The notes beneath the pieces are model-generated. The model was not told the DNA's origin, searched no databases, and saw nothing but the letters and a program-made list of their open reading frames with translations. A program made the translations under genes and the position numbers. Source: Butyrivibrio sp. (lineage in GTDB: Bacteria; Bacillota; Clostridia; Lachnospirales; Lachnospiraceae). From it: a DNA stretch of 64,000 bases. Positions 1 through 64,000 of the stretch are shown one piece after another. Every line of letters begins with the position of its first letter. Position 1 is the first letter of the stretch. The stretch lies in the NCBI GenBank assembly GCA_016291375.1, contig JAEEXE010000012.1:1-64000 (forward strand), written 5' to 3'.

Positions 1-2
1 TC

Positions 3-368
3 CTTACAAATGATCTGGGACTTGTGCCTGCTAAGCAGTTCATTACTGATGATACTCCCAAGGAGTACAGAGAGGCTATAACAGAGGAGTTCAAAAAGCT
101 CAACTACGGTCTTGAAGCAGAAGTTGTATTTGAGACTGACGGCTACAAGATCCATGAAGAGATAAAGAGCCATGACTATCATGGATATCCGCTTGTTCTT
201 GGCGGCTACTATGATAAAGAAGTAACTGAGGATCTTAAAGGTAACTTCCTTAACATCTCATGGCCCGTTAAGGACAAGATAGTTCTTAATGATGCAATTG
301 TGGGTTACGAAGGCGGTATCAGACTTATCGAAGATATCTACACCGTAGCATCACAGAGATTTAACTAA
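3..368 (+). CDS. Nitrogenase component 1-like oxidoreductase subunit, 3' end (partial)
   Basis: The reading frame is open from the first bases, so this is the C-terminal ~121 residues of a gene that starts outside the window; the internal GTG at 24 is not a real start. The text around 'DLGLVPAKQFITDDTP' and the end 'VGYEGGIRLIEDIY' match the last domain of the nitrogenase component-1 superfamily (NifD/K/E/N, BchN/B-like proteins), which carries metal clusters and receives electrons from a NifH-like ATPase. The 'GYxGGxxLL' type ending is most like NifK/NifN-type chains. Which subfamily it belongs to cannot be judged without the N-terminal cysteine ligands. It is followed 56 bp later by a NifX/NafY-like gene, which supports the assignment. 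Confidence 0.8.
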   Translation, partial: LTNDLGLVPAKQFITDDTPKEYREAITEEFKKLNYGLEAEVVFETDGYKIHEEIKSHDYHGYPLVLGGYYDKEVTEDLKGNFLNISWPVKDKIVLNDAIVGYEGGIRLIEDIYTVASQRFN

Positions 369-424
369 GGCGACGACACAGTTCTGCCATAAACTGTTGT
401 TTCTAAATTGATAGAGGTAAAGCG

Positions 425-907
425 ATGTCATATTTGATTGCCGTCGCAACATCAAATGCCAAGGACGTAGACCTTGGCTTTGGTGCTGCTAGGGGGTTCC
501 ATATCTACGAAGTAGACGGAACCGATTATAAAGAAAAAGAATACAGAGAGTTTGTTGAAGACGAAAACATTAATGCAGGAGTACAGAATAAGAGTGAGAC
601 TTCTGATACTCAGATAAGCGGATGCGCAGGAACGCAGTACGGTTGCGGTGACGGTTCGCAAGGAGGCTGCGGCGGAAACGGTGGCCACGGCGGCTGCGGA
701 GGCGGCGACGGAGCACATAAGAAAGTTGAACTTATTTCCGACTGCCGAAGCCTTGTCTGCAAGAAGATCGGATTTCAAGCGCAGAAGCAGCTTGAGAAAA
801 AAGCCATTGCGGGATTCGATGTAGAGTGCAGCGTTGATGAAGCAATCGTCAAGATAGCAACGTATTTCAACAAGATAGACAATCATATAAGTCTAAGAAG
901 AGGGTAA
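425..907 (+). CDS. NifX/NafY-type nitrogenase cofactor-binding protein with Gly/Cys-rich insert
   Basis: This 160-residue protein begins 'MSYLIAVATSNAKDVDLGFG', the start of the NifB/NifX/NafY fold that binds nitrogenase cofactor or its precursors. A second recognisable part, from about residue 103 ('ELISDCRSLVCKKIGFQA' to 'SVDEAIVKI'), completes the fold. Between them, at about residues 66-98, lies an insert made almost wholly of Gly, Cys, His and Asp (CGG, HGG, CGGG runs) that I would expect to bind metal. The preceding partial gene is a nitrogenase component-1 chain, so the likely job is cofactor insertion or storage for that enzyme. The NifX link is family knowledge; the metal-binding role of the insert is inference. 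Confidence 0.8.
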   Translation: MSYLIAVATSNAKDVDLGFGAARGFHIYEVDGTDYKEKEYREFVEDENINAGVQNKSETSDTQISGCAGTQYGCGDGSQGGCGGNGGHGGCGGGDGAHKKVELISDCRSLVCKKIGFQAQKQLEKKAIAGFDVECSVDEAIVKIATYFNKIDNHISLRRG

Positions 908-920
908 GAAAAATATAGGA

Positions 921-959
921 AGAGCAAAGTCGGTGTAAATACCTGCTTTGCTCTTTTTT
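921..959 (+). terminator. Rho-independent terminator after the NifX-like gene
   Basis: AGAGCAAAG (921-929) pairs with CTTTGCTCT (946-954) and is followed by a T-run. It ends the nitrogenase-like transcript, so the ABC transporter downstream needs its own promoter. Confidence 0.85.
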
Positions 960-1049
960 AATAAGCTCAAATTATCATTCGCTATAAGCAATCTTTAATT
1001 TTCGCTTCCGTTTTCGTGTGTTATTATTCAATCAATACAAATTACCCTA

Positions 1050-1078
1050 TTGACCTAGTAGGTAAAAGGAATTATAGT
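1050..1078 (+). promoter_or_regulatory. Putative promoter/operator before the NitT/TauT-type ABC operon
   Basis: TTGACC (1050-1055) and TATAGT (1073-1078) are separated by 17 bp. An odd-centred palindrome ACCTA-G-TAGGT (1053-1063) overlaps the -35 element, a typical repressor position. One caution is that the Shine-Dalgarno GGAGG (1079-1083) lies directly behind the -10, so transcription from this promoter would start at or after it. The palindrome may therefore matter more than this exact -10. Confidence 0.4.
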
Positions 1079-1092
1079 GGAGGATAGTTATT

Positions 1093-2049
1093 ATGAAAAA
1101 ACACCTATTATTAACAATACTTATCATATCAGTGCTTGCACTCTTTGGATGTGGGAATACCAATGGTAATGGTTCGGATACCGGCTCCGGAGGAGGCAGT
1201 GCTAAGGCAGAAGAGACAGTAAAGATAGCTTATCTTCCCATAACACATTCACTTGCCGTGTTGGAAGAAGCAGATGAACTTGCAAATAATGACAAGGTTA
1301 ATGTTGAACTTGTTAAATACGGATCCTGGCCCGAACTTTTGGATGCACTTAATTCGGGTAAGGTTGACGGAGCATCGGTTCTTATAGAGCTTGCAATGAA
1401 ATCAAAGGCTGAGGGTGTAGGTATCAAAGCTGTTGCTCTCGGACATAAAGACGGAAATGTTCTCATTGTTTCTAATGAAGTTAAGGACGGAGCAGACTTA
1501 AAGGGAAGAACAATTGCAATTCCGCATCGCCAGTCTTCACATAATATTTTGGTAAATGATGCACTTGCAAAGAACGGTCTTACTATCGATGATATTAACG
1601 TCGTTGAACTTGCTCCGACAGAAATGCCGTCTGCGCTCGTTACGGGAACAATAGACGGTTACTGCGTTGCGGAACCTTTCGGTGCCGTAGGCGTTTCGAC
1701 AGGAAAAGCAAAAGTACTGTATACCTCTGAGGAGCTTTGGGAGGATTCGGTATGCTGCGCACTTGTATTAACGGATGATTTTATAGATAAGCATGCGGAT
1801 ACAGCCAAGGCATTTGTCGAAGGCTACAAGACAGCCGGAAATAATCTTGATGCTGAAGCGGCTAAGAAGATTGCAGGAAAATATCTTAAGCAGAAAGACG
1901 ATGTACTTGAAACTTCGTTGAAGTGGATTTCTTATGACGACCTTGATATCACAGAGGAACAGTATAACAAGCTCGTTGATAAGGTTAAAGAATATGGGCT
2001 TTCTGATAATCCGCCTGCATACTCTGATTTTGTAAAGACAGATTTTTGA
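1093..2049 (+). CDS. ABC transporter substrate-binding lipoprotein, NitT/TauT (SsuA/NMT1-like) type
   Basis: This 318-residue protein has a lipoprotein signal ending in 'LFGC' (Cys about residue 20), a Gly/Ser-rich linker, and a periplasmic-binding fold from about residue 45 ('VKIAYLPITHSLAVL'). Motifs such as 'GSWPELLDALNSGKVDGA' and 'TGTIDGYCVAEPFG' are typical of the SsuA/TauA/NrtA/ThiY group, which binds sulfonates, nitrate, bicarbonate or pyrimidines. The start has GGAGG 9 bp upstream. It leads a three-gene importer operon placed between nitrogenase-like genes and a CooS-like gene. The substrate cannot be read from sequence; a sulfur compound or an oxyanion is plausible from context. Confidence 0.85.
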   Translation: MKKHLLLTILIISVLALFGCGNTNGNGSDTGSGGGSAKAEETVKIAYLPITHSLAVLEEADELANNDKVNVELVKYGSWPELLDALNSGKVDGASVLIELAMKSKAEGVGIKAVALGHKDGNVLIVSNEVKDGADLKGRTIAIPHRQSSHNILVNDALAKNGLTIDDINVVELAPTEMPSALVTGTIDGYCVAEPFGAVGVSTGKAKVLYTSEELWEDSVCCALVLTDDFIDKHADTAKAFVEGYKTAGNNLDAEAAKKIAGKYLKQKDDVLETSLKWISYDDLDITEEQYNKLVDKVKEYGLSDNPPAYSDFVKTDF

Positions 2050-2099
2050 TTATATTACTTGTGATTGTTTAGTGACCGGGTAATAAGTAAGGGGACCTG

Positions 2100-2861
2100 A
2101 TGAAAAAATTACTCTCTATTAAATATGTTGTTGTATCGATACTTATATTATTGGGAATTTGGCAGCTTGCATTTACTGTAAGTGATTACAGTTCGGCTCT
2201 GTTTCCGTCACCTTTGATGGCAATTCAGGCTTTGGGCGAAATGATCGCTGACGGAACACTCATAGCTTCTATAGCTGCAAGTATGTACAGATTTGTGATA
2301 GGTTATGGATTATCGGTTTTAATAGCAGTCTTTCTTGGACTTATCCTTGGAAGCCTTCCGAAGGTTTTTAATTATGTTAATCCTTCGCTTCAGCTACTCA
2401 GACCGATATCTCCGACAGCGTGGATGCCTTTTGTGGTGCTCCTTTTTGGAATAGGAGATCTTCCTGCCATAGTTATCATTTTTATAGCAGCGTTTTTCCC
2501 GGTACTGCTTTCTACGGTATCAGCTGTAAGTAAGATCGACGATATGTACTTCAGAGTTGCGGATAATTTCGGAATCAGGCAGCCTCAGCTTATGTGGAAG
2601 GTGATCCTTCCGGCGGCATTCCCTCAGATTGCAAATGCAGTTCACCTTGCGCTTGGAAGTGCATGGATATTCCTTGTTGCCGGCGAGATGGTAGGCGCGC
2701 AGTCAGGACTCGGATTTCAGATCATTGATGCGAGAAACAATATCAGAGCTGACATTCTTTTGGCGACAATACTTGTAATAGGACTAATAGGATTGTTACT
2801 GGATTTCCTTATCGGTCTCTTGGAAAAAAGAATTCTTAAAGCCTGGGGAGGTGAGCAGTAA
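2100..2861 (+). CDS. ABC transporter permease, SsuC/TauC/NrtB type
   Basis: This 253-residue membrane protein has about six hydrophobic segments and belongs to the BPD_transp_1 permease family. The coupling region 'ADNFGIRQPQLMWKVILPAAFPQI' (about residues 155-178) carries the EAA-like loop that contacts the ATPase. 'RPISPTAWMPFVVLLFGIG' is characteristic of sulfonate/nitrate/taurine importers. Its stop overlaps the ATPase start by one base (TAATG at 2859-2863), showing tight translational coupling. It would form a homodimer in the cytoplasmic membrane with the lipoprotein encoded upstream. Confidence 0.88.
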   Translation: MKKLLSIKYVVVSILILLGIWQLAFTVSDYSSALFPSPLMAIQALGEMIADGTLIASIAASMYRFVIGYGLSVLIAVFLGLILGSLPKVFNYVNPSLQLLRPISPTAWMPFVVLLFGIGDLPAIVIIFIAAFFPVLLSTVSAVSKIDDMYFRVADNFGIRQPQLMWKVILPAAFPQIANAVHLALGSAWIFLVAGEMVGAQSGLGFQIIDARNNIRADILLATILVIGLIGLLLDFLIGLLEKRILKAWGGEQ

Positions 2862-3634
2862 TGTCATATATTCATATAGAAAATGCAGGAAAAACCTTCA
2901 TACAGAATGGCGCGCAGTTCACGGCTTTGTCGGATGTTAATCTTGATATTGAAAAAGGTGAGTTTATCTGCCTTTTGGGACCTTCGGGCTGCGGAAAAAG
3001 TACGCTTTTAAATGCTATCGCAGGTTTTGATCCCGTTAATCACGGAAGCGTTAAGATAGATGGAAACGAAGTAACCGCGCCAAGTACAAAGAATGTTACC
3101 ATATTTCAGAACTACGGATTACTTCCGTGGCGCACTGTTATCAAAAATGTCGAGCTTGGTCTCGAATCAAAAGGAATAGATAAAAAGCGCAGAAAAGAGA
3201 TTGCTAAAGAGTATCTTAAACTTGTGAAGCTTGAAAATTTTGCAAACAGTTTTCCAAGACAGCTTTCGGGAGGTATGAAACAGAGAGTCGCTATAGCCAG
3301 AGCTCTGGCTGTGGAACCTGATATCATCTTCATGGATGAGCCTTTCGGAGCGTTGGATGCAATTACAAGAATGAAGCTTCAGGATGATATTCTGGATATC
3401 TGCAAAAACGAAAAGAAGACTATCATCTTTGTGACGCATGATATTGAAGAAGCGGTTTATCTTGCGGACAGGATAGTTGTGATGACACCTAATCCCGGCA
3501 AAGTAAGAGGTGTTATCACGGTTCCCATTCATCATTTCAGAGACAGAACAAGCGGAGACTTTTTGCTGATAAGAGACAAGATCTTCGATCTGCTTCAGAT
3601 GAAGGTAGAAGAAGATATTGAATATACAATTTAA
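2861..3634 (+). CDS. ABC transporter ATP-binding protein, SsuB/TauB/NrtD type
   Basis: This 257-residue ATPase has Walker A 'GPSGCGKST' (about residue 41), Q-loop 'FQNYGLLPW', signature 'LSGGMKQR', Walker B 'IIFMDEPFGALD' and H-loop 'VTHD'. The 'LLPWRT' Q-loop context is typical of the NitT/TauT group. It completes the importer started at 1093 and is followed after 22 bp by the CooS-like gene, so these genes are probably co-transcribed. That arrangement ties the transported substrate to the metalloenzyme genes on either side. Confidence 0.92.
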   Translation: MSYIHIENAGKTFIQNGAQFTALSDVNLDIEKGEFICLLGPSGCGKSTLLNAIAGFDPVNHGSVKIDGNEVTAPSTKNVTIFQNYGLLPWRTVIKNVELGLESKGIDKKRRKEIAKEYLKLVKLENFANSFPRQLSGGMKQRVAIARALAVEPDIIFMDEPFGALDAITRMKLQDDILDICKNEKKTIIFVTHDIEEAVYLADRIVVMTPNPGKVRGVITVPIHHFRDRTSGDFLLIRDKIFDLLQMKVEEDIEYTI

Positions 3635-3656
3635 GTTAAGGTTAAGGTAGGAAAAA

Positions 3657-5756
3657 ATGAGTCATACACATTCGCATGAACACGAACATCACCATCATCA
3701 CGGCAAAAACGGACTGTCACATATTCACTCTCACAGAAACCTTATAGGTTTCGATGAGCATGGAATTCCGACAGTGACGCTTAAGGCAAGTGACCATGGC
3801 GGAGAGAGCAGTCCTGAGGATTTTACCAAGGATTACATGAACGCCGTGGCGGAATACAGAAAGACGTTTCCGTCGAAGCAGGATGTGATTGACAATACAC
3901 CCGATCCCGCCGTTCGCGAGATGATACTTAGAATGGAGCAGATCGGAATAGATACAACCTTTGACAGATTCGATGCGCAGAAGCCTCAGTGTGCATTCGG
4001 GCTTAGCGGAACCTGTTGTAAGATCTGCAATATGGGACCTTGTCATATTACCGCAAAGGCACAGAGAGGAGTCTGCGGTGCCGATGCGGATCTTATTGTG
4101 TCAAGAAATCTTTTAAGATCAGCTGCTTCAGGAGCAGCGCAGCACGGTATGCATGCCCGTGAAGTAATGCTTACACTTAAGAAAGTTGCCGAGGGAGAGC
4201 TTGATATTCCTATTCTCGGAGAGCAGAAAATAAGAAGCACTGCAGAGGCTTTCGGAATAAAACAAAAGAACAGACAGCTTAAAAACGTAGCAAGAGACCT
4301 TGCTGATGTTTTGCTTGAGGATATGTCAAGATCGGTTCCCGATGATTATAAGACGATCAAAGCCTGCGCGCTTCCCGAGAGACAGAAGGTATGGGAGGAA
4401 CTTGATATTCTTCCTATCAGTGCTTACCATGAAGTTTTTGAAGCTTATCATAAATCAGGCTGTGCTACGGATGGCGATTGGAAGAGCATAATGCAGCAGT
4501 TCCTTCGCTGCGGTCTTGCATTTACTTTTTCCGGGGTTGTCGGTGCAGGTATAGCAACTGATGCTTTATTTGGAGTAGGTGACAGAGTTACATCCAAAGT
4601 TAATATCGGAGCGCTCAAAAAGGGCTATGTGAATATTGCCGTACACGGACATCTTCCTACACTTGTAAGCCAGATTGTTGCTGCGGGCAAGAGAGAAGAT
4701 CTGATCGAACTTGCCAAGTCCAAAGGAGCTAAGGGTATCAGATTCTACGGTATCTGTTGTTCGGGACTTTCAGCGATGTACAGAGACAGCGGAGTTATTC
4801 CGCTTTCCAACGCTGTATCGGCTGAGCTTGTACTTGGAACCGGAGCGCTTGATCTGTGGGTTGCGGATGTTCAGGATGTATTCCCTTCGATCATGGATGT
4901 CGCAAAGTGCTTTAAGACTACAGTTATAACTACAAGTGATTCCGCACGTCTTCCGGGCGCCGAGAGATATGAGTATGACCATCATCACAGTAATATCGGA
5001 CAGACTAAAGAGCTTGCCGAGAAGATAGTAAGACGAGCAATAGAAAGCTTTGAGAACAGAAAAGGAATTCCTGTTTATATTCCTCCGTATGAGGTTGAGG
5101 CAGAGGTCGGATTCTCTGTAGAGTATGTTCACAAGAGATTCGGAAGTATGAAGCCGCTCGCAGAAGCTATAAGATCAGGACAGATTCTTGGCGTTGTAAA
5201 TATGGTCGGATGTAACAATCCAAAAGTACTTTATGAGAAGTGTATTATAGATGTTGCCGATGAGCTTCTTAAGAACAACGTTCTTATTATCACCAACGGA
5301 TGCGCATCCTTCCCGCTTATGAAGCTTGGATATTGTGCAATCTCAGGAAAAGAAAAAGCGGGTGAGTCATTGAGGAAATTCCTTGAACCCGACCTTCCTC
5401 CCGTATGGCATGTCGGAGAGTGTATTGATAATACACGTTCTACAGGTATATTTGCGGGAATCGCAGGTGTGCTTGGAAAGAACCTTTACGAACTTCCTTT
5501 TGCATTCTCATCACCCGAGTGGGGCAATGAAAAAGGAATTGACGCGGCTCTTGGATTCAGACTTAACGGAATCAGTTCTTATCACTGCGTCGAAGCTCCG
5601 ATCTTTGGCTCAAAGAATGTAATAGAGTTCCTTAAGCATGGTACGAAAGAGTTACTTGGCTCAACAATGAACGTAAATACAGATCCCGTAGCACTTGCCA
5701 AGCAGATAGTAGAGGATATGAAGGACAAGAGAAAAACTCTTGGCTGGGATAAGTAA
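3657..5756 (+). CDS. CooS-like protein of the anaerobic Ni-CO dehydrogenase fold, variant active site, His-rich N-terminus
   Basis: At 699 residues it is longer than most CooS proteins. Residues 1-28 are His-rich (13 His), a likely metal-binding tail. Cys112 and Cys120 fit cluster D; Cys121, 124, 129 and 140 fit cluster B. Cluster C-type ligands are visible as 'VHGH' (330/332), 'GICCSG' (367/368), 'VGCNNP' (519), 'TNGC' (549) and 'GECIDN' (589), with the active-site Lys in 'PEWGNEK' (626) and His near 163/166. The motif normally read as 'DVQC' is 'DVQD' (Asp407), so a usual cluster-C cysteine is missing. The CODH superfamily fold is clear; CO oxidation itself is doubtful. No acsB or cooF gene is nearby, and it sits downstream of the NitT/TauT-type importer. 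Confidence 0.85.
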   Translation: MSHTHSHEHEHHHHHGKNGLSHIHSHRNLIGFDEHGIPTVTLKASDHGGESSPEDFTKDYMNAVAEYRKTFPSKQDVIDNTPDPAVREMILRMEQIGIDTTFDRFDAQKPQCAFGLSGTCCKICNMGPCHITAKAQRGVCGADADLIVSRNLLRSAASGAAQHGMHAREVMLTLKKVAEGELDIPILGEQKIRSTAEAFGIKQKNRQLKNVARDLADVLLEDMSRSVPDDYKTIKACALPERQKVWEELDILPISAYHEVFEAYHKSGCATDGDWKSIMQQFLRCGLAFTFSGVVGAGIATDALFGVGDRVTSKVNIGALKKGYVNIAVHGHLPTLVSQIVAAGKREDLIELAKSKGAKGIRFYGICCSGLSAMYRDSGVIPLSNAVSAELVLGTGALDLWVADVQDVFPSIMDVAKCFKTTVITTSDSARLPGAERYEYDHHHSNIGQTKELAEKIVRRAIESFENRKGIPVYIPPYEVEAEVGFSVEYVHKRFGSMKPLAEAIRSGQILGVVNMVGCNNPKVLYEKCIIDVADELLKNNVLIITNGCASFPLMKLGYCAISGKEKAGESLRKFLEPDLPPVWHVGECIDNTRSTGIFAGIAGVLGKNLYELPFAFSSPEWGNEKGIDAALGFRLNGISSYHCVEAPIFGSKNVIEFLKHGTKELLGSTMNVNTDPVALAKQIVEDMKDKRKTLGWDK

Positions 5757-5782
5757 ATTATATTGAATTATAACTTTTAGTT

Positions 5783-5836
5783 ATAGCCTCCCTAAAGATT
5801 AGCGTAATTGTGCTAACGGGGAGGCTATTGTATATT
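5783..5836 (+). terminator. Terminator after the CooS-like gene
   Basis: ATAGCCTCCC (5783-5792) pairs with GGGAGGCTAT (5819-5828), with an inner stem TTAGC (5799-5803)/GCTAA (5812-5816). A moderately T-rich tail follows. It separates the CooS-like operon from the next ABC operon. Confidence 0.7.
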
Positions 5837-5877
5837 AAACTCAACAAAAGCAAACAAGGAGCAAACTCATATGTTTA

Positions 5878-5945
5878 CTAACCGGACAACCGGAGGTTAG
5901 TGGTTCGTCACCATTAGGCGGATCAGTAATCTCCGGTTTTCTTGT
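5878..5945 (+). promoter_or_regulatory. Attenuator-like leader with two mutually exclusive hairpins
   Basis: CTAACC (5878-5883) can pair with GGTTAG (5895-5900). AACCGGAG (5888-5895) can pair with CTCCGGTT (5931-5938), which is followed by TTCTTGT and looks like an intrinsic terminator. The two hairpins share sequence, so only one can form. A third stem AGTGG (5899-5903)/CCATT (5911-5915) with a 7-nt loop sits between. This is the layout of a transcription attenuator or riboswitch in front of the polar amino-acid ABC operon. I do not recognise the fold as a known riboswitch class. Confidence 0.5.
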
Positions 5946-5983
5946 AAAAGCTTTTGATTTCAGGATAAAGCGAGGAGACGATT

Positions 5984-6892
5984 ATGAAAAAGAGAACAGT
6001 TAAAAATATTATGGTAGCGGGAGCCGTGACAGCAGCAATGATGGCATCTGTAGTCGGATGCGGAAAAGAGGCTTTTGCAGGACCGGAGACTGAAGTAAAA
6101 GCTGCTGAGGAAGCAATAAGCTCAGGCGAAACCGATTCTTCCAAGAGCGAAGAGGCTTCGGGTGAAGTTACGAAGGTTATCGTCGGATCCGGAATCAACT
6201 ACAATCCGTACTGCTATGTGGATGAAAACGGAGATGCGGTCGGATATGAATATGACGTATTGAAAGAGATAGATGAGCTTCTTCCTCAATACGAATTCGA
6301 ATATCAGTCAATGGCATTCGATCAGCTTGTACTTTCGCTCGATGCCGGAAAGATAGATTTTGCGGCGCATCAGTATGAGTACACACCTGAAAGAGAGGAG
6401 AAATATCTTTTCTCGGGTGAATCATATACATCTTACATTACATACCTTGCAGTGCTTATCGATGATGACGCAACATCACTTGAGGATCTTGCGGGAGAAA
6501 AGATAAGAACGGGCGGTGCGACAAGTGCAACAACTCAGATCCTTACAAAGTGGAATGAGGAGCATCTGGGACAGGAGGTTGTTCTTGTAAACTCCGAGAG
6601 CAGTTCCGATGAAGAAGGTGCCGCTGCACTTAAGTCAGGCGCAGCAAGAGCTTCGGTTCTTAAAAAGAGTGATGTTATCAAGATGAACAAGAACTTCAGT
6701 GATGACGGAAAAGACTGGCTTAAATCGGTTGGAGAGCCTATCAACAACTCAAAGACATATTATCTGTATCGCAAGGATGAGACAGAGCTTAGAGATGCAA
6801 TAGACGGGGCTCTTAAGACACTTAAAGAAAACGGAAAGCTTTCCGAGCTTGCAATCAAGTGGGTTGGCTACGACGTAACGGAAGAGGAATAA
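5984..6892 (+). CDS. ABC transporter substrate-binding lipoprotein, polar amino-acid/cystine type
   Basis: This 302-residue protein has a lipoprotein signal ending 'VVGC' (Cys about residue 26), an acidic/Ser linker, then a type-II binding fold of the SBP_bac_3 family ('YNPYCYVDENGDAVGYEYDV', 'VLSLDAGKIDFAAHQYEYTPEREEKYLFS'). The 'PEREEKYLFS' segment is shared by amino-acid and cystine binders such as TcyJ/TcyK. A strong Shine-Dalgarno (GAGGAG) precedes the ATG. It heads a four-gene importer with two different permeases, the TcyJKLMN-like layout, although only one binding protein is present here. Cystine or another sulfur amino acid is the likeliest ligand by context; this is inference. Confidence 0.85.
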   Translation: MKKRTVKNIMVAGAVTAAMMASVVGCGKEAFAGPETEVKAAEEAISSGETDSSKSEEASGEVTKVIVGSGINYNPYCYVDENGDAVGYEYDVLKEIDELLPQYEFEYQSMAFDQLVLSLDAGKIDFAAHQYEYTPEREEKYLFSGESYTSYITYLAVLIDDDATSLEDLAGEKIRTGGATSATTQILTKWNEEHLGQEVVLVNSESSSDEEGAAALKSGAARASVLKKSDVIKMNKNFSDDGKDWLKSVGEPINNSKTYYLYRKDETELRDAIDGALKTLKENGKLSELAIKWVGYDVTEEE

Positions 6893-6896
6893 AGCA

Positions 6897-7607
6897 ATGG
6901 GAAATTATTTTAGCGCAGAAAGATTTATAAATGTCTTTCCTAAAGTGATTTCAAACTTATCGGTTAATCTTCATATAGTTTTTTGGTCAATGCTTCTTGG
7001 CACCATACTCGCGATATTCGTGGCGGTGCTTAGGATACGCAGAGTGCCTGTGATAAGCGGCTTACTAGGAATATACATTTCTTTTATGAGGGGCACGCCG
7101 CTTTTGGTACAGATGATGATAGCGTTTTACGGAATACCAATAGTACTCGGCAATCTTTTTTTGAATCTGTTCGGAATAAACCTAAACAGACTCGAACCTG
7201 TGATATTTGTAGAAATTGCGATCATTCTGAATGAGGGGGCGTTTTTAGGCGAGATATTCAGAGGCGCAATAACATCTGTACCGTCTGTTCAGGCGGAAGC
7301 AGGATACTCGATTGGGATGACGGGGGCACAAACCTTTTACAGGATTGTGCTCCCTCAGGCTTTTAAAGTTGCACTTCCGCATTATGGTGTTGATTTTATC
7401 GGAGTATTCCAAAACACATCTTTAGTTTTTATCTTGGGAGTGGTTGATCTTTTGGGAAAAGCCAAGACACTTGGAGCTGCGACGGGACATTCCTTGGAAG
7501 GATATCTTTCGGCGGCAATCATATATATTTCGTTCAGTTTGTTCCTAAAGGGAGTATTTCTTTTAATCGAGAACAGGCTAAATAACGGAACGGCAAAAGC
7601 AGTGTAA
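6897..7607 (+). CDS. Amino-acid ABC transporter permease 1 (HisM/TcyL type)
   Basis: This 236-residue membrane protein starts four bases after the binding-protein stop. It has about five membrane segments and the family motifs 'YISFMRGTPLLVQ' (about residues 60-72) and 'QAEAGYSIGMTGAQTFYRIVLPQA' (the EAA loop, about 137-160). It belongs to the His/Glu/Gln/Arg/opine permease family. Pairing with a second, different permease gene downstream implies a heterodimeric channel, as in cystine TcyLM systems. Confidence 0.88.
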   Translation: MGNYFSAERFINVFPKVISNLSVNLHIVFWSMLLGTILAIFVAVLRIRRVPVISGLLGIYISFMRGTPLLVQMMIAFYGIPIVLGNLFLNLFGINLNRLEPVIFVEIAIILNEGAFLGEIFRGAITSVPSVQAEAGYSIGMTGAQTFYRIVLPQAFKVALPHYGVDFIGVFQNTSLVFILGVVDLLGKAKTLGAATGHSLEGYLSAAIIYISFSLFLKGVFLLIENRLNNGTAKAV

Positions 7608-7619
7608 GGAGAAGGACAG

Positions 7620-8327
7620 ATGAGTTTTAGCATAACAAGTTTTTTTGATTCGTTTAAATCGGCTCTTCTCTATGCTCCGGTTACGATAAAGCTTACTGCG
7701 ATAACATTCGTAGTGAGTTTGCTGCTGGGGGCGGTGATAGCGACCGTAAGAAATTATAGGGTGCCGGTGCTTTCGCAGTTCTTTGCGGCATTTGTGACAA
7801 TATACCTTGGGCTTCCAACGATGGTTGCGCTGCTTTTATACAATCTTTTGTTTATGACTTTTTATTCGGATGTGGCGGCAGCACTTCATATTTCTGTCCC
7901 GATAAGTGACGTGAATCCGATATTTATCGGTTATATCACTCTTATAATCGGAACGACGTGTTCTGTCAGCGAGAGCATACGAGGAGCATTTCGAGGGATC
8001 GAGAAGGTGCAGTACGAAGCGGGATACAGCATAGGAATGGGCAAGTTTAAGACGCTTACGAGAATTATCTTTCCCCAGATGGTTCCGATACTTCTTCCCG
8101 GAATGCAGAATTCGCTCATAGGTCTTTTGAAGGCATCTAACTTGGTGAGCGCCATTTCGGTAGTTGAGATCATGACGGGAGCTCTTTTGCCAAGTCTTAT
8201 GTACTACAGTTATCTTGAAGGATATGTGGCGGCGGCGCTGGTGTACTGGATGATAGGAGCCGCGATAGAGATACTTGCGCATTTTGCTGAGAAAAACAGT
8301 GGGAAATATTTAAAAAGAACTGCGTAG
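7620..8327 (+). CDS. Amino-acid ABC transporter permease 2 (HisQ/TcyM type)
   Basis: This 235-residue polytopic protein has 'IYLGLPTMVALLLYNLL' in place of the usual RGTPxxVQ segment and an EAA loop 'YEAGYSIGMGKFKTLTRIIFPQM' (about residues 133-155). It is paralogous to the preceding permease and lies 12 bp behind it with a good RBS (AAGGAGAAGG). The relaxed 'RGTP' region suggests it is the partner subunit in a heterodimer and not a homodimeric permease. Confidence 0.86.
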   Translation: MSFSITSFFDSFKSALLYAPVTIKLTAITFVVSLLLGAVIATVRNYRVPVLSQFFAAFVTIYLGLPTMVALLLYNLLFMTFYSDVAAALHISVPISDVNPIFIGYITLIIGTTCSVSESIRGAFRGIEKVQYEAGYSIGMGKFKTLTRIIFPQMVPILLPGMQNSLIGLLKASNLVSAISVVEIMTGALLPSLMYYSYLEGYVAAALVYWMIGAAIEILAHFAEKNSGKYLKRTA

Positions 8328-8389
8328 GACTAAGGCGAGTGGACAGAAAAGATTTTGAGAATTAATCGGAAACAGGAAGGAATATAGCT

Positions 8390-9142
8390 GTGATAGAGCT
8401 TACGGGAGTAAAAAAGTCCTTTGGTAAACAGGAAGTTCTAAGGGATGTTTCGATAAAAGTAAATGACGGCGAAGTTGTTGTAATCCTTGGACCGAGCGGT
8501 TCGGGAAAGACGACGCTTCTTAGGAGCATAAATTTCCTTGAGAGAGCCGACAGCGGAATAATGAAGTTTGGCGAAAAGGAAATAAATTTTAAGACCGCCA
8601 AGAAAAAAGATGTGCTTTATATGAGAAGGCACACGGGCTTTGTGTTTCAGAACTACGGACTGTTTGCGCATAAAACGGTGCTTCAGAACGTGATGGAGGG
8701 ACTTGTTCAGGTTCAGAAAAAGAGTAAGTCCGAGGCACAAAGGATTGCGGAAGAGGTTCTTGATAATGTAGGAATGCTGGAAAAGAAAGATTCCTATCCC
8801 TCTCAGCTTTCGGGCGGACAGCAGCAAAGAGTGGGAATTGCGAGAGCCGTGGCGCTTAAGCCGGATCTGATATTATTTGACGAACCTACATCGGCACTCG
8901 ACCCAGAGCTTGTGGGAGAAACTCTTGAAGTAATCAAGAAGGTGGCAAAGACCGGAATAACGATGATCGTGGTGACTCACGAGATGTCTTTTGCCGAGGA
9001 TGTTGCTGACAGGGTGATCTTTATGGACGGCGGAGTTGTCGTTGAAGAAGGGAAACCGAGCGAAATATTCTATAAGCCTAAGGAGGAGCGAACCAGGCAA
9101 TTCTTATCAAGAATTATTCCTCAGGATGCATATGTTATTTAA
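8390..9142 (+). CDS. Amino-acid ABC transporter ATP-binding protein (TcyN/GlnQ type)
   Basis: This 250-residue ATPase starts at GTG (8390) behind GGAAGG. It shows Walker A 'GPSGSGKTT' (about residue 35), signature 'LSGGQQQR', Walker B '[12 protein letters not shown]' and H-loop '[15 protein letters not shown]', the last typical of polar amino-acid transporters. '[21 protein letters not shown]' gives the Q-loop; the FAHKT wording is common in cystine/glutamine ATPases. It closes the operon begun at 5984. Confidence 0.92.
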
Positions 9143-9183
9143 GTGTGGTATTATGTATAAAAATCTGTTCGGAGATTATACAT

Positions 9184-10080
9184 ATGACCATTTTACAGCT
9201 TAAATACGTAATAGCGATTGATGAGGAATGCTCGATGAGAAAGGCGGCCGACAGGCTTTATGTGTCGCAGCCGGGTCTTTCAAGTGCGGTAAGAGATCTT
9301 GAAAACGAGCTTGGAATTCAGATATTCCAGAGAGTCCATAACGGCGTTGTGACGACGGTTGCAGGCGGAGCGTTTATTGCTTATGCAAGAAGTGCGGTTG
9401 AGCAGTTTGAAAAGATTGAGGACAAGTATATCAATTCCAAGGTTGATAAGCCTACATTCTCAGTTTCCATGCAGCATTACACCGTAGCTGTAAATGCATT
9501 TATAGATACCGTTAAGGAATACGATCTTGAAGAGTATCAGTTCTCTATCAGAGAGACTCAGACAAGTGAAGTTATAGACGACCTCAAGAGCCTTAGAAGT
9601 GAAGTCGGAGTTATTGCTCTTAGCGAGTTTAACAGGAACATGTTCAAAAAGATCTTCGCTGATGCGTCACTTGAGTTCCATGAGCTGTTTACAAGAGACA
9701 CATTTGTATATCTTAGAAAGGATCATCCTCTTGCAGACAGGGATGAGATATCTCTTGAGGAGCTTCAGGATTATCCTTGTATGGTATTTGATCAGGGTGA
9801 CAACACTTCCTTCTATTACAGAGAGGAAGCTCTTGCAACCTACGATTACAAGAAGGTTATTAGTACCAACGAAAGAGCTACATCCGTAGAGCTTATGCTT
9901 GGTCTTAACGGCTACGCCGTAGGCGCTGCAATGCTTGGTGAAAGTCTTAATACTTCCCAGATTCATCATGTTAAGCTTAAAGAGGAAGAGACTCTCACCC
10001 TTGGATACATCGTCCGCAAGGGCAGTGATCTTAGCGATATGGCCAGGACCTTTATTGAAAAACTAGAGAGTTATAAATAG
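9184..10080 (+). CDS. LysR-family transcriptional regulator (CysB/YtmI-like)
   Basis: I take ATG 9184 (298 residues) and not an upstream in-frame start at 9145, because GGAG (9171-9174) lies 9 bp before it and the product then starts with the canonical LysR N-terminus 'MTILQLKYVIAI'. The winged helix-turn-helix covers about residues 1-60 ('SMRKAADRLYVSQPGLSSAVRDLE'), and the effector domain about 88-298. LysR proteins of this type often control sulfur or amino-acid uptake; in Bacillus the tcyJKLMN operon is controlled by the LysR YtmI. Its place 42 bp after the ABC operon suggests it regulates that operon. Confidence 0.85.
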   Translation: MTILQLKYVIAIDEECSMRKAADRLYVSQPGLSSAVRDLENELGIQIFQRVHNGVVTTVAGGAFIAYARSAVEQFEKIEDKYINSKVDKPTFSVSMQHYTVAVNAFIDTVKEYDLEEYQFSIRETQTSEVIDDLKSLRSEVGVIALSEFNRNMFKKIFADASLEFHELFTRDTFVYLRKDHPLADRDEISLEELQDYPCMVFDQGDNTSFYYREEALATYDYKKVISTNERATSVELMLGLNGYAVGAAMLGESLNTSQIHHVKLKEEETLTLGYIVRKGSDLSDMARTFIEKLESYK

Positions 10081-10096
10081 GTTTTTGTGGCGTTTG

Positions 10097-10299
10097 TTTG
10101 TGAGGTGATAACGGAAGTGTACATGTCCAAAGCGTCACATCTTGCACGAGCCACGAATTTCCAAAATAAAAAAGAAAACAAATCTCGAATGTTCTGAATA
10201 ACATGAAATGAGAGATTTGTTTTCTTTTTATTTTATTGGAAATTATTGGCGAGGAAACCGTGGCGCATTGGACATGCACACCTCTGATATCCTCACAAA
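10097..10299. repeat. 203-bp imperfect palindromic element between convergent genes
   Basis: The left arm 10097-10186 and right arm 10212-10299 are near inverted copies. The outer ends TTTGTGAGG/CCTCACAAA are exact; an inner block (about 10113-10127 against 10269-10283) carries one change; and a ~31-bp A/T-rich inner stem (10156-10186 against 10212-10244) is almost perfect. The spacer is 25 bp. The inner stem could act as a bidirectional terminator for the convergent LysR and metI genes. The outer arms make the whole look like a MITE-like or cruciform element. No target duplication or protein gene is evident. Confidence 0.75.
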
Positions 10300-10304
10300 G
10301 CTGC

Positions 10305-10967
10305 TTAACTCATTTTTTTATACATGTAGTTGCCGAGCATCTGTATAGCCTGAACGAAAGCAATAAGGATAACAGAGCAAACGATTAGATATTCGGTCTT
10401 GTACTGTTGGTAGCCGTAACGGATCGCGATATCTCCGACACCGCCGCCCCCGACAGTTCCTGCCATTGCAGAATATCCGATAAGTGAGATCACAAGAAGG
10501 ATAATTCCGTTGAGCATTCTGGGAATGGATTCTTTTACATATACGTGTATAAGGATCTGGAAGTTGGAAGCTCCAAAGGATCTTGCAGCCTCAATTACTC
10601 CGGGATTGGTCTCGCGAAGGCTGGTCTCAAACACTCTTGCAATATAGGGAATTGCTGATATTGTAAGTGGCACGATAGCAGCAGTTGTTCCGATGGACTT
10701 ACCTACAACCATCCTGGTAAAAGGAATCAGGATAACAAGAAGTATGATGAAAGGGAAGCTTCTGAAAACATTAACTATAAAGCTTAGTATCTCATATACA
10801 ATCTTGTTGGGCTTAAGGCCGTCGGGAGCTGTAAGTGTCATTATTATAGCCGGGATGAAGCCCAATACTACAGAAAAAAGTGTTGACCAAAAAACCATAT
10901 ATAATGTTTGTTTAAAGGCAGTCAATATAATTGAACTCATGCCTGTTGTTGACAGTATTCCTGACAT
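10305..10967 (-). CDS. metI: Methionine ABC transporter permease MetI
   Basis: This 220-residue protein has five or so membrane segments and the MetI signature 'NVFRSFPFIILLVILIPFTR' plus the EAA loop 'EAARSFGASNFQILIHVYVKES'. It forms the membrane channel of the D/L-methionine importer MetNIQ. Its start overlaps the stop of metN at 10967, so the two are translationally coupled. It is the last gene of the minus-strand operon and ends just short of the palindromic element. Confidence 0.93.
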   Translation of the reverse strand: MSGILSTTGMSSIILTAFKQTLYMVFWSTLFSVVLGFIPAIIMTLTAPDGLKPNKIVYEILSFIVNVFRSFPFIILLVILIPFTRMVVGKSIGTTAAIVPLTISAIPYIARVFETSLRETNPGVIEAARSFGASNFQILIHVYVKESIPRMLNGIILLVISLIGYSAMAGTVGGGGVGDIAIRYGYQQYKTEYLIVCSVILIAFVQAIQMLGNYMYKKMS

Positions 10968-11938
10968 TATTCAATTACCTCCCATGTTACGTTCTTTTCA
11001 TCCAGAAAAGCGCAGGCTTTTTCCAGATCTTTTTTATCCATATTGAGGACGAGACTTCCGTATACATCCTCTCTAAAGTCCTCAAGCTTTGCCCAGCATA
11101 TATTGAAGTTGGTCTGAAGCTCTCTGGACATTTCGGTTACGATAGGGCGCTGATTGCCTTCTCCGTAGAAAAAGAGCTTGAGATTAACGCCGGTTGCTGG
11201 AAGCTTGTCACTTTCTTCTCTTAGGAATTCACGTATCTCGCGTTCCTTGGGCCATACAAAGAGCTGCTCCGGCTGGCCTACTGCAAGGACTTTACCGCCG
11301 CTAAGGAAAGCGACCTTTTTGCAGACCTGTTTAACCACTTCCATCTGGTGTGTGACGATGATAATAGTTATGCCCATTTCTTTGTTGATTTTCTGTAAAA
11401 GAGCAAGGATTCCTTTTGTGATCTCGGGATCAAGGGCACTTGTTGCTTCGTCGCATAAAAGAAAATCGGGATCAAGGGCAAGGGCTCTTGCAATAGCAAC
11501 ACGCTGTTTCTGTCCGCCTGAAAGTTCTCTGGGTTTTGAATGAACTTTTTCTTCAAGACCTACGAGTTTGATAAGATTTAATATCTTCTCTTTTGCCTCG
11601 GGAGTATGTGTAGGGACGCCCCAGAACTTCATGGGAAGAGCGATGTTGTGATATACATCAAGTCTCTCCAGAAGGTTAAAGCCCTGGAATATCATGCCCA
11701 TCCTTCTCTGAAGGTTTCTCAGAACTTTTTTGTTCTTGATATCAACCAGTACGTCATCAACTACAATAGAGCCTTCGTCATAGGACTCAAGGCCGTTGAT
11801 GCAACGAAGGAGAGTGGATTTGCCGGCACCGCTCTGTCCGATGATGCCAAAGATCTCACCCTTTTCGATATCGATGTTGATACCCTTTAAAACCTCGGTT
11901 TTATTGAATGTCTTTTTTACGTTTCTTATCTGTATCAT
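10967..11938 (-). CDS. metN: Methionine ABC transporter ATP-binding protein MetN
   Basis: This 323-residue protein has an ABC ATPase domain with 'GQSGAGKST' (Walker A, about residue 38), 'LSGGQKQRVAIARAL' and 'LLCDEATSALDPE', the last wording being typical of MetN. The C-terminal part after about residue 245 ('VNLKLFFYGEGNQRPIVTE') is the NIL/ACT-like domain, which binds methionine and inhibits uptake in the E. coli protein. This places the gene firmly in the MetNIQ family. Confidence 0.94.
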   Translation of the reverse strand: MIQIRNVKKTFNKTEVLKGINIDIEKGEIFGIIGQSGAGKSTLLRCINGLESYDEGSIVVDDVLVDIKNKKVLRNLQRRMGMIFQGFNLLERLDVYHNIALPMKFWGVPTHTPEAKEKILNLIKLVGLEEKVHSKPRELSGGQKQRVAIARALALDPDFLLCDEATSALDPEITKGILALLQKINKEMGITIIIVTHQMEVVKQVCKKVAFLSGGKVLAVGQPEQLFVWPKEREIREFLREESDKLPATGVNLKLFFYGEGNQRPIVTEMSRELQTNFNICWAKLEDFREDVYGSLVLNMDKKDLEKACAFLDEKNVTWEVIE

Positions 11939-12002
11939 GGATAGTTAAACCACCTTTTCTACCTTGTCATCATATTATTGCATTATTTGATTTAAACATC
12001 AA

Positions 12003-12038
12003 ATATGACACGTCACCGGCAAATGAGACGTGTCATAT
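12003..12038 (-). terminator. Intercistronic hairpin between metQ and metN
   Basis: ATATGACACGTC (12003-12014) and GACGTGTCATAT (12027-12038) form a perfect 12-bp stem with a 12-nt loop. In the minus-strand transcript a moderately T-rich stretch follows. It probably gives partial termination or protects the metQ 3' end, which would make more binding protein than ATPase/permease. On the plus strand it is also followed by TTTTTT. Confidence 0.55.
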
Positions 12039-12138
12039 CATTTTTTAATAATGAAAGGTAGGATTTTTTATGATTTACACATTAACTTGGTTACATAAAT
12101 TGATATAGGAGGTTGGCAAGACGCTCCTGCATCTCTTA

Positions 12139-13074
12139 TTACTGTGGATCAATGAATGAAGGGATAACTGCTCCCTTGTATGTCTCTTCAATGTAAGCTT
12201 TAACTTCGTCTGACTTAAGTGCTGCTACAAGAGCCTTAATCTTCTCTGAATCCTGATTTCCGTCCTTTACAACAAGGAAGTTTGTTCTCTTAACTGTTGT
12301 CTCGTCGTCGAACTCCTCGATATCAAGTGCAGGATATGTGGAAGGAAGATCAGCCTCAAGTGCGTAGTTTCCGTTTATAGCTGCTGCATCAAGATCGGGA
12401 AGTGAAAGAGGAAGGTTAGCTGCCTCAAGAGGTGTTATCTTGTAACCATGAGGGTTAGCATCCTTATCTTTTGAAAGAGTATCCTCTGTGTAGCTTGCAT
12501 CCTCGCCGAATGAACCCTTTGATGTAAGAAGTCCCTTCTGAACAAGAAGGTCAAGTGCTCTTGCACCGTTGTCAGGGTCGTTGGGGATACCGATCTCTGC
12601 ACCGTCGGGAATCTCTGAGAGCTGCTTATATTTCTGTGAGTAGATGCCCATAGGCTCGATGTGGATACCTGCTACGGCTGCAAGGTGAAGACCTGCGTCC
12701 TTGTTCTGCTGATCAAGATATCCAAGTGTCTGGAAGTAGTTTGCATCAATCTCACCTGATTCAAGTGATGTGTTTGGAAGAACGTAGTCCTGGAAAACAA
12801 CTGTCTCAAGTGTCCAGCCGTCCTTTGCAAGAACTTCCTTAACGATGTTATCAAGAATCTCAGCGTGAGGAACAGGTGTTGCTCCTACTGTGATTGTCTT
12901 ATCTCCATCTGCTGTGTTGTCAGCTGCCTGTGCATCAGTTGCATCGGCTACAGCTTCTGTTGCTTCTGCTGCGGATGACTCTGCTGCAGGCTGTGCCTGT
13001 GAACCGCATCCTGTAAGTGCTCCGAATGAAAGAGCTGCTGTTAAGATCAAACTTGTAATTATTCTCTTTTTCAT
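12139..13074 (-). CDS. metQ: Methionine-binding lipoprotein MetQ (NlpA family)
   Basis: This 311-residue protein has a lipoprotein signal ending 'LTGC' (Cys about residue 23) and an Ala/Thr-rich linker. The NlpA/MetQ fold begins at about residue 60 ('ITVGATPVPHAEILD'). 'DYVLPNTSLESGEIDANYFQT' and 'IPNDPDNGARALDLL' are family hallmarks. It captures methionine for the MetNI transporter encoded just downstream. The GAGGAGG ribosome site lies 9 bp before the start. No S-box riboswitch was seen in the 150-bp leader, so control is probably by a protein or by the hairpin after the gene. Confidence 0.93.
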   Translation of the reverse strand: MKKRIITSLILTAALSFGALTGCGSQAQPAAESSAAEATEAVADATDAQAADNTADGDKTITVGATPVPHAEILDNIVKEVLAKDGWTLETVVFQDYVLPNTSLESGEIDANYFQTLGYLDQQNKDAGLHLAAVAGIHIEPMGIYSQKYKQLSEIPDGAEIGIPNDPDNGARALDLLVQKGLLTSKGSFGEDASYTEDTLSKDKDANPHGYKITPLEAANLPLSLPDLDAAAINGNYALEADLPSTYPALDIEEFDDETTVKRTNFLVVKDGNQDSEKIKALVAALKSDEVKAYIEETYKGAVIPSFIDPQ

Positions 13075-13106
13075 AATCTGTATTCCTCCTCGATTGGTAT
13101 GACTGA

Positions 13107-13136
13107 ATTATACAAGATGAAAAAATAAAATGGAAA
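13107..13136 (-). promoter_or_regulatory. Putative sigma-A promoter of metQNI
   Basis: Read on the minus strand, TTTCCA (13136-13131) and TATAAT (13112-13107) are separated by 18 bp, about 33 bp before the metQ start. The -10 is a consensus match; the -35 is weak. Confidence 0.45.
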
Positions 13137-13228
13137 TAAGTAAATATTATCATTGGTGAAAAGTTGGAATTATTGCTTTAAAGAGTTTATATTAGGAAGA
13201 GAAAAAGAAGTAATTATGGGAGAAACAG

Positions 13229-14311
13229 ATGTTTATTGTAAGTAAGATAAAGAAAAATAACTGCATAAATATCGTTGCCACCATGCTGATGACGGCTTTG
13301 TTATCAGCTCTTTTGCCGGGCTGTAGTTCTGCACCCAAGATCAGTACATCCACCATATTTGCCATGGACACTGTTATGCAACTTGAGATACAGGGGGATG
13401 ATGCGCTTCTTCTGGAGGCGGAAAGTAAGATAAGAAATATCGAGAATAGCTTGTCTGTCACCAAAAAGGATAGCCAGATATGGAAATTAAATAAGGACAA
13501 AGAGGCAGAATTTTCAGAAGAGAATACCCATATTCTTGAAGAAGCGCTGAAGGTATGTGACATGACGGATGGGTGTCTTGATGTATCTGTTTATCCTGTT
13601 CTTAAGGAATGGGGATTTACAACCGGTGAATACAAGGTACCTTCCGATGATAGGATAAAAGAGCTTTCTAAGAATGTTGATCATAATAAGATAAGTATAG
13701 AGGCCAAGGCAGGCGGGGGATCAGTTGTCAAACTAAAAGAAGGTATGGAGATTGATCTTGGAAGTGTTGTAAAGGGCTATACCGGGTCTTCTCTTGCGAA
13801 GTATTTTAAAGATAAAGGAGTAACATCGGGGCTTATCAATCTTGGCGGAAATGTAGAATGTATAGGAAGTAAGACGGACGGAAAGCCGTGGAAAGTTGCG
13901 GTGAAGAGCCCTTTCCCCGACAGTAAGAGCGGTGTCCTGGGTGTTCTTGAAGCAGTGGATACTTCTATCATAACTTCCGGTGGATATGAGAGATTTTTTG
14001 AAGAAAATGGTGAGATTTACTGGCATATTCTTGATCCTAAGACCGGATATCCCGCAAAAAACGGGCTTGTGTCAGTAACGATTGTGGGTAATAATGGACT
14101 TGTTGGCGATGGACTTTCAACAGCTCTTTTTGTTAAGGGAAAAGAAGGTGCTATAGAGTTTATCTCACAACATGGAGATGATTTGACCAAGGAATTCGGA
14201 TTTGGCGCAGTACTTGTAACTGAGGATGGGAAAGTATATATTACCGAGAATATAGCTTCCGACTTTGTGCTTTCTTCTGAGTACCAAGGACTGGAAATTA
14301 TCATTTTATAA
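13229..14311 (+). CDS. apbE: FAD:protein FMN transferase, ApbE lipoprotein
   Basis: This 360-residue protein has a membrane/lipoprotein signal ending 'LPGC' (Cys about residue 31). The ApbE fold starts at about residue 45 ('TIFAMDTVMQLEIQG'). 'DLGSVVKGYTG', 'GLINLGGNVECIG' and the metal-site region 'HILDPKTGYPAKNGLVSVTIV' are conserved. ApbE attaches FMN covalently to Thr in partner proteins such as RnfG/RnfD and NqrB/C at the outer membrane-facing side. No flavinylated partner gene is next to it, so the target must lie elsewhere. It is divergent from metQ. Confidence 0.93.
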   Translation: MFIVSKIKKNNCINIVATMLMTALLSALLPGCSSAPKISTSTIFAMDTVMQLEIQGDDALLLEAESKIRNIENSLSVTKKDSQIWKLNKDKEAEFSEENTHILEEALKVCDMTDGCLDVSVYPVLKEWGFTTGEYKVPSDDRIKELSKNVDHNKISIEAKAGGGSVVKLKEGMEIDLGSVVKGYTGSSLAKYFKDKGVTSGLINLGGNVECIGSKTDGKPWKVAVKSPFPDSKSGVLGVLEAVDTSIITSGGYERFFEENGEIYWHILDPKTGYPAKNGLVSVTIVGNNGLVGDGLSTALFVKGKEGAIEFISQHGDDLTKEFGFGAVLVTEDGKVYITENIASDFVLSSEYQGLEIIIL

Positions 14312-14342
14312 TTATGGAAAAAAGAAGGGAAGAGACTAATTT

Positions 14343-15257
14343 ATGAAGGATTTTTTTAAGAAGATTCATAGCGAAAATTTTAAATGGTATGATTTTTCGC
14401 TACTGACTATCGCACAGACTTTTTTGATGATGAATGTGGGACAGCTGGCGGTTGCCTACGTTTTTATTGGTATTTTAAATGTATTATCTTCGGGCAATCC
14501 GGGCATATATCTGGCAGAACCATTTACATTTACCATGATCAACTACATGGTGCCCATCGGAACATGGATCTTATTTGTGGTCTACATGCTTGTGGTTAAG
14601 CCGGACAAACCAATTCTTCAAAAGCTTGGAACTAAGGCTAAGGGCAATACCATAAAGCTTTTTGTGGTTGGTCTGGGAGTCGGATTTTTGATGAATATGA
14701 CATGTGCTGTGGTAGCCATGCTAAATAAAGATATCGCAGTTTATTATGATTCGGTCCATCCTGTTAAGGATATTCTATTGTTCATTGCTATATTTATTCA
14801 GTCATCTTCGGAAGAAATGGCCTGCCGAGGCTTTTTGTACCAAAAGCTCAGAAGGAGTTACAGACACCCGATAGTGGCTATCCTGGGAAGCTCTGTATTG
14901 TTTGGACTGATCCATATATTTAATCCCGGCGTAAATGCGCTGGCTATTATTAGCATTATTCTGGTTGGAATATTCTGCGCACTTATTGTCTATTATTTCG
15001 ACAGTATCTGGCTTGCAATGGCATTTCATACTGCTTGGAATTATACACAGAGTATTTTGCTTGGACTTCCCAACAGTGGAACTGTATTTGCATTTTCAAT
15101 ATTTAAACTTGATGCGGCAAGTGCAAGAAACAGCTTTTTCTACGATGTGGCCTTTGGTGTTGAGGCAACAGGTTTTGTCATCATTGTCGAGGCCGTTGCA
15201 ATAGCTATTGTGTGGTATCTTGGTCACAATAAGAAGAAACAAGCTGAAGAGCTTTGA
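14343..15257 (+). CDS. CPBP-family intramembrane metalloprotease
   Basis: This 304-residue protein has about eight hydrophobic segments and the three Abi/CPBP motifs: 'SEEMACRGFLYQKLRR' (EExxxR, near residue 155), 'FGLIHIFNP' (near 187) and 'HTAWN' (near 229). These form the Rce1-like glutamate/histidine site in the membrane. Its biological substrate is unknown; relatives act in peptide maturation, immunity or signalling. Its last 53 bp overlap the 3' end of the convergent cobD-like gene. Confidence 0.85.
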   Translation: MKDFFKKIHSENFKWYDFSLLTIAQTFLMMNVGQLAVAYVFIGILNVLSSGNPGIYLAEPFTFTMINYMVPIGTWILFVVYMLVVKPDKPILQKLGTKAKGNTIKLFVVGLGVGFLMNMTCAVVAMLNKDIAVYYDSVHPVKDILLFIAIFIQSSSEEMACRGFLYQKLRRSYRHPIVAILGSSVLFGLIHIFNPGVNALAIISIILVGIFCALIVYYFDSIWLAMAFHTAWNYTQSILLGLPNSGTVFAFSIFKLDAASARNSFFYDVAFGVEATGFVIIVEAVAIAIVWYLGHNKKKQAEEL

Positions 15258-16332
15258 TAAGAGCTATATTGTCTTCATGTTTTTTAATTGCAATCCTATA
15301 ATATGATTCATCAAGACCATGGAAATTACTGCAGTTTCTAAGCAGTATTCCGTGGTCTTTTGCTATTTTTTTATAAAAGCTAAGACCGTCCTTTTGAAGT
15401 TTTGGCGGGAGCTTGAAAAGTAAAAACGGAGCATCGCTTTTAAATACTTTAAAGCCGATTTTTATTAGTTCATTTGTCAAAAAAGCTTTTTCTTTTTCTA
15501 TAAGTTCAAGAGTCTGTTCTATGTACTCTTCAGTTTCCGGACGGTTTTCTGAAAGGATGGCGATGCCGGTAGCTTCTGCAATTGAGGATACGTTCCATTC
15601 AGGTTTAAGCTCATTTATCTTATGTATAAGCTTGGAATTACTGCTGATGCAATATCCAAGACGAACTCCGGGAACGGCAAAGAGCTTGGTAAAAGCATCA
15701 ATGAGAACGAGGTTATCATACTTTTCTATCAATGATAGACAGCTACAGGCTTTTTTATCTTTATCAAATCCCATGAAACACTCATCTATTACGATGAATA
15801 TGCCAAGTTTCTTGCAGGTATCAGCCATCTCTTTTACCAGGTCAAAAGATATAGCTCTTCCTGTTGGATTGTTGGGGCTGCAGGCAAAGACAAGGTCTAG
15901 GTTTTCAATACTTTTGATGTGGTCAAGGATGTCAGAGGTAAGCTCAAAGTCATTGTCTTCAGTGAGGGAAAAGCTAAAAATCTCGTAGTTCCTTGCTCTA
16001 AGCGCTCTTTCGTAGCCGGAAAAGGTGGGATCTACAATAAGTGCTTTAGAGCATTTGGAAGAAAGTGCTTCTGCAAGAAGAGTTATTGCTTCTGATGCTC
16101 CGTTTCCTATAAAGAAGTAATCCTGCGGGAGGTTATTGGCCTCAGAAAGCAGCTCTTTTAGCCTGTCCTGATGAAGAGACGGGTAAATAGAAGCATCGTA
16201 AAGGCTGTCTTTTAGAGCAGTTGAAATGACCTTTGAAAGTCCCAGAGGATTGAGGTTGACGCTATAGTCAAGTTTTATGCTGTTTATGTCGTATTCACCG
16301 CCGTGAAGGGGGAGAATGTTTTTATTATTCAT
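15205..16332 (-). CDS. cobD: Threonine-phosphate decarboxylase (CobD/CobC-like, class I PLP aminotransferase fold)
   Basis: This 375-residue protein starts 'HGGEYDINSIKLDYSVNLNPLG', which is characteristic of L-threonine-O-3-phosphate decarboxylase, the enzyme making the aminopropanol-phosphate arm of cobalamin. The PLP lysine is in 'DAFTKLFAVPGVRLGY' (near residue 215), and the earlier 'ACSPNNPTGR' is the cofactor phosphate region. A histidinol-phosphate aminotransferase is the alternative, but the N-terminus and the divergent cobTUS-cbiB genes favour CobD. It shares a ~118-bp divergent promoter region with cobT. Confidence 0.85.
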   Translation of the reverse strand: MNNKNILPLHGGEYDINSIKLDYSVNLNPLGLSKVISTALKDSLYDASIYPSLHQDRLKELLSEANNLPQDYFFIGNGASEAITLLAEALSSKCSKALIVDPTFSGYERALRARNYEIFSFSLTEDNDFELTSDILDHIKSIENLDLVFACSPNNPTGRAISFDLVKEMADTCKKLGIFIVIDECFMGFDKDKKACSCLSLIEKYDNLVLIDAFTKLFAVPGVRLGYCISSNSKLIHKINELKPEWNVSSIAEATGIAILSENRPETEEYIEQTLELIEKEKAFLTNELIKIGFKVFKSDAPFLLFKLPPKLQKDGLSFYKKIAKDHGILLRNCSNFHGLDESYYRIAIKKHEDNIALIKALQLVSSYCDQDTTQ

Positions 16333-16450
16333 ATTTATCTCACCTGTTATAGTGCTGCTTACAATGTTCTATAAATATAGCATACAGATTTTTGCTAAAG
16401 GGTGCAAAGTTTTGAAGCCACTAAGGCTCTATAGAGTGTAAAATAAATTT

Positions 16451-17653
16451 ATGAGTAAAAGTGATCTTGAAAAACTTAAAGAGATAATAGATGGCGTAAA
16501 GGCTGTTGATGAGGAGGCTTGCGTGGAAGCTGCTTCTTATGTGGACAGTCTTGTTAAGCCGCCAAAGAGTATGGGTAAGCTGGAGGACATAGCCGTAAAG
16601 CTTGCCGGTATCACCGGGCAGGTGAAGAATAAGATTTCTTCAAAGCAGGTGCTTGTTTTTTGTGCAGACAACGGTGTTGTGGATGAAGGTGTTGCGTCGG
16701 CTCCTGTGACCGTTACCATGATGCAGGCGGTTAATATGACAAGAGGCGTTACGGGAATGGCGGCACTTGCAAGGCATTTTGGAGATAAAGTCACAGTGGT
16801 TGATGTGGGTATCAAGACAGATTATGAGGGGCTTGCTCCTAAATGCGATCTTGAACATGCGGAAGATGGCATAGTTTATAAGAATATCAGAAAAGGAACC
16901 GGAAACATTGCGGTTGAGTCCGCCATGACAAGTGAAGAATGTTTGCAGGCGATGCTGATAGGTGTAGAGTGTGCCATGAAGACTAAGGGATCCGTAAAGA
17001 CGCCCTATAAAGACTCAGAATCGGGAATGGCCGAGCTTGTTGGCATCGGGGAGATGGGAATTGGAAATACCACCACTTCCACGGCAGTTCTCTGTGCTTT
17101 AACAGGAACCGGTCCTGAGAGCATAACAGGGAGAGGAGCCGGTATAACCGATGATTCTTACCAAAAGAAAAAAGAAGTGATCGGCAGAGCATTGAAACTT
17201 CACGGCTTACTTGGAGTGCCTAAAGTAGGAACTTTTGCAGGACCAGGTGAAGATATAGAGGCCTCTGTCGGAAGGATAGTGGAAATTGTTTCGAAGGTAG
17301 GCGGCCTTGATATTGCGGCTATATGCGGAGCTTTCATAGGCGCTGCGGCGGCAGGAAAGGCAGTTGTCATAGACGGATATATTTCGGCGGTTGCTGCTCT
17401 TTGCGCAGTGAAGCTGTGTCCGGAAGTTAAGGGATATCTTTTTCCTTCGCATGTATCCAAAGAACCGGGATATATGCTGGCTATAAAGGAGATAGGACTT
17501 GACCCTTATCTTGACCTTAACATGGGACTTGGCGAGGGCTCGGGGTGTGTTTTGGCTTTTTCCGTAATTGAAGCTGCCTGCGCCATGATGAACAATATGG
17601 CGACCTTTGAAGAAGGCAAGATTGACGATTCGTATTTAGAGGGAATCAGATGA
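16451..17653 (+). CDS. cobT: Nicotinate-nucleotide-dimethylbenzimidazole phosphoribosyltransferase CobT
   Basis: This 400-residue protein is a little longer than the usual ~350, with extra length at about residues 125-165 and at the C-terminus. 'LVKPPKSMGKLEDIAVKLAGI', 'VFCADNGVV', 'GEMGIGNTTTS' and 'LNMGLGEGSG' (with the catalytic Glu) are clear CobT motifs. It activates the lower-ligand base as the alpha-ribotide for cobamide assembly. The stop overlaps the cobU start (ATGA at 17650-17653). No obvious SD precedes the start, which may mean a weak initiation site. Confidence 0.94.
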   Translation: MSKSDLEKLKEIIDGVKAVDEEACVEAASYVDSLVKPPKSMGKLEDIAVKLAGITGQVKNKISSKQVLVFCADNGVVDEGVASAPVTVTMMQAVNMTRGVTGMAALARHFGDKVTVVDVGIKTDYEGLAPKCDLEHAEDGIVYKNIRKGTGNIAVESAMTSEECLQAMLIGVECAMKTKGSVKTPYKDSESGMAELVGIGEMGIGNTTTSTAVLCALTGTGPESITGRGAGITDDSYQKKKEVIGRALKLHGLLGVPKVGTFAGPGEDIEASVGRIVEIVSKVGGLDIAAICGAFIGAAAAGKAVVIDGYISAVAALCAVKLCPEVKGYLFPSHVSKEPGYMLAIKEIGLDPYLDLNMGLGEGSGCVLAFSVIEAACAMMNNMATFEEGKIDDSYLEGIR

Positions 17654-18675
17654 TAATTCTTTTGACCGGTGGATGTAAAAACGGTAAATCAGGAATAGCT
17701 CAGAAGTTGGCGGTGCTTTTGGCAAGGCGAGGGCAGAGACAGCTCTTTTACGTTGCAACCATGAGATCCACAGGGCCTGAGGACGATGAGCGCATAAGGC
17801 GCCATGTAAAGGACAGAGCAGGACTTGGTTTTAACACGATCGAGCTTAAGGAGAAGATAAGCACTCTGCTTATTGAGGCAGGAAATCATGGCGAAGGGAA
17901 TGCGGCTCAAAGCTGCGGCCACGGGACCTTTTTGATAGACAGTACAACGGCTCTTCTTGCAAACGAGATGTTCAGAGAAAATGAAGAAGGACTTTTTTTT
18001 ACCGACAAGGATGCGGCCGTAAGGGTGGCAGCAGAACTGGAAGCTCTTATAAAGAGCGCTTTGGAAAATGATGATGACCTGATTTTTGTAAGCGATGGAA
18101 TATACAGTGATGCAGCAGTGTACGAAGGTGATACTTTTCTGTATAGAGAGGCACTTGGAATGCTTGAGAGAACAGTTTCAAAGGACGCGGATCTTGTGAT
18201 CGAGATGTGCGCCGGGGTGCCTGTCATTCACAAGGAAGGTTCCGGATTAACAGAGGATAAGGAGCTTATGGATCAGCTAAACAGAGTTATAGATAAAAAA
18301 GGTGCTCTTATTATCGGAGGTGCAGCCCAGGGTAAGAGGGCTTATGTAAAAAGAGAATTAGGAATTACCGATGAAGAAATCTATACATTTGATGCCAATG
18401 ATATCATGGATGGAAATATAGGAGTCCCGGGCGGATATAAGGTATATGACCACGTGGAGAGACTGGCATTGTCTGAGGGTAAAGATGAGCATGAGCTTGC
18501 GGATTTATTTCCGGATGATGCGGCTTTAATCTGTGAAGATATAACCTGCGGAATCGTGCCGATGAGCAAGGAAGACAGGAGATGGCGCGATGACGCCGGA
18601 CGGTTGATGCAGGCACTTGGAGCAGGCAGAGAGGTTGTTCGCGTGTTCTGCGGAAAAGGAACAAGAATAGGGTAA
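17650..18675 (+). CDS. cobU: CobU-type adenosylcobinamide kinase/guanylyltransferase with tandem CobU-like domains
   Basis: At 341 residues it is nearly twice the usual ~180. Residues 1-200 carry a CobU domain: P-loop 'GGCKNGKS', 'FYVATMRSTGPEDDERIRRH', 'DDLIFVSDGIY' and a C-terminal 'DADLVIEMCAGVPV'. Residues ~215-341 repeat the pattern in degenerate form: 'LIIGGAAQGKRAYVKRELG' as a second P-loop-like segment and 'CGIVPMSKEDRRWRDDAGRLMQALG' as a second CobU C-terminal motif. One domain is probably catalytic and the other degenerate or specialised. It overlaps cobT and is 13 bp before cobS. Confidence 0.85.
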   Translation: MIILLTGGCKNGKSGIAQKLAVLLARRGQRQLFYVATMRSTGPEDDERIRRHVKDRAGLGFNTIELKEKISTLLIEAGNHGEGNAAQSCGHGTFLIDSTTALLANEMFRENEEGLFFTDKDAAVRVAAELEALIKSALENDDDLIFVSDGIYSDAAVYEGDTFLYREALGMLERTVSKDADLVIEMCAGVPVIHKEGSGLTEDKELMDQLNRVIDKKGALIIGGAAQGKRAYVKRELGITDEEIYTFDANDIMDGNIGVPGGYKVYDHVERLALSEGKDEHELADLFPDDAALICEDITCGIVPMSKEDRRWRDDAGRLMQALGAGREVVRVFCGKGTRIG

Positions 18676-18688
18676 AGGTAGGACAAGG

Positions 18689-19477
18689 ATGAAAAATCTT
18701 TTGAGAGCTTTTTGCATAGCGTTTTCCATGTATTCAAGCATACCCATGCCACAGTTTAAGTGGGAAAAAGAGGATATGAAATACAGCATATGCTTTTTTC
18801 CTTTGATAGGTATCGTGATAGGGGCTATATGTTATGGCTGGTGCATGGTCGTAAGATTTTTTGAGATCAATCTTCTTGCGTCTTCTCTTTTGCTATTTGT
18901 GATCCCCATCGCGGTAACAGGCGGGATACATGTTGACGGGTTCATGGATTGCAGCGATGTTTTTTCTTCTTACAGAGAAAAGGAGAAGAAGCTGGAAATA
19001 TTAAAAGACCCTCATATCGGCGCTTTTGCCGTTATAAAACTTGTGGTGCTGTGCGCAGTTTATGTATCTTGTATTTCTGTGATCATAGCATCGGGAAATG
19101 GATTTGAAAGCAATTATTTTATTGTTTTGTTTCTTGGATTTATTTTGTCCAGAGCTCTTAGCGGTATAGCAGTTGTAAGTTTTCCATGCGCCAAGACGGA
19201 GGGGAGTCTATATACTTTTGCGGAAGGCTCTGATAAAAAGAGATGTCTTTCTATATTGATAAAAGAGGCGGCGTGTACGGCGCTTATTATGGCTGTTCTT
19301 GGAAGATTATGCGGAGTGATCGCTATAGTCGCAGCTCTTCTTTCGTTTGTTTATTATCATTTTAAGACCAGAAAAGAACTTGGCGGGATAACAGGAGATA
19401 CAGCGGGCTGGTTTGTTTGCCTTTGCGAAGTGAGCATGGCAGCTGCTGTTAGTATATGTGCACTTATGATGCTGTGA
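18689..19477 (+). CDS. cobS: Adenosylcobinamide-GDP ribazoletransferase CobS
   Basis: This 262-residue membrane protein has about seven hydrophobic segments. 'FSMYSSIPMPQFKWEKEDM' near the N-terminus and 'GGIHVDGFMDCSDVFSSYREKEKKLEILKDPHIGAFA' (the metal-binding region, about residues 73-110; shown here in part) are family hallmarks. It joins GDP-cobinamide with alpha-ribazole in the last main step of cobalamin synthesis. It is in one operon with cobT, cobU and cbiB. Confidence 0.94.
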   Translation: MKNLLRAFCIAFSMYSSIPMPQFKWEKEDMKYSICFFPLIGIVIGAICYGWCMVVRFFEINLLASSLLLFVIPIAVTGGIHVDGFMDCSDVFSSYREKEKKLEILKDPHIGAFAVIKLVVLCAVYVSCISVIIASGNGFESNYFIVLFLGFILSRALSGIAVVSFPCAKTEGSLYTFAEGSDKKRCLSILIKEAACTALIMAVLGRLCGVIAIVAALLSFVYYHFKTRKELGGITGDTAGWFVCLCEVSMAAAVSICALMML

Positions 19478-19483
19478 GGACTT

Positions 19484-20533
19484 ATGTTTTTGTTTCTGCA
19501 ATCATATTATAAATATGTTCCTGTGGCTATTTTGTTAGGGAGCATCATAGATCTTTTTTTGGGAGATCCCATGTGGCTGGTGCATCCTGTGCAGATCATT
19601 GGTAAGCTTATAAGCTTGCTTGAGAGTAAGCTATTACCTCAGGATCATGCTGGGCATAGCAGACCGTTTCTTAAAGGGATGCTCTTGTGGATTGTTGTCG
19701 TATTGGCAACAGCTATAAGTTCTCTGGCTGTTTTATTTATTTCTTTTGCGATAAGTCCGTATCTATTGCTTGCTGTCATGGTGATCATGAGCTGGCAATG
19801 CATTGCCGCCAGGAGTCTTGTTGTAGCGGCCATGAAGGTGTATAAGGCGCTTTCACTTGAAGATATTGATCTAGCCAGAAAAGAAGTTTCCATGATAGTT
19901 GGGAGAGATACGGAAGCTCTTGATGAAAAAGGAATTGCAAGGGCAGCTGTTGAGACAGTTGCAGAGAATACCAATGACGGCGTTATATGTCCACTTTTTT
20001 TTCTGATGCTGGGAGGACCTGTGCTTGCATTTGTTTATAAAGCTGTCAGCACTATGGATTCCATGATCGGTTACAAAAACGATAAATATATATTTTTTGG
20101 GAGATTTGCTGCTAAAGCTGATGATGTTTTTGCTTTTATCCCTGCAAGGCTCAGCGCGGTATTAATGATACTGGCGACAGGGGTGATGCAGATAATTCAT
20201 GGGACGTTAGTATTTTTTAAGATTGCCGGAGACAGCAGACCGGAATCTGAAAATGTATACAGCATGAAAGATGCTGCTAAGATATTTATTAGAGACAGAT
20301 TCAACCATGCAAGTCCCAATTCGGCACAATGTGAGAGTGTATGTGCCGGGGCTCTAGGGCTACGCCTTGCAGGACCTACATCATATTTTGGAAAGATTCA
20401 TGACAAACCTTATATAGGGGATGCCAAAAGAGAAATTGATAAAGAGGATATAAGACGAAGCTGCGTACTAATGTATGGCTCCGTGATCTTGATGATGGCC
20501 CTATATGCATTTTTGTACTTCTTAATAAAGTGA
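19484..20533 (+). CDS. cbiB: Adenosylcobinamide-phosphate synthase CbiB
   Basis: This 349-residue polytopic protein shows 'IDLFLGDPMWLVHPVQIIGK', 'GRDTEALDEKGIARAAVETVAENTND' (in part), 'AVSTMDSMIGYKNDKY' and 'NHASPNSAQCESVCAGAL'. These are CbiB/CobD(Salmonella name CbiB) motifs. It couples adenosylcobyric acid to the aminopropanol phosphate made by the CobD-like enzyme on the opposite strand. It starts seven bases after cobS and ends the cobalamin block. The corrin-ring genes are not in the window, so this cell may salvage cobinamide or carry them elsewhere. Confidence 0.94.
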   Translation: MFLFLQSYYKYVPVAILLGSIIDLFLGDPMWLVHPVQIIGKLISLLESKLLPQDHAGHSRPFLKGMLLWIVVVLATAISSLAVLFISFAISPYLLLAVMVIMSWQCIAARSLVVAAMKVYKALSLEDIDLARKEVSMIVGRDTEALDEKGIARAAVETVAENTNDGVICPLFFLMLGGPVLAFVYKAVSTMDSMIGYKNDKYIFFGRFAAKADDVFAFIPARLSAVLMILATGVMQIIHGTLVFFKIAGDSRPESENVYSMKDAAKIFIRDRFNHASPNSAQCESVCAGALGLRLAGPTSYFGKIHDKPYIGDAKREIDKEDIRRSCVLMYGSVILMMALYAFLYFLIK

Positions 20534-20630
20534 TGATGATTTTGTTGTATAATGAATATCACGCGGGATTATCATAGTCTTTTTACAGGCGAAGATAGTT
20601 CTGTGAATAACAGTATTGGAGTAACAGGTT

Positions 20631-22247
20631 TTGAAACAGTACAGCATTTTAAGCAATAAGCTTTTTCTTTATCTTACGGAATTCTTTGCCGGAATGTCCG
20701 TAATGGCAGTGGAACTTGGAGCAAGCAGACTTCTTGCACCTTATTTTAGTTCTTCTCAGATCGTGTGGACTATAATCATTGGTACCATCATGATCGCAAT
20801 GGCACTTGGAAATATTTATGGCGGAAGAGCAGCTGATAAAAATCCGGATCCCAAAAAACTCTACGGAAGGATCCTTATCGCTGCAATCTGGATAGCAGCG
20901 ATTCCTGTAGTGGGTAAGTATGTGATCATTGGTATATCAGCTCTTTTGGTATTTGCGGTGAACAACAATTTCCTTGTCATCGCCTCATTTGTCACATGTA
21001 TGGTGGTTTTTGTGTTCCCGCTCTTTTTACTTGGAACAGTCACTCCAAGTCTTGCTAAGTACACTACGGATTCTCTTGATGACAACGGTAAGATCATCGG
21101 AACTCTCGGGGCTTTTAATACGGTGGGAAGTATCATAGGAACTTTCGTGCCTACATTTGTGACAATACCTGCCGTTGGAACTTCAATTACATTCCTTATT
21201 TTTGCCGGTATCCTGCTGGTGCTCTGTATTTGTTTTTTTCTCAGTGCAGCAGGGAATCGTAAGAAGATAATCGTCGGAGGAATCTCTTTTATCCTCTGCT
21301 GCGTACTTGGACATAATGCAAGCTTTGCTTTTTGGGAAAACGATCTTACCTTTGAGGGTGAGTCTGTATACAACTATCTTCAGGTAAAAGAAGCCGGTAA
21401 CAGCGTTATATTATCGACTAATGTTCTCTTTGGAGTTCAGTCAGTTCTTGTAAGGGATGATGCACTTACGGGAATGTACTATGATTACGCCATGGCTGCG
21501 CCATATATGTGCGGGGTAAAAGAGAACGAGCAAGCCGGTAAGGAGACAGATGTCCTAATACTGGGAATGGGCTCCGGAACATATGCAACACAGCTTTCTA
21601 AGCATTTTGACAATCTTAATATTGAAGGCGTCGAGATAGACGAGAAGATAACGGATCTTGCGCACAAATATTTTGAACTTCCACAAGAAGCCAAGGTCAC
21701 GACTTATGACGGAAGAGCGTATCTTGCGGCAGTAGATAAGAAATACGATGTGATCATGGTGGATGCTTATCAGGATATAACCATTCCTTTTCAGATGTCA
21801 TCTGTCGAATTTTTCACCATGGTAAAAGATCATCTTAATCCCGGCGGGGTTATGGTGGTCAACATGAATATGTACAGTGATGAAAATGAAGAGACCATCA
21901 ACACATATCTTGCAGATACTATTTCTTCTGTTTTTGAAAATGTGAAAGTGGCGCCTGTTGCTTATTCAACTAACAGAGAGCTTTTTGCCACAGATTCTGC
22001 TGATTTCATGGAGAGGCTTGATAAGAACCTCGAACTTGAGGATGAAGAGGATCTTAAGAGCATGATGTCACATGTTAAAGATGTTGCTGTATCATACGAG
22101 GGAAAAGGCCATATCATGACTGATGACAAAGCACCGGTTGAGCTTCTTGGAATGCGTCAGATCGATTCGATCATCAAGAAAGAAGTAGCCTATTACAAAG
22201 CTATATATAAGGAAAAAGGCTTACAGGGCCTTATTGAAGCATTGTAA
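20631..22247 (+). CDS. Membrane protein fused to a spermidine-synthase-like methyltransferase fold
   Basis: This 538-residue protein starts at TTG (20631) with GGAG about 10 bp before. The first ~210 residues hold six or seven hydrophobic segments. The cytosolic C-terminal half has a Rossmann fold of the spermidine-synthase type: 'VLILGMGSGTYATQL' (about residue 306), 'GVEIDEKITDLAHKYF', 'DGRAYLAAVDKKYDVIMVDAYQD'. Such fused proteins are common in bacteria, but their substrate is not established; polyamine synthesis is only one option. It stands alone after cbiB with a ~100-bp gap. Confidence 0.8.
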   Translation: MKQYSILSNKLFLYLTEFFAGMSVMAVELGASRLLAPYFSSSQIVWTIIIGTIMIAMALGNIYGGRAADKNPDPKKLYGRILIAAIWIAAIPVVGKYVIIGISALLVFAVNNNFLVIASFVTCMVVFVFPLFLLGTVTPSLAKYTTDSLDDNGKIIGTLGAFNTVGSIIGTFVPTFVTIPAVGTSITFLIFAGILLVLCICFFLSAAGNRKKIIVGGISFILCCVLGHNASFAFWENDLTFEGESVYNYLQVKEAGNSVILSTNVLFGVQSVLVRDDALTGMYYDYAMAAPYMCGVKENEQAGKETDVLILGMGSGTYATQLSKHFDNLNIEGVEIDEKITDLAHKYFELPQEAKVTTYDGRAYLAAVDKKYDVIMVDAYQDITIPFQMSSVEFFTMVKDHLNPGGVMVVNMNMYSDENEETINTYLADTISSVFENVKVAPVAYSTNRELFATDSADFMERLDKNLELEDEEDLKSMMSHVKDVAVSYEGKGHIMTDDKAPVELLGMRQIDSIIKKEVAYYKAIYKEKGLQGLIEAL

Positions 22248-22298
22248 AACATTGGGATATCTATAAGAAAAAGGCATAATAGGACAAAATTAATGATA

Positions 22299-22320
22299 AA
22301 TAGTACAAAAATGTGCTATT
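22299..22320 (+). promoter_or_regulatory. Operator-like inverted repeat before a small gene
   Basis: AATAGTACA (22299-22307) faces TGTGCTATT (22312-22320) with a 4-bp centre and one mismatch. It lies 75 bp before the small gene at 22395 and could be a regulator site or a promoter-region hairpin. Confidence 0.3.
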
Positions 22321-22394
22321 ATTTATAACAGAGGGGTTACACACCTTCGGACATTCAATTCAATAGTTTGTAAAAAGAGAAAGGAGCACTTCCT

Positions 22395-22676
22395 ATGAGT
22401 AGTAGCCAGTTGCAATATTCTCCGTTCAAACCAAATTTGAAGACAGCCGAAGTATTTGCCTGGGGAGATCCGGAGTATAATTTATTTGATCAGCTAAGTG
22501 AAAAATATGAAAGGAGCCATCCGGAATTTCAGAATCTTTCAACTTATGAGAAGATGGTTATAAGAGAACAGATTCATCATGAAGCGATTGGGCTTACACC
22601 GCTCAATCTTATCATGGATTTTATAGAAGATCCGCAGTTTGATGAATTCAGAGTGGTTCATCCTGATAGAAACTAA
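22395..22676 (+). CDS. Small uncharacterised acidic/aromatic protein (93 aa)
   Basis: I do not recognise this protein. It has a strong ribosome site (AAAGGAG) nine bases before ATG, its own terminator, and no membrane segment or signal. It contains many aromatic and charged residues ('FAWGDPEYNLFDQLSEKYERSHPEF') and reads as a soluble, mostly helical protein. It stands alone between the methyltransferase-like gene and a convergent membrane protein. Coding is supported by the RBS, the codon use like its neighbours and the terminator directly after the stop. Confidence 0.65.
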   Translation: MSSSQLQYSPFKPNLKTAEVFAWGDPEYNLFDQLSEKYERSHPEFQNLSTYEKMVIREQIHHEAIGLTPLNLIMDFIEDPQFDEFRVVHPDRN

Positions 22677-22710
22677 GGCGAAAGTAGTTTTAAAAGATGA
22701 TATTAGAAAA

Positions 22711-22747
22711 GCTGCCGAGTATTTGATTAGCTCGGCAGCTTGTTTTT
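22711..22747. terminator. Bidirectional terminator
   Basis: GCTGCCGAG (22711-22719) pairs with CTCGGCAGC (22731-22739), flanked by A-run and T-run. It serves the small gene on plus and the membrane gene on minus. Confidence 0.9.
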
Positions 22748-23257
22748 TTATTTTAAACGTTGCAGCATTCTGGCTTCTTGAATCTTGGAATTAACATCAG
22801 ATAGAAATTGATAGTTTGTAGGGTCTGAGATAAAGTTCATAAAATCTCTGGCTTCTTTTGGCGCAAGCTTCTGACTTTTTGTGAGATAATCCATGATCTC
22901 TTCTCTGGTCCTTCCTTCTGTCATAAATTTCTCGACAATGTCAAACAGAACCATGAATCTGCGCACTCTCACACGAACCTTGATATTGTGGAGTTCCAGG
23001 AAGATTGATCCCAAAAGCACAGCAAAACCTGTGCCGAGTATCAGGAACAAGACGCCCCATAGGACTCTGCCTATCAAGATGTTCAATATACCTGCGCTGT
23101 AGTTGGAGACTATAAATGTAATGAGTGAAATAAGAACGATGTTAAGACGCGCCCTGTTACGGTCTTTATCACTCAGTTCCATCAGTCTGACAGCAATGCC
23201 AAAAGCTACATAGAAGACCGCCGCAAAAGCAATCCCCACATAAGATAACTGCAACAT
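22748..23257 (-). CDS. Uncharacterised membrane protein (169 aa)
   Basis: The ORF could begin at 23311, but ATG 23257 is better: GAGGGGG lies just upstream and the product then starts directly with a hydrophobic segment ('MLQLSYVGIAFAAVFYVAFG'). There are about three membrane segments in the first ~95 residues, then a basic, helical cytoplasmic tail ('RRFMVLFDIVEKFMTEGRTREEIMDYL'). I do not recognise a domain. The tail might be a protein-interaction module; function unknown. Confidence 0.65.
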   Translation of the reverse strand: MLQLSYVGIAFAAVFYVAFGIAVRLMELSDKDRNRARLNIVLISLITFIVSNYSAGILNILIGRVLWGVLFLILGTGFAVLLGSIFLELHNIKVRVRVRRFMVLFDIVEKFMTEGRTREEIMDYLTKSQKLAPKEARDFMNFISDPTNYQFLSDVNSKIQEARMLQRLK

Positions 23258-23396
23258 ATTCAATTCCCCCTCTAAATAATTGTAACAACCATAAATGATT
23301 AATGCAAACATGTGGTATTATTGGATTATATTTTTGGAATAATATAGTTTATAAGTATCGATTATTACTTGATCATTACGAGAGGAAGAGCAGTAG

Positions 23397-25133
23397 ATGA
23401 GGGATTCGCGCCTATCATTATTTAAAGAAAACAGGAAGCTAATATCTGTTTTTGCACTTGTGGTTTGCTGTGTTGCTGCGCTTATTTTTCTTTATTTTTT
23501 TCCTTATATAGATGACTTATCTTCGAGCAAAGATGAGTTTATTTATGTCACTGTATCAGATTCCGGCCGTGTTCGCGGCGGTTTCAATATTTTCCCATAT
23601 CATGATGAAAAAACAGATGCGCTTTATTTCTTTTTGCCGGGAGAAGAAAAAAATTCTCATTACAAGATAAATTTTGTTGGCGCAAAAAGCGTAAAGATAA
23701 ATGATGATGTTTATTCCTATGGAAAAGAACTGAATAATAATTTGATCTTAAATTATGAAGATATTGCCGGTGCAAATGCTAAGGGAAAAGAGCTATCCGG
23801 GAATCAGTATAGTATAACGATGAAGGACAGAAGCGTTAAGTCCGGTGAGATTTATTTCTTGTGCGCAGGGAATGTTGATACCTTGTATGTGGTTTCCGGA
23901 CAAAATGAGATTGACAGGATAAATGAAGATCCGTCTCATAAACTTTCGGACGGAGCAGACCTTACAGTTTATGGCAGCAACAATGCCAAGAAGCTTACTT
24001 CAAGGATTGAGATTTCAGGACATGGTAATTCAACATGGTCTGAGCTTATGACTGAATTTCCAGGTGAAGATTTTAAGCGCTCCTACAATATTTCTTTTGG
24101 CGAAAAGAAATCAATCCTTGGTATGAGTGCTTCAAGTAGTTATGTTTTGACTTCCAATTATTATGATGAGAGCGAGATTAAAAATTTTATTGCCTTGGAA
24201 ACTGCAAGAAGCCTAGATATGAAGAATGTTCCGGAGTGTGAATATGCCAATCTGTATGTAAACGGACAGTACAGGGGGCTATATCTGGTTATTCAGAAGA
24301 TAAAAGAGGGAAATGGATTTCTTAATCTGGAGTCAGAAGGATACCTTGCAAAGTTTGACTACGAGGAAAGAGTAAAGACCGAAGATAATGTCTGGGTTGA
24401 AGCAAATAATAAGTATGCGAAGGTTCTTTTTCCAAAGAAGGATGATCCGCGTATCAAGGATGAGATAACAAGGGATATTGAGAGAATTGATGCGTGCATA
24501 AAAGATAAGAGTGATGAGCTTACGGATCTTGTTGATATGGAGAGTTTTGTTCAGTACTACCTCATTCAGGAATTCTTTGAAAACGGAGATGCTGACAGAG
24601 CGAGCCAGTATTTCTATAAAGATGGCGAGAATGGAAAAGTGACGGCTGGCCCTATTTGGGATATCGATCTTTCTATGGGGCATCCTTGGTTTTCATATGA
24701 TGGCAGTGAAAAAGATGCTATGTGGATCAAGGGGCTTGTAGCTAAGGATGGATGGCTGAGAGAACTTAGCGATAATGGTGCTTTTATGGGAGAGGCGTAC
24801 ACATACTACAAGAACAGTTTTTCTGATGCGGTAGGCTATGCGGCGGATAAGAAGCTACCTGAAGTTGCGGATAAGATCGGAAGCAGCTGGTATATGGATA
24901 TGCTTCGTTATAGGAACTGTACGGATTACTATGATAAATTTGATTATTCAGGACATGGAACCATGCAGTATGATCAGAGTGCCATTGTGGGGGATGTAAG
25001 GGAATGGATTCTGGACAGAAAATTGTTCTTGGATGATTATGTGACCAATCCGGAATCTTATGAAGAGGAAAGACATGAGCCCGGCGAAAATACAAGATCA
25101 ATAAGGGAATTAATAATTTTAAAAAAGAAATAA
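23397..25133 (+). CDS. CotH-family (spore-coat kinase-like) membrane-anchored protein
   Basis: This 578-residue protein has one N-terminal membrane segment (about residues 15-37) followed by an extracellular part. From about residue 200 it shows CotH features: 'ISGHGNSTWSE', 'SYVLTSNYYDESEIKNF', 'YRGLYLVIQKIKEGNG' and 'GPIWDIDLSMGHPWF' with the likely metal-binding Asp residues. CotH proteins are atypical protein kinases first known from Bacillus spore coats. Many anaerobic clostridia carry secreted versions of unclear role. A second member lies at 41251 (minus), and a likely third starts at 63829. Confidence 0.82.
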   Translation: MRDSRLSLFKENRKLISVFALVVCCVAALIFLYFFPYIDDLSSSKDEFIYVTVSDSGRVRGGFNIFPYHDEKTDALYFFLPGEEKNSHYKINFVGAKSVKINDDVYSYGKELNNNLILNYEDIAGANAKGKELSGNQYSITMKDRSVKSGEIYFLCAGNVDTLYVVSGQNEIDRINEDPSHKLSDGADLTVYGSNNAKKLTSRIEISGHGNSTWSELMTEFPGEDFKRSYNISFGEKKSILGMSASSSYVLTSNYYDESEIKNFIALETARSLDMKNVPECEYANLYVNGQYRGLYLVIQKIKEGNGFLNLESEGYLAKFDYEERVKTEDNVWVEANNKYAKVLFPKKDDPRIKDEITRDIERIDACIKDKSDELTDLVDMESFVQYYLIQEFFENGDADRASQYFYKDGENGKVTAGPIWDIDLSMGHPWFSYDGSEKDAMWIKGLVAKDGWLRELSDNGAFMGEAYTYYKNSFSDAVGYAADKKLPEVADKIGSSWYMDMLRYRNCTDYYDKFDYSGHGTMQYDQSAIVGDVREWILDRKLFLDDYVTNPESYEEERHEPGENTRSIRELIILKKK

Positions 25134-25151
25134 TATAAACTTATATTTATA

Positions 25152-25180
25152 TTGACTTTTTAAGTTTGGTACTTTAAACT
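25152..25180 (+). promoter_or_regulatory. Putative promoter of livJ
   Basis: TTGACT (25152-25157) and TAAACT (25175-25180) are 17 bp apart, 60 bp before the livJ start. AAGTTT...AAACTT within the spacer region makes a small inverted repeat that could be an operator. Confidence 0.5.
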
Positions 25181-25240
25181 TCAAAAGTAATATCAGATTG
25201 TATACAAATATACATTTCGGATAATCAGGAGGAAACAATT

Positions 25241-26455
25241 ATGAAGAAGTTCAAGAAAGTTATTAGTTCACTTATGGCTTCTGCTCTTGTTGTTTCAATG
25301 CTTGCAGGTTGTACAGATGCAGCAAGCACAGAGACAACAGATGCTCAGGCTCAGCCTGCACAGGAAGCATCAAGCTCATCTGACAACGGAGCTACATTCA
25401 AGATTGGTGCTATCGGACCTCTTACAGGTGGTGCTGCAGCATACGGTAATGCTGTATGTAACGCTGCAGAGCTTGCTGTTGAAGATATCAACGCTGCAGG
25501 CGGTATCAACGGATATCAGGTTGAGTACAACAAAGAGGACGACGAGCTTAACGCAGAGAAGTCAGTAAATGCTTACAATACACTCAAGGACTGGGGAATG
25601 CAGATTCTTGTTGGTTCTACAACAAGTGCTTGCTCTATCGCAGTTTCAGAGTATACAAAGGCTGACAATATGTTCCAGCTTACACCTTCAGGATCAGCAG
25701 AAGAGTGCGTTACATATGACAACGTATTCCGTGTATGTTTCTCAGATCCTAACCAGGGTATTGCTTCAGCTCAGTACATCGCGGATCATAACCTTGCTAC
25801 AAAGATTGGTATCATCTATGACAGTTCTGATGTTTACTCAAACGGTATCTATCAGAAGTTTGCAGAGGAAGCAAAGAACAAGAATTTAGAGATCGTTTCT
25901 GCAGAAGCTTTCACACAGGACAACAACACAGATTTCTCAGTTCAGCTTCAGAAGGCTAAGGATGCAGGCGCTGACCTTGTATTCCTTCCTATCTACTACA
26001 AGGACGCTTCTCTTATCCTTACACAGGCCAACACAATGGGATATGCTCCTACATTCTTCGGTGTTGATGGTATGGATGGTATCCTTACAGTTGAGAACTT
26101 TGATACTAAGCTTGCTGAGGGCGTAATGCTTCTTACACCTTTCGCAGCTGATGCAACAGATGATCTTACAGTTAACTTTGTAAAGAAGTATGAGGAAAAG
26201 TACGGCGAGACTCCTAACCAGTTCGCAGCTGATGCTTATGATGCAGTATTCATCATTAAGCAGGCTATTGAGGCTAAGGGTGCTACACCTGACATGAGCA
26301 CTGCAGATCTTTGCGAGGCACTTAAGACTGCTATGACAGAGATTGAGGCAGCAGGTCTTACATCATCTAAGATGACTTGGGATGCTTCAGGTGAGCCTAA
26401 CAAGGAGCCTAAGGCTGTTGTTATCAAGGACGGAGCTTACGTATCCGCTGAATAA
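25241..26455 (+). CDS. livJ: Branched-chain amino-acid ABC transporter substrate-binding lipoprotein
   Basis: This 404-residue protein has a lipoprotein signal ending 'LAGC' (Cys about residue 23), a Gln/Ser linker, and a type-I periplasmic-binding fold ('FKIGAIGPLTGGAAAYG', 'AVEDINAAGGINGYQVEY'). 'LVGSTTSACSIAVSE' and 'QFAADAYDAVFIIKQAIE' fit the LivJ/BraC family. Codon use is strongly biased to a few codons, suggesting high expression. It leads the livHMGF genes but is separated from them by a terminator-like hairpin. Ligand could be leucine, isoleucine or valine, or another small amino acid. Confidence 0.9.
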   Translation: MKKFKKVISSLMASALVVSMLAGCTDAASTETTDAQAQPAQEASSSSDNGATFKIGAIGPLTGGAAAYGNAVCNAAELAVEDINAAGGINGYQVEYNKEDDELNAEKSVNAYNTLKDWGMQILVGSTTSACSIAVSEYTKADNMFQLTPSGSAEECVTYDNVFRVCFSDPNQGIASAQYIADHNLATKIGIIYDSSDVYSNGIYQKFAEEAKNKNLEIVSAEAFTQDNNTDFSVQLQKAKDAGADLVFLPIYYKDASLILTQANTMGYAPTFFGVDGMDGILTVENFDTKLAEGVMLLTPFAADATDDLTVNFVKKYEEKYGETPNQFAADAYDAVFIIKQAIEAKGATPDMSTADLCEALKTAMTEIEAAGLTSSKMTWDASGEPNKEPKAVVIKDGAYVSAE

Positions 26456-26503
26456 TATAAGCATCATTTATAGTATTTATTCACGTTTGACACAATGACG
26501 TGT

Positions 26504-26540
26504 AACGCGGGATATCTGCATAAGGTATCCTGCGTTTTTA
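26504..26540 (+). terminator. Intercistronic terminator between livJ and livH
   Basis: AACGCGGGATA (26504-26514) pairs with TATCCTGCGTT (26526-26536) and is followed by a T-run. It probably lowers readthrough, so that binding protein exceeds the membrane components. Confidence 0.8.
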
Positions 26541-26606
26541 GCTAATAAAAAACTAATTTTTATGGTATGCTAGATTAATCAATTAATGTTTTTTTGGAGG
26601 TTTGGG

Positions 26607-27491
26607 ATGAGCTTTTTAACCTATCTCATTAACGGACTCAGTCTCGGAAGTATCTATGCGATAATAGCTCTCGGATACACAATGGTGTACGGAATCGCCA
26701 AGATGCTTAACTTTGCGCACGGAGATTTCATCATGGTGGGATGCTACATTATCTTTTCCGTAAGTGCAGCACTCAGTGGCAATTCTCTTGTGGGAATTGT
26801 TATTGCGGTGGTTTTATGTACGTTACTGGGCATCACAACAGAATTTATTGCGTATAGACCTTTGAGAGGTGCTGCATCTCCTTTGGCTGTTCTTATTACT
26901 GCCATTGGTGTCAGCTATCTCTTGGAAAATGTGGCTCTTTTGATTTTTGGAGCAGATATTAAGTCCTTCACATCCGTGATAAAATGGGAAGGTTTGTCTT
27001 TTGCAGGAGGAGAACTCAAAATTCAGGGTGTTACTGTTATTACCATTTTGGTAAGTCTTGTGATCCTCATCGCTCTTCAGCTCTTTATAAATAAGACTAA
27101 GCAGGGACAGGCTATGCTTGCTGTTGCTGAGGATAAGGGAGCAGCAACTCTTATGGGTATTAATGTCAATAAGACTATTATGCTTACATTTGCCATAGGA
27201 TCTGCGCTTGCAGCTATTGCAGGAGCGCTTTTGTGTTCGGCATATCCTTCACTTTCTCCATATACAGGAGCTATGCCGGGAATCAAGGCCTTCGTTGCAG
27301 CTGTGCTTGGTGGCATCGGTTCAGTTCCGGGTGCCATGATAGGTGGACTTGTACTTGGTATCGTAGAGATACTGAGTAAGACATATATTTCATCACAGCT
27401 TTCTGATGCGATTGTGTTCGGAATTCTTGTAGTGGTTCTTCTTGTTAAACCTACAGGTATTCTTGGCAAGGTCATTCAGGAAAAGGTCTGA
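26607..27491 (+). CDS. livH: Branched-chain amino-acid ABC permease LivH
   Basis: The preferred start is ATG 26607 (294 residues), with GGAGG just upstream at about 26596; an in-frame ATG at 26586 lacks a site. 'NGLSLGSIYAIIALGYTMVYGIAKMLNFAHGD' (shown only as residues ~8-40) is the LivH N-terminal pattern, and about eight hydrophobic segments follow. 'AFVAAVLGGIGSVPGAMIGG' near residue 235 is the coupling region. It pairs with LivM to form the channel. Confidence 0.93.
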   Translation: MSFLTYLINGLSLGSIYAIIALGYTMVYGIAKMLNFAHGDFIMVGCYIIFSVSAALSGNSLVGIVIAVVLCTLLGITTEFIAYRPLRGAASPLAVLITAIGVSYLLENVALLIFGADIKSFTSVIKWEGLSFAGGELKIQGVTVITILVSLVILIALQLFINKTKQGQAMLAVAEDKGAATLMGINVNKTIMLTFAIGSALAAIAGALLCSAYPSLSPYTGAMPGIKAFVAAVLGGIGSVPGAMIGGLVLGIVEILSKTYISSQLSDAIVFGILVVVLLVKPTGILGKVIQEKV

Positions 27492-27508
27492 TAAAGGCGG
27501 TGTGAAGT

Positions 27509-28570
27509 ATGAAGATAGATAAGAAAACAAAGAGTAATTTAATCACATATGGAATTGTGGTTGCGGCGTTCATTATATTTACGGCGCTTGCTTCTACAGG
27601 CAATCTTTCCAGTCATATGAAGGGACTTCTTGTTCCTATGATTTATTATGCAGTGATCGCTGTTGCGCTTAATCTCTGTGTAGGAATTCTGGGAGAGCTC
27701 AGTATTGGACACTGCGGCTTTATGTGTATCGGAGCTTTCACAAGTGCGTTTTTCTCTAAAGCTACTGCAGATATTATTCCCGGAGGAATAAGGTTTCTGT
27801 TGGCATTTCTTATAGGAATCGCATTTGCTGCGCTTTTCGGATTCCTGATCGGTATTCCTGTTCTTAGGCTTAAAGGCGACTATCTTGCCATTGTAACCCT
27901 TGCTTTTGGCGAGATCATTAAGAATGTTATAAATGCTTTTTATGTTGGAATCGATAAGAGTGGAATTCATTTTTCTCTTAAAAATGCTATGGATCTTGGA
28001 CTCGATGAGAATGGCATAGTTATTGTAAACGGAGCTATGGGTATTACCGGAACTCCGCATGATTCAACTTTTACAATTGCAGTTGTGGTTCTTCTCATTT
28101 CTCTTTTGGTTGTTCAGAATCTGGTCAATTCAAGAGACGGACGTGCCATCATGGCTATCAGAGATAACTATATCGCAGCAGAATCAACAGGTATCAATGT
28201 TACAAGATATAAGATGATGGCGTTTACTATTTCAGCAGCCATCGCCGGAGCGGCAGGAGTTCTTTTCTCTCATAATATTACGACTCTTACTGCTTCTTCA
28301 CAGTACTTTGGATACAACGCATCTATTATGATCCTTGTGTACGTGGTACTTGGTGGAATTGGAAATATCAGAGGAAGTGTTATAGCAGCATGTATTCTTT
28401 ATACTCTTCCGGAGCTTTTAAGAGGCTTTAGCACATATCGTATGCTGATCTATTCTATAGTTCTTATTGTGATGATGATCGTGAACTGGTCACCCAAGAT
28501 CATAGAGTGGAGAAAGAGAACTCTTGGAAAGTTTAATTTTAGGAAAAACAGCGGAAAGGAGATCGCATAA
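27509..28570 (+). CDS. livM: Branched-chain amino-acid ABC permease LivM
   Basis: This 353-residue protein is 17 bp behind livH. Motifs 'LNLCVGILGELSIGHCGFM', 'LRLKGDYLAIVTLAFGEII' and 'YVVLGGIGNIRGSVIAA' are typical of LivM. Its last base is the first base of the livG start codon (28570), so the genes are coupled. About nine membrane segments can be counted. Confidence 0.93.
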   Translation: MKIDKKTKSNLITYGIVVAAFIIFTALASTGNLSSHMKGLLVPMIYYAVIAVALNLCVGILGELSIGHCGFMCIGAFTSAFFSKATADIIPGGIRFLLAFLIGIAFAALFGFLIGIPVLRLKGDYLAIVTLAFGEIIKNVINAFYVGIDKSGIHFSLKNAMDLGLDENGIVIVNGAMGITGTPHDSTFTIAVVVLLISLLVVQNLVNSRDGRAIMAIRDNYIAAESTGINVTRYKMMAFTISAAIAGAAGVLFSHNITTLTASSQYFGYNASIMILVYVVLGGIGNIRGSVIAACILYTLPELLRGFSTYRMLIYSIVLIVMMIVNWSPKIIEWRKRTLGKFNFRKNSGKEIA

Positions 28571-29328
28571 TGGCACTTTTAGATGTAAATAATCTCAGCA
28601 TCTCCTTTGGCGGACTTAGGGCTGTTGATGATTTTAATATCACTATAGAGAAAGGTGAGCTGTATGGGCTTATCGGACCTAACGGTGCGGGAAAGACAAC
28701 GGTTTTCAACCTTTTGACAGGCGTGTATAAGCCAAATGAAGGTATAATAAGGCTTGACGGAGAGGATATCACAAGGAAGAGCACTATAGAGATCAATCAC
28801 TCCGGAATAGCAAGAACATTCCAGAACATCAGGCTTTTTAAGCAGATGCCGGTTATAGACAACGTTAAGGTGGGACTTGCGGAACGCTATAAGTACAGTG
28901 CACTTGAAGGAATCCTTCATTTAGGCAAGTACAGAAAAATAGAAAAAGAGATGGATGAAGAGGCTATGCGCCTTCTCAAAGTTTTTGATCTTGATGGAGA
29001 GAGGGATACACTTGCGGCAAATCTCCCATACGGAAAGCAGAGAAAGCTGGAGATAGCAAGAGCAATGGCAACAGATCCCAAACTGTTGCTTCTTGATGAG
29101 CCTGCCGCAGGAATGAATCCTAATGAGACGGGAGAGCTCATGGATACAATAGCTCTTGTTCGTAAAGAATTTGGGATGACAATCCTTCTTATTGAACATG
29201 ATATGAAGCTTGTATCAGGTATATGCGAGAAGCTTACCGTTCTTAATTTCGGAAGAGTTCTCTGCCAGGGCGAGACAAAAGAAGTTCTTGCGAACCCGGA
29301 AGTTATAAAAGCGTATCTGGGGGAGTAG
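28570..29328 (+). CDS. livG: Branched-chain amino-acid ABC ATPase LivG
   Basis: This 252-residue protein has 'GPNGAGKTT' (Walker A), 'LPYGKQRKLEIARAMAT' as the LivG form of the signature, 'LLLLDEPAAGMNPNET' (Walker B) and 'IEHDMKLV' (H-loop). The AAGMN wording and the 'YG(K/Q)QR' signature separate LivG from LivF. It forms the ATPase heterodimer with LivF. Confidence 0.95.
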   Translation: MALLDVNNLSISFGGLRAVDDFNITIEKGELYGLIGPNGAGKTTVFNLLTGVYKPNEGIIRLDGEDITRKSTIEINHSGIARTFQNIRLFKQMPVIDNVKVGLAERYKYSALEGILHLGKYRKIEKEMDEEAMRLLKVFDLDGERDTLAANLPYGKQRKLEIARAMATDPKLLLLDEPAAGMNPNETGELMDTIALVRKEFGMTILLIEHDMKLVSGICEKLTVLNFGRVLCQGETKEVLANPEVIKAYLGE

Positions 29329-29381
29329 AGCACTTGCAGTAATTTCAATGATGATATAACGATTATTCTTGAGGAATTTGT

Positions 29382-30095
29382 ATGGAATCAATTTTAGAAG
29401 TAAAAGATTTAAGTGTATATTATGGCGTTATCCAGGCTCTTAAGGGCATCTCTTTCCACGTTGACAAGGGAGAGATTGTTGCTCTTATCGGTGCCAATGG
29501 AGCAGGAAAGACTACAACACTTCACACTCTTTCCGGACTTATACAGGCAAACGCCGGAGAAATAAACTATAATGGAATTAATCTAAGAAAGACACCAAAC
29601 CATAAGATTGTCGGAATGGGTATGGCACAGGTACCTGAGGGAAGAAGAGTTTTCGCAGAGATGACTGTGCTTCAGAATCTTAAAATGGGTGCTTTCACCA
29701 GATCCAGTAAGGCTGAGATGGAAGAGACGCTTGCAAGTATTTACAAACGTTTTCCCAGGCTTGAAGAGAGAAAGAATCAGCTTGCAGGAACTCTTTCAGG
29801 TGGTGAGCAGCAGATGCTGGCTATGGGACGAGCACTTATGTCTCATCCCGATATTATCCTTATGGATGAACCTTCAATGGGACTTTCTCCTATTTTTGTA
29901 AATGAGATTTTTAATATCATTGAGGATGTTAATAAGGACGGAGTTACAGTTCTTTTGGTTGAGCAGAATGCTAAGAAGGCCCTTTCAATTGCAAACAGGG
30001 CTTATGTCCTGGAAACAGGAACAATTGTAAAAGAGGGCGATGCAAAGGAACTCCTCAATGATGAGTCAATAAAAAAGGCTTATTTAGGTGAGTAG
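29382..30095 (+). CDS. livF: Branched-chain amino-acid ABC ATPase LivF
   Basis: This 237-residue protein has 'GANGAGKTTTLHTLSGL', 'VPEGRRVFAEMTVLQNLKMG', 'LSGGEQQMLAMGRALMS' and 'ILMDEPSMGLSPIFVNEIF', all classic LivF. It closes the importer. A small kinase-like gene follows after 26 bp and may be in the same transcript. Confidence 0.95.
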   Translation: MESILEVKDLSVYYGVIQALKGISFHVDKGEIVALIGANGAGKTTTLHTLSGLIQANAGEINYNGINLRKTPNHKIVGMGMAQVPEGRRVFAEMTVLQNLKMGAFTRSSKAEMEETLASIYKRFPRLEERKNQLAGTLSGGEQQMLAMGRALMSHPDIILMDEPSMGLSPIFVNEIFNIIEDVNKDGVTVLLVEQNAKKALSIANRAYVLETGTIVKEGDAKELLNDESIKKAYLGE

Positions 30096-30121
30096 GCACT
30101 TGCGCATAGGGGGACAAGGTT

Positions 30122-30760
30122 ATGAAGAAAAATATTGTAATTACAATCGCAAGACAGTATGGCAGCGGAGGAAGAACTGTAGGTAAGATGCTTGCTAAAG
30201 ACCTTGGAATGGGTTATTACAATAAGGATCTTATCAAACTGGCTTCCGAAGAGAGTGGAATCAATGAGGATCTTTTCCGTGATGCAGATGAGCGCTGCAG
30301 GACAATAGGTTTTTTTAAAGCTCCTGTCAATATTTATAAGGGGGAGATTCTTGGGCCTGAAAGCAAGGAGTTTACGGAGCCTGATAATCTTTTTAATTTC
30401 CAGGCAAGTACTATCAAGAGACTTGCAAAGTCTGAGAGCTGCGTGATTATCGGACGTGCCGCAAACTTTGTTTTGAAAGATTATGACAATGTACTCAGTG
30501 TCTTTGTTCATGCTCCTATGGATTTTCTTATGGAACAGGCGGCTAAGGTTCAGAGCCTTAGAGGAGAAGAACTTGAGAAGTTTATTTTAAAGGAAGATAA
30601 GTATAGATCCGAATATTATGAGCATCATACCGGCAAAAAATGGTCAGATGCCCGTAATTATCACCTTTGTCTGGATAGCAGTAAGCTTGGCTTTGAGGGG
30701 TGTGTGGAGGCTATTAAGGCGCACATGAAGGTGAGATTTGGAGAAGACATTTTGGACTGA
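30122..30760 (+). CDS. Cytidylate kinase-like family protein
   Basis: This 212-residue protein begins 'IVITIARQYGSGGRTVGKMLAKDLGMGYYNKDLI', of which 'SRQYGSGG'-like text is the variant P-loop of the cytidylate-kinase-like family (Cytidylate_kin2). 'IGRAANFVLKDYDNVLSVFVHAPM' and 'DKYRSEYYEHHTGKKWSDARNYHLCLDSS' complete it. Such proteins occur beside canonical Cmk in Firmicutes, and their substrate is not settled; they may be nucleotide kinases or sensors. Location directly behind livF suggests co-transcription but not shared function. Confidence 0.82.
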   Translation: MKKNIVITIARQYGSGGRTVGKMLAKDLGMGYYNKDLIKLASEESGINEDLFRDADERCRTIGFFKAPVNIYKGEILGPESKEFTEPDNLFNFQASTIKRLAKSESCVIIGRAANFVLKDYDNVLSVFVHAPMDFLMEQAAKVQSLRGEELEKFILKEDKYRSEYYEHHTGKKWSDARNYHLCLDSSKLGFEGCVEAIKAHMKVRFGEDILD

Positions 30761-30771
30761 ACTGTGGATAA

Positions 30772-33090
30772 ATGGTAAAGATGAGGGATATGAATTTTTT
30801 TAAAGATAAAAGAAAATGGATCATTGCCGCGATATTGGCAGTCGAGATAGTACTACTTGTAGTTAATGCTTTTAGATTTAACAGAACTGAGAGTTATTCA
30901 TTTACGCAGGATGATCTTTTGCTTGCCAAATACAATGGCAGTACTAAGTCTTATGACCATGAGAGTGGTTTCTACGCTGATCATAGCAATATTCCGGAAA
31001 CGTTTATAGTTACAAAGCCTGTATTCCTTAGAAAAGGAATATATTCTATATCAGTGACTTATGAGTCAAACGCTGAGGATAATTGGCATACCAGCTACAC
31101 TACGCTTAATCCGTGTCTGGATATTTCCAAAGATAGGTCAGCTGATCTCGTATATAGCGATCACATCGCAATGCCGGGAGACAGAAATGTTGTTACCTAT
31201 GATTCATGGGTTAGATATGGCACGGAATTTGAAGTGAGAATGGGTCCTGAGGAAGATGCAACCGGTGATGGAATCTATGTGCTTGCTCAGGGTGCCAATA
31301 TAACTTACATGAGAGGCAGGACTATTGTTAATGAAACAGCTAAACTGTTCTTGTTGTTCCTGGCTATTGATGCTCTTTTGTGGTTGATCTTGATAAAAAG
31401 AGAGGAAGTTAAGCGTTTTTGTAAAGGAAAAGCAATTACTTTCTCTGTTATGCTGTTTACTATTGCGTTCTCCAGCTATCCACTTTTGGGAAAGGCATTG
31501 TACTTTGGAGATGATATTCATTATCACTTGAGAAGGATTGCATATATGGGAGAAGCCATCATGAGTGGGCAGTTTCCTATTCATATTCTTCCGGGCTGGG
31601 ATAGAGGATATGGATATGCAGCGGGAGTTGGATATGGAGACCTTTTGCTGTATCCTTCCGCATTCATGGTAATGCTTGGCTTTACGGTTCAGGCAGCATA
31701 TAAGTTTTATGTGCTGCTGGTTAATGTGCTTACTTCGGTAATATCCTACTATTCTTTTGGTAAGATTGCAGATGATAAAAGAGTGGGACTTGCATCTTCA
31801 GTTCTTTTTACTCTTATAGGTTTTAGGCTTCACAGCGTGTATTCCGGTGCAACAGTGGGTGAGTTTGGAGCATTCACTTTCTTGCCCTTGGTAATTCTGG
31901 GTCTGTGGGGAATATATAACCAAAAAGGCAAGAATGCGTATATACATTTGGCACTGGGAGTTACTTTATCACTTTCATGCCATGTTCTCTCGACATTTAT
32001 ATTGTCTCTAATGATTCCGCTTCTTTGTGTGATTCTTATAGAGAAAACTATCAAGAAAGAAGTGCTGATTTCTTTACTGAAAGCATTTTCGATGATTGTA
32101 CTGCTTAATCTGCATTTTATCGTGCCCTTGGCGGATTATATTTTGTTTAAGAATATAAAGGGTAATACAGTAAATGATATGCTTTGGAGCAGAGGAAGAG
32201 ATTTAGTGACTTTCTTTGGCTTTTCACAAGCACCGTTTCGCGATACCGGCGGATTCTTGGGATTAGGGATATCTTTTATCATAGTAATAGCATTAGTGAT
32301 AAGTTTTATCATTGGTGGAAAATTCGGAAAAGAGACAGGGGTGTACATAAGGCTCTTTTTATTCACAGGCTTATTGGTGGCTTTAAGTGCAAATTCAATG
32401 TTTTACTTTTTCTTAATGGATAAGATTCCCTTTTTGTACAAGCTACTTGGTAATATGCAGTTCCCATGGCATTTTTTGGATGTTGCGTGTGGAATGACTG
32501 CTTTTTGGTTTGCGATTGTATTAAAGAAACTACTTGATGAAGGTGGTTCTAAGGTAATTGGTTATATTGCAATTGTCGCTATATGCGGTGTGTGCATAGT
32601 GCAGGGGGATCAGCTTCTTGCTGATGTTGTGCAGGAGGCCAATCCTATTACAATGTATGATGATGCGGGCGTGTCAGATCCCTGCAGAGCAGAATTTAGC
32701 ATACCCGGTATAGATCAGTCGCTTATATTTACTGAAACTGACATGGTTATAAGGGAGGATACTCAGGCATCCGCTTCTATTATTAAAAAGAACGGAACGA
32801 CAATATACGCCAGAGTTGATAATCCCACAGAGGAAAATGTAATAACAGAGGCGCCGCTCTGGGGATATAGGCACTATATCGCTAAGGCCGGCGGAAAGAA
32901 GCTAAAAGTATTTATGGCAGACAGTAAGAAACTGGCTGTGGAGATTCCTGCCGGATACAGCGGTGAGATAAAGATATGCTTCAGAGAGCCTTGGTTTTGG
33001 AGAGTGGCGGAATTAATCTCGCTTGCGACACTTATATATGTGATCATTGCAAATAACAAACAGTGCTCAGCTCGCGGAAATGAAGCTTAA
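30772..33090 (+). CDS. Large polytopic membrane protein, possible GT-C/YfhO-like glycosyltransferase
   Basis: This 772-residue protein has one N-terminal membrane segment, an extracellular beta-rich domain (about residues 40-180), then at least ten more membrane segments and a short C-terminal extracellular domain ending in one more segment. The overall plan (acidic residues in 'ALYFGDDIHYHLRRIAYMGEA' after an early membrane segment) resembles GT-C glycosyltransferases of the YfhO/6-pyruvoyl-tetrahydropterin-synthase-related membrane family. That is a fold guess only. The start is uncertain among ATGs at 30772, 30781 and 30790, none with an ideal ribosome site. Confidence 0.6.
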   Translation: MVKMRDMNFFKDKRKWIIAAILAVEIVLLVVNAFRFNRTESYSFTQDDLLLAKYNGSTKSYDHESGFYADHSNIPETFIVTKPVFLRKGIYSISVTYESNAEDNWHTSYTTLNPCLDISKDRSADLVYSDHIAMPGDRNVVTYDSWVRYGTEFEVRMGPEEDATGDGIYVLAQGANITYMRGRTIVNETAKLFLLFLAIDALLWLILIKREEVKRFCKGKAITFSVMLFTIAFSSYPLLGKALYFGDDIHYHLRRIAYMGEAIMSGQFPIHILPGWDRGYGYAAGVGYGDLLLYPSAFMVMLGFTVQAAYKFYVLLVNVLTSVISYYSFGKIADDKRVGLASSVLFTLIGFRLHSVYSGATVGEFGAFTFLPLVILGLWGIYNQKGKNAYIHLALGVTLSLSCHVLSTFILSLMIPLLCVILIEKTIKKEVLISLLKAFSMIVLLNLHFIVPLADYILFKNIKGNTVNDMLWSRGRDLVTFFGFSQAPFRDTGGFLGLGISFIIVIALVISFIIGGKFGKETGVYIRLFLFTGLLVALSANSMFYFFLMDKIPFLYKLLGNMQFPWHFLDVACGMTAFWFAIVLKKLLDEGGSKVIGYIAIVAICGVCIVQGDQLLADVVQEANPITMYDDAGVSDPCRAEFSIPGIDQSLIFTETDMVIREDTQASASIIKKNGTTIYARVDNPTEENVITEAPLWGYRHYIAKAGGKKLKVFMADSKKLAVEIPAGYSGEIKICFREPWFWRVAELISLATLIYVIIANNKQCSARGNEA

Positions 33091-33110
33091 TTGCTTCGCA
33101 ATTCCGCGAG
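33071..33110 (+). repeat. Hairpin over the stop codon of the large membrane protein gene
   Basis: CTCGCGGAA (33071-33079) pairs with TTCCGCGAG (33102-33110), with an inner stem GAAGC (33082-33086)/GCTTC (33093-33097). No T-run follows, so it is a stabilising hairpin or a weak terminator. Confidence 0.5.
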
Positions 33111-33166
33111 GGAGCAGGTGGTCGCAAGCGATTATTTGTTCTTGAAATAAAAAGTCAAAAAAACAC

Positions 33167-33219
33167 TTGCACATATTGTTAGCATATGCTAATATGTCTT
33201 TGTTAGCAAATGCTAACAA
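33167..33219 (+). promoter_or_regulatory. Promoter with two palindromic operators for a putative small RNA
   Basis: TTGCAC (33167-33172) and TAATAT (33190-33195) are 17 bp apart. The palindrome TTAGCATATGCTAA (33179-33192) fills the spacer. A second palindrome TTGTTAGC-N4-GCTAACAA (33200-33219) lies at the expected start of transcription, 24 bp centre to centre. The half-site GCTAAC recalls DtxR/IdeR-type metal-regulator sites; this link is a guess. Tight double repression is the natural reading. Confidence 0.6.
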
Positions 33220-33325
33220 TAGTAAATGCGTCAATGCCAAGGCGTTATTTACACGTGACATACAATAGTCATAAGAAATCTCCTACCTGAACAGGTGCAT
33301 CTTGCCAATGCACCTGTTTTTCTTT
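33202..33325 (+). ncRNA. Putative repressor-controlled small RNA (~125 nt)
   Basis: The promoter above points into a region without a credible ORF that ends in a strong terminator: AACAGGTGCAT (33290-33300), loop of 7, ATGCACCTGTT (33308-33318), then TTTTCTTT. Just before the terminator lies AGAAATCTCCTACC (33275-33288), a single-stranded stretch complementary to Shine-Dalgarno AGGAG. That is the plan of trans-acting repressors such as FsrA or RyhB. No protein gene is reached before the terminator. If the operators bind a metal regulator, the RNA could be a metal-sparing regulator. Family and targets are unknown. Confidence 0.45.
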
Positions 33326-33456
33326 GCCACAAATTAGACAAGTGGCGGTGAGGAGCGCTTGTCGCCTTGTTTTGTTCACTCTTTATTTAAAACCTTAAAT
33401 ATGCTTTAATAATATGGTGGATTCTTAATATTTCCACATTATGGAGAGTAATAACT

Positions 33457-34491
33457 ATGGCAAATGAGAAATTCATACTGATAGATGGCAGTTCTATGCT
33501 GGTAACCAATTACTATGGCAACTTGCCTAAGGCAATAATGTTTGAGAAAGATCCTGTGAAAAAGGAAAAGCTATATTCTCAGATCATGCACAATGCGCAG
33601 GGGCAGTATACAAATGCCATGTTTGGTATGATGAGAACTATTTTAAAGATAATAGACGAGCAGAAGCCTACACATATAATGTTTGCCTTTGACATGACCA
33701 GAGATACCTTTAGAAGGGAAAAATATGCAGAATACAAGGCAAACAGAGGAGATACGCCCGAACCTTTAAGGGAACAGTTTGTGAACATGGAGAACATGTT
33801 AAAAGAGATGGGCTTTCAGGTGCTGTTTGATGAGAATTATGAGGCTGATGATATTGTTGGAAGTGTTGCCAAGCACTATGAAAAAGAGATTCCAATGTTT
33901 ATAATAACCAAGGATCACGATTATCTTCAGCTTGTAAGCGAATATACAAGGGTGTGGCTCATACAGACCAAGCAGGAAACAGCAACTGAATTACAGGCTA
34001 AATATGGTTCAGAGTATGGATGGGACAGTAAGCTGGTAGCAATTCCCGACAAGGCATTTGAAGTAACGCCGGATCTTTGCCTCAAGGAGTATGGTGTCAG
34101 ACCAGAGCAGATTCCTGACCTTAAAGGTATTCAAGGAGACACAAGTGATAATATCCCCGGAGTAAAGGGAGTAAGCAGTGCGGCAATTCCGCTTCTTGCT
34201 GAATACGGAACTGTTGAGGGAATATATGAAGCAATAGATGCTTGTGGGGATGATAAAGAGCAAAAAGAGCTTGCCAAGAAATGGAAGGAAGAACTTGGGA
34301 TATCAAGAAGTCCGTTGAAGGCTTTGATAGAATATAGAGATATGGCTCTTTTGTCCAAAGATCTTGCTGAGATAAGAAAGGATTATCCGTTTGGGGTGGA
34401 TCTTGACGGATTCAGACTTAATATAGATAAAAGCAAGGCGAAAGAGCAATTTGAAAAATACGGCTTTAAATCATTGATGGATAAGCTGTAA
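33457..34491 (+). CDS. Stand-alone 5'-3' exonuclease (FEN/PIN fold, PolA N-terminal domain-like)
   Basis: This 344-residue protein starts 'FILIDGSSMLVTNYYGNLP', followed by 'FAFDMTRDTFRREKYAEYKANR' (the basic 'R..Y..YK..R' arch) and 'YEADDIVGSVAKHY' plus 'IITKDHDYLQLV', giving the acidic metal-binding residues. 'DLKGIQGDTSDNIPGVKGV' (about residue 225) is the helix-hairpin-helix. It has no polymerase part, so it is a separate flap nuclease like YpcP/Xni. RNA primer removal is the expected role. It has an extended insert around residues 170-205. Confidence 0.87.
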   Translation: MANEKFILIDGSSMLVTNYYGNLPKAIMFEKDPVKKEKLYSQIMHNAQGQYTNAMFGMMRTILKIIDEQKPTHIMFAFDMTRDTFRREKYAEYKANRGDTPEPLREQFVNMENMLKEMGFQVLFDENYEADDIVGSVAKHYEKEIPMFIITKDHDYLQLVSEYTRVWLIQTKQETATELQAKYGSEYGWDSKLVAIPDKAFEVTPDLCLKEYGVRPEQIPDLKGIQGDTSDNIPGVKGVSSAAIPLLAEYGTVEGIYEAIDACGDDKEQKELAKKWKEELGISRSPLKALIEYRDMALLSKDLAEIRKDYPFGVDLDGFRLNIDKSKAKEQFEKYGFKSLMDKL

Positions 34492-34522
34492 ATATAAATA
34501 TTATGAGGGATTTGAGTTTTAT

Positions 34523-35263
34523 ATGCGCAATTATTACCACACGATCTTGATCAATTTACATAGGATCATTTATTACATCTTGAAAGCCAGAATATGGGTG
34601 AGACATCCCGAAAAGCACTCCGAAGAGGACTGCTATGGGCTTGCCAGAGAAATGGTTGCTGTTATGAACAAGTCTTCCGGCTATAACACCATAGCCTACG
34701 GAGAAGAAAATCTTCCAAAGGAAGGCGGATATATGCTGTATCCGAATCATCAGGGTAAATATGATGTTCCGGGGATATTTGCAACACATGAGAAACCTGT
34801 TTCTTTTGTTATGGACAAAGAAAGGGCTAAGATTCCGCTTGTTTATGAGTTTTTACTTCTTGTTCAAGGTAAATCAATATATCTGAACAATCCAAGACAG
34901 ACCATTACAGTATTTCAGGAGATGGCAGCTGAACTGGAGAAGGGAAAAAGATATATTCTTTTCCCGGAAGGTGGTTATAAGGAAAACAACGGTAATGTTG
35001 TAGAATCCTTTAAAGCCGGTAGCTTTAAGGTGGCACAGATGGCTAAAGTTCCTATTGTACCTGTAGCGCTTATAGATTCCTATAAGGTTTATAACAGTGA
35101 TCATTATGGACCTGTCACCACATATGTTTATTATCTGGAACCTATAATGTATGATGAGTACAAGAGCATGAAGAGCAGAGAAATAGCGGCTATAGTAGAG
35201 AATAGGATCAAGGATAAGATAAAAGAACACTTAGCCGGCAGGGATGGAGGAAATGATGAGTAA
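34523..35263 (+). CDS. 1-acyl-sn-glycerol-3-phosphate acyltransferase, PlsC family
   Basis: This 246-residue protein has the acyltransferase motifs 'YPNHQGKYD' (NHxxxxD form, about residue 74), 'FPEGG' (about 153) and 'AKVPIVPVALI' (about 176). It has a basic N-terminus that may contact the membrane. It makes phosphatidic acid by acylating lysophosphatidate. The stop region overlaps the start of a small membrane gene, suggesting co-translation. Confidence 0.88.
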   Translation: MRNYYHTILINLHRIIYYILKARIWVRHPEKHSEEDCYGLAREMVAVMNKSSGYNTIAYGEENLPKEGGYMLYPNHQGKYDVPGIFATHEKPVSFVMDKERAKIPLVYEFLLLVQGKSIYLNNPRQTITVFQEMAAELEKGKRYILFPEGGYKENNGNVVESFKAGSFKVAQMAKVPIVPVALIDSYKVYNSDHYGPVTTYVYYLEPIMYDEYKSMKSREIAAIVENRIKDKIKEHLAGRDGGNDE

Positions 35264-35438
35264 GATATTGGCTGTTTTGGCAGCAGCTTTGTTTATCATT
35301 GCAGTGGTTGTTTTCACCATAGGTGAGCTTAATAAGAACAACGAAGAAGAGCCTGAAACGTATAAATGGATGCGGATTTTTGCTATTATACTTGTGGCTA
35401 TGGCGGCTGCATGTGCTTTTAAGAGCGGAGTATTTTAA
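35256..35438 (+). CDS. Small two-segment membrane protein (60 aa)
   Basis: This short protein has two membrane segments separated by an acidic hydrophilic loop ('GELNKNNEEEPETYKWMR'). ATG 35256 is preferred over ATGs at 35244 and 35253 because GGAGG lies at 35246-35250. It overlaps the plsC-like gene by eight bases, a strong sign of true translation. Function unknown. Confidence 0.6.
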   Translation: MSKILAVLAAALFIIAVVVFTIGELNKNNEEEPETYKWMRIFAIILVAMAAACAFKSGVF

Positions 35439-35463
35439 TAATAGGTATTTAATGATACATTCT

Positions 35464-35521
35464 ACGGCGCAGCGAGCCTTAACTGCAGCATATTTGCTAC
35501 AGTTAAGGCTCGCTGCGCCGT
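35464..35521. repeat. Perfect 22-bp inverted repeat between convergent genes
   Basis: The arms 35464-35485 and 35500-35521 are exact reverse complements with a 14-nt loop. The stem is GC-rich (GGCGCAGCGAGCC core) in an AT-rich region. No T-run follows on either side, so it is a REP-like hairpin or an atypical bidirectional terminator. Confidence 0.85.
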
Positions 35522-35528
35522 GTGTTAT

Positions 35529-36953
35529 TTAAAATGACATATAGTAAAATGATGCTGGATCAACTGTTTCGCCGTATACTCCAAAAACTATGGTGTATAG
35601 AAGGATTGCAAGAGTGAACACGACCCTGAATAAAGGACCCTGGATTTTTAACCAGCTATCAACCCTAAGATCATGCTTGTAGGTGATATAATCCATTCCC
35701 CCTAAGATGATCAGGCCGAAGATTAGTATCATAACTTCCTGTACACCAAGTCCAAGTGAAAAGAGTTTGTCCATATCTGACAGGATCCAGAAATCTTTTA
35801 CCGTAAACATCTGAATAATATACGAACAAGCTGTCTTGGTCGAGTCAGCCTTAAAGAAAATCCATGCAAAGTCCACAAGTACAAAGGTGACTATTGCTCT
35901 TAGAAAACGGCTGCCGAATGGAAGATTTCTTTTCCCTTTCTTCATAAGGCCTATATCTGTCAGGAGATTTTCCATCATATTGAAAAGTCCGTGAAGTGCT
36001 CCCCATACAATGAAGCTAATTCCTGAACCGTGCCAGACACCGCTTATAGCAAATGTAATAAATGTATTTAAGTACTTTCTGAATTTACCTTTTCTATTAC
36101 CGCCAAGAGGGATGTAGATATAGTCTCTTAGCCAGGAGCTTAGAGATATGTGCCATCTTCTCCAGAAATCTGTTATTGATACAGAAAGATAGGGTGCTTT
36201 GAAATTATCCATGATCCTTATATCAAACAGACCGGCAATGCCCAGTGCAATGTGAGAATAGGCCATGAAATCACAATACAGCTGCATTCCGAAGGAAACT
36301 GCTCCTATTATGAGAACAGTAGTCCCGTAGTGGTAGTATTCTGAAAAAATATGATTGGATACACTTGAGAGCCTGTCAGCTATTACAAGCTTTACAAACA
36401 TACCAAATATTATAATAATAGCGCTGTCACAGATTCTGTTTATATCAAACAGCTCTTTTCTTCCAATGGAATCCAATCTTTTGAACTGAGGAATCAGGTT
36501 GCCGCCTCTTTCAATGGGACCGGAAATAATAGTTGGAAAAAATGCAATGTAAAGGATCACGTAAAGAGGATTTTTTTCCGCTTCAATTTTTCCAAGATAA
36601 CAGTCAGCAATATAGGATATGGCTTCAAGTGCAAAGAAGGATAGTCCTAAGGGGGCCATATTTTTTAAGCTTGTGTATCTGAAGGTCAAAAGTAGTCCCA
36701 CTATGATGGCGATACTTGCTACAAGAATGATTTTTTTGACAGTTTGTGTTTTGGTGTGGTTCATCGCTGTTGTGGAAACGTATGAAATTATACCCACAGC
36801 AGGCAGAATGAAAAAAGCAGCAGTTCCGCAGATATAGTATAAGAAAAAGCTTAAGGCCAGAAGTACAATAGATCTGACTTTTTTGGGAACTATAAATTCA
36901 AGTAATAAAATTAGTAAGATTAAAGGAAACAGTAACTGGTAAGTAATGAACAT
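35529..36953 (-). CDS. MBOAT-family membrane-bound O-acyltransferase (DltB/AlgI-like)
   Basis: This 474-residue protein has about eleven hydrophobic segments and the MBOAT/AlgI signature 'DFWRRWHISLSSWLRDYIYIPLGGN' (about residues 260-284; in part) with the conserved His in 'GVWHGSGISFIVWGALHG' (about 310). It moves acyl (usually acetyl) groups across the membrane onto a cell-surface polymer. It overlaps the SGNH-type gene upstream on the same strand, which is the usual AlgI/AlgJ-like two-component layout. Confidence 0.9.
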   Translation of the reverse strand: MFITYQLLFPLILLILLLEFIVPKKVRSIVLLALSFFLYYICGTAAFFILPAVGIISYVSTTAMNHTKTQTVKKIILVASIAIIVGLLLTFRYTSLKNMAPLGLSFFALEAISYIADCYLGKIEAEKNPLYVILYIAFFPTIISGPIERGGNLIPQFKRLDSIGRKELFDINRICDSAIIIIFGMFVKLVIADRLSSVSNHIFSEYYHYGTTVLIIGAVSFGMQLYCDFMAYSHIALGIAGLFDIRIMDNFKAPYLSVSITDFWRRWHISLSSWLRDYIYIPLGGNRKGKFRKYLNTFITFAISGVWHGSGISFIVWGALHGLFNMMENLLTDIGLMKKGKRNLPFGSRFLRAIVTFVLVDFAWIFFKADSTKTACSYIIQMFTVKDFWILSDMDKLFSLGLGVQEVMILIFGLIILGGMDYITYKHDLRVDSWLKIQGPLFRVVFTLAILLYTIVFGVYGETVDPASFYYMSF

Positions 36954-38440
36954 TATTCTTCTCCTGTACAGGGATCTATGCCAATCGAGTTAATAACTAT
37001 ATCAAGGTCGCTGTCGTATATGGTAATATTGAGTCCGTTCGCATTTTGGATATAATTATCATTCCATATATATATTCCGTCATTGTTGTTTTCAGCATTC
37101 TGCTGTGATATGAATTCATCATTTGGAATGTGTCTGTTTACTGAGACAATTGCATTTCCAAATTTTTGTGAAAAAGCATATGTTGCATTATCAGCGGAAT
37201 AGAATAATACATTTCCGTGATTCAGTATTACAGTTCCGCCTTTAGCTTGGAAATCCTGAGGCACCGGAACTTTTCCGAGAACGCTTTCTATAGAACCATC
37301 CGATTCTGAGAAGTAATCACCTGAAAGAGTCATTATTACAACATAGTTACTATATTGATTTCCCAGAAGTTCTGCATAGTCAGCTGTGCTGCCTGCTTCT
37401 TCAAAACTCTTTTTTACTTGAAGAGTCTGCCAGCCTTGGAGGTCTTTGTTCCAAGTGTCATACCCCGGATCCTGTCTGTGATCTTTAAGACCATAATTAT
37501 TTAAAAGATATTTCCCAAGGTAATCAGTGATCTTCTCGCCGCCTTGTAAATTAAGATGATTGAGATCCCTTGCCTGATCTGTCTGGACATCAAATCCAAT
37601 ATCATCTACCAGATAATTGAAATCAATAAATGGAACATTATTTTCGGCAGCGATATCGGCAATGGTGTTTTGCTGAGCAAGTGTTATTTCCGGTGCAGGA
37701 TAGGGAGTGTGAAAAAGAACCAATGGAACATTTTCTTTTTGGCAAAGATCAATTATTTTATCAAGGTATTCCCTTCCTATATCGCTTATTGGTCCGCGTT
37801 CTTCCGATGTGACGATCTGAGCCTCCTGTTCAGGAACAGAATAAAGAGGTTCGGTGTCACTTACAAAATAAGGTGTGTCAGGAACAAAATCATCTTTGGT
37901 AAGGCTCTTATAACGATCGTGCATAAGAGGCCATTTATAAATGAGCTGGATACCTTCTGTCTTTAGTGGAAGATTGAAATTTTTAATCTGTTCAGATACC
38001 ATCTGTAAATAATTTGAGGAGTATCTGAATCCGGCGCCGTTTTGAATTCTTCCTTCATATTCGGTATCGGGTGATTCCATGCTATCGTCAGGTATGAGCG
38101 CGGTTTCTACCATTATTACCTTTGGTGTTTCATATTTAAGAAACTCAACAATGGAATGATAGAGTATATCAACCGGCTGTGAATTGCCTGCAATTGTGTA
38201 TGCGGCAATCCCATAGTCTCTCCATAAATTTCTTCCGACAAGGTGCCCTGCATGGCTGCTGCCTATAAAGAGAACATCGGTATTGTGGGCGTAACCTTCG
38301 TACACATCATACATTCTGGCCTCAGTGGAATGTCCTTTGACGATAAGTGCATTCATAAGACAAGTGGATATGATGATGAAAGCAATAATAAATGCAATTA
38401 ATTCAATTAGTCTTGATACAGTTTGGTTATTTCTGATCAT
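36953..38440 (-). CDS. SGNH-like extracellular partner of the MBOAT protein
   Basis: This 495-residue protein has an N-terminal membrane segment (about residues 9-30) and an extracellular SGNH-like domain: 'VLFIGSSHAGH' as block I (GSSH in place of GDS) and 'DLNHLNLQGGEKITDYLG' as the DxxH block near residue 300. The last ~170 residues ('YVVIMTLSGDYFSE...') look like a separate beta-rich domain. It probably completes acetyl transfer to an exopolysaccharide or teichoic polymer with the MBOAT protein. I cannot name the polymer. Confidence 0.72.
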   Translation of the reverse strand: MIRNNQTVSRLIELIAFIIAFIIISTCLMNALIVKGHSTEARMYDVYEGYAHNTDVLFIGSSHAGHLVGRNLWRDYGIAAYTIAGNSQPVDILYHSIVEFLKYETPKVIMVETALIPDDSMESPDTEYEGRIQNGAGFRYSSNYLQMVSEQIKNFNLPLKTEGIQLIYKWPLMHDRYKSLTKDDFVPDTPYFVSDTEPLYSVPEQEAQIVTSEERGPISDIGREYLDKIIDLCQKENVPLVLFHTPYPAPEITLAQQNTIADIAAENNVPFIDFNYLVDDIGFDVQTDQARDLNHLNLQGGEKITDYLGKYLLNNYGLKDHRQDPGYDTWNKDLQGWQTLQVKKSFEEAGSTADYAELLGNQYSNYVVIMTLSGDYFSESDGSIESVLGKVPVPQDFQAKGGTVILNHGNVLFYSADNATYAFSQKFGNAIVSVNRHIPNDEFISQQNAENNNDGIYIWNDNYIQNANGLNITIYDSDLDIVINSIGIDPCTGEE

Positions 38441-38519
38441 TTTTTACTCCGTTAAAATTAGTAATACCACATTCTATCATATTTTCCCAAGAACCTAAAA
38501 TTGAGAAGATAAATAAACG

Positions 38520-38548
38520 TTCACTTTTGACATTATGAGGTGTAAAAT
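38520..38548 (+). promoter_or_regulatory. Putative promoter of the DUF6465 gene
   Basis: TTCACT (38520-38525) and TAAAAT (38543-38548) with a 17-bp spacer, 44 bp before the start codon. Confidence 0.45.
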
Positions 38549-38591
38549 AGAACGTAATTAAGACTATTATTTTTCTTAGGGAGGGAATTCA

Positions 38592-38795
38592 ATGGCAACA
38601 GGAAAGGCTAAAATAGAGTTGCAATATGGTGGCTTATCTATCGGAGAGGATAAACTGATATCAAAAGCTAAAAAGACATATGGCAAAAAAGATATTAGTG
38701 AGCTCGATGTCTATGTTAAACCCGAAGAGGGAAAAGCGTATTATGTTGTAAATAAAGATCCCGATAAGAGTGGATCCTTTGAACTCTATGATTAA
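38592..38795 (+). CDS. DUF6465-family small protein (67 aa)
   Basis: This soluble 67-residue protein ('AKIELQYGGLSIGEDKLISKAKKTYG', 'LDVYVKPEEGKAYYVVN') matches the short DUF6465 family that I associate with Lachnospiraceae. AGGGAGGG lies 7 bp before ATG. Function unknown; it stands alone. Confidence 0.7.
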   Translation: MATGKAKIELQYGGLSIGEDKLISKAKKTYGKKDISELDVYVKPEEGKAYYVVNKDPDKSGSFELYD

Positions 38796-38998
38796 GAATT
38801 AAGAGTAGCATCAGCCGGAGAGAAGTATTTCTCTTCGGATGATTTCATATACCGTATATGTATCACTAGTCCCGCATATTATGGTATAATCGGATGACAG
38901 ATATGCGATTTGTATTGCCGCTTATATTTTCAAAAATGATGGTCCGATTATTATAGAGACTATTGAAGTATATTTGGGAAACAGAAAGAAGGACAACA

Positions 38999-40189
38999 AT
39001 GGATAAACTTGCTATTTTTGGAGGGACTCCTGTAAGAAATGAGAAGATTTATTACGGACGTCAATGGATTGATGATGATGATCTAAACGCAGTTGCTAAG
39101 GCACTTAAGGGTGACCTTATTACTTGTGGACCGTATGTTGATGCACTTGAAAAAAGAATATGTGAGGTGACCGGTGCTAAGTATGCAGTAGCAGTCAGCA
39201 ACGGAACTGCGGCACTTCATTGTGCAATGATAGCTGCCGGCGTCGGAGAAGGAGATGAAGTCATAACAACTCCGCTTACATTTGCAGCATCAGCGAATTG
39301 TGCCGTATATGTTGGGGCAAAGCCTGTATTTGCGGATATAGATCCCAGAACATACAATATCGATCCTGATAGTATTGAGAAACATATTACACCGAAGACC
39401 AAGGCTATTGTTGCGGTTGATTATACCGGACAGGCTGTTGATCATAAGAGAATACAGAAGATATGCGATGAACATGGACTTACCCTTATTATTGATGGAG
39501 CACATGCGATAGGAACCAAGTACGACGGAAAGGGAGAGGGCTCTATAGCTGATATGACTACTTTCAGTTTCCATCCTGTTAAGACTGTTACCGCAGGAGA
39601 AGGTGGAGCTATCACAACTAATGATCCGGAGTTATACAGAAAACTCCATCTGGCATCACAGCATGGAATTGTCAGAAACCCCGAAGATTTCAAATACGAA
39701 GCCGAAGGTATCTGGTACTATGAAATGCAAGAGCTTGGATTCAATTACAGAATGACAGATTTCCAGGCAGCGCTCTTGATAAGCCAGCTTAATAAGCTTG
39801 ATAAGTTTTCAAAGAGAAGAAAAGAAATAGTTAGAAAATATGATGAAGCATTTAAGGATCTTCCGGGAATAATAGTTCAAGAAGAGATTCCCGAGTCGGA
39901 TACAACCCGACATCTGTATGTTATACAGCTTGACTTTGACAAAGTTAAATGTACGAGAAGAGAGTTCTTTGATGCACTTTCAGCAGAGAATGTTCAGCCA
40001 CAGGTTCACTATGTTCCGGTTTATTGGTTCCCGTTCTATGAGAAGATGGGATATGAGAGAGGGCTGTGCCCCGTGGCGGAGAAGGTTTATAAAGGTATCA
40101 TGAGTATTCCTCTTTACCCTCTAATGACTGATAGTGATGTGGATGATGTCATTAAGGCAGTAAAGAAGGTAGTATCTTGGTATAAATAA
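38999..40189 (+). CDS. PseC-like DegT/DnrJ/EryC1/StrS sugar aminotransferase
   Basis: I choose ATG 38999 (396 residues; AGAAGGA upstream) over the in-frame ATG 38963. 'MDKLAIFGGTPVRNEKIYYGRQWIDDDD' and 'VSNGTAALHCAM', 'TTPLTFAASANCAVYVGAKPVFADID', 'IDGAHAIG' and the PLP lysine in 'FHPVKTVTAGEGGA' (about residue 190) fit PseC, the UDP-4-amino-4,6-dideoxy-N-acetyl-beta-L-altrosamine transaminase of pseudaminic-acid type pathways. The dehydratase PseB and the other genes are not nearby, so a related aminosugar is possible. Confidence 0.85.
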   Translation: MDKLAIFGGTPVRNEKIYYGRQWIDDDDLNAVAKALKGDLITCGPYVDALEKRICEVTGAKYAVAVSNGTAALHCAMIAAGVGEGDEVITTPLTFAASANCAVYVGAKPVFADIDPRTYNIDPDSIEKHITPKTKAIVAVDYTGQAVDHKRIQKICDEHGLTLIIDGAHAIGTKYDGKGEGSIADMTTFSFHPVKTVTAGEGGAITTNDPELYRKLHLASQHGIVRNPEDFKYEAEGIWYYEMQELGFNYRMTDFQAALLISQLNKLDKFSKRRKEIVRKYDEAFKDLPGIIVQEEIPESDTTRHLYVIQLDFDKVKCTRREFFDALSAENVQPQVHYVPVYWFPFYEKMGYERGLCPVAEKVYKGIMSIPLYPLMTDSDVDDVIKAVKKVVSWYK

Positions 40190-40229
40190 AGCATTATACA
40201 GACAATTTCATTATGAAGGGAGAATTATT

Positions 40230-40847
40230 ATGTACGAACAGATCAAATTACCTTATGCAACAAATGCACTGGAGCCTTATATTGATCAGCTTACAGTCGA
40301 GACTCATTACGGAAAGCACCACGTTACATATACAAAGACCTTTAATGAATTGGCGGAGAAAGCGGGACTTAGCAATCTGTCAGCAGAAGAGTTACTTGCT
40401 TCACTTGATAAAGTTTCTGATGATACCTTAAAGAAGGGACTTCGTAATCAGGGAGGCGGTTATTACAACCACAACCTTTATTTTGAAATGTTTTCTCAGA
40501 ACCCTGTTAAAGAGCCAACAGGTAAGTTGAAAGATGCTATTGATAAGACTTTTGGCAGTTTGGATGAACTTAAGGATCAGTTGTCAAAGGCAGCAGCCGG
40601 CCAATTTGGTTCGGGCTGGGCATGGCTTTCTACTGATAAGAGCGGAGCACTTTTTGTTTCAGCATCTCCCAATCAGGATAATCCTATAAGCGAAGGAACC
40701 GGAAGAATACCGATTGTTGCTCTGGATGTATGGGAACACGCTTATTATCTTAAGTACAAAAACTTAAGACCTGATTATATAAAGGCATTTTTTGAGATAC
40801 TTGATTGGTCCAAAGTATCAGCAAGATACGATCAGATAACACAATAA
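40230..40847 (+). CDS. sod: Superoxide dismutase, Fe/Mn family
   Basis: This 205-residue protein has the four expected metal ligands in context: 'THYGKHHVTYTKTFN' (His near 28), 'GGGYYNHNLYFEMF' (His near 82), and 'LDVWEHAYYLKYKNLRPDYI' (Asp and His near 170/174). The usual NAGGHWNH is written 'NQGGGYYNHN'. It detoxifies superoxide in the cytoplasm; Fe or Mn use cannot be decided. It is monocistronic, ending in a clear terminator. Confidence 0.93.
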   Translation: MYEQIKLPYATNALEPYIDQLTVETHYGKHHVTYTKTFNELAEKAGLSNLSAEELLASLDKVSDDTLKKGLRNQGGGYYNHNLYFEMFSQNPVKEPTGKLKDAIDKTFGSLDELKDQLSKAAAGQFGSGWAWLSTDKSGALFVSASPNQDNPISEGTGRIPIVALDVWEHAYYLKYKNLRPDYIKAFFEILDWSKVSARYDQITQ

Positions 40848-40855
40848 TATAAAAA

Positions 40856-40887
40856 CCATCTGCATGATTTTTGCAGATGGTTTTTTT
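40856..40887 (+). terminator. Terminator of the sod gene
   Basis: CCATCTGCA (40856-40864) pairs with TGCAGATGG (40872-40880), followed by seven T. Confidence 0.93.
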
Positions 40888-40889
40888 AG

Positions 40890-41250
40890 GGTTTAAGATC
40901 CGGTAATCATAACAAGAAGGATATAATGGGTATTCATTACAGAAATGAATAGCTATGTATTATATACGCTTTAGAATCCCGGATAAATTGCGCAACTGCG
41001 TGTACAAAATAGAGGTTTATACAGAACACAGGGAGAAGGAAAGCCATATGCTTTAAGAATCGCGCGAAAAAAAATTTACCATACTAAGAAAGCGCTTACA
41101 AGTCAAAAAAATATTTTTTTTATTATTTCCAAAAAATTATTTTCATTTTTTTACTTTCGAGTGAAATAAAATTTTAAATTGTATATTTTTGAATTTTATA
41201 CAGATAAATTGTCTTTATATTATAATGACAAAAAACTATATTATGAAAAT
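40890..41250. other. Non-coding AT-rich gap between convergent genes
   Basis: About 360 bp without a credible gene. It has a short palindrome ATTCATT-N5-AATGAAT at 40932-40950, a catabolite-response-like word at 41087-41100 and very A/T-rich runs. The apparent ORF at 41179-41460 is an antisense shadow of the CotH gene. I see no clear RNA. Confidence 0.6.
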
Positions 41251-43446
41251 TCAGTCAGTTACTCCGAGGTCATTTTTCATGTAGTTTATAATGTATTCTT
41301 TTCTCTCTTTAAAAAAGGTATCAATGACAGCTATATCTTTATCATAGTCTTCTTCAGAGTATGGAGGAGTGAAATCTTCATTAGGATCATAGCTACTTAT
41401 AATGAAATCACCACGGAACCGTTCTTGAGATTTTATGTCTGCAGCCTTACATCTGGATGAAAGCTCTGACAACTTCTTATGAACTGATTCATAATCAAAA
41501 TTCTTTTCTGCCATTTCTTCAAAAGAGTGGATAAAACGAGCTTTAAACTCTTTATTCTTTATCAAAGAAGAAAAGAGAATATCATCTGTAAGAGGGTTGA
41601 GCTCCCAATGTCCATCAATAAATGAATCCGATGAAGCGCTATTCATCTCAGTGATCATTCCGCAGGATTCATCAAGATCGTATAAAAGCCAGCGCCATTT
41701 CCCATCACCGTATTCATCGTCAGTAGGTGTTTTAACTCTCCATAGAGCCAGATTATTTGAAAAAGCATCTGCATTTCCAACGTATATTTCTGTGATATAG
41801 TAGTCTATCATGCTCTGGATATCTATTTTGCTTTCCATATATCTGTAATTTGATTCAACAGACATATCATTCGTCTTGGCAAAATCCAGAAGCGAGGTGT
41901 ATAGTTCCATATCCTTTGGATCATCGGTGTTTACTTCATTATTTTTGACGATTATTACGTTTTCTTCGTCAACACCGTAGTTTTCATGTAAGTATGAGGA
42001 CCCTATACCCTCTTGGATGAAGTACATTCCCCAATATTCACCGTTTAAGAATAAAACGCAAGGAGTTGCGCGTTGCATTCCGACGGCGCTTCCCTGTACC
42101 AGACTTTGGCAAAAGGCGTCTCTTTGCTTAGTGGCAAAAAGATCCTTGGAGCCTCCGGTTCTTAAAACTATTTTGTTGTAGCCATTGCCGTTACCGTTAA
42201 AAAAGTCATATTTGAAGTATTCATTTCCGTCGTATTCAGGTCTTGAATAGAGATTAAAGCTCTTTTGATTTTGAGCTATACTGAATCCGCCATGAATTCT
42301 GATACCGGCTTTTTGTTCAAAAACTTTTTGATGTTCAGGCGAGAAAAATTCAATATTTACAGGCCTTTCCCAGCCGCGCCCTTCTTTGGCGTAGTTGCAA
42401 TAATCATAAATATATTCAATAGGATCAAGATTCATCTTTTCCCCATATATATCCTTCACCTTTCCCTGTACATATATACCTTTTTCATAGCTAAAAAGAT
42501 CATCAGGGTCCATGGATACAGACATGATAGGAAGATCCTCATAGCCGTAGCTATCAAGCCCTATAAAGTATGTCTGGGATACAATTTCACTTTCGCCGTT
42601 TGGGGATATTGCAATGGCTTTGAGAACAGTACCCTTGTCTACGGGGAAATCAGGAATGTAAGTGTTCTCTGTTCCGATATCACCCATTGCGGACCATATA
42701 TTAGGTTCAGAGGTCCTGTTGGTTATAGTTATGGGACCATCATACTTGTATGAGTCAGCATCCGGAACAGATCCGTTTAGTGAGTAATAGATATCCCCTT
42801 TTGGGGCTTCCAAACTAACAACAATATTTCCTTCGTACCACCCTCCGGTAATCGAAAAAGTAGGGGCTTCAAGTTTTGCTTTTTTCTGGGGCACAAAGGT
42901 CTCATCCACATAGTGAGGAGTAGCTTTACTTATATTGTATCTTCCAAGATCGTCTATGCAGGATGAATAGCAGCAGTTGTCGGGAAGATCGTATGGTATG
43001 GGGAGTCTCTGAACATATTTTTTATCAGGGCTTGTAAGAATGCAGACTTCGCCCTTGGATATATTAAAAGGAATATCGTGGATATCAGAGGGAACATAGT
43101 CTTCTCTGTACAGTGATTTATCGTCAATGCAAGGACTGCACCATGCGATGATGGTCTCGCCCGGTTCTATGATCAAATCTTCAAATGTATATTTGTAGAG
43201 ATCTTTTTTGTTGTCAGTTAACCCCCAACCTGCCATATTTACCGACTTGTCAGACGAATTATATATTTCAACATAATCAGCGCCGTAATCGCCGTTATCA
43301 TCGTAGGCTGCGTTTTTGTTATTGGAACAAACCTCAGTGATACAAAGGGGCGAACTAAGAGCAATGCTCTTTCTCACTGTCAGAGAAAGGGCAAAAACCA
43401 CAAACAGCATTATTAATATGATTATTAGCGTTTTCTTTCTTGTCAT
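41251..43446 (-). CDS. CotH-kinase protein with N-terminal lamin-tail domain
   Basis: This 731-residue secreted or membrane-anchored protein starts with one membrane segment (about 7-24). Residues ~33-140 look like a lamin-tail domain ('CITEVCSNNKNAAYDDNGDYGADYVEIYNSS'). Residues ~195-300 resemble a chitobiase/FN3-type domain ('GDIYYSLNGSVPD'). The CotH part runs from about 305 to the end, with 'AGIRIHGGFS', 'QEGIGSSYLHENYG' and 'WRWLLYDLDESCGM' carrying the likely metal Asp. The domain set is typical of secreted CotH proteins in anaerobic clostridia, role unknown. Compare 23397 and 63829. Confidence 0.85.
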   Translation of the reverse strand: MTRKKTLIIILIMLFVVFALSLTVRKSIALSSPLCITEVCSNNKNAAYDDNGDYGADYVEIYNSSDKSVNMAGWGLTDNKKDLYKYTFEDLIIEPGETIIAWCSPCIDDKSLYREDYVPSDIHDIPFNISKGEVCILTSPDKKYVQRLPIPYDLPDNCCYSSCIDDLGRYNISKATPHYVDETFVPQKKAKLEAPTFSITGGWYEGNIVVSLEAPKGDIYYSLNGSVPDADSYKYDGPITITNRTSEPNIWSAMGDIGTENTYIPDFPVDKGTVLKAIAISPNGESEIVSQTYFIGLDSYGYEDLPIMSVSMDPDDLFSYEKGIYVQGKVKDIYGEKMNLDPIEYIYDYCNYAKEGRGWERPVNIEFFSPEHQKVFEQKAGIRIHGGFSIAQNQKSFNLYSRPEYDGNEYFKYDFFNGNGNGYNKIVLRTGGSKDLFATKQRDAFCQSLVQGSAVGMQRATPCVLFLNGEYWGMYFIQEGIGSSYLHENYGVDEENVIIVKNNEVNTDDPKDMELYTSLLDFAKTNDMSVESNYRYMESKIDIQSMIDYYITEIYVGNADAFSNNLALWRVKTPTDDEYGDGKWRWLLYDLDESCGMITEMNSASSDSFIDGHWELNPLTDDILFSSLIKNKEFKARFIHSFEEMAEKNFDYESVHKKLSELSSRCKAADIKSQERFRGDFIISSYDPNEDFTPPYSEEDYDKDIAVIDTFFKERKEYIINYMKNDLGVTD

Positions 43447-43553
43447 GTAAACCTCTATACATTCTAATATAGCGTAAAGAACATAATTAAGCTATAATTC
43501 GAAGAAGAATGTGTTATTAACCCTAATATCATAACATATCGGGGAAGAGATAG

Positions 43554-44669
43554 ATGATATCAAATACTAGACCGAACGAAAACTTAATACCGGTTATCAT
43601 ACCTTCATATGAGCCTGATGCCAGAATGACGCAGCTTGTGAAGGAACTTGCTGATGAAGGTGAATTTGTAATTATAGTAGATGACGGAAGCGGAGAGGAC
43701 TACGCCGGCTTCTTTGAAGAGGCAAAAGAGCTTCTTTCGGAAAATGGAGTGATTCTAAGACATGACGTAAATAGAGGCAAAGGAGCAGCACTCAAGACCG
43801 CATTTAAATATGTTATCGATAATTACAATACGGCTATCGGAACAGTTACGGCTGATTCAGACGGACAACATTCTGTGGCATCTATTAAGGATGTTAAAAA
43901 GAGTCTTTTAAAGAATAAACAGAATCTGATTCTTGGAGTGAGAAGCTTAGACGGAGATGACATCCCATGGAAATCCAAGGTTGGAAATGCAATCACCAAG
44001 AAAGTCACAAGATATGTTTCCGGGCTTGACGTGAGCGATACGCAAACGGGACTTAGAGGTATACCGCTTAAATTTATGGAAGAACTCCTTAGTGTAAAAG
44101 GGGACAGATTTGAGTTTGAGATGAGAATGCTTTTGGAAGCAAAGGGGAAGTTCGATATTATTGAAGTGCCGATCAGCACTATATATGAATCCAAGGAACA
44201 TCATTCTACTCACTTTAATCCCTTTGCAGATTCTGTCAGAATATACAAGGTTCTTGGTGAGAGCTTTATCAGATATATTTTTTCATCGCTTTCATCATGT
44301 GTTTTGGATATAGCATTATTTGCTGTTTTGTGTACGTTCTTAAGAGGAAAATATACGGTATACATCGGTATATCAACAGTGATAGCAAGGATTATATCTG
44401 CTACATACAATTTTTTTCTAAATTACAAGATGGTATTTAAGAGTAAAGAAAAAGTCGGGACGGCAGCAGTTAAGTATGTATGCCTTGCTGTCCTTCAAAT
44501 GGCACTGAGTGCTGTTTTGGTGACTGCCGGAGTTAGGTGGCTTGCGGTGGTGCCTGAGACTTTTGTAAAGATTGTGGTGGATACCTGTCTTTTCTTTGTT
44601 AGCTATAAGATTCAACAGAAGTTTGTATATATTTCACGTAACCCCTTCATTATGAGATCGGGTTCATAA
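43554..44669 (+). CDS. GT2 glycosyltransferase (DPM1-like) fused to a GtrA membrane domain
   Basis: In this 371-residue protein residues ~10-230 form a GT-A fold: 'VIIPSYEPDARM', 'VDDGSGEDY', 'NRGKGAALKTAF' and 'TADSDGQHS' (the DxD), then 'SDTQTGLRGI'. Residues ~240-365 have four membrane segments of the GtrA family ('YIFSSLSSCVLDIALFAVLC'). Such fusions put a sugar on undecaprenyl phosphate and may flip it for cell-surface decoration. The last 58 bp overlap the convergent coaX gene. Confidence 0.88.
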   Translation: MISNTRPNENLIPVIIPSYEPDARMTQLVKELADEGEFVIIVDDGSGEDYAGFFEEAKELLSENGVILRHDVNRGKGAALKTAFKYVIDNYNTAIGTVTADSDGQHSVASIKDVKKSLLKNKQNLILGVRSLDGDDIPWKSKVGNAITKKVTRYVSGLDVSDTQTGLRGIPLKFMEELLSVKGDRFEFEMRMLLEAKGKFDIIEVPISTIYESKEHHSTHFNPFADSVRIYKVLGESFIRYIFSSLSSCVLDIALFAVLCTFLRGKYTVYIGISTVIARIISATYNFFLNYKMVFKSKEKVGTAAVKYVCLAVLQMALSAVLVTAGVRWLAVVPETFVKIVVDTCLFFVSYKIQQKFVYISRNPFIMRSGS

Positions 44670-45394
44670 ACGGTTTTTATTTTTGTATTTATTTGGGGAA
44701 GAATAAAAGAAGCGTTTCCACCTGTAAGAATCAAGGTGCAATTATTCATCCCTTTGGTGCCTGATAGTTTTGATGCCATCTCGGATATCATAGCTGCTGT
44801 TCCAACAACAGCGCCTGTCAGAAGAGAGGAAGCGGTATCATTACCTATTATGAGATTGGTTTCCTTTGCTTTTACGACAGGAAGATGTGGGACTCTGCTG
44901 TGAAGACAATCAAGTGAAGTCTGAATGCCGGGACAGATCATGCCTCCTATAAATCTTTTTTCTGAATCAACAGCGGATATTGTGGTGCACGTGCCAAGGT
45001 CGCAGATTATGACCGGGGCTTTATATAGCATAACCGCTCCGACAATATCGGCAATCCTATCAGCACCGAGGCTTTTTTTATCGTAAGAATCAAAATTTAT
45101 TCCCACGTTCAGTTCGCTGCTTATTACGATAGGTCCATTTCCAATCATCATGGACAGAGCTTTCTTAGCAGCTGATACGATACCCGGAACGACACAGGAA
45201 ACAACGGAGCCCGTAATGAGCTCCGTTTTATTTATGTTTGCCAACTTAAGAACGGATTCGAAAGAATGCTTAAGTTCAGTACAAGTTGCAGACTGCTTGG
45301 TCGTGAAACTTGCAAGTGGAGTGGGAGTGTCGCCATTCCACAGGGTCGTGGCTATATTAGTATTTCCTATATCAACTGTGAGAATCTTATTCAT
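44612..45394 (-). CDS. coaX: Type III pantothenate kinase CoaX
   Basis: The start is taken at ATG 45394 (260 residues) because the family begins 'MNKILTVDIGNTNI'; the longer ORF from 45460 would add 22 unrelated residues and overlap the upstream gene. 'GADRIADIVGAVMLY', 'VIICDLGTCTTISAVD' and 'GGMICPGIQTSLDCLHSR' are diagnostic. It phosphorylates pantothenate, the first step of CoA synthesis, and uses no feedback by CoA. It lies directly after the PanT-like transporter gene. Confidence 0.94.
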   Translation of the reverse strand: MNKILTVDIGNTNIATTLWNGDTPTPLASFTTKQSATCTELKHSFESVLKLANINKTELITGSVVSCVVPGIVSAAKKALSMMIGNGPIVISSELNVGINFDSYDKKSLGADRIADIVGAVMLYKAPVIICDLGTCTTISAVDSEKRFIGGMICPGIQTSLDCLHSRVPHLPVVKAKETNLIIGNDTASSLLTGAVVGTAAMISEMASKLSGTKGMNNCTLILTGGNASFILPQINTKIKTVYEPDLIMKGLREIYTNFC

Positions 45395-45402
45395 GGTATC
45401 TT

Positions 45403-46050
45403 TTATGCTCTGTGAAGTACTTTTGAAAGTATAAGTCCTAGTGTTCCTGCAAGGACACATCCAATGACAGCTTCAACTGTTGCCTGTATTCCTACCATCG
45501 CAACAACAAGTGAGAAAGGACCTGTTGCATTATATTGTTCTACAAGTCCCTGAACAAAGTCTGAGTGATAGAAGAAAATGCACAGAATTCCCATAAAGAA
45601 AACAGTGTTAAGAAGAGGCATAAGAAGACCTGTGATGTAATAAGACGCTTTTCCCAGAGGACTCTTTTTAAGTATGGTAAAGAGGTTACTTACAATAAAA
45701 GCATCAAGAAATCTGGCAATTACTGCTGTGAAGAATACACCAACGGGATTGATGTTAAAAAGTGTTGATAGAAGTCCGCTACCTCCGGTAATTGCTGTGA
45801 TAAAACTGTTAAAGCCAAAAACAAGACCGCATACGATACCTGCTGTGGGGCCGATTAACATTGCTGCCAGAGCAACCGGAACTGTTACAATTGAAATTTT
45901 AAGGACCGGTGTGGGGATAGTTCCAAGAAAGGTGTTACCCATGATAAGCGTAACTGCGATCATAAGGGCAGTCTCCGCCAAATAGAGTGTCTTGGTGCTG
46001 AGTCCTTCGGACACCTTTGTCTCGCGGCTCAGTGATGTTGTGTTTTGCAT
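45403..46050 (-). CDS. ECF transporter S component, probably pantothenate (PanT-like)
   Basis: This 215-residue protein has about five or six hydrophobic segments and the ECF-substrate-specific-component look ('LMIAVTLIMGNTFLGTIPTPVLKISIV', 'AMLIGPTAGIVCGLVFGFNSF'). S components bind vitamins and dock on a shared EcfAA'T module. Its place upstream of coaX and opposite coaBC points to pantothenate as the substrate, by context only. Confidence 0.82.
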   Translation of the reverse strand: MQNTTSLSRETKVSEGLSTKTLYLAETALMIAVTLIMGNTFLGTIPTPVLKISIVTVPVALAAMLIGPTAGIVCGLVFGFNSFITAITGGSGLLSTLFNINPVGVFFTAVIARFLDAFIVSNLFTILKKSPLGKASYYITGLLMPLLNTVFFMGILCIFFYHSDFVQGLVEQYNATGPFSLVVAMVGIQATVEAVIGCVLAGTLGLILSKVLHRA

Positions 46051-46170
46051 ATGTAGTTCTCCTTGAAAAAAAGCTACCGTTTCAAATCTATTTGAATACA
46101 GCGCGTAATAAATATATCATAGATATGGTAAAATGTCAGGGTATAATTATCAGTAAAAAAGGAGCATTAG

Positions 46171-47376
46171 ATGTTACAGGGTAAAAATGTACTTCTCGGG
46201 GTGACCGGAGGAATTGCAGCATACAAATCAGCGGATCTTGCATCAAAGCTTATTAAGCAGCACGCAAACGTGGATGTTATCATGACGGAGAATGCCACGA
46301 AATTTGTTACTCCGCTTACTTTTGAGTCCATAACTCATACGAGATGTGTTACAGATACTTTTGACAGGGGAAGCTATTATGAAGTGGAACACATTGCCCT
46401 TGCCGATAAAGCGGATGTACTTGTTATTGCTCCGGCTACAGCCAATTGCATAGCAAAACTTGCATGCGGAATTGCTGATGATATGCTTACAACTACGGCA
46501 CTTGCATGTGATTGCATCAAGATGATCGCACCAGCCATGAACACCAAAATGTATGAAAATCCAGTTACGCAGAGAAATATTGAGACCTTAAGAGGCCTTG
46601 GTTATATTATTTTGGAGCCGGGAGACGGGTTCCTTGCTTGCGGAACAGTAGGAAAAGGTAGAATGGAGGAGCCTTCTACGATTACTGAAGCTATCATAAA
46701 TGAGATAGCGCATGAAAAAGATATGAATGGAATCAAAGTACTTGTTACCGCAGGACCAACCATGGAAGCTATAGATCCTGTAAGATATATCACCAATCAT
46801 TCCAGCGGTAAAATGGGGTATGCCATAGCAAAGGCCGCTGCAAGGAGAGGTGCTGATGTTATTTTGGTGAGTGGACACACTAACCTTGATAAACCCACTA
46901 ACATGGAGTATTTAGAGGTGACTTCAGCAGAGGATATGTTTAATGAGGTTACAAAAAGAGCAGCTGAGTGTGACATCATAATAAAAGCAGCTGCTGTGGC
47001 GGACTACACTCCGGTTACAACTGCTGATGACAAGATCAAGAAAGCAGACGACAGTGAAGGAATGAGTATTCCGCTTAAAAGAACTAAGGATATTTTGAAA
47101 TGGCTTGGTGAGAACAAGAAGAAAGGTCAGATCTTATGTGGTTTTTCCATGGAGACCAAAGATCTTTTGGATAATTCAAGGAAAAAACTTAAGAAGAAAA
47201 ATCTGGATATGATCTGTGCCAATAATCTAAAGGATGCGGGCGCCGGCTTTGGAGTAGATACCAATGTGATCACTTTTATTACAAATGAAGATGAACAGGC
47301 GCTTGAGTGTATGAGTAAAGATAATGTATCCGATCTTCTTTTATCAAGACTTATGAAAATGAGAGAAAATAAGTAA
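46171..47376 (+). CDS. coaBC: Bifunctional phosphopantothenoylcysteine decarboxylase/synthetase CoaBC
   Basis: This 401-residue protein has the CoaC flavoprotein part at residues 1-185 ('GVTGGIAAYKSADLASKL', His in 'EVEHIALADKADVLVIAPATANCIAK', 'PAMNTKMYENP', and the Cys of 'LACGTVGKGRMEEP'). The CoaB part from ~190 has 'VLVTAGPTMEAIDPVRYITNHSSG' (in part) and 'KKKNLDMICANNL'. It makes 4'-phosphopantetheine in two steps. It is divergent from panT-coaX, with a shared ~120-bp promoter region. Confidence 0.95.
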   Translation: MLQGKNVLLGVTGGIAAYKSADLASKLIKQHANVDVIMTENATKFVTPLTFESITHTRCVTDTFDRGSYYEVEHIALADKADVLVIAPATANCIAKLACGIADDMLTTTALACDCIKMIAPAMNTKMYENPVTQRNIETLRGLGYIILEPGDGFLACGTVGKGRMEEPSTITEAIINEIAHEKDMNGIKVLVTAGPTMEAIDPVRYITNHSSGKMGYAIAKAAARRGADVILVSGHTNLDKPTNMEYLEVTSAEDMFNEVTKRAAECDIIIKAAAVADYTPVTTADDKIKKADDSEGMSIPLKRTKDILKWLGENKKKGQILCGFSMETKDLLDNSRKKLKKKNLDMICANNLKDAGAGFGVDTNVITFITNEDEQALECMSKDNVSDLLLSRLMKMRENK

Positions 47377-47462
47377 AAGATTTGCACACGATTTGTGTTT
47401 TTGTTCCATGTTCGATAATATAAGAGTGTTATTGTTTGATTCAGAAAGGTTTTTGGTTAGAA

Positions 47463-48242
47463 ATGAAAGTTGTAATACTTGCCGGAGGTTTCGGCACAAG
47501 AATAAGTGAGGAGAGTCATCTTCGTCCTAAGCCGATGATTGAGATAGGTGGTAAGCCTATTTTGTGGCACATCATGAAGGAGTACTCATACCACGGTTTT
47601 AATGAGTTTATTATATGCGCAGGTTACAAACAGGAAGTGATCAAGGAGTACTTTGCTAACTACTATCTTCACAACTGCGATGTGACTTTTGATTTTTCCG
47701 ACGGAGGAAAGACAACCTTCCATTCACAGAAGGCTGAGCCGTGGAAGGTGACGGTTGTTGATACAGGATACAGCACTATGACCGGTGGACGTATCAAGAG
47801 AATACGTGAGCATGTGGGAAATGAAGCATTCTTCATGACTTACGGAGATGGTGTGTGCGATATAGATATGAACGATCTCCTTAAATTTCACAAGAGTCAT
47901 GGCAAAATTGCCACGGTTACTGCTATTCTCGCTGGACAGCGCTTTGGAGTATTTGATATAGACAAAGATGATACTTCTGTTGTGAAGGATTTCAGAGAAA
48001 AAGCCAGCATGGATGGAGCAAGGATCAATGGTGGATATATGGTCCTTGAGCCCGGCGTGTTTGATTATATCGAGGGAGATGATACATTCTTTGAAAAAGA
48101 GCCTATGCATAATCTTGTAAAAGACGGCGAGATGGCGGCTTACAAGTATGATGGATTCTGGAAATGCATGGATACTGCAAGAGAAAGAGATGAGTTATCT
48201 GAGATGATAGAGGCGGGAAGAGCGCCTTGGATCAAGTGGTGA
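47463..48242 (+). CDS. rfbF: Glucose-1-phosphate cytidylyltransferase RfbF
   Basis: ATG 47463 (259 residues) is chosen as the start because the family opens 'MKVVILAGGFGTRISEESHLRPKPMIEIG'; the in-frame ATG at 47436 adds nine non-conserved residues. 'GKPILWHIMKEYSYHGF' and 'FMTYGDGVCDIDMNDL' fit RfbF. It makes CDP-glucose, the start of CDP-6-deoxy and dideoxy hexose pathways. The next gene, four bases away, encodes a thiamine-diphosphate enzyme, but no CDP-glucose 4,6-dehydratase is in the window. Confidence 0.9.
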   Translation: MKVVILAGGFGTRISEESHLRPKPMIEIGGKPILWHIMKEYSYHGFNEFIICAGYKQEVIKEYFANYYLHNCDVTFDFSDGGKTTFHSQKAEPWKVTVVDTGYSTMTGGRIKRIREHVGNEAFFMTYGDGVCDIDMNDLLKFHKSHGKIATVTAILAGQRFGVFDIDKDDTSVVKDFREKASMDGARINGGYMVLEPGVFDYIEGDDTFFEKEPMHNLVKDGEMAAYKYDGFWKCMDTARERDELSEMIEAGRAPWIKW

Positions 48243-48246
48243 AAGT

Positions 48247-50118
48247 ATGAGAGTATCTGATTATATAGTTGATTTTCTGATAAAAAGGGGCGTCACCGAC
48301 TGCTTTACTGTAGTAGGCGGTGGCGCCATGTATTTAAATAATTCTTTTGGTCATACGGAAGGGATGAAATGTACCCATTTCCATCATGAACAGGGAGCGG
48401 CCATTGCAGCAGAAAGCTATTCCCGTTATGAGAATAAGGTCGCTGCGCTGTGCGTTACTTCCGGCCCCGGTGGAACTAATGCCATCACAGGTGTATTGGG
48501 AGGATGGCTTGACTCTCTTCCTATGTTTGTTGTGAGTGGACAGGTAAGGTACGACACAACTGTTCGCTATTGGAAAGAGAATTATGGTAAAAGATATTCC
48601 GAAGAAATGGAATCGGAAGATTATGCTCCCAGAGCTATAGGCGATCAGGAGTATGACATAACAAAAATGACTTCGCATATCTGTAAGTATGCTGTTATGC
48701 TGGAACGCCCGGAGGATATCAGATATCATCTGGAAAAGGCATGGCATCTTATGAACACCGGAAGACCCGGCCCTGTATGGATTGATGTTCCTGTTAATTA
48801 TCAGGCTGCGGAGATCAATCCTGAGGAACTTAAGGGATACGAAGAAAAAACTAATGCTGATAAGGCCGGTCAGGAGTGCTTATCCGGTGATGAACTTAAT
48901 GATTATGTCGCGAAGACCATAAAGATGCTTGAAGAAGCCAAAAGACCTGTGATATATGCTGGCGGTGGAATCCGTATTTCAGGTGGATATGACGTCTTTA
49001 GAAAAGTTGCTGCAAAAATGGGAGTTCCGGTTTGTACATATTGGAATTCCATTGATGTGATAGAATCCGACAATCCGCTTTACTGTGGCCGTGGTGGCAA
49101 TATGGGAGACAGAGCCGGTAACTTTGCTATTCAGAATTCGGACCTTGTGCTTGTTATTGGCAGCAGGCTTTCTATAAGGCAGGTTGGATATACTTGGGGC
49201 ACATGGGCAAGAGCTGCTAAGGTTATTATGGTAGACATTGATCCTTCTGAGATGGATAAGCACACGCTCCATATTGATCTCAAGATTCACGCTGATGCCA
49301 AAAAATTCCTTGAAAGCCTCTATGACAAGCTTGAAGTATATGAGAAGGATGGCTATCTTTTCTCTGATGATGCCTGGAGAGAGCAGTGCTTAAAGTGGAG
49401 AGAGAAATATCCTGTAGTATCTGAGGAACAGCTTAATACAGGAGATAAGCTTGTTAACGTATATGGCTTTGTCAAAGCTCTTTCCGATAAGCTTCCAAAA
49501 GGAAGTCTTACAGCTGTAAGTAACGGAGCCTGCTGTGTTGCGGGACATCAGAGCTGGATAATCAAAGAAGATACGAGATTTATTATAAACAATGCGGTTG
49601 CAAGTATGGGATACGGGCTTCCGGCTGCTATAGGATTGTGCTTGGCTTCGGGTAGGAAGGATACAATATGTCTTGAAGGTGATGGCAGCATTATGATGAA
49701 TCTGCAGGAACTCCAGACTATAGTGACCAACAAGCTTCCTGTTAAGGTCTTTCTTATCAATAATTCGGGATATCATTCCATTAGAATTACTCAGAACAAT
49801 CTTTTCTCTGATTATTCCAAATGTGGAATTGGCCCGGAGAGCGGAGATCTGGCGTTTCCTTCATTTGATAAGATTGCTGAGGCCTTCGGATATAGCTATA
49901 TAGGAATTCATAAGGGGACGGAGCTTTATAGCGGAATTGAAAAAGCTCTTTCAACTGATGCACCCGTACTTTGCGAAGTGTTTACAGATACACAGCAGGT
50001 ATGGGCACCTAAGAGCTCAGCAAGAAGGCTTGAAGACGGAACTCTTACCAGCCCGCCTCTTGAGGATCTGGCACCATTTCTTCCACGTGAAGAACTTGCG
50101 GAGAATATGTATATATAA
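48247..50118 (+). CDS. Thiamine-diphosphate-dependent enzyme of the acetolactate-synthase type (YerE-like candidate)
   Basis: This 623-residue protein has all three ThDP-enzyme domains: the PYR domain with the catalytic Glu in 'HHEQGAAIAAESYSR' (about residue 49), a middle domain, and the PP domain with 'LEGDGSIMMNLQELQTI...NNSGYHS' (about residues 478-510). Acetolactate synthase is the nearest familiar fold. Because it is 4 bp behind rfbF, a sugar enzyme like YerE, which adds an acetyl group to a CDP-keto-sugar to make yersiniose, is plausible. That specific role is inference. Confidence 0.7.
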   Translation: MRVSDYIVDFLIKRGVTDCFTVVGGGAMYLNNSFGHTEGMKCTHFHHEQGAAIAAESYSRYENKVAALCVTSGPGGTNAITGVLGGWLDSLPMFVVSGQVRYDTTVRYWKENYGKRYSEEMESEDYAPRAIGDQEYDITKMTSHICKYAVMLERPEDIRYHLEKAWHLMNTGRPGPVWIDVPVNYQAAEINPEELKGYEEKTNADKAGQECLSGDELNDYVAKTIKMLEEAKRPVIYAGGGIRISGGYDVFRKVAAKMGVPVCTYWNSIDVIESDNPLYCGRGGNMGDRAGNFAIQNSDLVLVIGSRLSIRQVGYTWGTWARAAKVIMVDIDPSEMDKHTLHIDLKIHADAKKFLESLYDKLEVYEKDGYLFSDDAWREQCLKWREKYPVVSEEQLNTGDKLVNVYGFVKALSDKLPKGSLTAVSNGACCVAGHQSWIIKEDTRFIINNAVASMGYGLPAAIGLCLASGRKDTICLEGDGSIMMNLQELQTIVTNKLPVKVFLINNSGYHSIRITQNNLFSDYSKCGIGPESGDLAFPSFDKIAEAFGYSYIGIHKGTELYSGIEKALSTDAPVLCEVFTDTQQVWAPKSSARRLEDGTLTSPPLEDLAPFLPREELAENMYI

Positions 50119-50196
50119 ATAAAATGCCAAGTGGCATATATGACTTAAATTTTGGAACTGACGTTTTAAAAGGAAACAGAGTAAAGGAAAAGAGAT

Positions 50197-51237
50197 ATGA
50201 ACAAACAAAAAGGTATAATTAAGTACCTGCTTGGAGCAATACTTCTGGTAGCGTTGTTTTTGTTCTTTGTCAACTCGTTTGGAGGACAGAACAGCACGGA
50301 AGAAACCGGAATGGAAGGCGGAAATGCTTCTTACGCGCAGCAGGAGGGTGATTACTCAGAGCTGAGCGGTGGCATGGAAGGAAATGCTTCTGAAGCGGGA
50401 ATTGAAGTTGAATCCGGAGATTTGGGAGGAAGTGCTGCCCCCGGTGCCGCTGAAGGTGCTGAGGGTTTACCTGCTACGACTCCCGGATCAGAAACAATTG
50501 GTGAAGGGCTTGGAAGTGGCAGTAGCCCGTCGCTTTCAGGAGGTAAGACAGGAGCCGATTTGGAAGGCGGGCAGAGTCTTGAATCCGCCGGTAGCGAAAG
50601 TATTGGCCCTACAGGCAGCCAGAGTGTTGGTACTTCCGGAACGGGGAACCCGACTGCTTCTTCAGGAACCGTAGGCCAAACGATTTCTCACGGAAAAGAA
50701 AGCGCAGATCAGGCTCCGACTTCTTCTCAGGGACGCGGATCTGTTTCAGGATCATCAGGATCCCAGAATAAGTATTCAATCGGAAGCGGTTCAAAGCCGG
50801 GCAGAGGATCTTCAGATAAAGGTGATAGTAAGGGTAAGGCTGAGAATGTTGTAATTGAAGATGATGACAATAATTCTCAAAAAGATGCAGAAGCAAGTCT
50901 TCCCGAGGATGGATCCTATACATCTAAGCAAGAGGTGGCATTGTATCTGCATATATATCACAAGCTGCCCAAAAACTTTATTACCAAGAAGCAGGCCAAT
51001 TCTCTTGGATGGTCCGGAGGAAGCCTTAATCAATATGCTCCGGGTAAATGTATCGGAGGTGATTTCTTTGGTAACTATGAGGGATTACTTCCAACCGACA
51101 GAGAATATCACGAGTGTGACATTGATACGCTTGGCGCAGAGAAACGTGGAGAGAAGAGACTGGTTTATTCAAACGATTTCCACATCTACTATACAGAAGA
51201 CCATTACAAGACTTTTGAGTTGTTATATGAACCATAA
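50197..51237 (+). CDS. Secreted barnase-like guanyl-specific ribonuclease with long low-complexity linker
   Basis: This 346-residue protein has an N-terminal membrane/signal segment ('YLLGAILLVALFLFFVNSFG'), a ~180-residue Gly/Ser/Glu/Thr-rich linker, and a C-terminal barnase domain (about residues 240-346): 'LPKNFITKKQANSLGW', 'CIGGDFFGNYEG', 'YHECDIDT' (Glu), 'GEKRLVYSNDFHIYYTEDHYKTF' (Arg and the C-terminal catalytic His). A barstar-like gene follows after 10 bp. It would be a secreted or surface-held toxin or nutrient RNase. Confidence 0.88.
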   Translation: MNKQKGIIKYLLGAILLVALFLFFVNSFGGQNSTEETGMEGGNASYAQQEGDYSELSGGMEGNASEAGIEVESGDLGGSAAPGAAEGAEGLPATTPGSETIGEGLGSGSSPSLSGGKTGADLEGGQSLESAGSESIGPTGSQSVGTSGTGNPTASSGTVGQTISHGKESADQAPTSSQGRGSVSGSSGSQNKYSIGSGSKPGRGSSDKGDSKGKAENVVIEDDDNNSQKDAEASLPEDGSYTSKQEVALYLHIYHKLPKNFITKKQANSLGWSGGSLNQYAPGKCIGGDFFGNYEGLLPTDREYHECDIDTLGAEKRGEKRLVYSNDFHIYYTEDHYKTFELLYEP

Positions 51238-51247
51238 GAGGTGATAT

Positions 51248-51523
51248 ATGGGAAAAGTTTTTTACATAGATATGTCTGAAGTGACCACCAAGGAAGAACT
51301 GCAGGAACTTCTGGTAAAAGAGCTTCCGCTTCCGGATTATTACGGCCGAAATCTTGATGCGTTTAACGATGTTCTTACAGAATTCGGAAACGGATGGAAT
51401 ATTATTTTTTACAACACCAAAAGAGCTGGATTTAAACTTGGTAAATATTATGATGCCCTTAGAAGATTGTGTAGAGAAGCATCGGAAGATATGAAAGATT
51501 TAAAAATAAGATTTTTTGAATAA
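51248..51523 (+). CDS. Barstar-family ribonuclease inhibitor
   Basis: This 91-residue acidic protein reads 'VTTKEELQELLVKELPLPDYYGRNLDAFNDVLTEF', the barstar pattern with the Tyr-Gly-x-Asn-Leu-Asp loop that plugs the barnase active site. It is placed as immunity protein right behind the barnase-like gene (10-bp gap), and the pair ends in a terminator. The cognate relation is by family and position. Confidence 0.92.
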   Translation: MGKVFYIDMSEVTTKEELQELLVKELPLPDYYGRNLDAFNDVLTEFGNGWNIIFYNTKRAGFKLGKYYDALRRLCREASEDMKDLKIRFFE

Positions 51524-51556
51524 AAAGACGGGACTGCATGAAGCGGTCCCGTCTTT
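51524..51556. terminator. Bidirectional terminator
   Basis: AAAGACGGGAC (51524-51534) pairs with GTCCCGTCTTT (51546-51556). It ends the barnase/barstar transcript and, read on minus, the permease transcript. Confidence 0.9.
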
Positions 51557-51561
51557 AAAAT

Positions 51562-52830
51562 TTATGCATATACAAACCAGATGAACAGATATCCCACAAC
51601 CACAGCCGTGAGTGTGAATGGAATACCGATTCTCATAAAATCACCAAAACTTACTTCATAGCCCTCTTTTCTTAGCATGCCAACACCGGCGATATTGGCT
51701 GAAGCACCGATAGGTGTGATGTTGCCGCCAAGTGTAGCTCCTATAAGAAGACCAAAATACAAAAGAAGAGGATCAGCTTTCATAACAGCCGATAAGCTGG
51801 CAAGTACCGGGAGCATGGTCGCTACATAAGGAATGTTATCTATAAATGCTGAAATAGCTACCGAACCAAATACAATAATTGTATACAGGAGAAAGACATT
51901 ACCCTTTCCTGTTGTTGCTATGATGCCTGCGAGATCATCTATGATACCGACTTTCTCGATTCCGGAAATTACACAGAAGAGACCAGCAAGAAGTATCATG
52001 GTGTCGTAATCAATGGCTTTAAGTGAATGCCACATGCTGTCAGTTCCCTTAGATAAAGCAATTTCCCAAACAATATTTATAATGCCGCATATCATACAGA
52101 TAACACCGTTTGTAATCTCGGGCTTATTCTGGAAAAATGAAGCAATAACAAGTAAAACAACATGTCCGAGCATCATGATGGTGGGAACATAATCGGTTAC
52201 CACTGTTTTCTCATTGGAGCTTACAGGCTCTTTATCATTTCTAAAGAGATACATCATAATAGGAACCGTAGCCAGAGCACCAAGTTCTACTGCAAAGAAG
52301 ATTCCGGGATGACCGTGCATCCAGAAGAAATCATTGAAATCCATCTTGGCTGCGCCTGCAAGCATGATGGAAGTAGTGTCACCAACGAGGGTTGCAGCAC
52401 CCTGCAGATTAGATGATACAGCGATGCATATGATCATAGGCACCGGTGATATTTTGAGCTTCTTGCATATGGCAAGTCCAACGGGAGCAACCATGAGAAG
52501 CGTTGCTACATTATCGATGAATGCAGAAATAATACCGGAAAACAGGGACATGAAGATTGTTACCCACATTACGTTGGGAGCAAGATTCAATAGCTTGTCT
52601 GCTATAAGATTTGGCATCTTGGATTCTATGAAATAGTCAACGATGACCATGGTTCCGAAGATCATCATAAGAATATTCCAGTCGATGGCTCCGAAGACCT
52701 CTGTGATCGGAAGTATTCCCAATATAATAAAAACTACCGCTGTAGAAACAGCAATGATCGCACGTCTTTTTTTGAGGGCAACCATAAGTACATACATTAG
52801 AATAAAGAGAATAATTGCTATGGTTTTCAA
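51562..52830 (-). CDS. SLC13/ArsB-type ion transporter permease
   Basis: This 422-residue protein has about eleven membrane segments in the citrate/arsenite/Na-H antiporter (CitMHS/ArsB/NhaD) superfamily. 'SAFIDNVATLLMVAPVGLAI' and its inverted-repeat partner 'SAFIDNIPYVATMLPVL' are the two re-entrant SxxxDN motifs. The substrate may be dicarboxylates, sulfate or arsenite; the sequence does not tell. Stand-alone gene. Confidence 0.85.
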   Translation of the reverse strand: MKTIAIILFILMYVLMVALKKRRAIIAVSTAVVFIILGILPITEVFGAIDWNILMMIFGTMVIVDYFIESKMPNLIADKLLNLAPNVMWVTIFMSLFSGIISAFIDNVATLLMVAPVGLAICKKLKISPVPMIICIAVSSNLQGAATLVGDTTSIMLAGAAKMDFNDFFWMHGHPGIFFAVELGALATVPIMMYLFRNDKEPVSSNEKTVVTDYVPTIMMLGHVVLLVIASFFQNKPEITNGVICMICGIINIVWEIALSKGTDSMWHSLKAIDYDTMILLAGLFCVISGIEKVGIIDDLAGIIATTGKGNVFLLYTIIVFGSVAISAFIDNIPYVATMLPVLASLSAVMKADPLLLYFGLLIGATLGGNITPIGASANIAGVGMLRKEGYEVSFGDFMRIGIPFTLTAVVVGYLFIWFVYA

Positions 52831-52980
52831 TTTGAGATCTCCTTAACTCAAAATAATTAAAATCTAAAGCAATACTACGTAAGTTAAAGCCTTTTGTCAA
52901 ACAAAAATATTCTTTTATAAAGACGTGATATAATATGACAATACAGTCAGTTGCCATTAAGTTTTTCGAGGTGATAGAAA

Positions 52981-54276
52981 ATGAGTAAGAAAATACAAGC
53001 GAATAAGCAGATTGCAAAAGATATGATGGATTTCATACATAAGAGTCCCACATGTTTCCATGTGGTGAGCAATCTAAAGGAAGTACTTATAAAGGAAGGC
53101 TTTACTGAACTTAATGAGAAAGAAGAGTGGAAACTTAAGGCGGGTAAATACTTTGTAACCCGAAACGACTCTTCAATTATCTCTTTTAAAATACCTAAGA
53201 AAGATTTTAGGGGATTTTATATGATCGCCAGCCATAGCGATTCACCATCTTTTAAGATAAAAGAAAATCCGGAGATGGAAGCTTTTGGAGCATACGTAAA
53301 ACTAAACACGGAAAAATACGGTGGGATGCTGTGCGCTCAGTGGTTTGACAGACCGCTTTCCGTTGCCGGAAGGTTAGTTGTACGTAGCAAAAAGAAAGGT
53401 TATAAGACGAAGCTTGTGAATGTGGACAGAGATCTTCTTATGTTGCCATCACTTGCTATTCACATGAACAGAGAAGCCAATGACGGCTATAAGTACAATC
53501 CGCAGGTGGATATGATACCGGTTTTTGGTGATGCTGCTTCTAAAGATAAATTTTTGGACATAGTGGCTTTAGCTGCAGGTGTTGCCAAAGAGGATATATT
53601 AAGTCATGATCTCTTTTTATATAATAGAGTAGCACCTACTTTTTGGGGCGCAGAGGAAGAGTTTATTTCAAGCTCAAGGCTGGATGATCAGGAGTGCGTA
53701 TACACAACGTTTGTAGGCTTCCTTAAGTCGGGTGATTCCAATAATGTTGCAGTGCACTGTGTCTTTGACAATGAAGAAGTTGGTAGCGGCACCAAACAGG
53801 GAGCAGATTCAACTTTTCTAAAAGATACGCTTGTGCGTATAAATAACGGTCTTGGAAGAAATGAGCAGCAGTATTATACAGCGGTTGCAAACAGCTTTAT
53901 GATATCTGCAGACAACGCTCACGCTGTACATCCCAATCATGGTGATAAAGCAGATCCAGTAAACAGACCGGTGATGAACAAAGGGATAGTTATCAAATAC
54001 AATGCTAACCAGAAATACACAACAGATGCTGTTTCTGCTGCATTTTTCAAGCTTATCTGCGAAAAGGCTCAGGTTCCGTTCCAGACATTTACAAATCGTT
54101 CAGATATTGCCGGAGGTTCGACACTTGGCAATATTTCCACGGCTCAGGTGTCAGTGAATACTGTAGATATCGGGCTGGCGCAGCTTGCAATGCATTCGCC
54201 CTACGAATCAGCAGGAAGCCATGATCCTGAGTACCTTGTAAAGGCATCTAAGGTTTTCTATGAGTATAATGAATAA
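52981..54276 (+). CDS. M18-family aminopeptidase
   Basis: This 431-residue protein has the metal and active-site motifs of M18 (aspartyl aminopeptidase/ApeB): 'MIASHSDSPSFKIKENP' (His, about residue 84), 'DDQECVYTTF' (Asp near 238), 'FDNEEVGSGTKQG' (Glu pair near 265) and 'AHAVHPN' plus C-terminal 'AMHSPYESAG'. It cleaves N-terminal, often acidic, residues in the cytoplasm. RBS GAGGTGATAG precedes ATG. Confidence 0.92.
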   Translation: MSKKIQANKQIAKDMMDFIHKSPTCFHVVSNLKEVLIKEGFTELNEKEEWKLKAGKYFVTRNDSSIISFKIPKKDFRGFYMIASHSDSPSFKIKENPEMEAFGAYVKLNTEKYGGMLCAQWFDRPLSVAGRLVVRSKKKGYKTKLVNVDRDLLMLPSLAIHMNREANDGYKYNPQVDMIPVFGDAASKDKFLDIVALAAGVAKEDILSHDLFLYNRVAPTFWGAEEEFISSSRLDDQECVYTTFVGFLKSGDSNNVAVHCVFDNEEVGSGTKQGADSTFLKDTLVRINNGLGRNEQQYYTAVANSFMISADNAHAVHPNHGDKADPVNRPVMNKGIVIKYNANQKYTTDAVSAAFFKLICEKAQVPFQTFTNRSDIAGGSTLGNISTAQVSVNTVDIGLAQLAMHSPYESAGSHDPEYLVKASKVFYEYNE

Positions 54277-54303
54277 AAATATGAAATAAAGAGGTTATTA
54301 GTA

Positions 54304-55446
54304 ATGGGAATATTTGATCTTTTTTCCTCAGGGAAGGGGAAAGAACAGGAAGAGGCAGCTATCAAAGAGCAGGAGGCAGCCAAGGAAAAAGAAATAGAAG
54401 ATGTGAAGAAGGCTCATGAAGAACTGACATGGCCTGTCATCACCAGAATAAATCAGATCAATATAAAGGATGCGGAAAACGAGCTTTTGGAGGAAACGGT
54501 TTCTTCGGAGCGAAAGGATGAAATAGGTCCACTTATTTATGAGGATGAAATTGAAACTTCGATCATCAAGGGACTGACTTCCCAGGAACTTTTGTTTCTT
54601 TTGACAACGCTCGAAGTTTATCACAAGGCTTCACCGCTTCCGGATTTTGAGAAAAAGCACAGAGCGGTATATAACGAGCTGCTTGATAGGATAAGAAATG
54701 CTAATACTCTTTTTGTCCTTTATGATGCAGGGACTCGTTATCCGTTTATAGATGGCGGCTTTGTTAATGTCTATTTTGAAAAAGAGCTTGCGCAGAAAGC
54801 GGCAGCTCTTTACGTAAAGCAGTACAGAAAAGTAATCGTTAACGAGGTTAAGGTTGAGAGTGATACCGCGCCTTCAGGAAAAGGATTTTTTGATTTTCTG
54901 TATTACATCGGAATTGAAAATCTTGTGATAGACAATGGTGCATACAAAGCCAGATTTAAGAGAAATGAGATTGTTGCGTCAGTTGGAGACTGGAAGAGCG
55001 ATTCCGGAGCAGCACCTGTTAATCCGGCGCTTAATTTTACAATGCTTGATTTCCTATCAGAAGTAACATGGCCTGTTAATTATGAGCAGAAGACTGATGT
55101 TCTCAAGGCCAAAGAGGCCAGAATGGTTGCTTGCATAAAAAAGGGCAAATATATTGTTCCAATGCAGCATGAAGGGGAAGTTGAGGTCCTTGAAGATGGC
55201 AGAATGAAACCCGGCAAGGATACCAAGTTTAAATTCCCTGTATATAAGACAAAAGAGGGAAAAGAGTATCTTCCGATTTATACAGACGGAACGGAGTTTG
55301 GAAAAAAACTGGCAGGAGCAGGATGGAATGCTGCTGTATTTAAATACGAAGATGTTATCAGGTTTGCAAAAGATAAAGATGGTATAAGAATCAATCCGGA
55401 GGGGCAAGGTATAGTGATTCCGAAGGAAAGGATGGAAGCTATCTGA
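54304..55446 (+). CDS. SseB-domain protein with charged N-terminal coiled coil
   Basis: This 380-residue protein has a charged, probably coiled-coil segment at residues ~12-45, an unassigned middle part, and two stretches like the SseB N-terminal domain: 'TLFVLYDAGTRYPFIDGGFVNVYFEK' (about 135-165) and 'RMVACIKKGKYIVPMQHEGEVEV' (about 275-300). It may be a duplicated SseB module. SseB-type domains occur in secretion-linked and many unlinked proteins; function here unknown. It may be in an operon with the M18 aminopeptidase (28-bp gap). Confidence 0.65.
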   Translation: MGIFDLFSSGKGKEQEEAAIKEQEAAKEKEIEDVKKAHEELTWPVITRINQINIKDAENELLEETVSSERKDEIGPLIYEDEIETSIIKGLTSQELLFLLTTLEVYHKASPLPDFEKKHRAVYNELLDRIRNANTLFVLYDAGTRYPFIDGGFVNVYFEKELAQKAAALYVKQYRKVIVNEVKVESDTAPSGKGFFDFLYYIGIENLVIDNGAYKARFKRNEIVASVGDWKSDSGAAPVNPALNFTMLDFLSEVTWPVNYEQKTDVLKAKEARMVACIKKGKYIVPMQHEGEVEVLEDGRMKPGKDTKFKFPVYKTKEGKEYLPIYTDGTEFGKKLAGAGWNAAVFKYEDVIRFAKDKDGIRINPEGQGIVIPKERMEAI

Positions 55447-55581
55447 AACGGATGTTAATTTTGTAAATATTTCCGTAAAAAACACTTTTCATTTCAATAA
55501 AAGCATTATATACTTGTGTTAACAAATCTGAGAATATTTATAAAGTATAGCAAGTATGTTTTTTGAGAGGAGAAGTGTGAA

Positions 55582-57276
55582 ATGAGTGAAAAAAGGTTTG
55601 ATCCAATGACAGGACAGCCGATCAATAACCCGGCACAGTCTGTTAACAACGGGGGGCAGTCTTTGGTGGATCCCAAACAGTGGGTTCCCGGCCAGCAGAA
55701 TCAGCCTCAGGATCAGCAGAATCAGCCGCAAGGTCAGCAGAACCAGCCTCAGGGCCAGTTCCAGGGACAGCCGCAGCAGTGGGGAGCAGGTCAGCAGAAC
55801 CAGCCACAGGGTCAGTTCCAGGGGCAACCTCAACAGTGGATGGCAGGCCAACAGGGCGCGTATGGCGGACAGCCCTTTGGAGGTAATAATGTTCCCCCTA
55901 AGGGAAACAATAAGAAGATGCTTATAATCGGCGGAATTGCTGCCGCTGTTCTTATTTTGATTTTGGTTAATGTTGCTATATTTATGCGTTCAAACAAAAA
56001 GAACAGTGACGATACAGATATCTCGGTAGCAGAGGCTTCAGAAGTTGAAATCGATAATTCTACAGAAGAAGCGTCAGAAGAAACAGATAAGTCTAATGAT
56101 GAAGCTACAGTAGAAGCTACAGAAGATAAAGAGGAAGAGAAAGAAGCGGATGATAGCCAGAAGGCAGTGACTCATGTGGATGGAGATCCCGGAGATCTCA
56201 GTTCTTTTACCGCAGATGGAAAGACATATACACTTCCTGTAAAGGTTAGAGATCTTCTTGATGCAGGCTGGGAGTTTGAAAATGATAATGATGGCAGGAA
56301 ACAGCTTGGATCCGGTCAGTATGATATAGTTTATATGCTCTGGCCTAACAGTGAAAAGGCCAAACTTGATATGCGTGTGACAAACTACTCTATTGATGCC
56401 AAGGAGTTAATAGAGGGATATGTTACAGAGATCTCTTTTGATGAGTATTCTGTAGAAAAGAGTGGAGCTGATCTTTCATTCCATAATGGAGACATTAAGC
56501 TGAAAGAATCTACCAAAGATGATGTTATAGCAGCACTTGGCGATCCTGACGATGAGTATGACGGAAGTTCATCATATGCTATCACATACGAAAATAATAA
56601 CGACACAAGCTATTACACAGAAGTAAGAGCAAGATTTTCTTTTGAGAAGGAAGACGGTAGGCTTTCATATGTAACACTGGAAAACACTGAGGAACCGTCT
56701 GATCTGGAAGCTGAAGAGGTAAGCGGAGAAGAGCCTGAGTATCTTAGTAAGTATAAAGCTCCGGATGCACTTGGAGATGACTTGTTATCAGGAAATATTT
56801 CCGTTGGCGGAAAGGTTTACAATCTTCCTGTTCCTCTCAAAGTGCTCATGGAAGATGGATGGAGCTTTGGCGGTGATGAGACTCATACGGTTGGAGCTAA
56901 TCAGGGATATTCAATCACACTTGCAAAGGGCGATGCCCGTATGTACGCTTCTACATATAATGTGACATCAACTGCTTGCTACATCAAATATACGATTGTA
57001 ACCGAGATTACAATTTACGGATCTTCATTTAATAAGCTTGAGTATGAATTGCCGGGAGGTATTACTCAAAATTCAACACAGAAAGATCTTGATGCTTTGC
57101 TTTCATCTAAAGGTATTTCTAACTATGACTATAAGAAAACCTCCGGTCGTTATGTGATTCCGCTGGATCAGAGTTCCAATGATACTTTCCACAGAAATAA
57201 GGTGGAAATTGTAGTTGATTCAGATGGCGGTTTCTCGGATGTTACTGTACAGAATTTTGGCTGGCTTGAAGAATAA
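55582..57276 (+). CDS. Gln/Pro-rich membrane protein with duplicated extracellular domain
   Basis: In this 564-residue protein residues ~1-110 are a Gln/Asn/Pro/Gly-rich repeat tail, then one membrane segment ('MLIIGGIAAAVLILILVNVAIFM', about 113-135), then an acidic linker and two copies of an extracellular domain. The copies start 'FTADGKTYTLPVKVRDLLDAGWEF' (about 211) and 'ISVGGKVYNLPVPLKVLMEDGWSF' (about 408). The cytoplasmic Gln-rich tail facing an extracellular double domain is a sensor- or scaffold-like plan. I do not recognise the family beyond that. Confidence 0.65.
   Translation: MSEKRFDPMTGQPINNPAQSVNNGGQSLVDPKQWVPGQQNQPQDQQNQPQGQQNQPQGQFQGQPQQWGAGQQNQPQGQFQGQPQQWMAGQQGAYGGQPFGGNNVPPKGNNKKMLIIGGIAAAVLILILVNVAIFMRSNKKNSDDTDISVAEASEVEIDNSTEEASEETDKSNDEATVEATEDKEEEKEADDSQKAVTHVDGDPGDLSSFTADGKTYTLPVKVRDLLDAGWEFENDNDGRKQLGSGQYDIVYMLWPNSEKAKLDMRVTNYSIDAKELIEGYVTEISFDEYSVEKSGADLSFHNGDIKLKESTKDDVIAALGDPDDEYDGSSSYAITYENNNDTSYYTEVRARFSFEKEDGRLSYVTLENTEEPSDLEAEEVSGEEPEYLSKYKAPDALGDDLLSGNISVGGKVYNLPVPLKVLMEDGWSFGGDETHTVGANQGYSITLAKGDARMYASTYNVTSTACYIKYTIVTEITIYGSSFNKLEYELPGGITQNSTQKDLDALLSSKGISNYDYKKTSGRYVIPLDQSSNDTFHRNKVEIVVDSDGGFSDVTVQNFGWLEE
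55732..55845 (+). repeat. 57-bp tandem repeat (two copies) in the Gln-rich tail
   Basis: Positions 55732-55788 and 55789-55845 are two 57-bp (19-residue) copies with few changes. Shorter 7-residue QNQPQ(D/G)Q units precede them. Copy number may vary between strains by slippage. Confidence 0.8.
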
Positions 57277-57302
57277 GCTTATTGATTGAATGCTTGTTTA
57301 TG

Positions 57303-57350
57303 AACGGATAATAGTCTACAATGTAATTGTAGGCTATTGTCCGTTTTTTA
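57303..57350 (+). terminator. Terminator of the Gln-rich protein gene
   Basis: The arms 57303-57320 and 57328-57345 make an 18-bp stem with three wobble or mismatched pairs, followed by TTTTTA. Confidence 0.85.
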
Positions 57351-57398
57351 TTGAGCAGGAAATTCTTCTAAGTTTCTAATAGGAATGGGAGCGACAAC

Positions 57399-58286
57399 AT
57401 GTTTGATCGTTTATTAGGCGTATATTTATTAGAACAAGGCTTACTTGACAAGAATCAGATTGCGGAAGCATATCGCTTGCAGGAATCCAACAGGGCTAAG
57501 CTCGGTGTTATTGCTGTTGCCGAGAAGCTTATGTCCATTGCTCAGGCTGAGCAGGTTAATGCGATGCAGGCGTCTATGGATAAGCGTTTTGGCGATATTG
57601 CCATTGAACGTGGATATCTGTCGGAAGCTCAAGTCAGCAGACTCTTAGAGCTTCAGGGTAATTCATATTTGGCATTTATACAGGCTATAGTTGATCTTGG
57701 ATATCTGTCCATGGAGCAACTTAGAGAGGCGGAGGAAAAATATCAGGCTTCTTATGGCTTTACAGAGTCAGACATGGCAACTTTAAAGTCCGGAGATGTT
57801 GAAAAGATTGTTCCGATCTTTCTTTCCACCGATGATCCTGTGTACAGATCAATGTTCTCCATGGGTGTAAAGAATATGTACAGACTTGTGGACAATCATA
57901 TTTTTGTCGGAAAGGCATATACCGTATCCGCTATCAAAGATGAAGTTCTGGGAGTTCAGAAATTCCACGGTGATCAAAAGGCGGTTGTAGCTATTTCCGG
58001 AAAATATGAAGATGTGCAGAGAATGGCGATCGCTTATACCAAGGAAGAATTTATAGAGACTAAAGAAGATGCGTTGGATGCTATCTGCGAACTTATAAAC
58101 TGTATAAACGGTCTGTATGCCACAGAACAAAGTAGGAACGATAAAAGGATTGAACTTGAACCTCCGAATTTCTTTGTTTCTTTCCCGGAGGCCAGCTGTG
58201 ATGAGATTATGGTAATGCCGATCTATATCTGTGGAGGCGAGGTCAAGTATCTTATCGCCATATCCAAAGATATGGTAGTTAAGTGA
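57399..58286 (+). CDS. CheX-like phosphatase with N-terminal MshEN-like helical region
   Basis: In this 295-residue protein residues ~1-130 repeat a helical pattern ('LLEQGLLDKNQIAEAYRLQ', 'AIERGYLSEAQVSRLLELQ', 'LGYLSMEQLREAEEKY') like the MshEN/GspE N-terminal domain, three times. Residues ~145-295 are CheX/CheC-like, with 'DALDAICELINCINGLYAT' holding the E..N active-site pattern of CheY phosphatases. A CheY-like gene follows 25 bp later, so it probably dephosphorylates that regulator. The N-terminal region may bind a ligand such as cyclic di-GMP; this is a guess. Confidence 0.75.
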   Translation: MFDRLLGVYLLEQGLLDKNQIAEAYRLQESNRAKLGVIAVAEKLMSIAQAEQVNAMQASMDKRFGDIAIERGYLSEAQVSRLLELQGNSYLAFIQAIVDLGYLSMEQLREAEEKYQASYGFTESDMATLKSGDVEKIVPIFLSTDDPVYRSMFSMGVKNMYRLVDNHIFVGKAYTVSAIKDEVLGVQKFHGDQKAVVAISGKYEDVQRMAIAYTKEEFIETKEDALDAICELINCINGLYATEQSRNDKRIELEPPNFFVSFPEASCDEIMVMPIYICGGEVKYLIAISKDMVVK

Positions 58287-58311
58287 AATAGGCATGCCGG
58301 AGGGTGCATAG

Positions 58312-58665
58312 ATGAAAAGTGTATTGATAGTAGATGATTCAAGGACTTCCAGAAGAATACTGAGAGACATCCTGGAACGAGCAGGCTTTAATGTAGTTGG
58401 TGAAGCGGTTGACGGCCGGGAGGGTTTTGATGAATACGTTAAACTCCAGCCCGATATCGTTACAATGGATATTACGATGCCTGTGGTTGACGGAATAGAA
58501 TCTCTTAAACTTATAAAAAAGAATAATCCCAATGCCAAGGTGGTAATGATAACGGCGGCGGGTCAAAAAGAGAAGATGATGGAGGCAGTAAAGTTTGGTG
58601 CGGTTGAATTTGTTGCCAAGCCCTTTGTGGAAGAGACTGTCATAGATGCATTGTCACGTTGCTAA
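58312..58665 (+). CDS. CheY-like single-domain response regulator
   Basis: This 117-residue receiver domain has the acidic pair in 'VLIVDDSRTSRRIL' (residues 8-9), the phospho-acceptor Asp in 'PDIVTMDITMPVVDG' (about residue 53), Thr in 'MITAAGQ' and Lys in 'FVAKPF'. It has no output domain. It lies behind the CheX-like gene, so the pair acts as a signal and its eraser. No histidine kinase is close by. Confidence 0.92.
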   Translation: MKSVLIVDDSRTSRRILRDILERAGFNVVGEAVDGREGFDEYVKLQPDIVTMDITMPVVDGIESLKLIKKNNPNAKVVMITAAGQKEKMMEAVKFGAVEFVAKPFVEETVIDALSRC

Positions 58666-58683
58666 AATAATTTGATTTACAGG

Positions 58684-58719
58684 CCGCCTTACAGTAATAT
58701 GTAAGGCGGTATTTTATTT
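58684..58719 (+). terminator. Terminator after the CheX-CheY pair
   Basis: CCGCCTTACA (58684-58693) pairs with TGTAAGGCGG (58700-58709), then ATTTTATTT. Confidence 0.88.
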
Positions 58720-58762
58720 AGAGGAAATTGCTCTGATTTTCTTTTGGGATAAAGGTGAAAAG

Positions 58763-59485
58763 ATGAACAGAAAAGTACTTATTACAGGTGCGTCCAGAGG
58801 AATAGGAAAAGCTATTGCAGAAGCTTTTGCAAGCGCAGGCGATGAGCTTATTTTAACGTGCCTTAAATGCGAGAAAGAACTTAATGATTTTTCTAAAGAG
58901 CTTTCGGAGCGCTTTAATGTAAAATGCAGCGCTTTCGTATGTGATGCGGGAAACTATGCTTCTGTGAAAGCTCTTTTTGACAATATAAGTGATATTGATA
59001 TAGTTATTAACAATGCGGGAGTTGCTTATCTGGGGCTCCTTACCGATATGGAAGAAGAGGATTGGAACAGGATCATATCTACCAATCTTGATTCTCTTTT
59101 TAATACTTCTAAATTTGCTGTTCCTATTATGGTAAAAAAACATTGTGGTAAGATAATAAACATATCTTCTGTTTGGGGGAATGTGGGAGCGTCCTGCGAA
59201 GTTGCATATTCGGCTTCCAAAGGCGGCGTTAATTCTTTTACAAAAGCTTTGGCAAAAGAGCTTGCTCCAAGCGGAATACAGGTTAACGCCATAGCATGTG
59301 GTGTTATCGATACCGATATGAACAGAAAGCATCTTTCTGAAGAGGAACTAAGTGAACTTAGTGAGGAAATTCCCATGGGAAGAATGGGAGAGACAAGTGA
59401 AGTGGCGAGCCTTGCTCTAATGATAGCCGATGCCCCCGAGTATATGACGGGGCAGATTATAACCCTGGACGGTGGGTGGATTTAA
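58763..59485 (+). CDS. SDR oxidoreductase, FabG/YmfI-like
   Basis: This 240-residue protein has the SDR cofactor motif 'TGASRGIGKAIAEAF', 'NNAGVAY', and catalytic Ser-Tyr-Lys in 'INISSVWGNVGASCEVAYSASKGG'. The 'SSVWGNVGASCEV.YS' text is shared with YmfI, the EF-P 5-aminopentanone reductase of Bacillus, and is less usual in true FabG. No fatty-acid genes are nearby. Either the EF-P modification role or a general ketoreductase is possible. Confidence 0.8.
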   Translation: MNRKVLITGASRGIGKAIAEAFASAGDELILTCLKCEKELNDFSKELSERFNVKCSAFVCDAGNYASVKALFDNISDIDIVINNAGVAYLGLLTDMEEEDWNRIISTNLDSLFNTSKFAVPIMVKKHCGKIINISSVWGNVGASCEVAYSASKGGVNSFTKALAKELAPSGIQVNAIACGVIDTDMNRKHLSEEELSELSEEIPMGRMGETSEVASLALMIADAPEYMTGQIITLDGGWI

Positions 59486-59500
59486 TATTGGAGAATTATT

Positions 59501-60277
59501 ATGGTTTTATTTTTTGACATCGACGGAACACTTTGGGATTACAAGAACTGGATCCCCGACACTACTAAAGAAGGAATCAGAAGAGCCAAAGAAAACGGGC
59601 ATAAGTGCTTCTTAAATTCCGGTAGAGCAAGATCTTTTATCAGCAGCAAAGAATTATTGGGACTTGGATTTGATGGAATCGTGTCAGCTTGTGGATGCAT
59701 GATAGAAAAGGACGGAGAGATCATCTTTAACAGGCTTATAAACAGCGAAGATGCCATAAGGACGGTAGAGACGGTTAACCGTTATAACTTTAAATCAATA
59801 CTTGAGGGACCAAGATATTTATATATGGAAAGAAGTGACTTTGAAGGCGATATATATGGCGAAAAAGTCATGAACGAAATGGGCGACAGGCTCAGAGGCA
59901 TAAAAGACAATTGGGGCAAATGGGAGATGAATAAACTCTCATGTGCAACAATGGGATGCGATACAAAAAGCTGTTTTGCGGAGCTTTCCGATCTGTATGA
60001 TTTTCTTATTCATAACGAGGCTGTTGTGGAGATGGTACCCAAGGGATTTAACAAAGGAACGGGAATTGAGAAAGTGTGCGAACTTCTTTCTGAGGACGTT
60101 AAGAATACCATCGCCTTCGGAGACAGTGTGAATGACATGGATATGCTGGAAGTTGCCGGTAAGAGTGTTGCTATGGGACGTTCAGCGGATGAGGTTAAAA
60201 AAATAGCGGATTATGTCACTACATATCTTGAAGAAGATGGAATCTGGAATGCTCTCAAGAAGTTTGATCTTATATAA
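59501..60277 (+). CDS. HAD-superfamily Cof-type phosphatase
   Basis: This 258-residue protein has the HAD Asp nucleophile pair in 'FFDIDGTLWDYKN', Cof-type cap text 'GFDGIVSACGCMIEKDG', and 'GTGIEKVCELL' plus 'IAFGDSVNDMDMLEVAG' for motifs III/IV. Cof/YidA-type HADs act on small sugar or cofactor phosphates. Substrate is not evident. It starts 16 bp after the SDR gene. Confidence 0.88.
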   Translation: MVLFFDIDGTLWDYKNWIPDTTKEGIRRAKENGHKCFLNSGRARSFISSKELLGLGFDGIVSACGCMIEKDGEIIFNRLINSEDAIRTVETVNRYNFKSILEGPRYLYMERSDFEGDIYGEKVMNEMGDRLRGIKDNWGKWEMNKLSCATMGCDTKSCFAELSDLYDFLIHNEAVVEMVPKGFNKGTGIEKVCELLSEDVKNTIAFGDSVNDMDMLEVAGKSVAMGRSADEVKKIADYVTTYLEEDGIWNALKKFDLI

Positions 60278-60330
60278 AAAAGAGTTTCTTGCTTTGAATT
60301 CAGGCATATAAGCATAAATAAAAAAAGACC

Positions 60331-60358
60331 TTTACAAAATAAAAGTAAGTGATACAAT
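60331..60358 (+). promoter_or_regulatory. Putative promoter of the trxB-like gene
   Basis: TTTACA (60331-60336) and TACAAT (60353-60358), 16-bp spacer, 76 bp before the start. Confidence 0.5.
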
Positions 60359-60433
60359 TATATTGTGCGCAATCTAATGTAACGATTAATTTTGCTTTAT
60401 TAAGCAAACAAAAGTGTTTGATAGGAGGTCATT

Positions 60434-61375
60434 ATGTACGATCTAATAATAATCGGATCAGGACCTGCAGGTTTGTCTGCAGCAGTTTATGCTAAGAGAG
60501 CCGGACTTAATATGCTTATTATAGAGAAAAATCCCGTGAGCGGAGGACAGATAATTGATACCTATGAGGTAGATAACTATCTGGGGATTCCGGGAGTCAA
60601 TGGTTTTGATCTAGCCATGAAATTCAGAGAGCACGCTGATAAGCTCGGAGCAGAGTTTGCTGACGGAACGGTAACAGGTATTGAATGCCTTGATGCCGGT
60701 TCAGATAACAAGGCACCGGTGTATAAGATTAAGACAGATTCCGGTGAGTATGAAACTCATACGGTTATATTGGCTACGGGAGCACATCATTCCAAACTGG
60801 GGGTTCCCGGAGAAGAGGAGTACATCGGAAAAGGAGTTTCCTACTGTGCGACCTGTGACGGCGCTTTCTATAGAGAAAAAGTTACTGCAGTTAATGGTGG
60901 CGGTGACGTTGCGGTTGAGGATGCAATCTTTTTATCAAGATTTTCTGAGAAAGTTTATCTTGTTCATAGAAGAAATGAGCTTAGAGCTACAAAGATATTG
61001 CAGGATGAACTTTTTGGAATTAGTAATATCGAGGTTGTCTGGGACAGCGTTGTTAAAGAGATAAAGGGAGAAGACAAGGTAAATCGTATCTTGATAGAGA
61101 ACGTTAAGGATAAAGAAGAAAAAGAACTTGAGGTGGACGGTATATTTGTTGCTATAGGTATTCATCCTTCCACAGAGCTTTTTGCCGACATAGTAAAATG
61201 TGATGAAAATGGCTATGTAATTGCCGGTGAAGATGGGGCTACCAGTGCACCCGGAATTTTCGTTGCGGGAGACTCGAGAAAAAAGAGGCTACGCCAGGTA
61301 GTTACTGCTGTTGCGGACGGTGCAAATACTGTTACAAGTGTACAAGATTTTCTCGTTGGAAAGGCCAAAAGTTGA
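60434..61375 (+). CDS. trxB: Thioredoxin-reductase-like FAD/NAD(P)H flavoprotein
   Basis: This 313-residue protein has FAD motif 'IIGSGPAGLSAAVYAKRAG', redox-active 'YCATCDGAFY' (CxxC near residue 138), an NAD(P) region 'VNGGGDVAVEDAIFL' (the usual GGGxSA written GGGDVA), and 'GIFVAGDSRKKRLRQVVTAVADGA'. The Asp in GGGDVA and lack of the usual HRR downstream ('VHRRNELRA' is present instead) leave room for an NADH/ferredoxin-dependent relative. No thioredoxin gene is adjacent. Confidence 0.88.
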   Translation: MYDLIIIGSGPAGLSAAVYAKRAGLNMLIIEKNPVSGGQIIDTYEVDNYLGIPGVNGFDLAMKFREHADKLGAEFADGTVTGIECLDAGSDNKAPVYKIKTDSGEYETHTVILATGAHHSKLGVPGEEEYIGKGVSYCATCDGAFYREKVTAVNGGGDVAVEDAIFLSRFSEKVYLVHRRNELRATKILQDELFGISNIEVVWDSVVKEIKGEDKVNRILIENVKDKEEKELEVDGIFVAIGIHPSTELFADIVKCDENGYVIAGEDGATSAPGIFVAGDSRKKRLRQVVTAVADGANTVTSVQDFLVGKAKS

Positions 61376-61400
61376 CAAAATGACCAAAATGTCGTATTCT
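61372..61400 (+). promoter_or_regulatory. Sigma-A promoter of the NlpC/P60 gene, overlapping the trxB stop
   Basis: TTGACA (61372-61377) and TATTCT (61395-61400) with a 17-bp spacer. The -35 lies across the trxB stop codon. Confidence 0.65.
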
Positions 61401-61444
61401 GAAAGGGTGCAACAAATTTGTAACATCATTTCGGAGGTTTATTA

Positions 61445-62791
61445 TTGAAGAAGCAAGCTATGCAGATTGCGGCTTTTACAGCTGTAGCTGCCATAACATT
61501 CGCAAATATAAACGTTGATTCACACGCATCCACAGGAAAGGTGTCAAGTGTTTTGCCTCAGGCGGGCATATCATATGCTTTAGGCAATAATCAGGTTTCA
61601 CTTTCCAATCTTCAGCAATCATTGGAGGAAGACTCCAAGAATGAAACTACGACTTCTATTTCTGGTGTCAGCAAGTCTGTAGTGGAAGAAATTGCTTCTT
61701 CCGATGCAGTAACTGACGAGACTCCTTCTGCTTCTAACATTACTGACAGTATTCTTAAGGATATCCAGTCGGCCACAGGAGCGGTTATTGATAAGGAGAC
61801 TGAGCAGGAGAAGTCTGAGAATGCTGCTGAGGAAGAACGCTTTAAAACTCTTGTTATTGCCAAGGTTGATAACTATGTCAATGTAAGAGATATACCTAGC
61901 GAGGATGGTGAGATCGTTGGTAAGCTGTACGATAAGTCGGTTGGTACTTTTATAGAAGAGGAAAACGGCTGGTACAAGATTAAATCCGGTAAAGTAGAAG
62001 GCTACGTTAAGGGTGAGTTCTGTGTAACCGGTGAAGAAGCTGTTGAGCTTGCCAAAAAAGTTGGTACAAGAATGGCGACAGTTACTACTACCACACTTTT
62101 TGTTAGAAGTGGTCCAAGTACTGACGACAGTGTAATCGGATATGTTCCTATAGAGGACGAACTTACGGTAACTGAAGAGCTTGACGGATGGGTTAAGGTT
62201 AATATCGAGGAAGGTGATGGTTATGTTTCTCGCGATTATGTAACCTTGCATACAGAGTTCGTAGAAGCTGAGTCCAAGGCTGAAGAGGAAGCTCGTCTTG
62301 CCAAGGAGAAGGCTGCCAGAGAGGCTGCTAATAAAGCGGCAGAAGCAAGCCTTGCCAAGAGTAAGAATGGTAAAGAAAACCAAGAAGGCGGCGGTGATTC
62401 CGGCAAGACTTATAAATCACCTGCATCTTATACTACTGAAAGTAGTTCGATTGGTGCAGCCGTTGCGCAATATGCTCAGCAGTTTGTTGGTAATCCTTAT
62501 GTATACGGTGGCTCATCGCTTACAAACGGTACTGACTGTTCAGGATTCGTTATGAGTGTATACGCTAACTTCGGAGTAAGCCTGCCTCACAGTTCCGGTG
62601 CTGATAGAAGCCAGGGTGCTGCTGTTGATGGATTGGCCAACGCTCAGCCGGGTGATATCATTTGTTACTCTGGTCACGTTGGTATCTATATTGGAGGTGG
62701 ACAGATTGTCCATGCTTCAACAGCCAAGACAGGTATCAAGATTTCAGATGCATCCTATCGTCCTGTTCTTGCAGTAAGAAGAATATTCTAA
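61445..62791 (+). CDS. Secreted SH3-domain NlpC/P60 cell-wall hydrolase
   Basis: This 448-residue protein starts at TTG (61445) with GGAGG at 61433-61437. It has a signal peptide ('AAFTAVAAITFANINVDSHAS'), a Ser/Glu-rich region, two bacterial SH3 domains (about 140-195 and 208-270), an Ala/Glu/Lys linker that may be helical, and a C-terminal NlpC/P60 peptidase: Cys365 in 'NGTDCSGF', His near 411 in 'SGHVGIYIG', and His near 423 in 'IVHAS'. It cuts peptidoglycan stem peptides, probably in cell separation. Confidence 0.93.
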   Translation: MKKQAMQIAAFTAVAAITFANINVDSHASTGKVSSVLPQAGISYALGNNQVSLSNLQQSLEEDSKNETTTSISGVSKSVVEEIASSDAVTDETPSASNITDSILKDIQSATGAVIDKETEQEKSENAAEEERFKTLVIAKVDNYVNVRDIPSEDGEIVGKLYDKSVGTFIEEENGWYKIKSGKVEGYVKGEFCVTGEEAVELAKKVGTRMATVTTTTLFVRSGPSTDDSVIGYVPIEDELTVTEELDGWVKVNIEEGDGYVSRDYVTLHTEFVEAESKAEEEARLAKEKAAREAANKAAEASLAKSKNGKENQEGGGDSGKTYKSPASYTTESSSIGAAVAQYAQQFVGNPYVYGGSSLTNGTDCSGFVMSVYANFGVSLPHSSGADRSQGAAVDGLANAQPGDIICYSGHVGIYIGGGQIVHASTAKTGIKISDASYRPVLAVRRIF

Positions 62792-62830
62792 TTGTTTTAA
62801 ATTTATAAATATAATAATTAGTAATTGCAG

Positions 62831-62866
62831 GCACCGAGTTCGGGATTTCCGAATTCGGTGCTTTTT
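62831..62866 (+). terminator. Terminator of the NlpC/P60 gene
   Basis: GCACCGAGTTCGG (62831-62843) pairs with CCGAATTCGGTGC (62849-62861) with one G-T wobble, then TTTTT. Confidence 0.92.
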
Positions 62867-62970
62867 CTGTGTAAGTGTTTTTGTGATTATCCTTTTTGTG
62901 AGAGCGTTACATTATAATAGTCTCCTATATTTTTTCAAGTTATAAATTTTTATATTCCATATTTTCTCTG

Positions 62971-63105
62971 TTATGCACATAAACCCAAATGTCAACAGGG
63001 TTTGCGAAGTTTTTTTGATAATTTGAATGGGAAAGTTATCCACATTTTTTAGAAACAAAAAGGCGAAAAATAAACTTATACACGAAGTTATCCACTTTAT
63101 CCACA
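62971..63105 (+). promoter_or_regulatory. Cluster of DnaA-box-like sequences
   Basis: TTATGCACA (62971-62979), TTATCCACA (63036-63044), TTATACACG (63076-63084), TTATCCACT (63088-63096) and TTATCCACA (63097-63105) all lie in the same direction in very AT-rich DNA. Two match the DnaA consensus exactly, and the last two are directly adjacent. This gap (62867-63240) has no gene. It is either a DnaA-binding regulatory or titration site or an AT-rich origin-like element. No dnaA gene is near. Confidence 0.55.
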
Positions 63106-63221
63106 AAAAACAGTTTTTAAAAGTGAATTTTATACAATGGAAAACAACAGATATTTTTTGTGCAGTTTTTACAAAAAGCCTGATTTAATCAAAAGATTAT
63201 ACTTCAAATTGCTCTTATAAA

Positions 63222-63251
63222 TTGCACTTCTTGAGCATAAAATGATATACT
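63222..63251 (+). promoter_or_regulatory. Putative promoter of hpf
   Basis: TTGCAC (63222-63227) and TATACT (63246-63251) with an 18-bp spacer, 51 bp before the hpf start. Confidence 0.5.
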
Positions 63252-63301
63252 GTATATATACAAAAAACGGCTATTGTAGCCGCAGTAAAGGGGATGATTG
63301 C

Positions 63302-63832
63302 ATGAAATTTACTATCATTGGAAAGAACATCAATGTAACACCCGGACTAAAGGCAGCAGTTGAGGAAAAGATCGGTAAGCTGGAGAAGTACTTCACGCCC
63401 GATACAATTGCCAATGTCACATTAAATGTCGATAGGGAGAGACATAAAATCGAGGTTACCATTCCTGTTAAAGGCAAGATCATTCGTGCTGAGCAGGTGA
63501 GCAATGATATGTATGTATCTATTGACCTTGTGGAAGAGATTATTGAAAGACAGCTCAAAAAGTATAAGAGCAAACTTGTGGATAAGCAGCAGGCGGAAGC
63601 CAGCAATTTTAAGAAAGAATATATTGAAAGCGAATATATGGATGAAGAATCCATCCGTATTGAGAGAATGAAGAAGTTTGATCCTAAGCCTATGTATGCT
63701 GAGGATGCCTGTGTTCAGATGGAACTTCTGGGCCACAATTTCTTTGTATTTGTTAATGCAGAGACCGATCAGGTTAATGTAGTTTATAAGAGAAAGGGCA
63801 ACACGTACGGATTGATCGAACCTGAATTATGA
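63302..63832 (+). CDS. hpf: Long-form ribosome hibernation-promoting factor HPF
   Basis: ATG 63302 (176 residues) is the start, preceded by AAAGGGG; an in-frame ATG at 63242 would overlap the promoter region. Residues ~1-100 are the S30AE domain ('MKFTIIGKNINVTPGLKAAV', 'TLNVDRERHKIEVTIPVKG'). Residues ~120-176 are the dimerising C-terminal domain of the long form ('MKKFDPKPMYAEDACVQMELLGHNFFVFVNAET'; shown in part). It pairs ribosomes into inactive 100S dimers in stationary phase. Its stop overlaps the next start (ATGA). Confidence 0.95.
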   Translation: MKFTIIGKNINVTPGLKAAVEEKIGKLEKYFTPDTIANVTLNVDRERHKIEVTIPVKGKIIRAEQVSNDMYVSIDLVEEIIERQLKKYKSKLVDKQQAEASNFKKEYIESEYMDEESIRIERMKKFDPKPMYAEDACVQMELLGHNFFVFVNAETDQVNVVYKRKGNTYGLIEPEL

Positions 63833-64000
63833 TATTTAAGTTTTTTTCTGACAGCCGCAAGAGAATAGTGGTATTTATGGGGTTGCTGACAGCCAGCGCA
63901 GCAACCCTTTTTTATTGTGAACAAAAGGATGATGACCCGGCTCTTTCCATTAATGAAATCTGTGGCAGTAATTTTTCTGTAGCAGCCGATGAAAATGGTG
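63829..64000 (+). CDS. Start of a lamin-tail/CotH-like membrane-anchored protein (partial)
   Basis: From ATG 63829, which overlaps the hpf stop as ATGA, an open frame runs to the window end (57 residues seen). It has a basic N-terminus, one membrane segment ('IVVFMGLLTASAATLFY'), then 'LSINEICGSNFSVAADENG'. That last segment closely resembles the lamin-tail start 'LCITEVCSNNKNAAYDDNG' of the CotH protein at 41251. It is therefore probably another lamin-tail protein, perhaps with a CotH domain beyond the window. The ATGA overlap supports the start. Confidence 0.6.
   Translation, partial: MIFKFFSDSRKRIVVFMGLLTASAATLFYCEQKDDDPALSINEICGSNFSVAADENG

Follow-up and report, generated by a model that had tools for sequence, protein, structure and literature searches.

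Adjacent reductase and importer-CODH units in Butyrivibrio suggest that an orphan clade B-1 Ni-CODH homologue helps the cell to obtain sulfur

Clade B Ni-containing CO dehydrogenases (CODHs), of which that of Ruminococcus flavefaciens is a named example, have so far escaped functional assignment; the excerpts available from a 2026 survey state that no enzyme of this clade has been characterised, that its function could not be deduced from the genomic environment and that almost no maturases accompany it (PMC13056359, eLife 2026). For groups B-1 and B-3, nickel import by a NitT/TauT transporter has been proposed, according to the available portions of the text (Inoue et al., 2019, PMC6344411). 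A transporter of the same type occurs in Staphylococcus aureus, where the TauABC-like operon NWMN_0115-0119 is marked as belonging to the CymR regulon, i.e. as being under a CymR-type sulfur regulator; as listed in the accessible part of the source, this operon includes a formate-dehydrogenase-like gene and no CODH (PMC5480029). The nitrogenase-like system to be compared here is the methylthio-alkane reductase MarBHDK of Rhodospirillum rubrum (PMC12552129; PDB 9FMG).

Our study of a 64,000-nucleotide stretch of DNA from a rumen Butyrivibrio (the window) showed that genes related to these systems form two neighbouring units, not one, probably giving two transcripts (Table 1). We consider it probable that these are two sulfur-acquisition units lying end to end, and that the NitT/TauT importer serves the CODH-like enzyme in a sulfur-starvation cassette and not the reductase. 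The gene content, the close pairing of importer and CODH, the sulfur genes nearby, the sulfur-type regulatory elements in relatives and a shared operator suggest a part for this orphan enzyme in sulfur acquisition. The NitT/TauT pairing of clade B-1 CODHs is already published, with nickel import or no function offered in the parts of the literature available to us; the sulfur-assimilation neighbourhood and the cysteine-regulon-type operator are what is new here. All six open reading frames of the preliminary description, from the component-1 end to the CooS-like gene, were confirmed on a single strand. The window begins at base 1 of its contig (C82) in an 88%-complete assembly and a second contig (C58) begins with the same stretch, so the genes upstream sit on other contigs.

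Table 1. Features of the two units and of the genes that follow them.
Feature	Position	Strand	Basis or remark
Nitrogenase component-1 gene (MarK-like), 3' part	3..368	+	Pfam Oxidored_nitro 34.8 bits, cut-off 28.6; contig edge
NifX-type cofactor carrier, final gene of reductase unit	425..907	+	Nitro_FeMo-Co match
Intrinsic-terminator-like hairpin and T-run, 3' of reductase unit	917..958	+	Folding energy versus shuffles
Operator-like repeat CCCTATTGACCTAGTAGGTAA	1045..1065	+	Matrix match; common to sites before metY, rrf2, cysK and others
Sigma-70-like promoter TTGACC-17-TATAGT, overlapping the operator	1050..1078	+	Consensus match only
NitT/TauT-family substrate-binding lipoprotein	1093..2049	+	Nearest structure 3un6
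NitT/TauT-family permease	2100..2861	+	Profile match
NitT/TauT-family ATPase	2861..3634	+	Profile match
Clade B-1 Ni-CODH homologue (CooS-like)	3657..5756	+	TIGR01702, His-rich N-terminus, C-cluster pattern H-C-D-C-C-C
Hairpin 3' of CODH gene without strong T-run; probable cassette end	5783..5828	+	
Polar-amino-acid binding protein	5984..6892	+	Under the cut-off with the Lys/Arg/Orn model and with the cystine model
Two permeases and ATPase of polar-amino-acid importer	6897-7607, 7620-8327, 8390-9142 (6897..9142)	+	
LysR-type regulator	9145..10080	+	

The sequence of the CooS-like protein marks it as a Ni-CODH homologue of clade B-1. It scores 493 bits with TIGR01702 CO_DH_cata (curated cut-off 478), begins with a His-rich N-terminus (MSHTHSHEHEHHHHH) and carries a type II D-cluster (C112-X7-C120-C121, which fits Cys-(X)7-13-Cys-Cys). 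It groups with an R. flavefaciens CODH in a tree from which the published clade reference sequences are absent; in the same tree, built by a quick method, clade B (33 rows) and a branch with a complete C-cluster (11 rows) each fall on one side of a branch with a support of 100, the 11-member branch having been labelled from its context beforehand. We take the C-cluster and acid-base positions to correspond to those of the C. hydrogenoformans numbering. Compared with the accessible Table 2 of PMC6344411, the C-cluster residues are H330, C368, D407, C519, C549 and C589 and the acid-base residues H163 and K626, so that all those checked are retained except one Cys. As far as the excerpts of the two surveys go, the His-rich N-terminus, an Asp/Glu at the second C-cluster Cys, the type II D-cluster and, for group B-1, an adjoining NitT/TauT importer are common to published clade B enzymes (PMC6344411, PMC13056359). 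An acetogenesis-type CODH was considered and rejected on gene number: genus genomes with any CODH (E<=1e-100) hold just one (13/13). Neither acsB nor cooF came to light by inspection.

The NitT/TauT genes adjoin the CODH gene in the window and lie close to it in many other loci. Class and phylum draws gave 60 loci from the higher-scoring matches (35 clade B-type and 25 other CODHs; 14 of 58 other places matched in the draw were not fetched), and at least two importer components lie within five genes of the CODH in 29 of the 35 clade B-type loci. The same holds for 72 of the 80 named loci, which were the top-ranking 80 among 227 relatives and each showed at least 80% identity. Nitrogenase-like D, K or H genes were found within five genes in 1/35 clade B-type draw loci and within seven genes in 6/80 of these best-matching named loci. 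The subfamily of the substrate-binding protein is present in 14/291 genomes of the class, 13 of them with a clade B-type CODH and one with an adjoining CODH fragment. The predicted structure of this protein (mean pLDDT 86) has 3un6, solved with zinc, as its nearest Foldseek match. We take the 3un6 protein to be encoded by the S. aureus TauABC-like operon. Zinc in the nearest structure and the His-rich tail of the CODH fit metal import, as do the His and Cys residues that are invariant across the binding-protein alignment. A nickel importer serving an ordinary CODH, as in the published proposal, would bring in Ni2+ or a Ni chelate to be held by the His-rich N-terminus, and CO would be oxidised. 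We nevertheless regard this as unlikely, given the CymR-regulon membership of the S. aureus operon, assuming that it does encode 3un6, and the following observations on sulfur genes, riboregulators and the operator.

Same-strand sulfur genes (cysK, metY, metB, patB or sat) lie within five genes of the CODH in 19/35 clade B-type draw loci versus 0/25 loci of other CODHs (Fisher 2e-6) or, counted by family, in 11/17 versus 0/14. None of the listed genes occurs within five genes in 16/35 clade B-type draw loci and in 58/80 of the best 80 named loci, many of which are on short contigs. All members of the complete-C-cluster branch (11/11) have cysK directly upstream of the CODH gene. Similar arrangements are described for Megasphaera, with cysteine synthase beside cooS (PMC11338639), and for cooS4 of Calderihabitans maritimus, with cysteine synthase and an ABC transporter (PMC7306483); in the parts of these papers available they are reported as contexts and a sulfur role is not drawn. 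A stated sulfur role for clade B CODH was not found in a literature search that left subscription papers mostly outside and covered portions of PMC6344411, PMC11338639, PMC13056359 and PMC7306483, and a term search of a publication on Clostridium perfringens under limiting cysteine gave no mention of CODH.

Sulfur-type regulatory elements precede the CODH operons of some relatives. An Rfam scan of 28 loci of relatives, with no control CODH loci among them, revealed one SAM riboswitch, 51 bp before metB-metB-cysK-cooS-ssuACB (L161), and two T-boxes, each before sat-cysK-cooS (L145 and L147). The window gave no match at the gathering score, so this evidence comes from relatives only. Other matches in the 28 loci (TwoAYGGAY, pemK, tRNA, tmRNA, c-di-GMP, 6S and tRNA-Sec) have no bearing on the case.

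The repeat at 1045-1065 is the sole site of the window scoring above 16 with our operator matrix, which was trained on 26 of 67 ssuA-upstream stretches, so that its ssuA matches are not independent. Across 1.91 Mb of sequence from clade B-type loci it finds 55 sites above 16 (two counted twice, L129 and L054 being one contig) and 40 above 20, compared with 1 and 0 after shuffling. The gene downstream is ssuA for 25 sites, metY for 11 and nifB, as part of the reductase operon, for 2, with single sites before cysK, cysK1, cooS, metQ and others; the sites before rrf2 (L111) and hesA (L113) also precede ssuA. In the genome of the window itself, the pattern occurs five times, namely upstream of ssuA, metY/rrf2, cysK, sufC and a gene for an amino-acid binding protein. 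The whole-genome pattern count equals that of the reversed control (21 vs 21 in four genomes), and the case for the operator therefore depends on the identity of the genes downstream, as read for the pattern sites. Since the operator scores above 16 bits in only 3/35 clade B-type draw loci (L129, L151 and L162) and recurs mainly in close relatives, little weight can be given to the lack of sites in the 25 non-B loci. The importer-CODH cassette looks as if it were under a CymR-type cysteine regulon, the regulator presumably being CymR-like; the Rrf2 (CymR-like) protein, encoded on contig C23 of the same genome, scores under the CymR cut-off. An operator common to metY, cysK and rrf2, together with the sulfur neighbours, riboswitch and T-boxes, points to a concrete, testable role and weakens the nickel-import idea.

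In the mechanism that we propose, the first unit, with NifB, NifX, NifH, D and K proteins and cysteine and homocysteine enzymes, would act as a methylthio-alkane-reductase-like system, and the importer and clade B-1 homologue of the second would be controlled separately by the CymR-type regulon (Table 1). The importer may take up a small sulfur-bearing compound instead of nickel; thiocyanate and a thiocarbonyl-like C1-S anion would both fit this role, neither being favoured. At its altered Ni-Fe-S C-cluster, the CODH-like enzyme could then release sulfide from this compound, perhaps together with CO or CO2, and CysK and MetY would fix the sulfide. That clade B 'CO dehydrogenases' as a whole are Ni-Fe-S desulfurases with their own importer, freeing sulfide from a C1-sulfur or organosulfur anion in cysteine starvation, is a tentative suggestion. 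If true, it would give rumen and gut anaerobes an additional route of sulfur acquisition, add a new reaction at a famous Ni-Fe-S site and bring to the CODH/hybrid-cluster superfamily a sulfur-assimilation role that is new as far as the literature searched shows.

Plain CO oxidation stays compatible with the window's CODH, because the checked catalytic residues, including the acid-base His and Lys, are kept save one Cys. In view of these residues and of the complete C-cluster kept by the cysK-linked branch, the enzyme might scavenge CO released by sulfur salvage or another pathway and return the electrons, with the importer bringing in the sulfur compound. We find this improbable, however: among the genes named in the cassette, none but the CODH itself would release CO, and the near absence of maturases with clade B, as given in the survey excerpts (PMC13056359), also speaks against it.

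Positions 3-907, as far as can be read from sequence comparison, are the tail of a methylthio-alkane-reductase-like operon. A relative (L025) holds the operon whole (cysK-patB-metB-oscA-nifB-nifX-nifH-cysK-nifD-nifK-nifX); the component-1 end in the window is 100% identical over 121 aa to its 432-aa protein, and the two CODHs show 100% rounded identity. The B, H, D and K genes of MarBHDK are all present in L025, the window itself carrying just the K end, and the best PDB match of the L025 K chain is MarK (9d9u/9fmg). In an alignment read by eye, the L025 D chain keeps the MarD [Fe8S9C] ligands Cys270 and His429, the hallmark Arg428, and Trp195, Phe199, Gln74 and His375; His194 is replaced by Ile and Cys73 by Gly. 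Compared with MarBHDK, the Butyrivibrio-type locus has additional cysK, patB, metB and OscA-like genes and lies beside an amino-acid importer. True nitrogenase NifDK was rejected, since the relative's chains score far under the cut-offs (nifK 105.9 vs 427.3 bits; nifD 139.1 vs 653.6) and the K tree sets the window's branch apart from NifK (branch 2.98, 100/100), represented by three rows of which one is above the nifK cut-off and two just below. The sister of MarK in this tree is R. flavefaciens FD-1 (L115), and the window's branch stands on its own. The nifH model was passed (464.7 vs 394.4) and the NifB-like protein falls under its cut-off (269.7 vs 343.7). The sulfur-salvage theme of the preliminary description is supported, the component-1 chain grouping with methylthio-alkane reductase, on a branch of its own, and not with NifK; its statement that standard nif genes are lacking holds for the D and K chains, but nifB-, nifX- and nifH-like genes do lie upstream in relatives. 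The operon would extend methylthio-alkane-reductase-like sulfur salvage to Butyrivibrio and its relatives.

The hairpin that follows this operon (MFE -21.6 kcal/mol; 0/200 shuffles as good) is also present in L025, L026 and L027; a simple terminator scan of the region did not list it. Sigma-70-like sites number 16 in the region, against 11.7 +/- 3.3 expected. We conclude that there are two units because of this hairpin, the cassette's own promoter- and operator-like sites, opposite-strand genes between the units in 4/8 loci (L028-L031) and their independent distribution, and a single operon of reductase, importer and CooS was rejected on the same grounds. The small gaps noted earlier are real within the importer-CooS genes (50, -1 and 22 bp), but 185 bp and the hairpin separate NifX from the importer. 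The reductase operon occurs in 15 genus genomes, 8 with and 7 without a CODH, so that conserved co-occurrence was borne out in part (Fisher 2e-4, taking G000-G077 as the whole genus sample and ignoring relatedness). Cultured strains that carry the same locus include Butyrivibrio sp. X503, INlla21 and B. hungatei. The original idea of a single system, with the importer bringing a substrate to the nitrogenase-like reductase and the CooS-like protein assisting that enzyme in electron transfer or as a cluster partner, can draw on the nifX-to-ssuA interval of 0 to 3 genes in 8/8 genus genomes with both units and on component-1 pairs beside clade B CODHs in R. flavefaciens FD-1 (L115) and, with another pair, in G703 (L160/L189), but is very improbable, since the importer goes with the CODH, mostly without nitrogenase-like genes nearby, and the dividing hairpin, separate sites, intervening genes and CODH-less genomes all oppose it.

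In the window, the importer-CODH cassette sits between the reductase operon and the polar-amino-acid importer. This importer follows the reductase operon, directly or after one gene, in 5/7 of the genus genomes that lack the CODH.

The protein encoded by cooS bears the B-1 signature in a check of sequence motifs and alignment, and the main value of our analysis lies in a proposed sulfur role for this orphan CO dehydrogenase (CODH) clade. In earlier work, a 2026 survey was unable to deduce a function for clade B CODH and gives an R. flavefaciens CODH as an example of the clade (PMC13056359), the NitT/TauT partner of clade B CODH is already published, with nickel import hypothesised (PMC6344411), and ABC-transporter and cysteine-synthase contexts of cooS are described in a gut survey (PMC11338639). 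From draws of 391 genomes of the class and 398 of the phylum, with CODH matches taken at E<=1e-130, we read 60 loci (35 clade B-type, 25 with other CODHs), a sample that leaves out 14 of the 58 other places of the second (phylum) draw; three genomes of the class draw had been read previously, and G448 and G491 were added after the 60 loci. At least two importer components lay within five genes of the CODH at 29 of the 35 clade B-type loci versus none of the 25 others. Same-strand sulfur genes, with neighbours called at thresholds of 38-45% identity to reference genes, occurred within 3, 5 and 7 genes at 18, 19 and 20 of the 35 clade B-type loci and at 0, 0 and 1 of the 25 others; a later-added locus (L239) again reads cysK-cooS-ssuACB. 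Among named loci (the best 80 of 227), a sulfur gene lay within five genes in 22 and the importer in 72, and 15 of the 41 with full flanks had a sulfur gene; near-identical named loci in this set, those of Butyrivibrio sp. INlla21, X503 and M55 and of B. hungatei, place the window in the genus Butyrivibrio. Individual loci also have, among other neighbours, genes of sulfite-reductase-like, TusA, HesA/JAB, MetQ and Rrf2 type and a cysteine-desulfurase-like gene with SrpI encapsulin. The subfamily of the importer's binding protein (SBP) was found in 14 of 291 class genomes, 13 of them with a clade B-type CODH; in the remaining one (G340) a CODH fragment adjoins the SBP gene, with cysK, metB and patB nearby.

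Regulatory elements bear on the same genes. In L161, a SAM riboswitch is followed by metB, metB, cysK, cooS, ssuA, ssuC and ssuB, all on the same strand and no more than about 100 bp apart; a T-box lies upstream of sat-cysK-cooS in L145 and L147, and in L145 it holds a TGC triplet that is by eye compatible with a Cys specifier. Over 1.91 Mb, a 21-bp operator matrix gave 55 sites above 16 bits and 40 above 20 bits (shuffled: 1 and 0), whose nearest genes were ssuA (25), metY (11), nifB (2) and, once each, cysK, cysK1, cooS, rrf2, metQ, hesA, lysR, ssuB and sm104, with an unnamed gene or none at eight of the 55. The operator is narrow in range, being found at three of the 35 clade B-type loci (L129, L151, L162) and none of the 25 others. 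A 17-base pattern allowing up to two mismatches had 21 sites in four genomes and its reversed control also 21, so that the count is uninformative by itself; 15 of the 21 sites preceded sulfur-linked genes, namely ssuA (4), metY and/or rrf2 (5), sufC (3), cysK (1), the nifB end of a reductase operon (1) and a sulfate SBP (1), and the rest comprised three weaker cases (an amino-acid SBP twice, a JAB gene once), one TcdA-like gene and two sites without a clear link. The Rrf2 protein scored under the cut-offs for CymR (94 vs 195 bits) and IscR (97 vs 208 bits). We take the 3un6 protein to be encoded by the S. aureus operon NWMN_0115-0119. This TauABC-like operon is marked as CymR regulon in one study (PMC5480029). 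Two Pseudobutyrivibrio loci, L056 and L073, have TwoAYGGAY RNA motifs close to metY/cysK but on the other strand; these have no bearing on the sulfur link.

We suggest thiocyanate as a possible rumen sulfur source. We infer one mechanism, in which the NitT/TauT importer would take up a compound, a modified C-cluster of the CODH-like enzyme would release sulfide, and CysK/MetY would capture the freed sulfide. PMC5745022 mentions that CO dehydrogenase and nitrogenase degrade COS with low activity, and a C1-sulfur substrate is therefore chemically plausible.

Coordinates of features in the window and in loci of other genomes
Locus	Feature	Coordinates
Window	K chain, end	3-368
Window	NifX	425-907
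Window	operator-like repeat	1045
Window	promoter-like site	1050-1078
Window	ssuA, ssuC, ssuB	1093-3634
Window	cooS	3657-5756
L161	SAM riboswitch	5318-5426
L161	first metB	5478
L056	TwoAYGGAY motif	14935-15095
L073	TwoAYGGAY motif	16152-16311
L073	encapsulin and desulfurase-like genes	1286-3893
L083	encapsulin and desulfurase-like genes	16385-19061
L083	small membrane-like proteins	12056-12771
L115	component-1 pair	13025-15966

All six ORFs of the preliminary description are present in the window by gene calls and profile matches, but its wiring, in which the importer supplies the nitrogenase-like reductase, is probably wrong. A hairpin with a T-run 3' of NifX (-21.6 kcal/mol, a value equalled by none of 200 shuffled sequences), identical in L025-L027 and missing from the list of a simple scan of the window, is the predicted end of the reductase unit; the cassette has its own promoter-like site, overlapping an operator-like repeat, and in L028-L031 opposite-strand genes lie between nifX and ssuA. 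The importer probably goes with the CODH, not with the reductase. Among 194 relatives searched, 13 further genomes (G105 of the family, the other 12 of the genus) have a CODH of at least 70% identity; we read all 13 loci (L025-L037). Both units are on the stretch in seven (L025-L031), whereas the CODH of the six others (L032-L037, of which L033 and L035 are contigs under 12 kb) had no visible reductase genes next to it. The complete order in L025 is cysK, patB, metB, an OscA-like/DUF2292 small protein, nifB, nifX, nifH, cysK, D, K, nifX, ssuA, ssuC, ssuB, cooS, amino-acid importer, LysR. Eight genomes (seven of the genus and G087 of the family; L194-L201) have the reductase operon (K at least 84% identical) without a CODH match, and the amino-acid importer lies 3' of it directly in L198, one gene later in L194, L196, L199 and L200, and not in L195, L197 or L201. 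Since this importer often follows the CODH-less operon, the window cassette sits between two parts otherwise often paired. The neighbourhood itself is real, and reductase tail and cassette probably both concern sulfur. The window takes up the first 64 kb of the 72.5-kb contig C82, in an assembly that is 88% complete. The start of C82 falls inside a stretch that also opens contig C58; a third contig, C70, runs through cysK-patB-metB-orf-nifB-nifX and stops at the start of a NifH gene. Duplicated reductase operons seem to be where the assembly broke.

The reductase chains resemble methylthio-alkane reductase (Mar). For the K chain of L025, the match to MarK (PDB 9d9u/9fmg) has E 6e-110 vs 7e-21 for the best NifK; the corresponding values for its D chain are 3e-88 and 8e-34. 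Read by eye, the alignment of this D chain conserves Arg428, a hallmark of Mar, and both cluster ligands, Cys270 and His429, but not His194 and Cys73. A 35-row tree of K chains, midpoint-rooted and with several long branches, sets three NifK-type rows apart on a branch of 2.98 (100/100*), gives window-type K chains a group of their own among Mar-like chains, and makes the chain of R. flavefaciens FD-1 (L115) the sister of MarK; the component-1 pair of L115 directly adjoins a clade B CODH on the opposite strand. Another nitrogenase-like operon (nifX, nifH, cysK, nifB, nifK, nifD) adjoins cysK-cooS-ssuACB and hesA-sir-tusA in G703 (L160/L189), and contigs C58 and C81 of the window's own genome (L007, L008) hold two more divergent D/K pairs, 30-43% identical to the L025 chains.

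Several further CODH contexts were observed. At L149 and L150, no NitT/TauT genes lie within five genes of the clade B CODH, and in L149 two MFS transporters (Pfam) adjoin the CODH. Two small membrane-like proteins are recurrent neighbours of the clade B CODH, one of about 130 aa at 29 of 80 loci and one of about 104 aa at 25; many of these loci carry the label Ruminococcus, and the L083 pair had no Pfam match. An SrpI-type encapsulin shell gene and a cysteine-desulfurase-like (class V aminotransferase) gene lie near the cassette in L073 and L083 (Pfam, L083 pair). Four loci (L112, L113, L121, L122) from MAGs with the labels Spirochaetales, Thermoguttaceae or planctomycete have clade B CODHs that share 81-83% identity with that of the window, which suggests transfer or mis-binning. 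Plasmid pRUMAL02 of Ruminococcus albus 7 (L241), typed as conjugative, carries the importer-CODH cassette.
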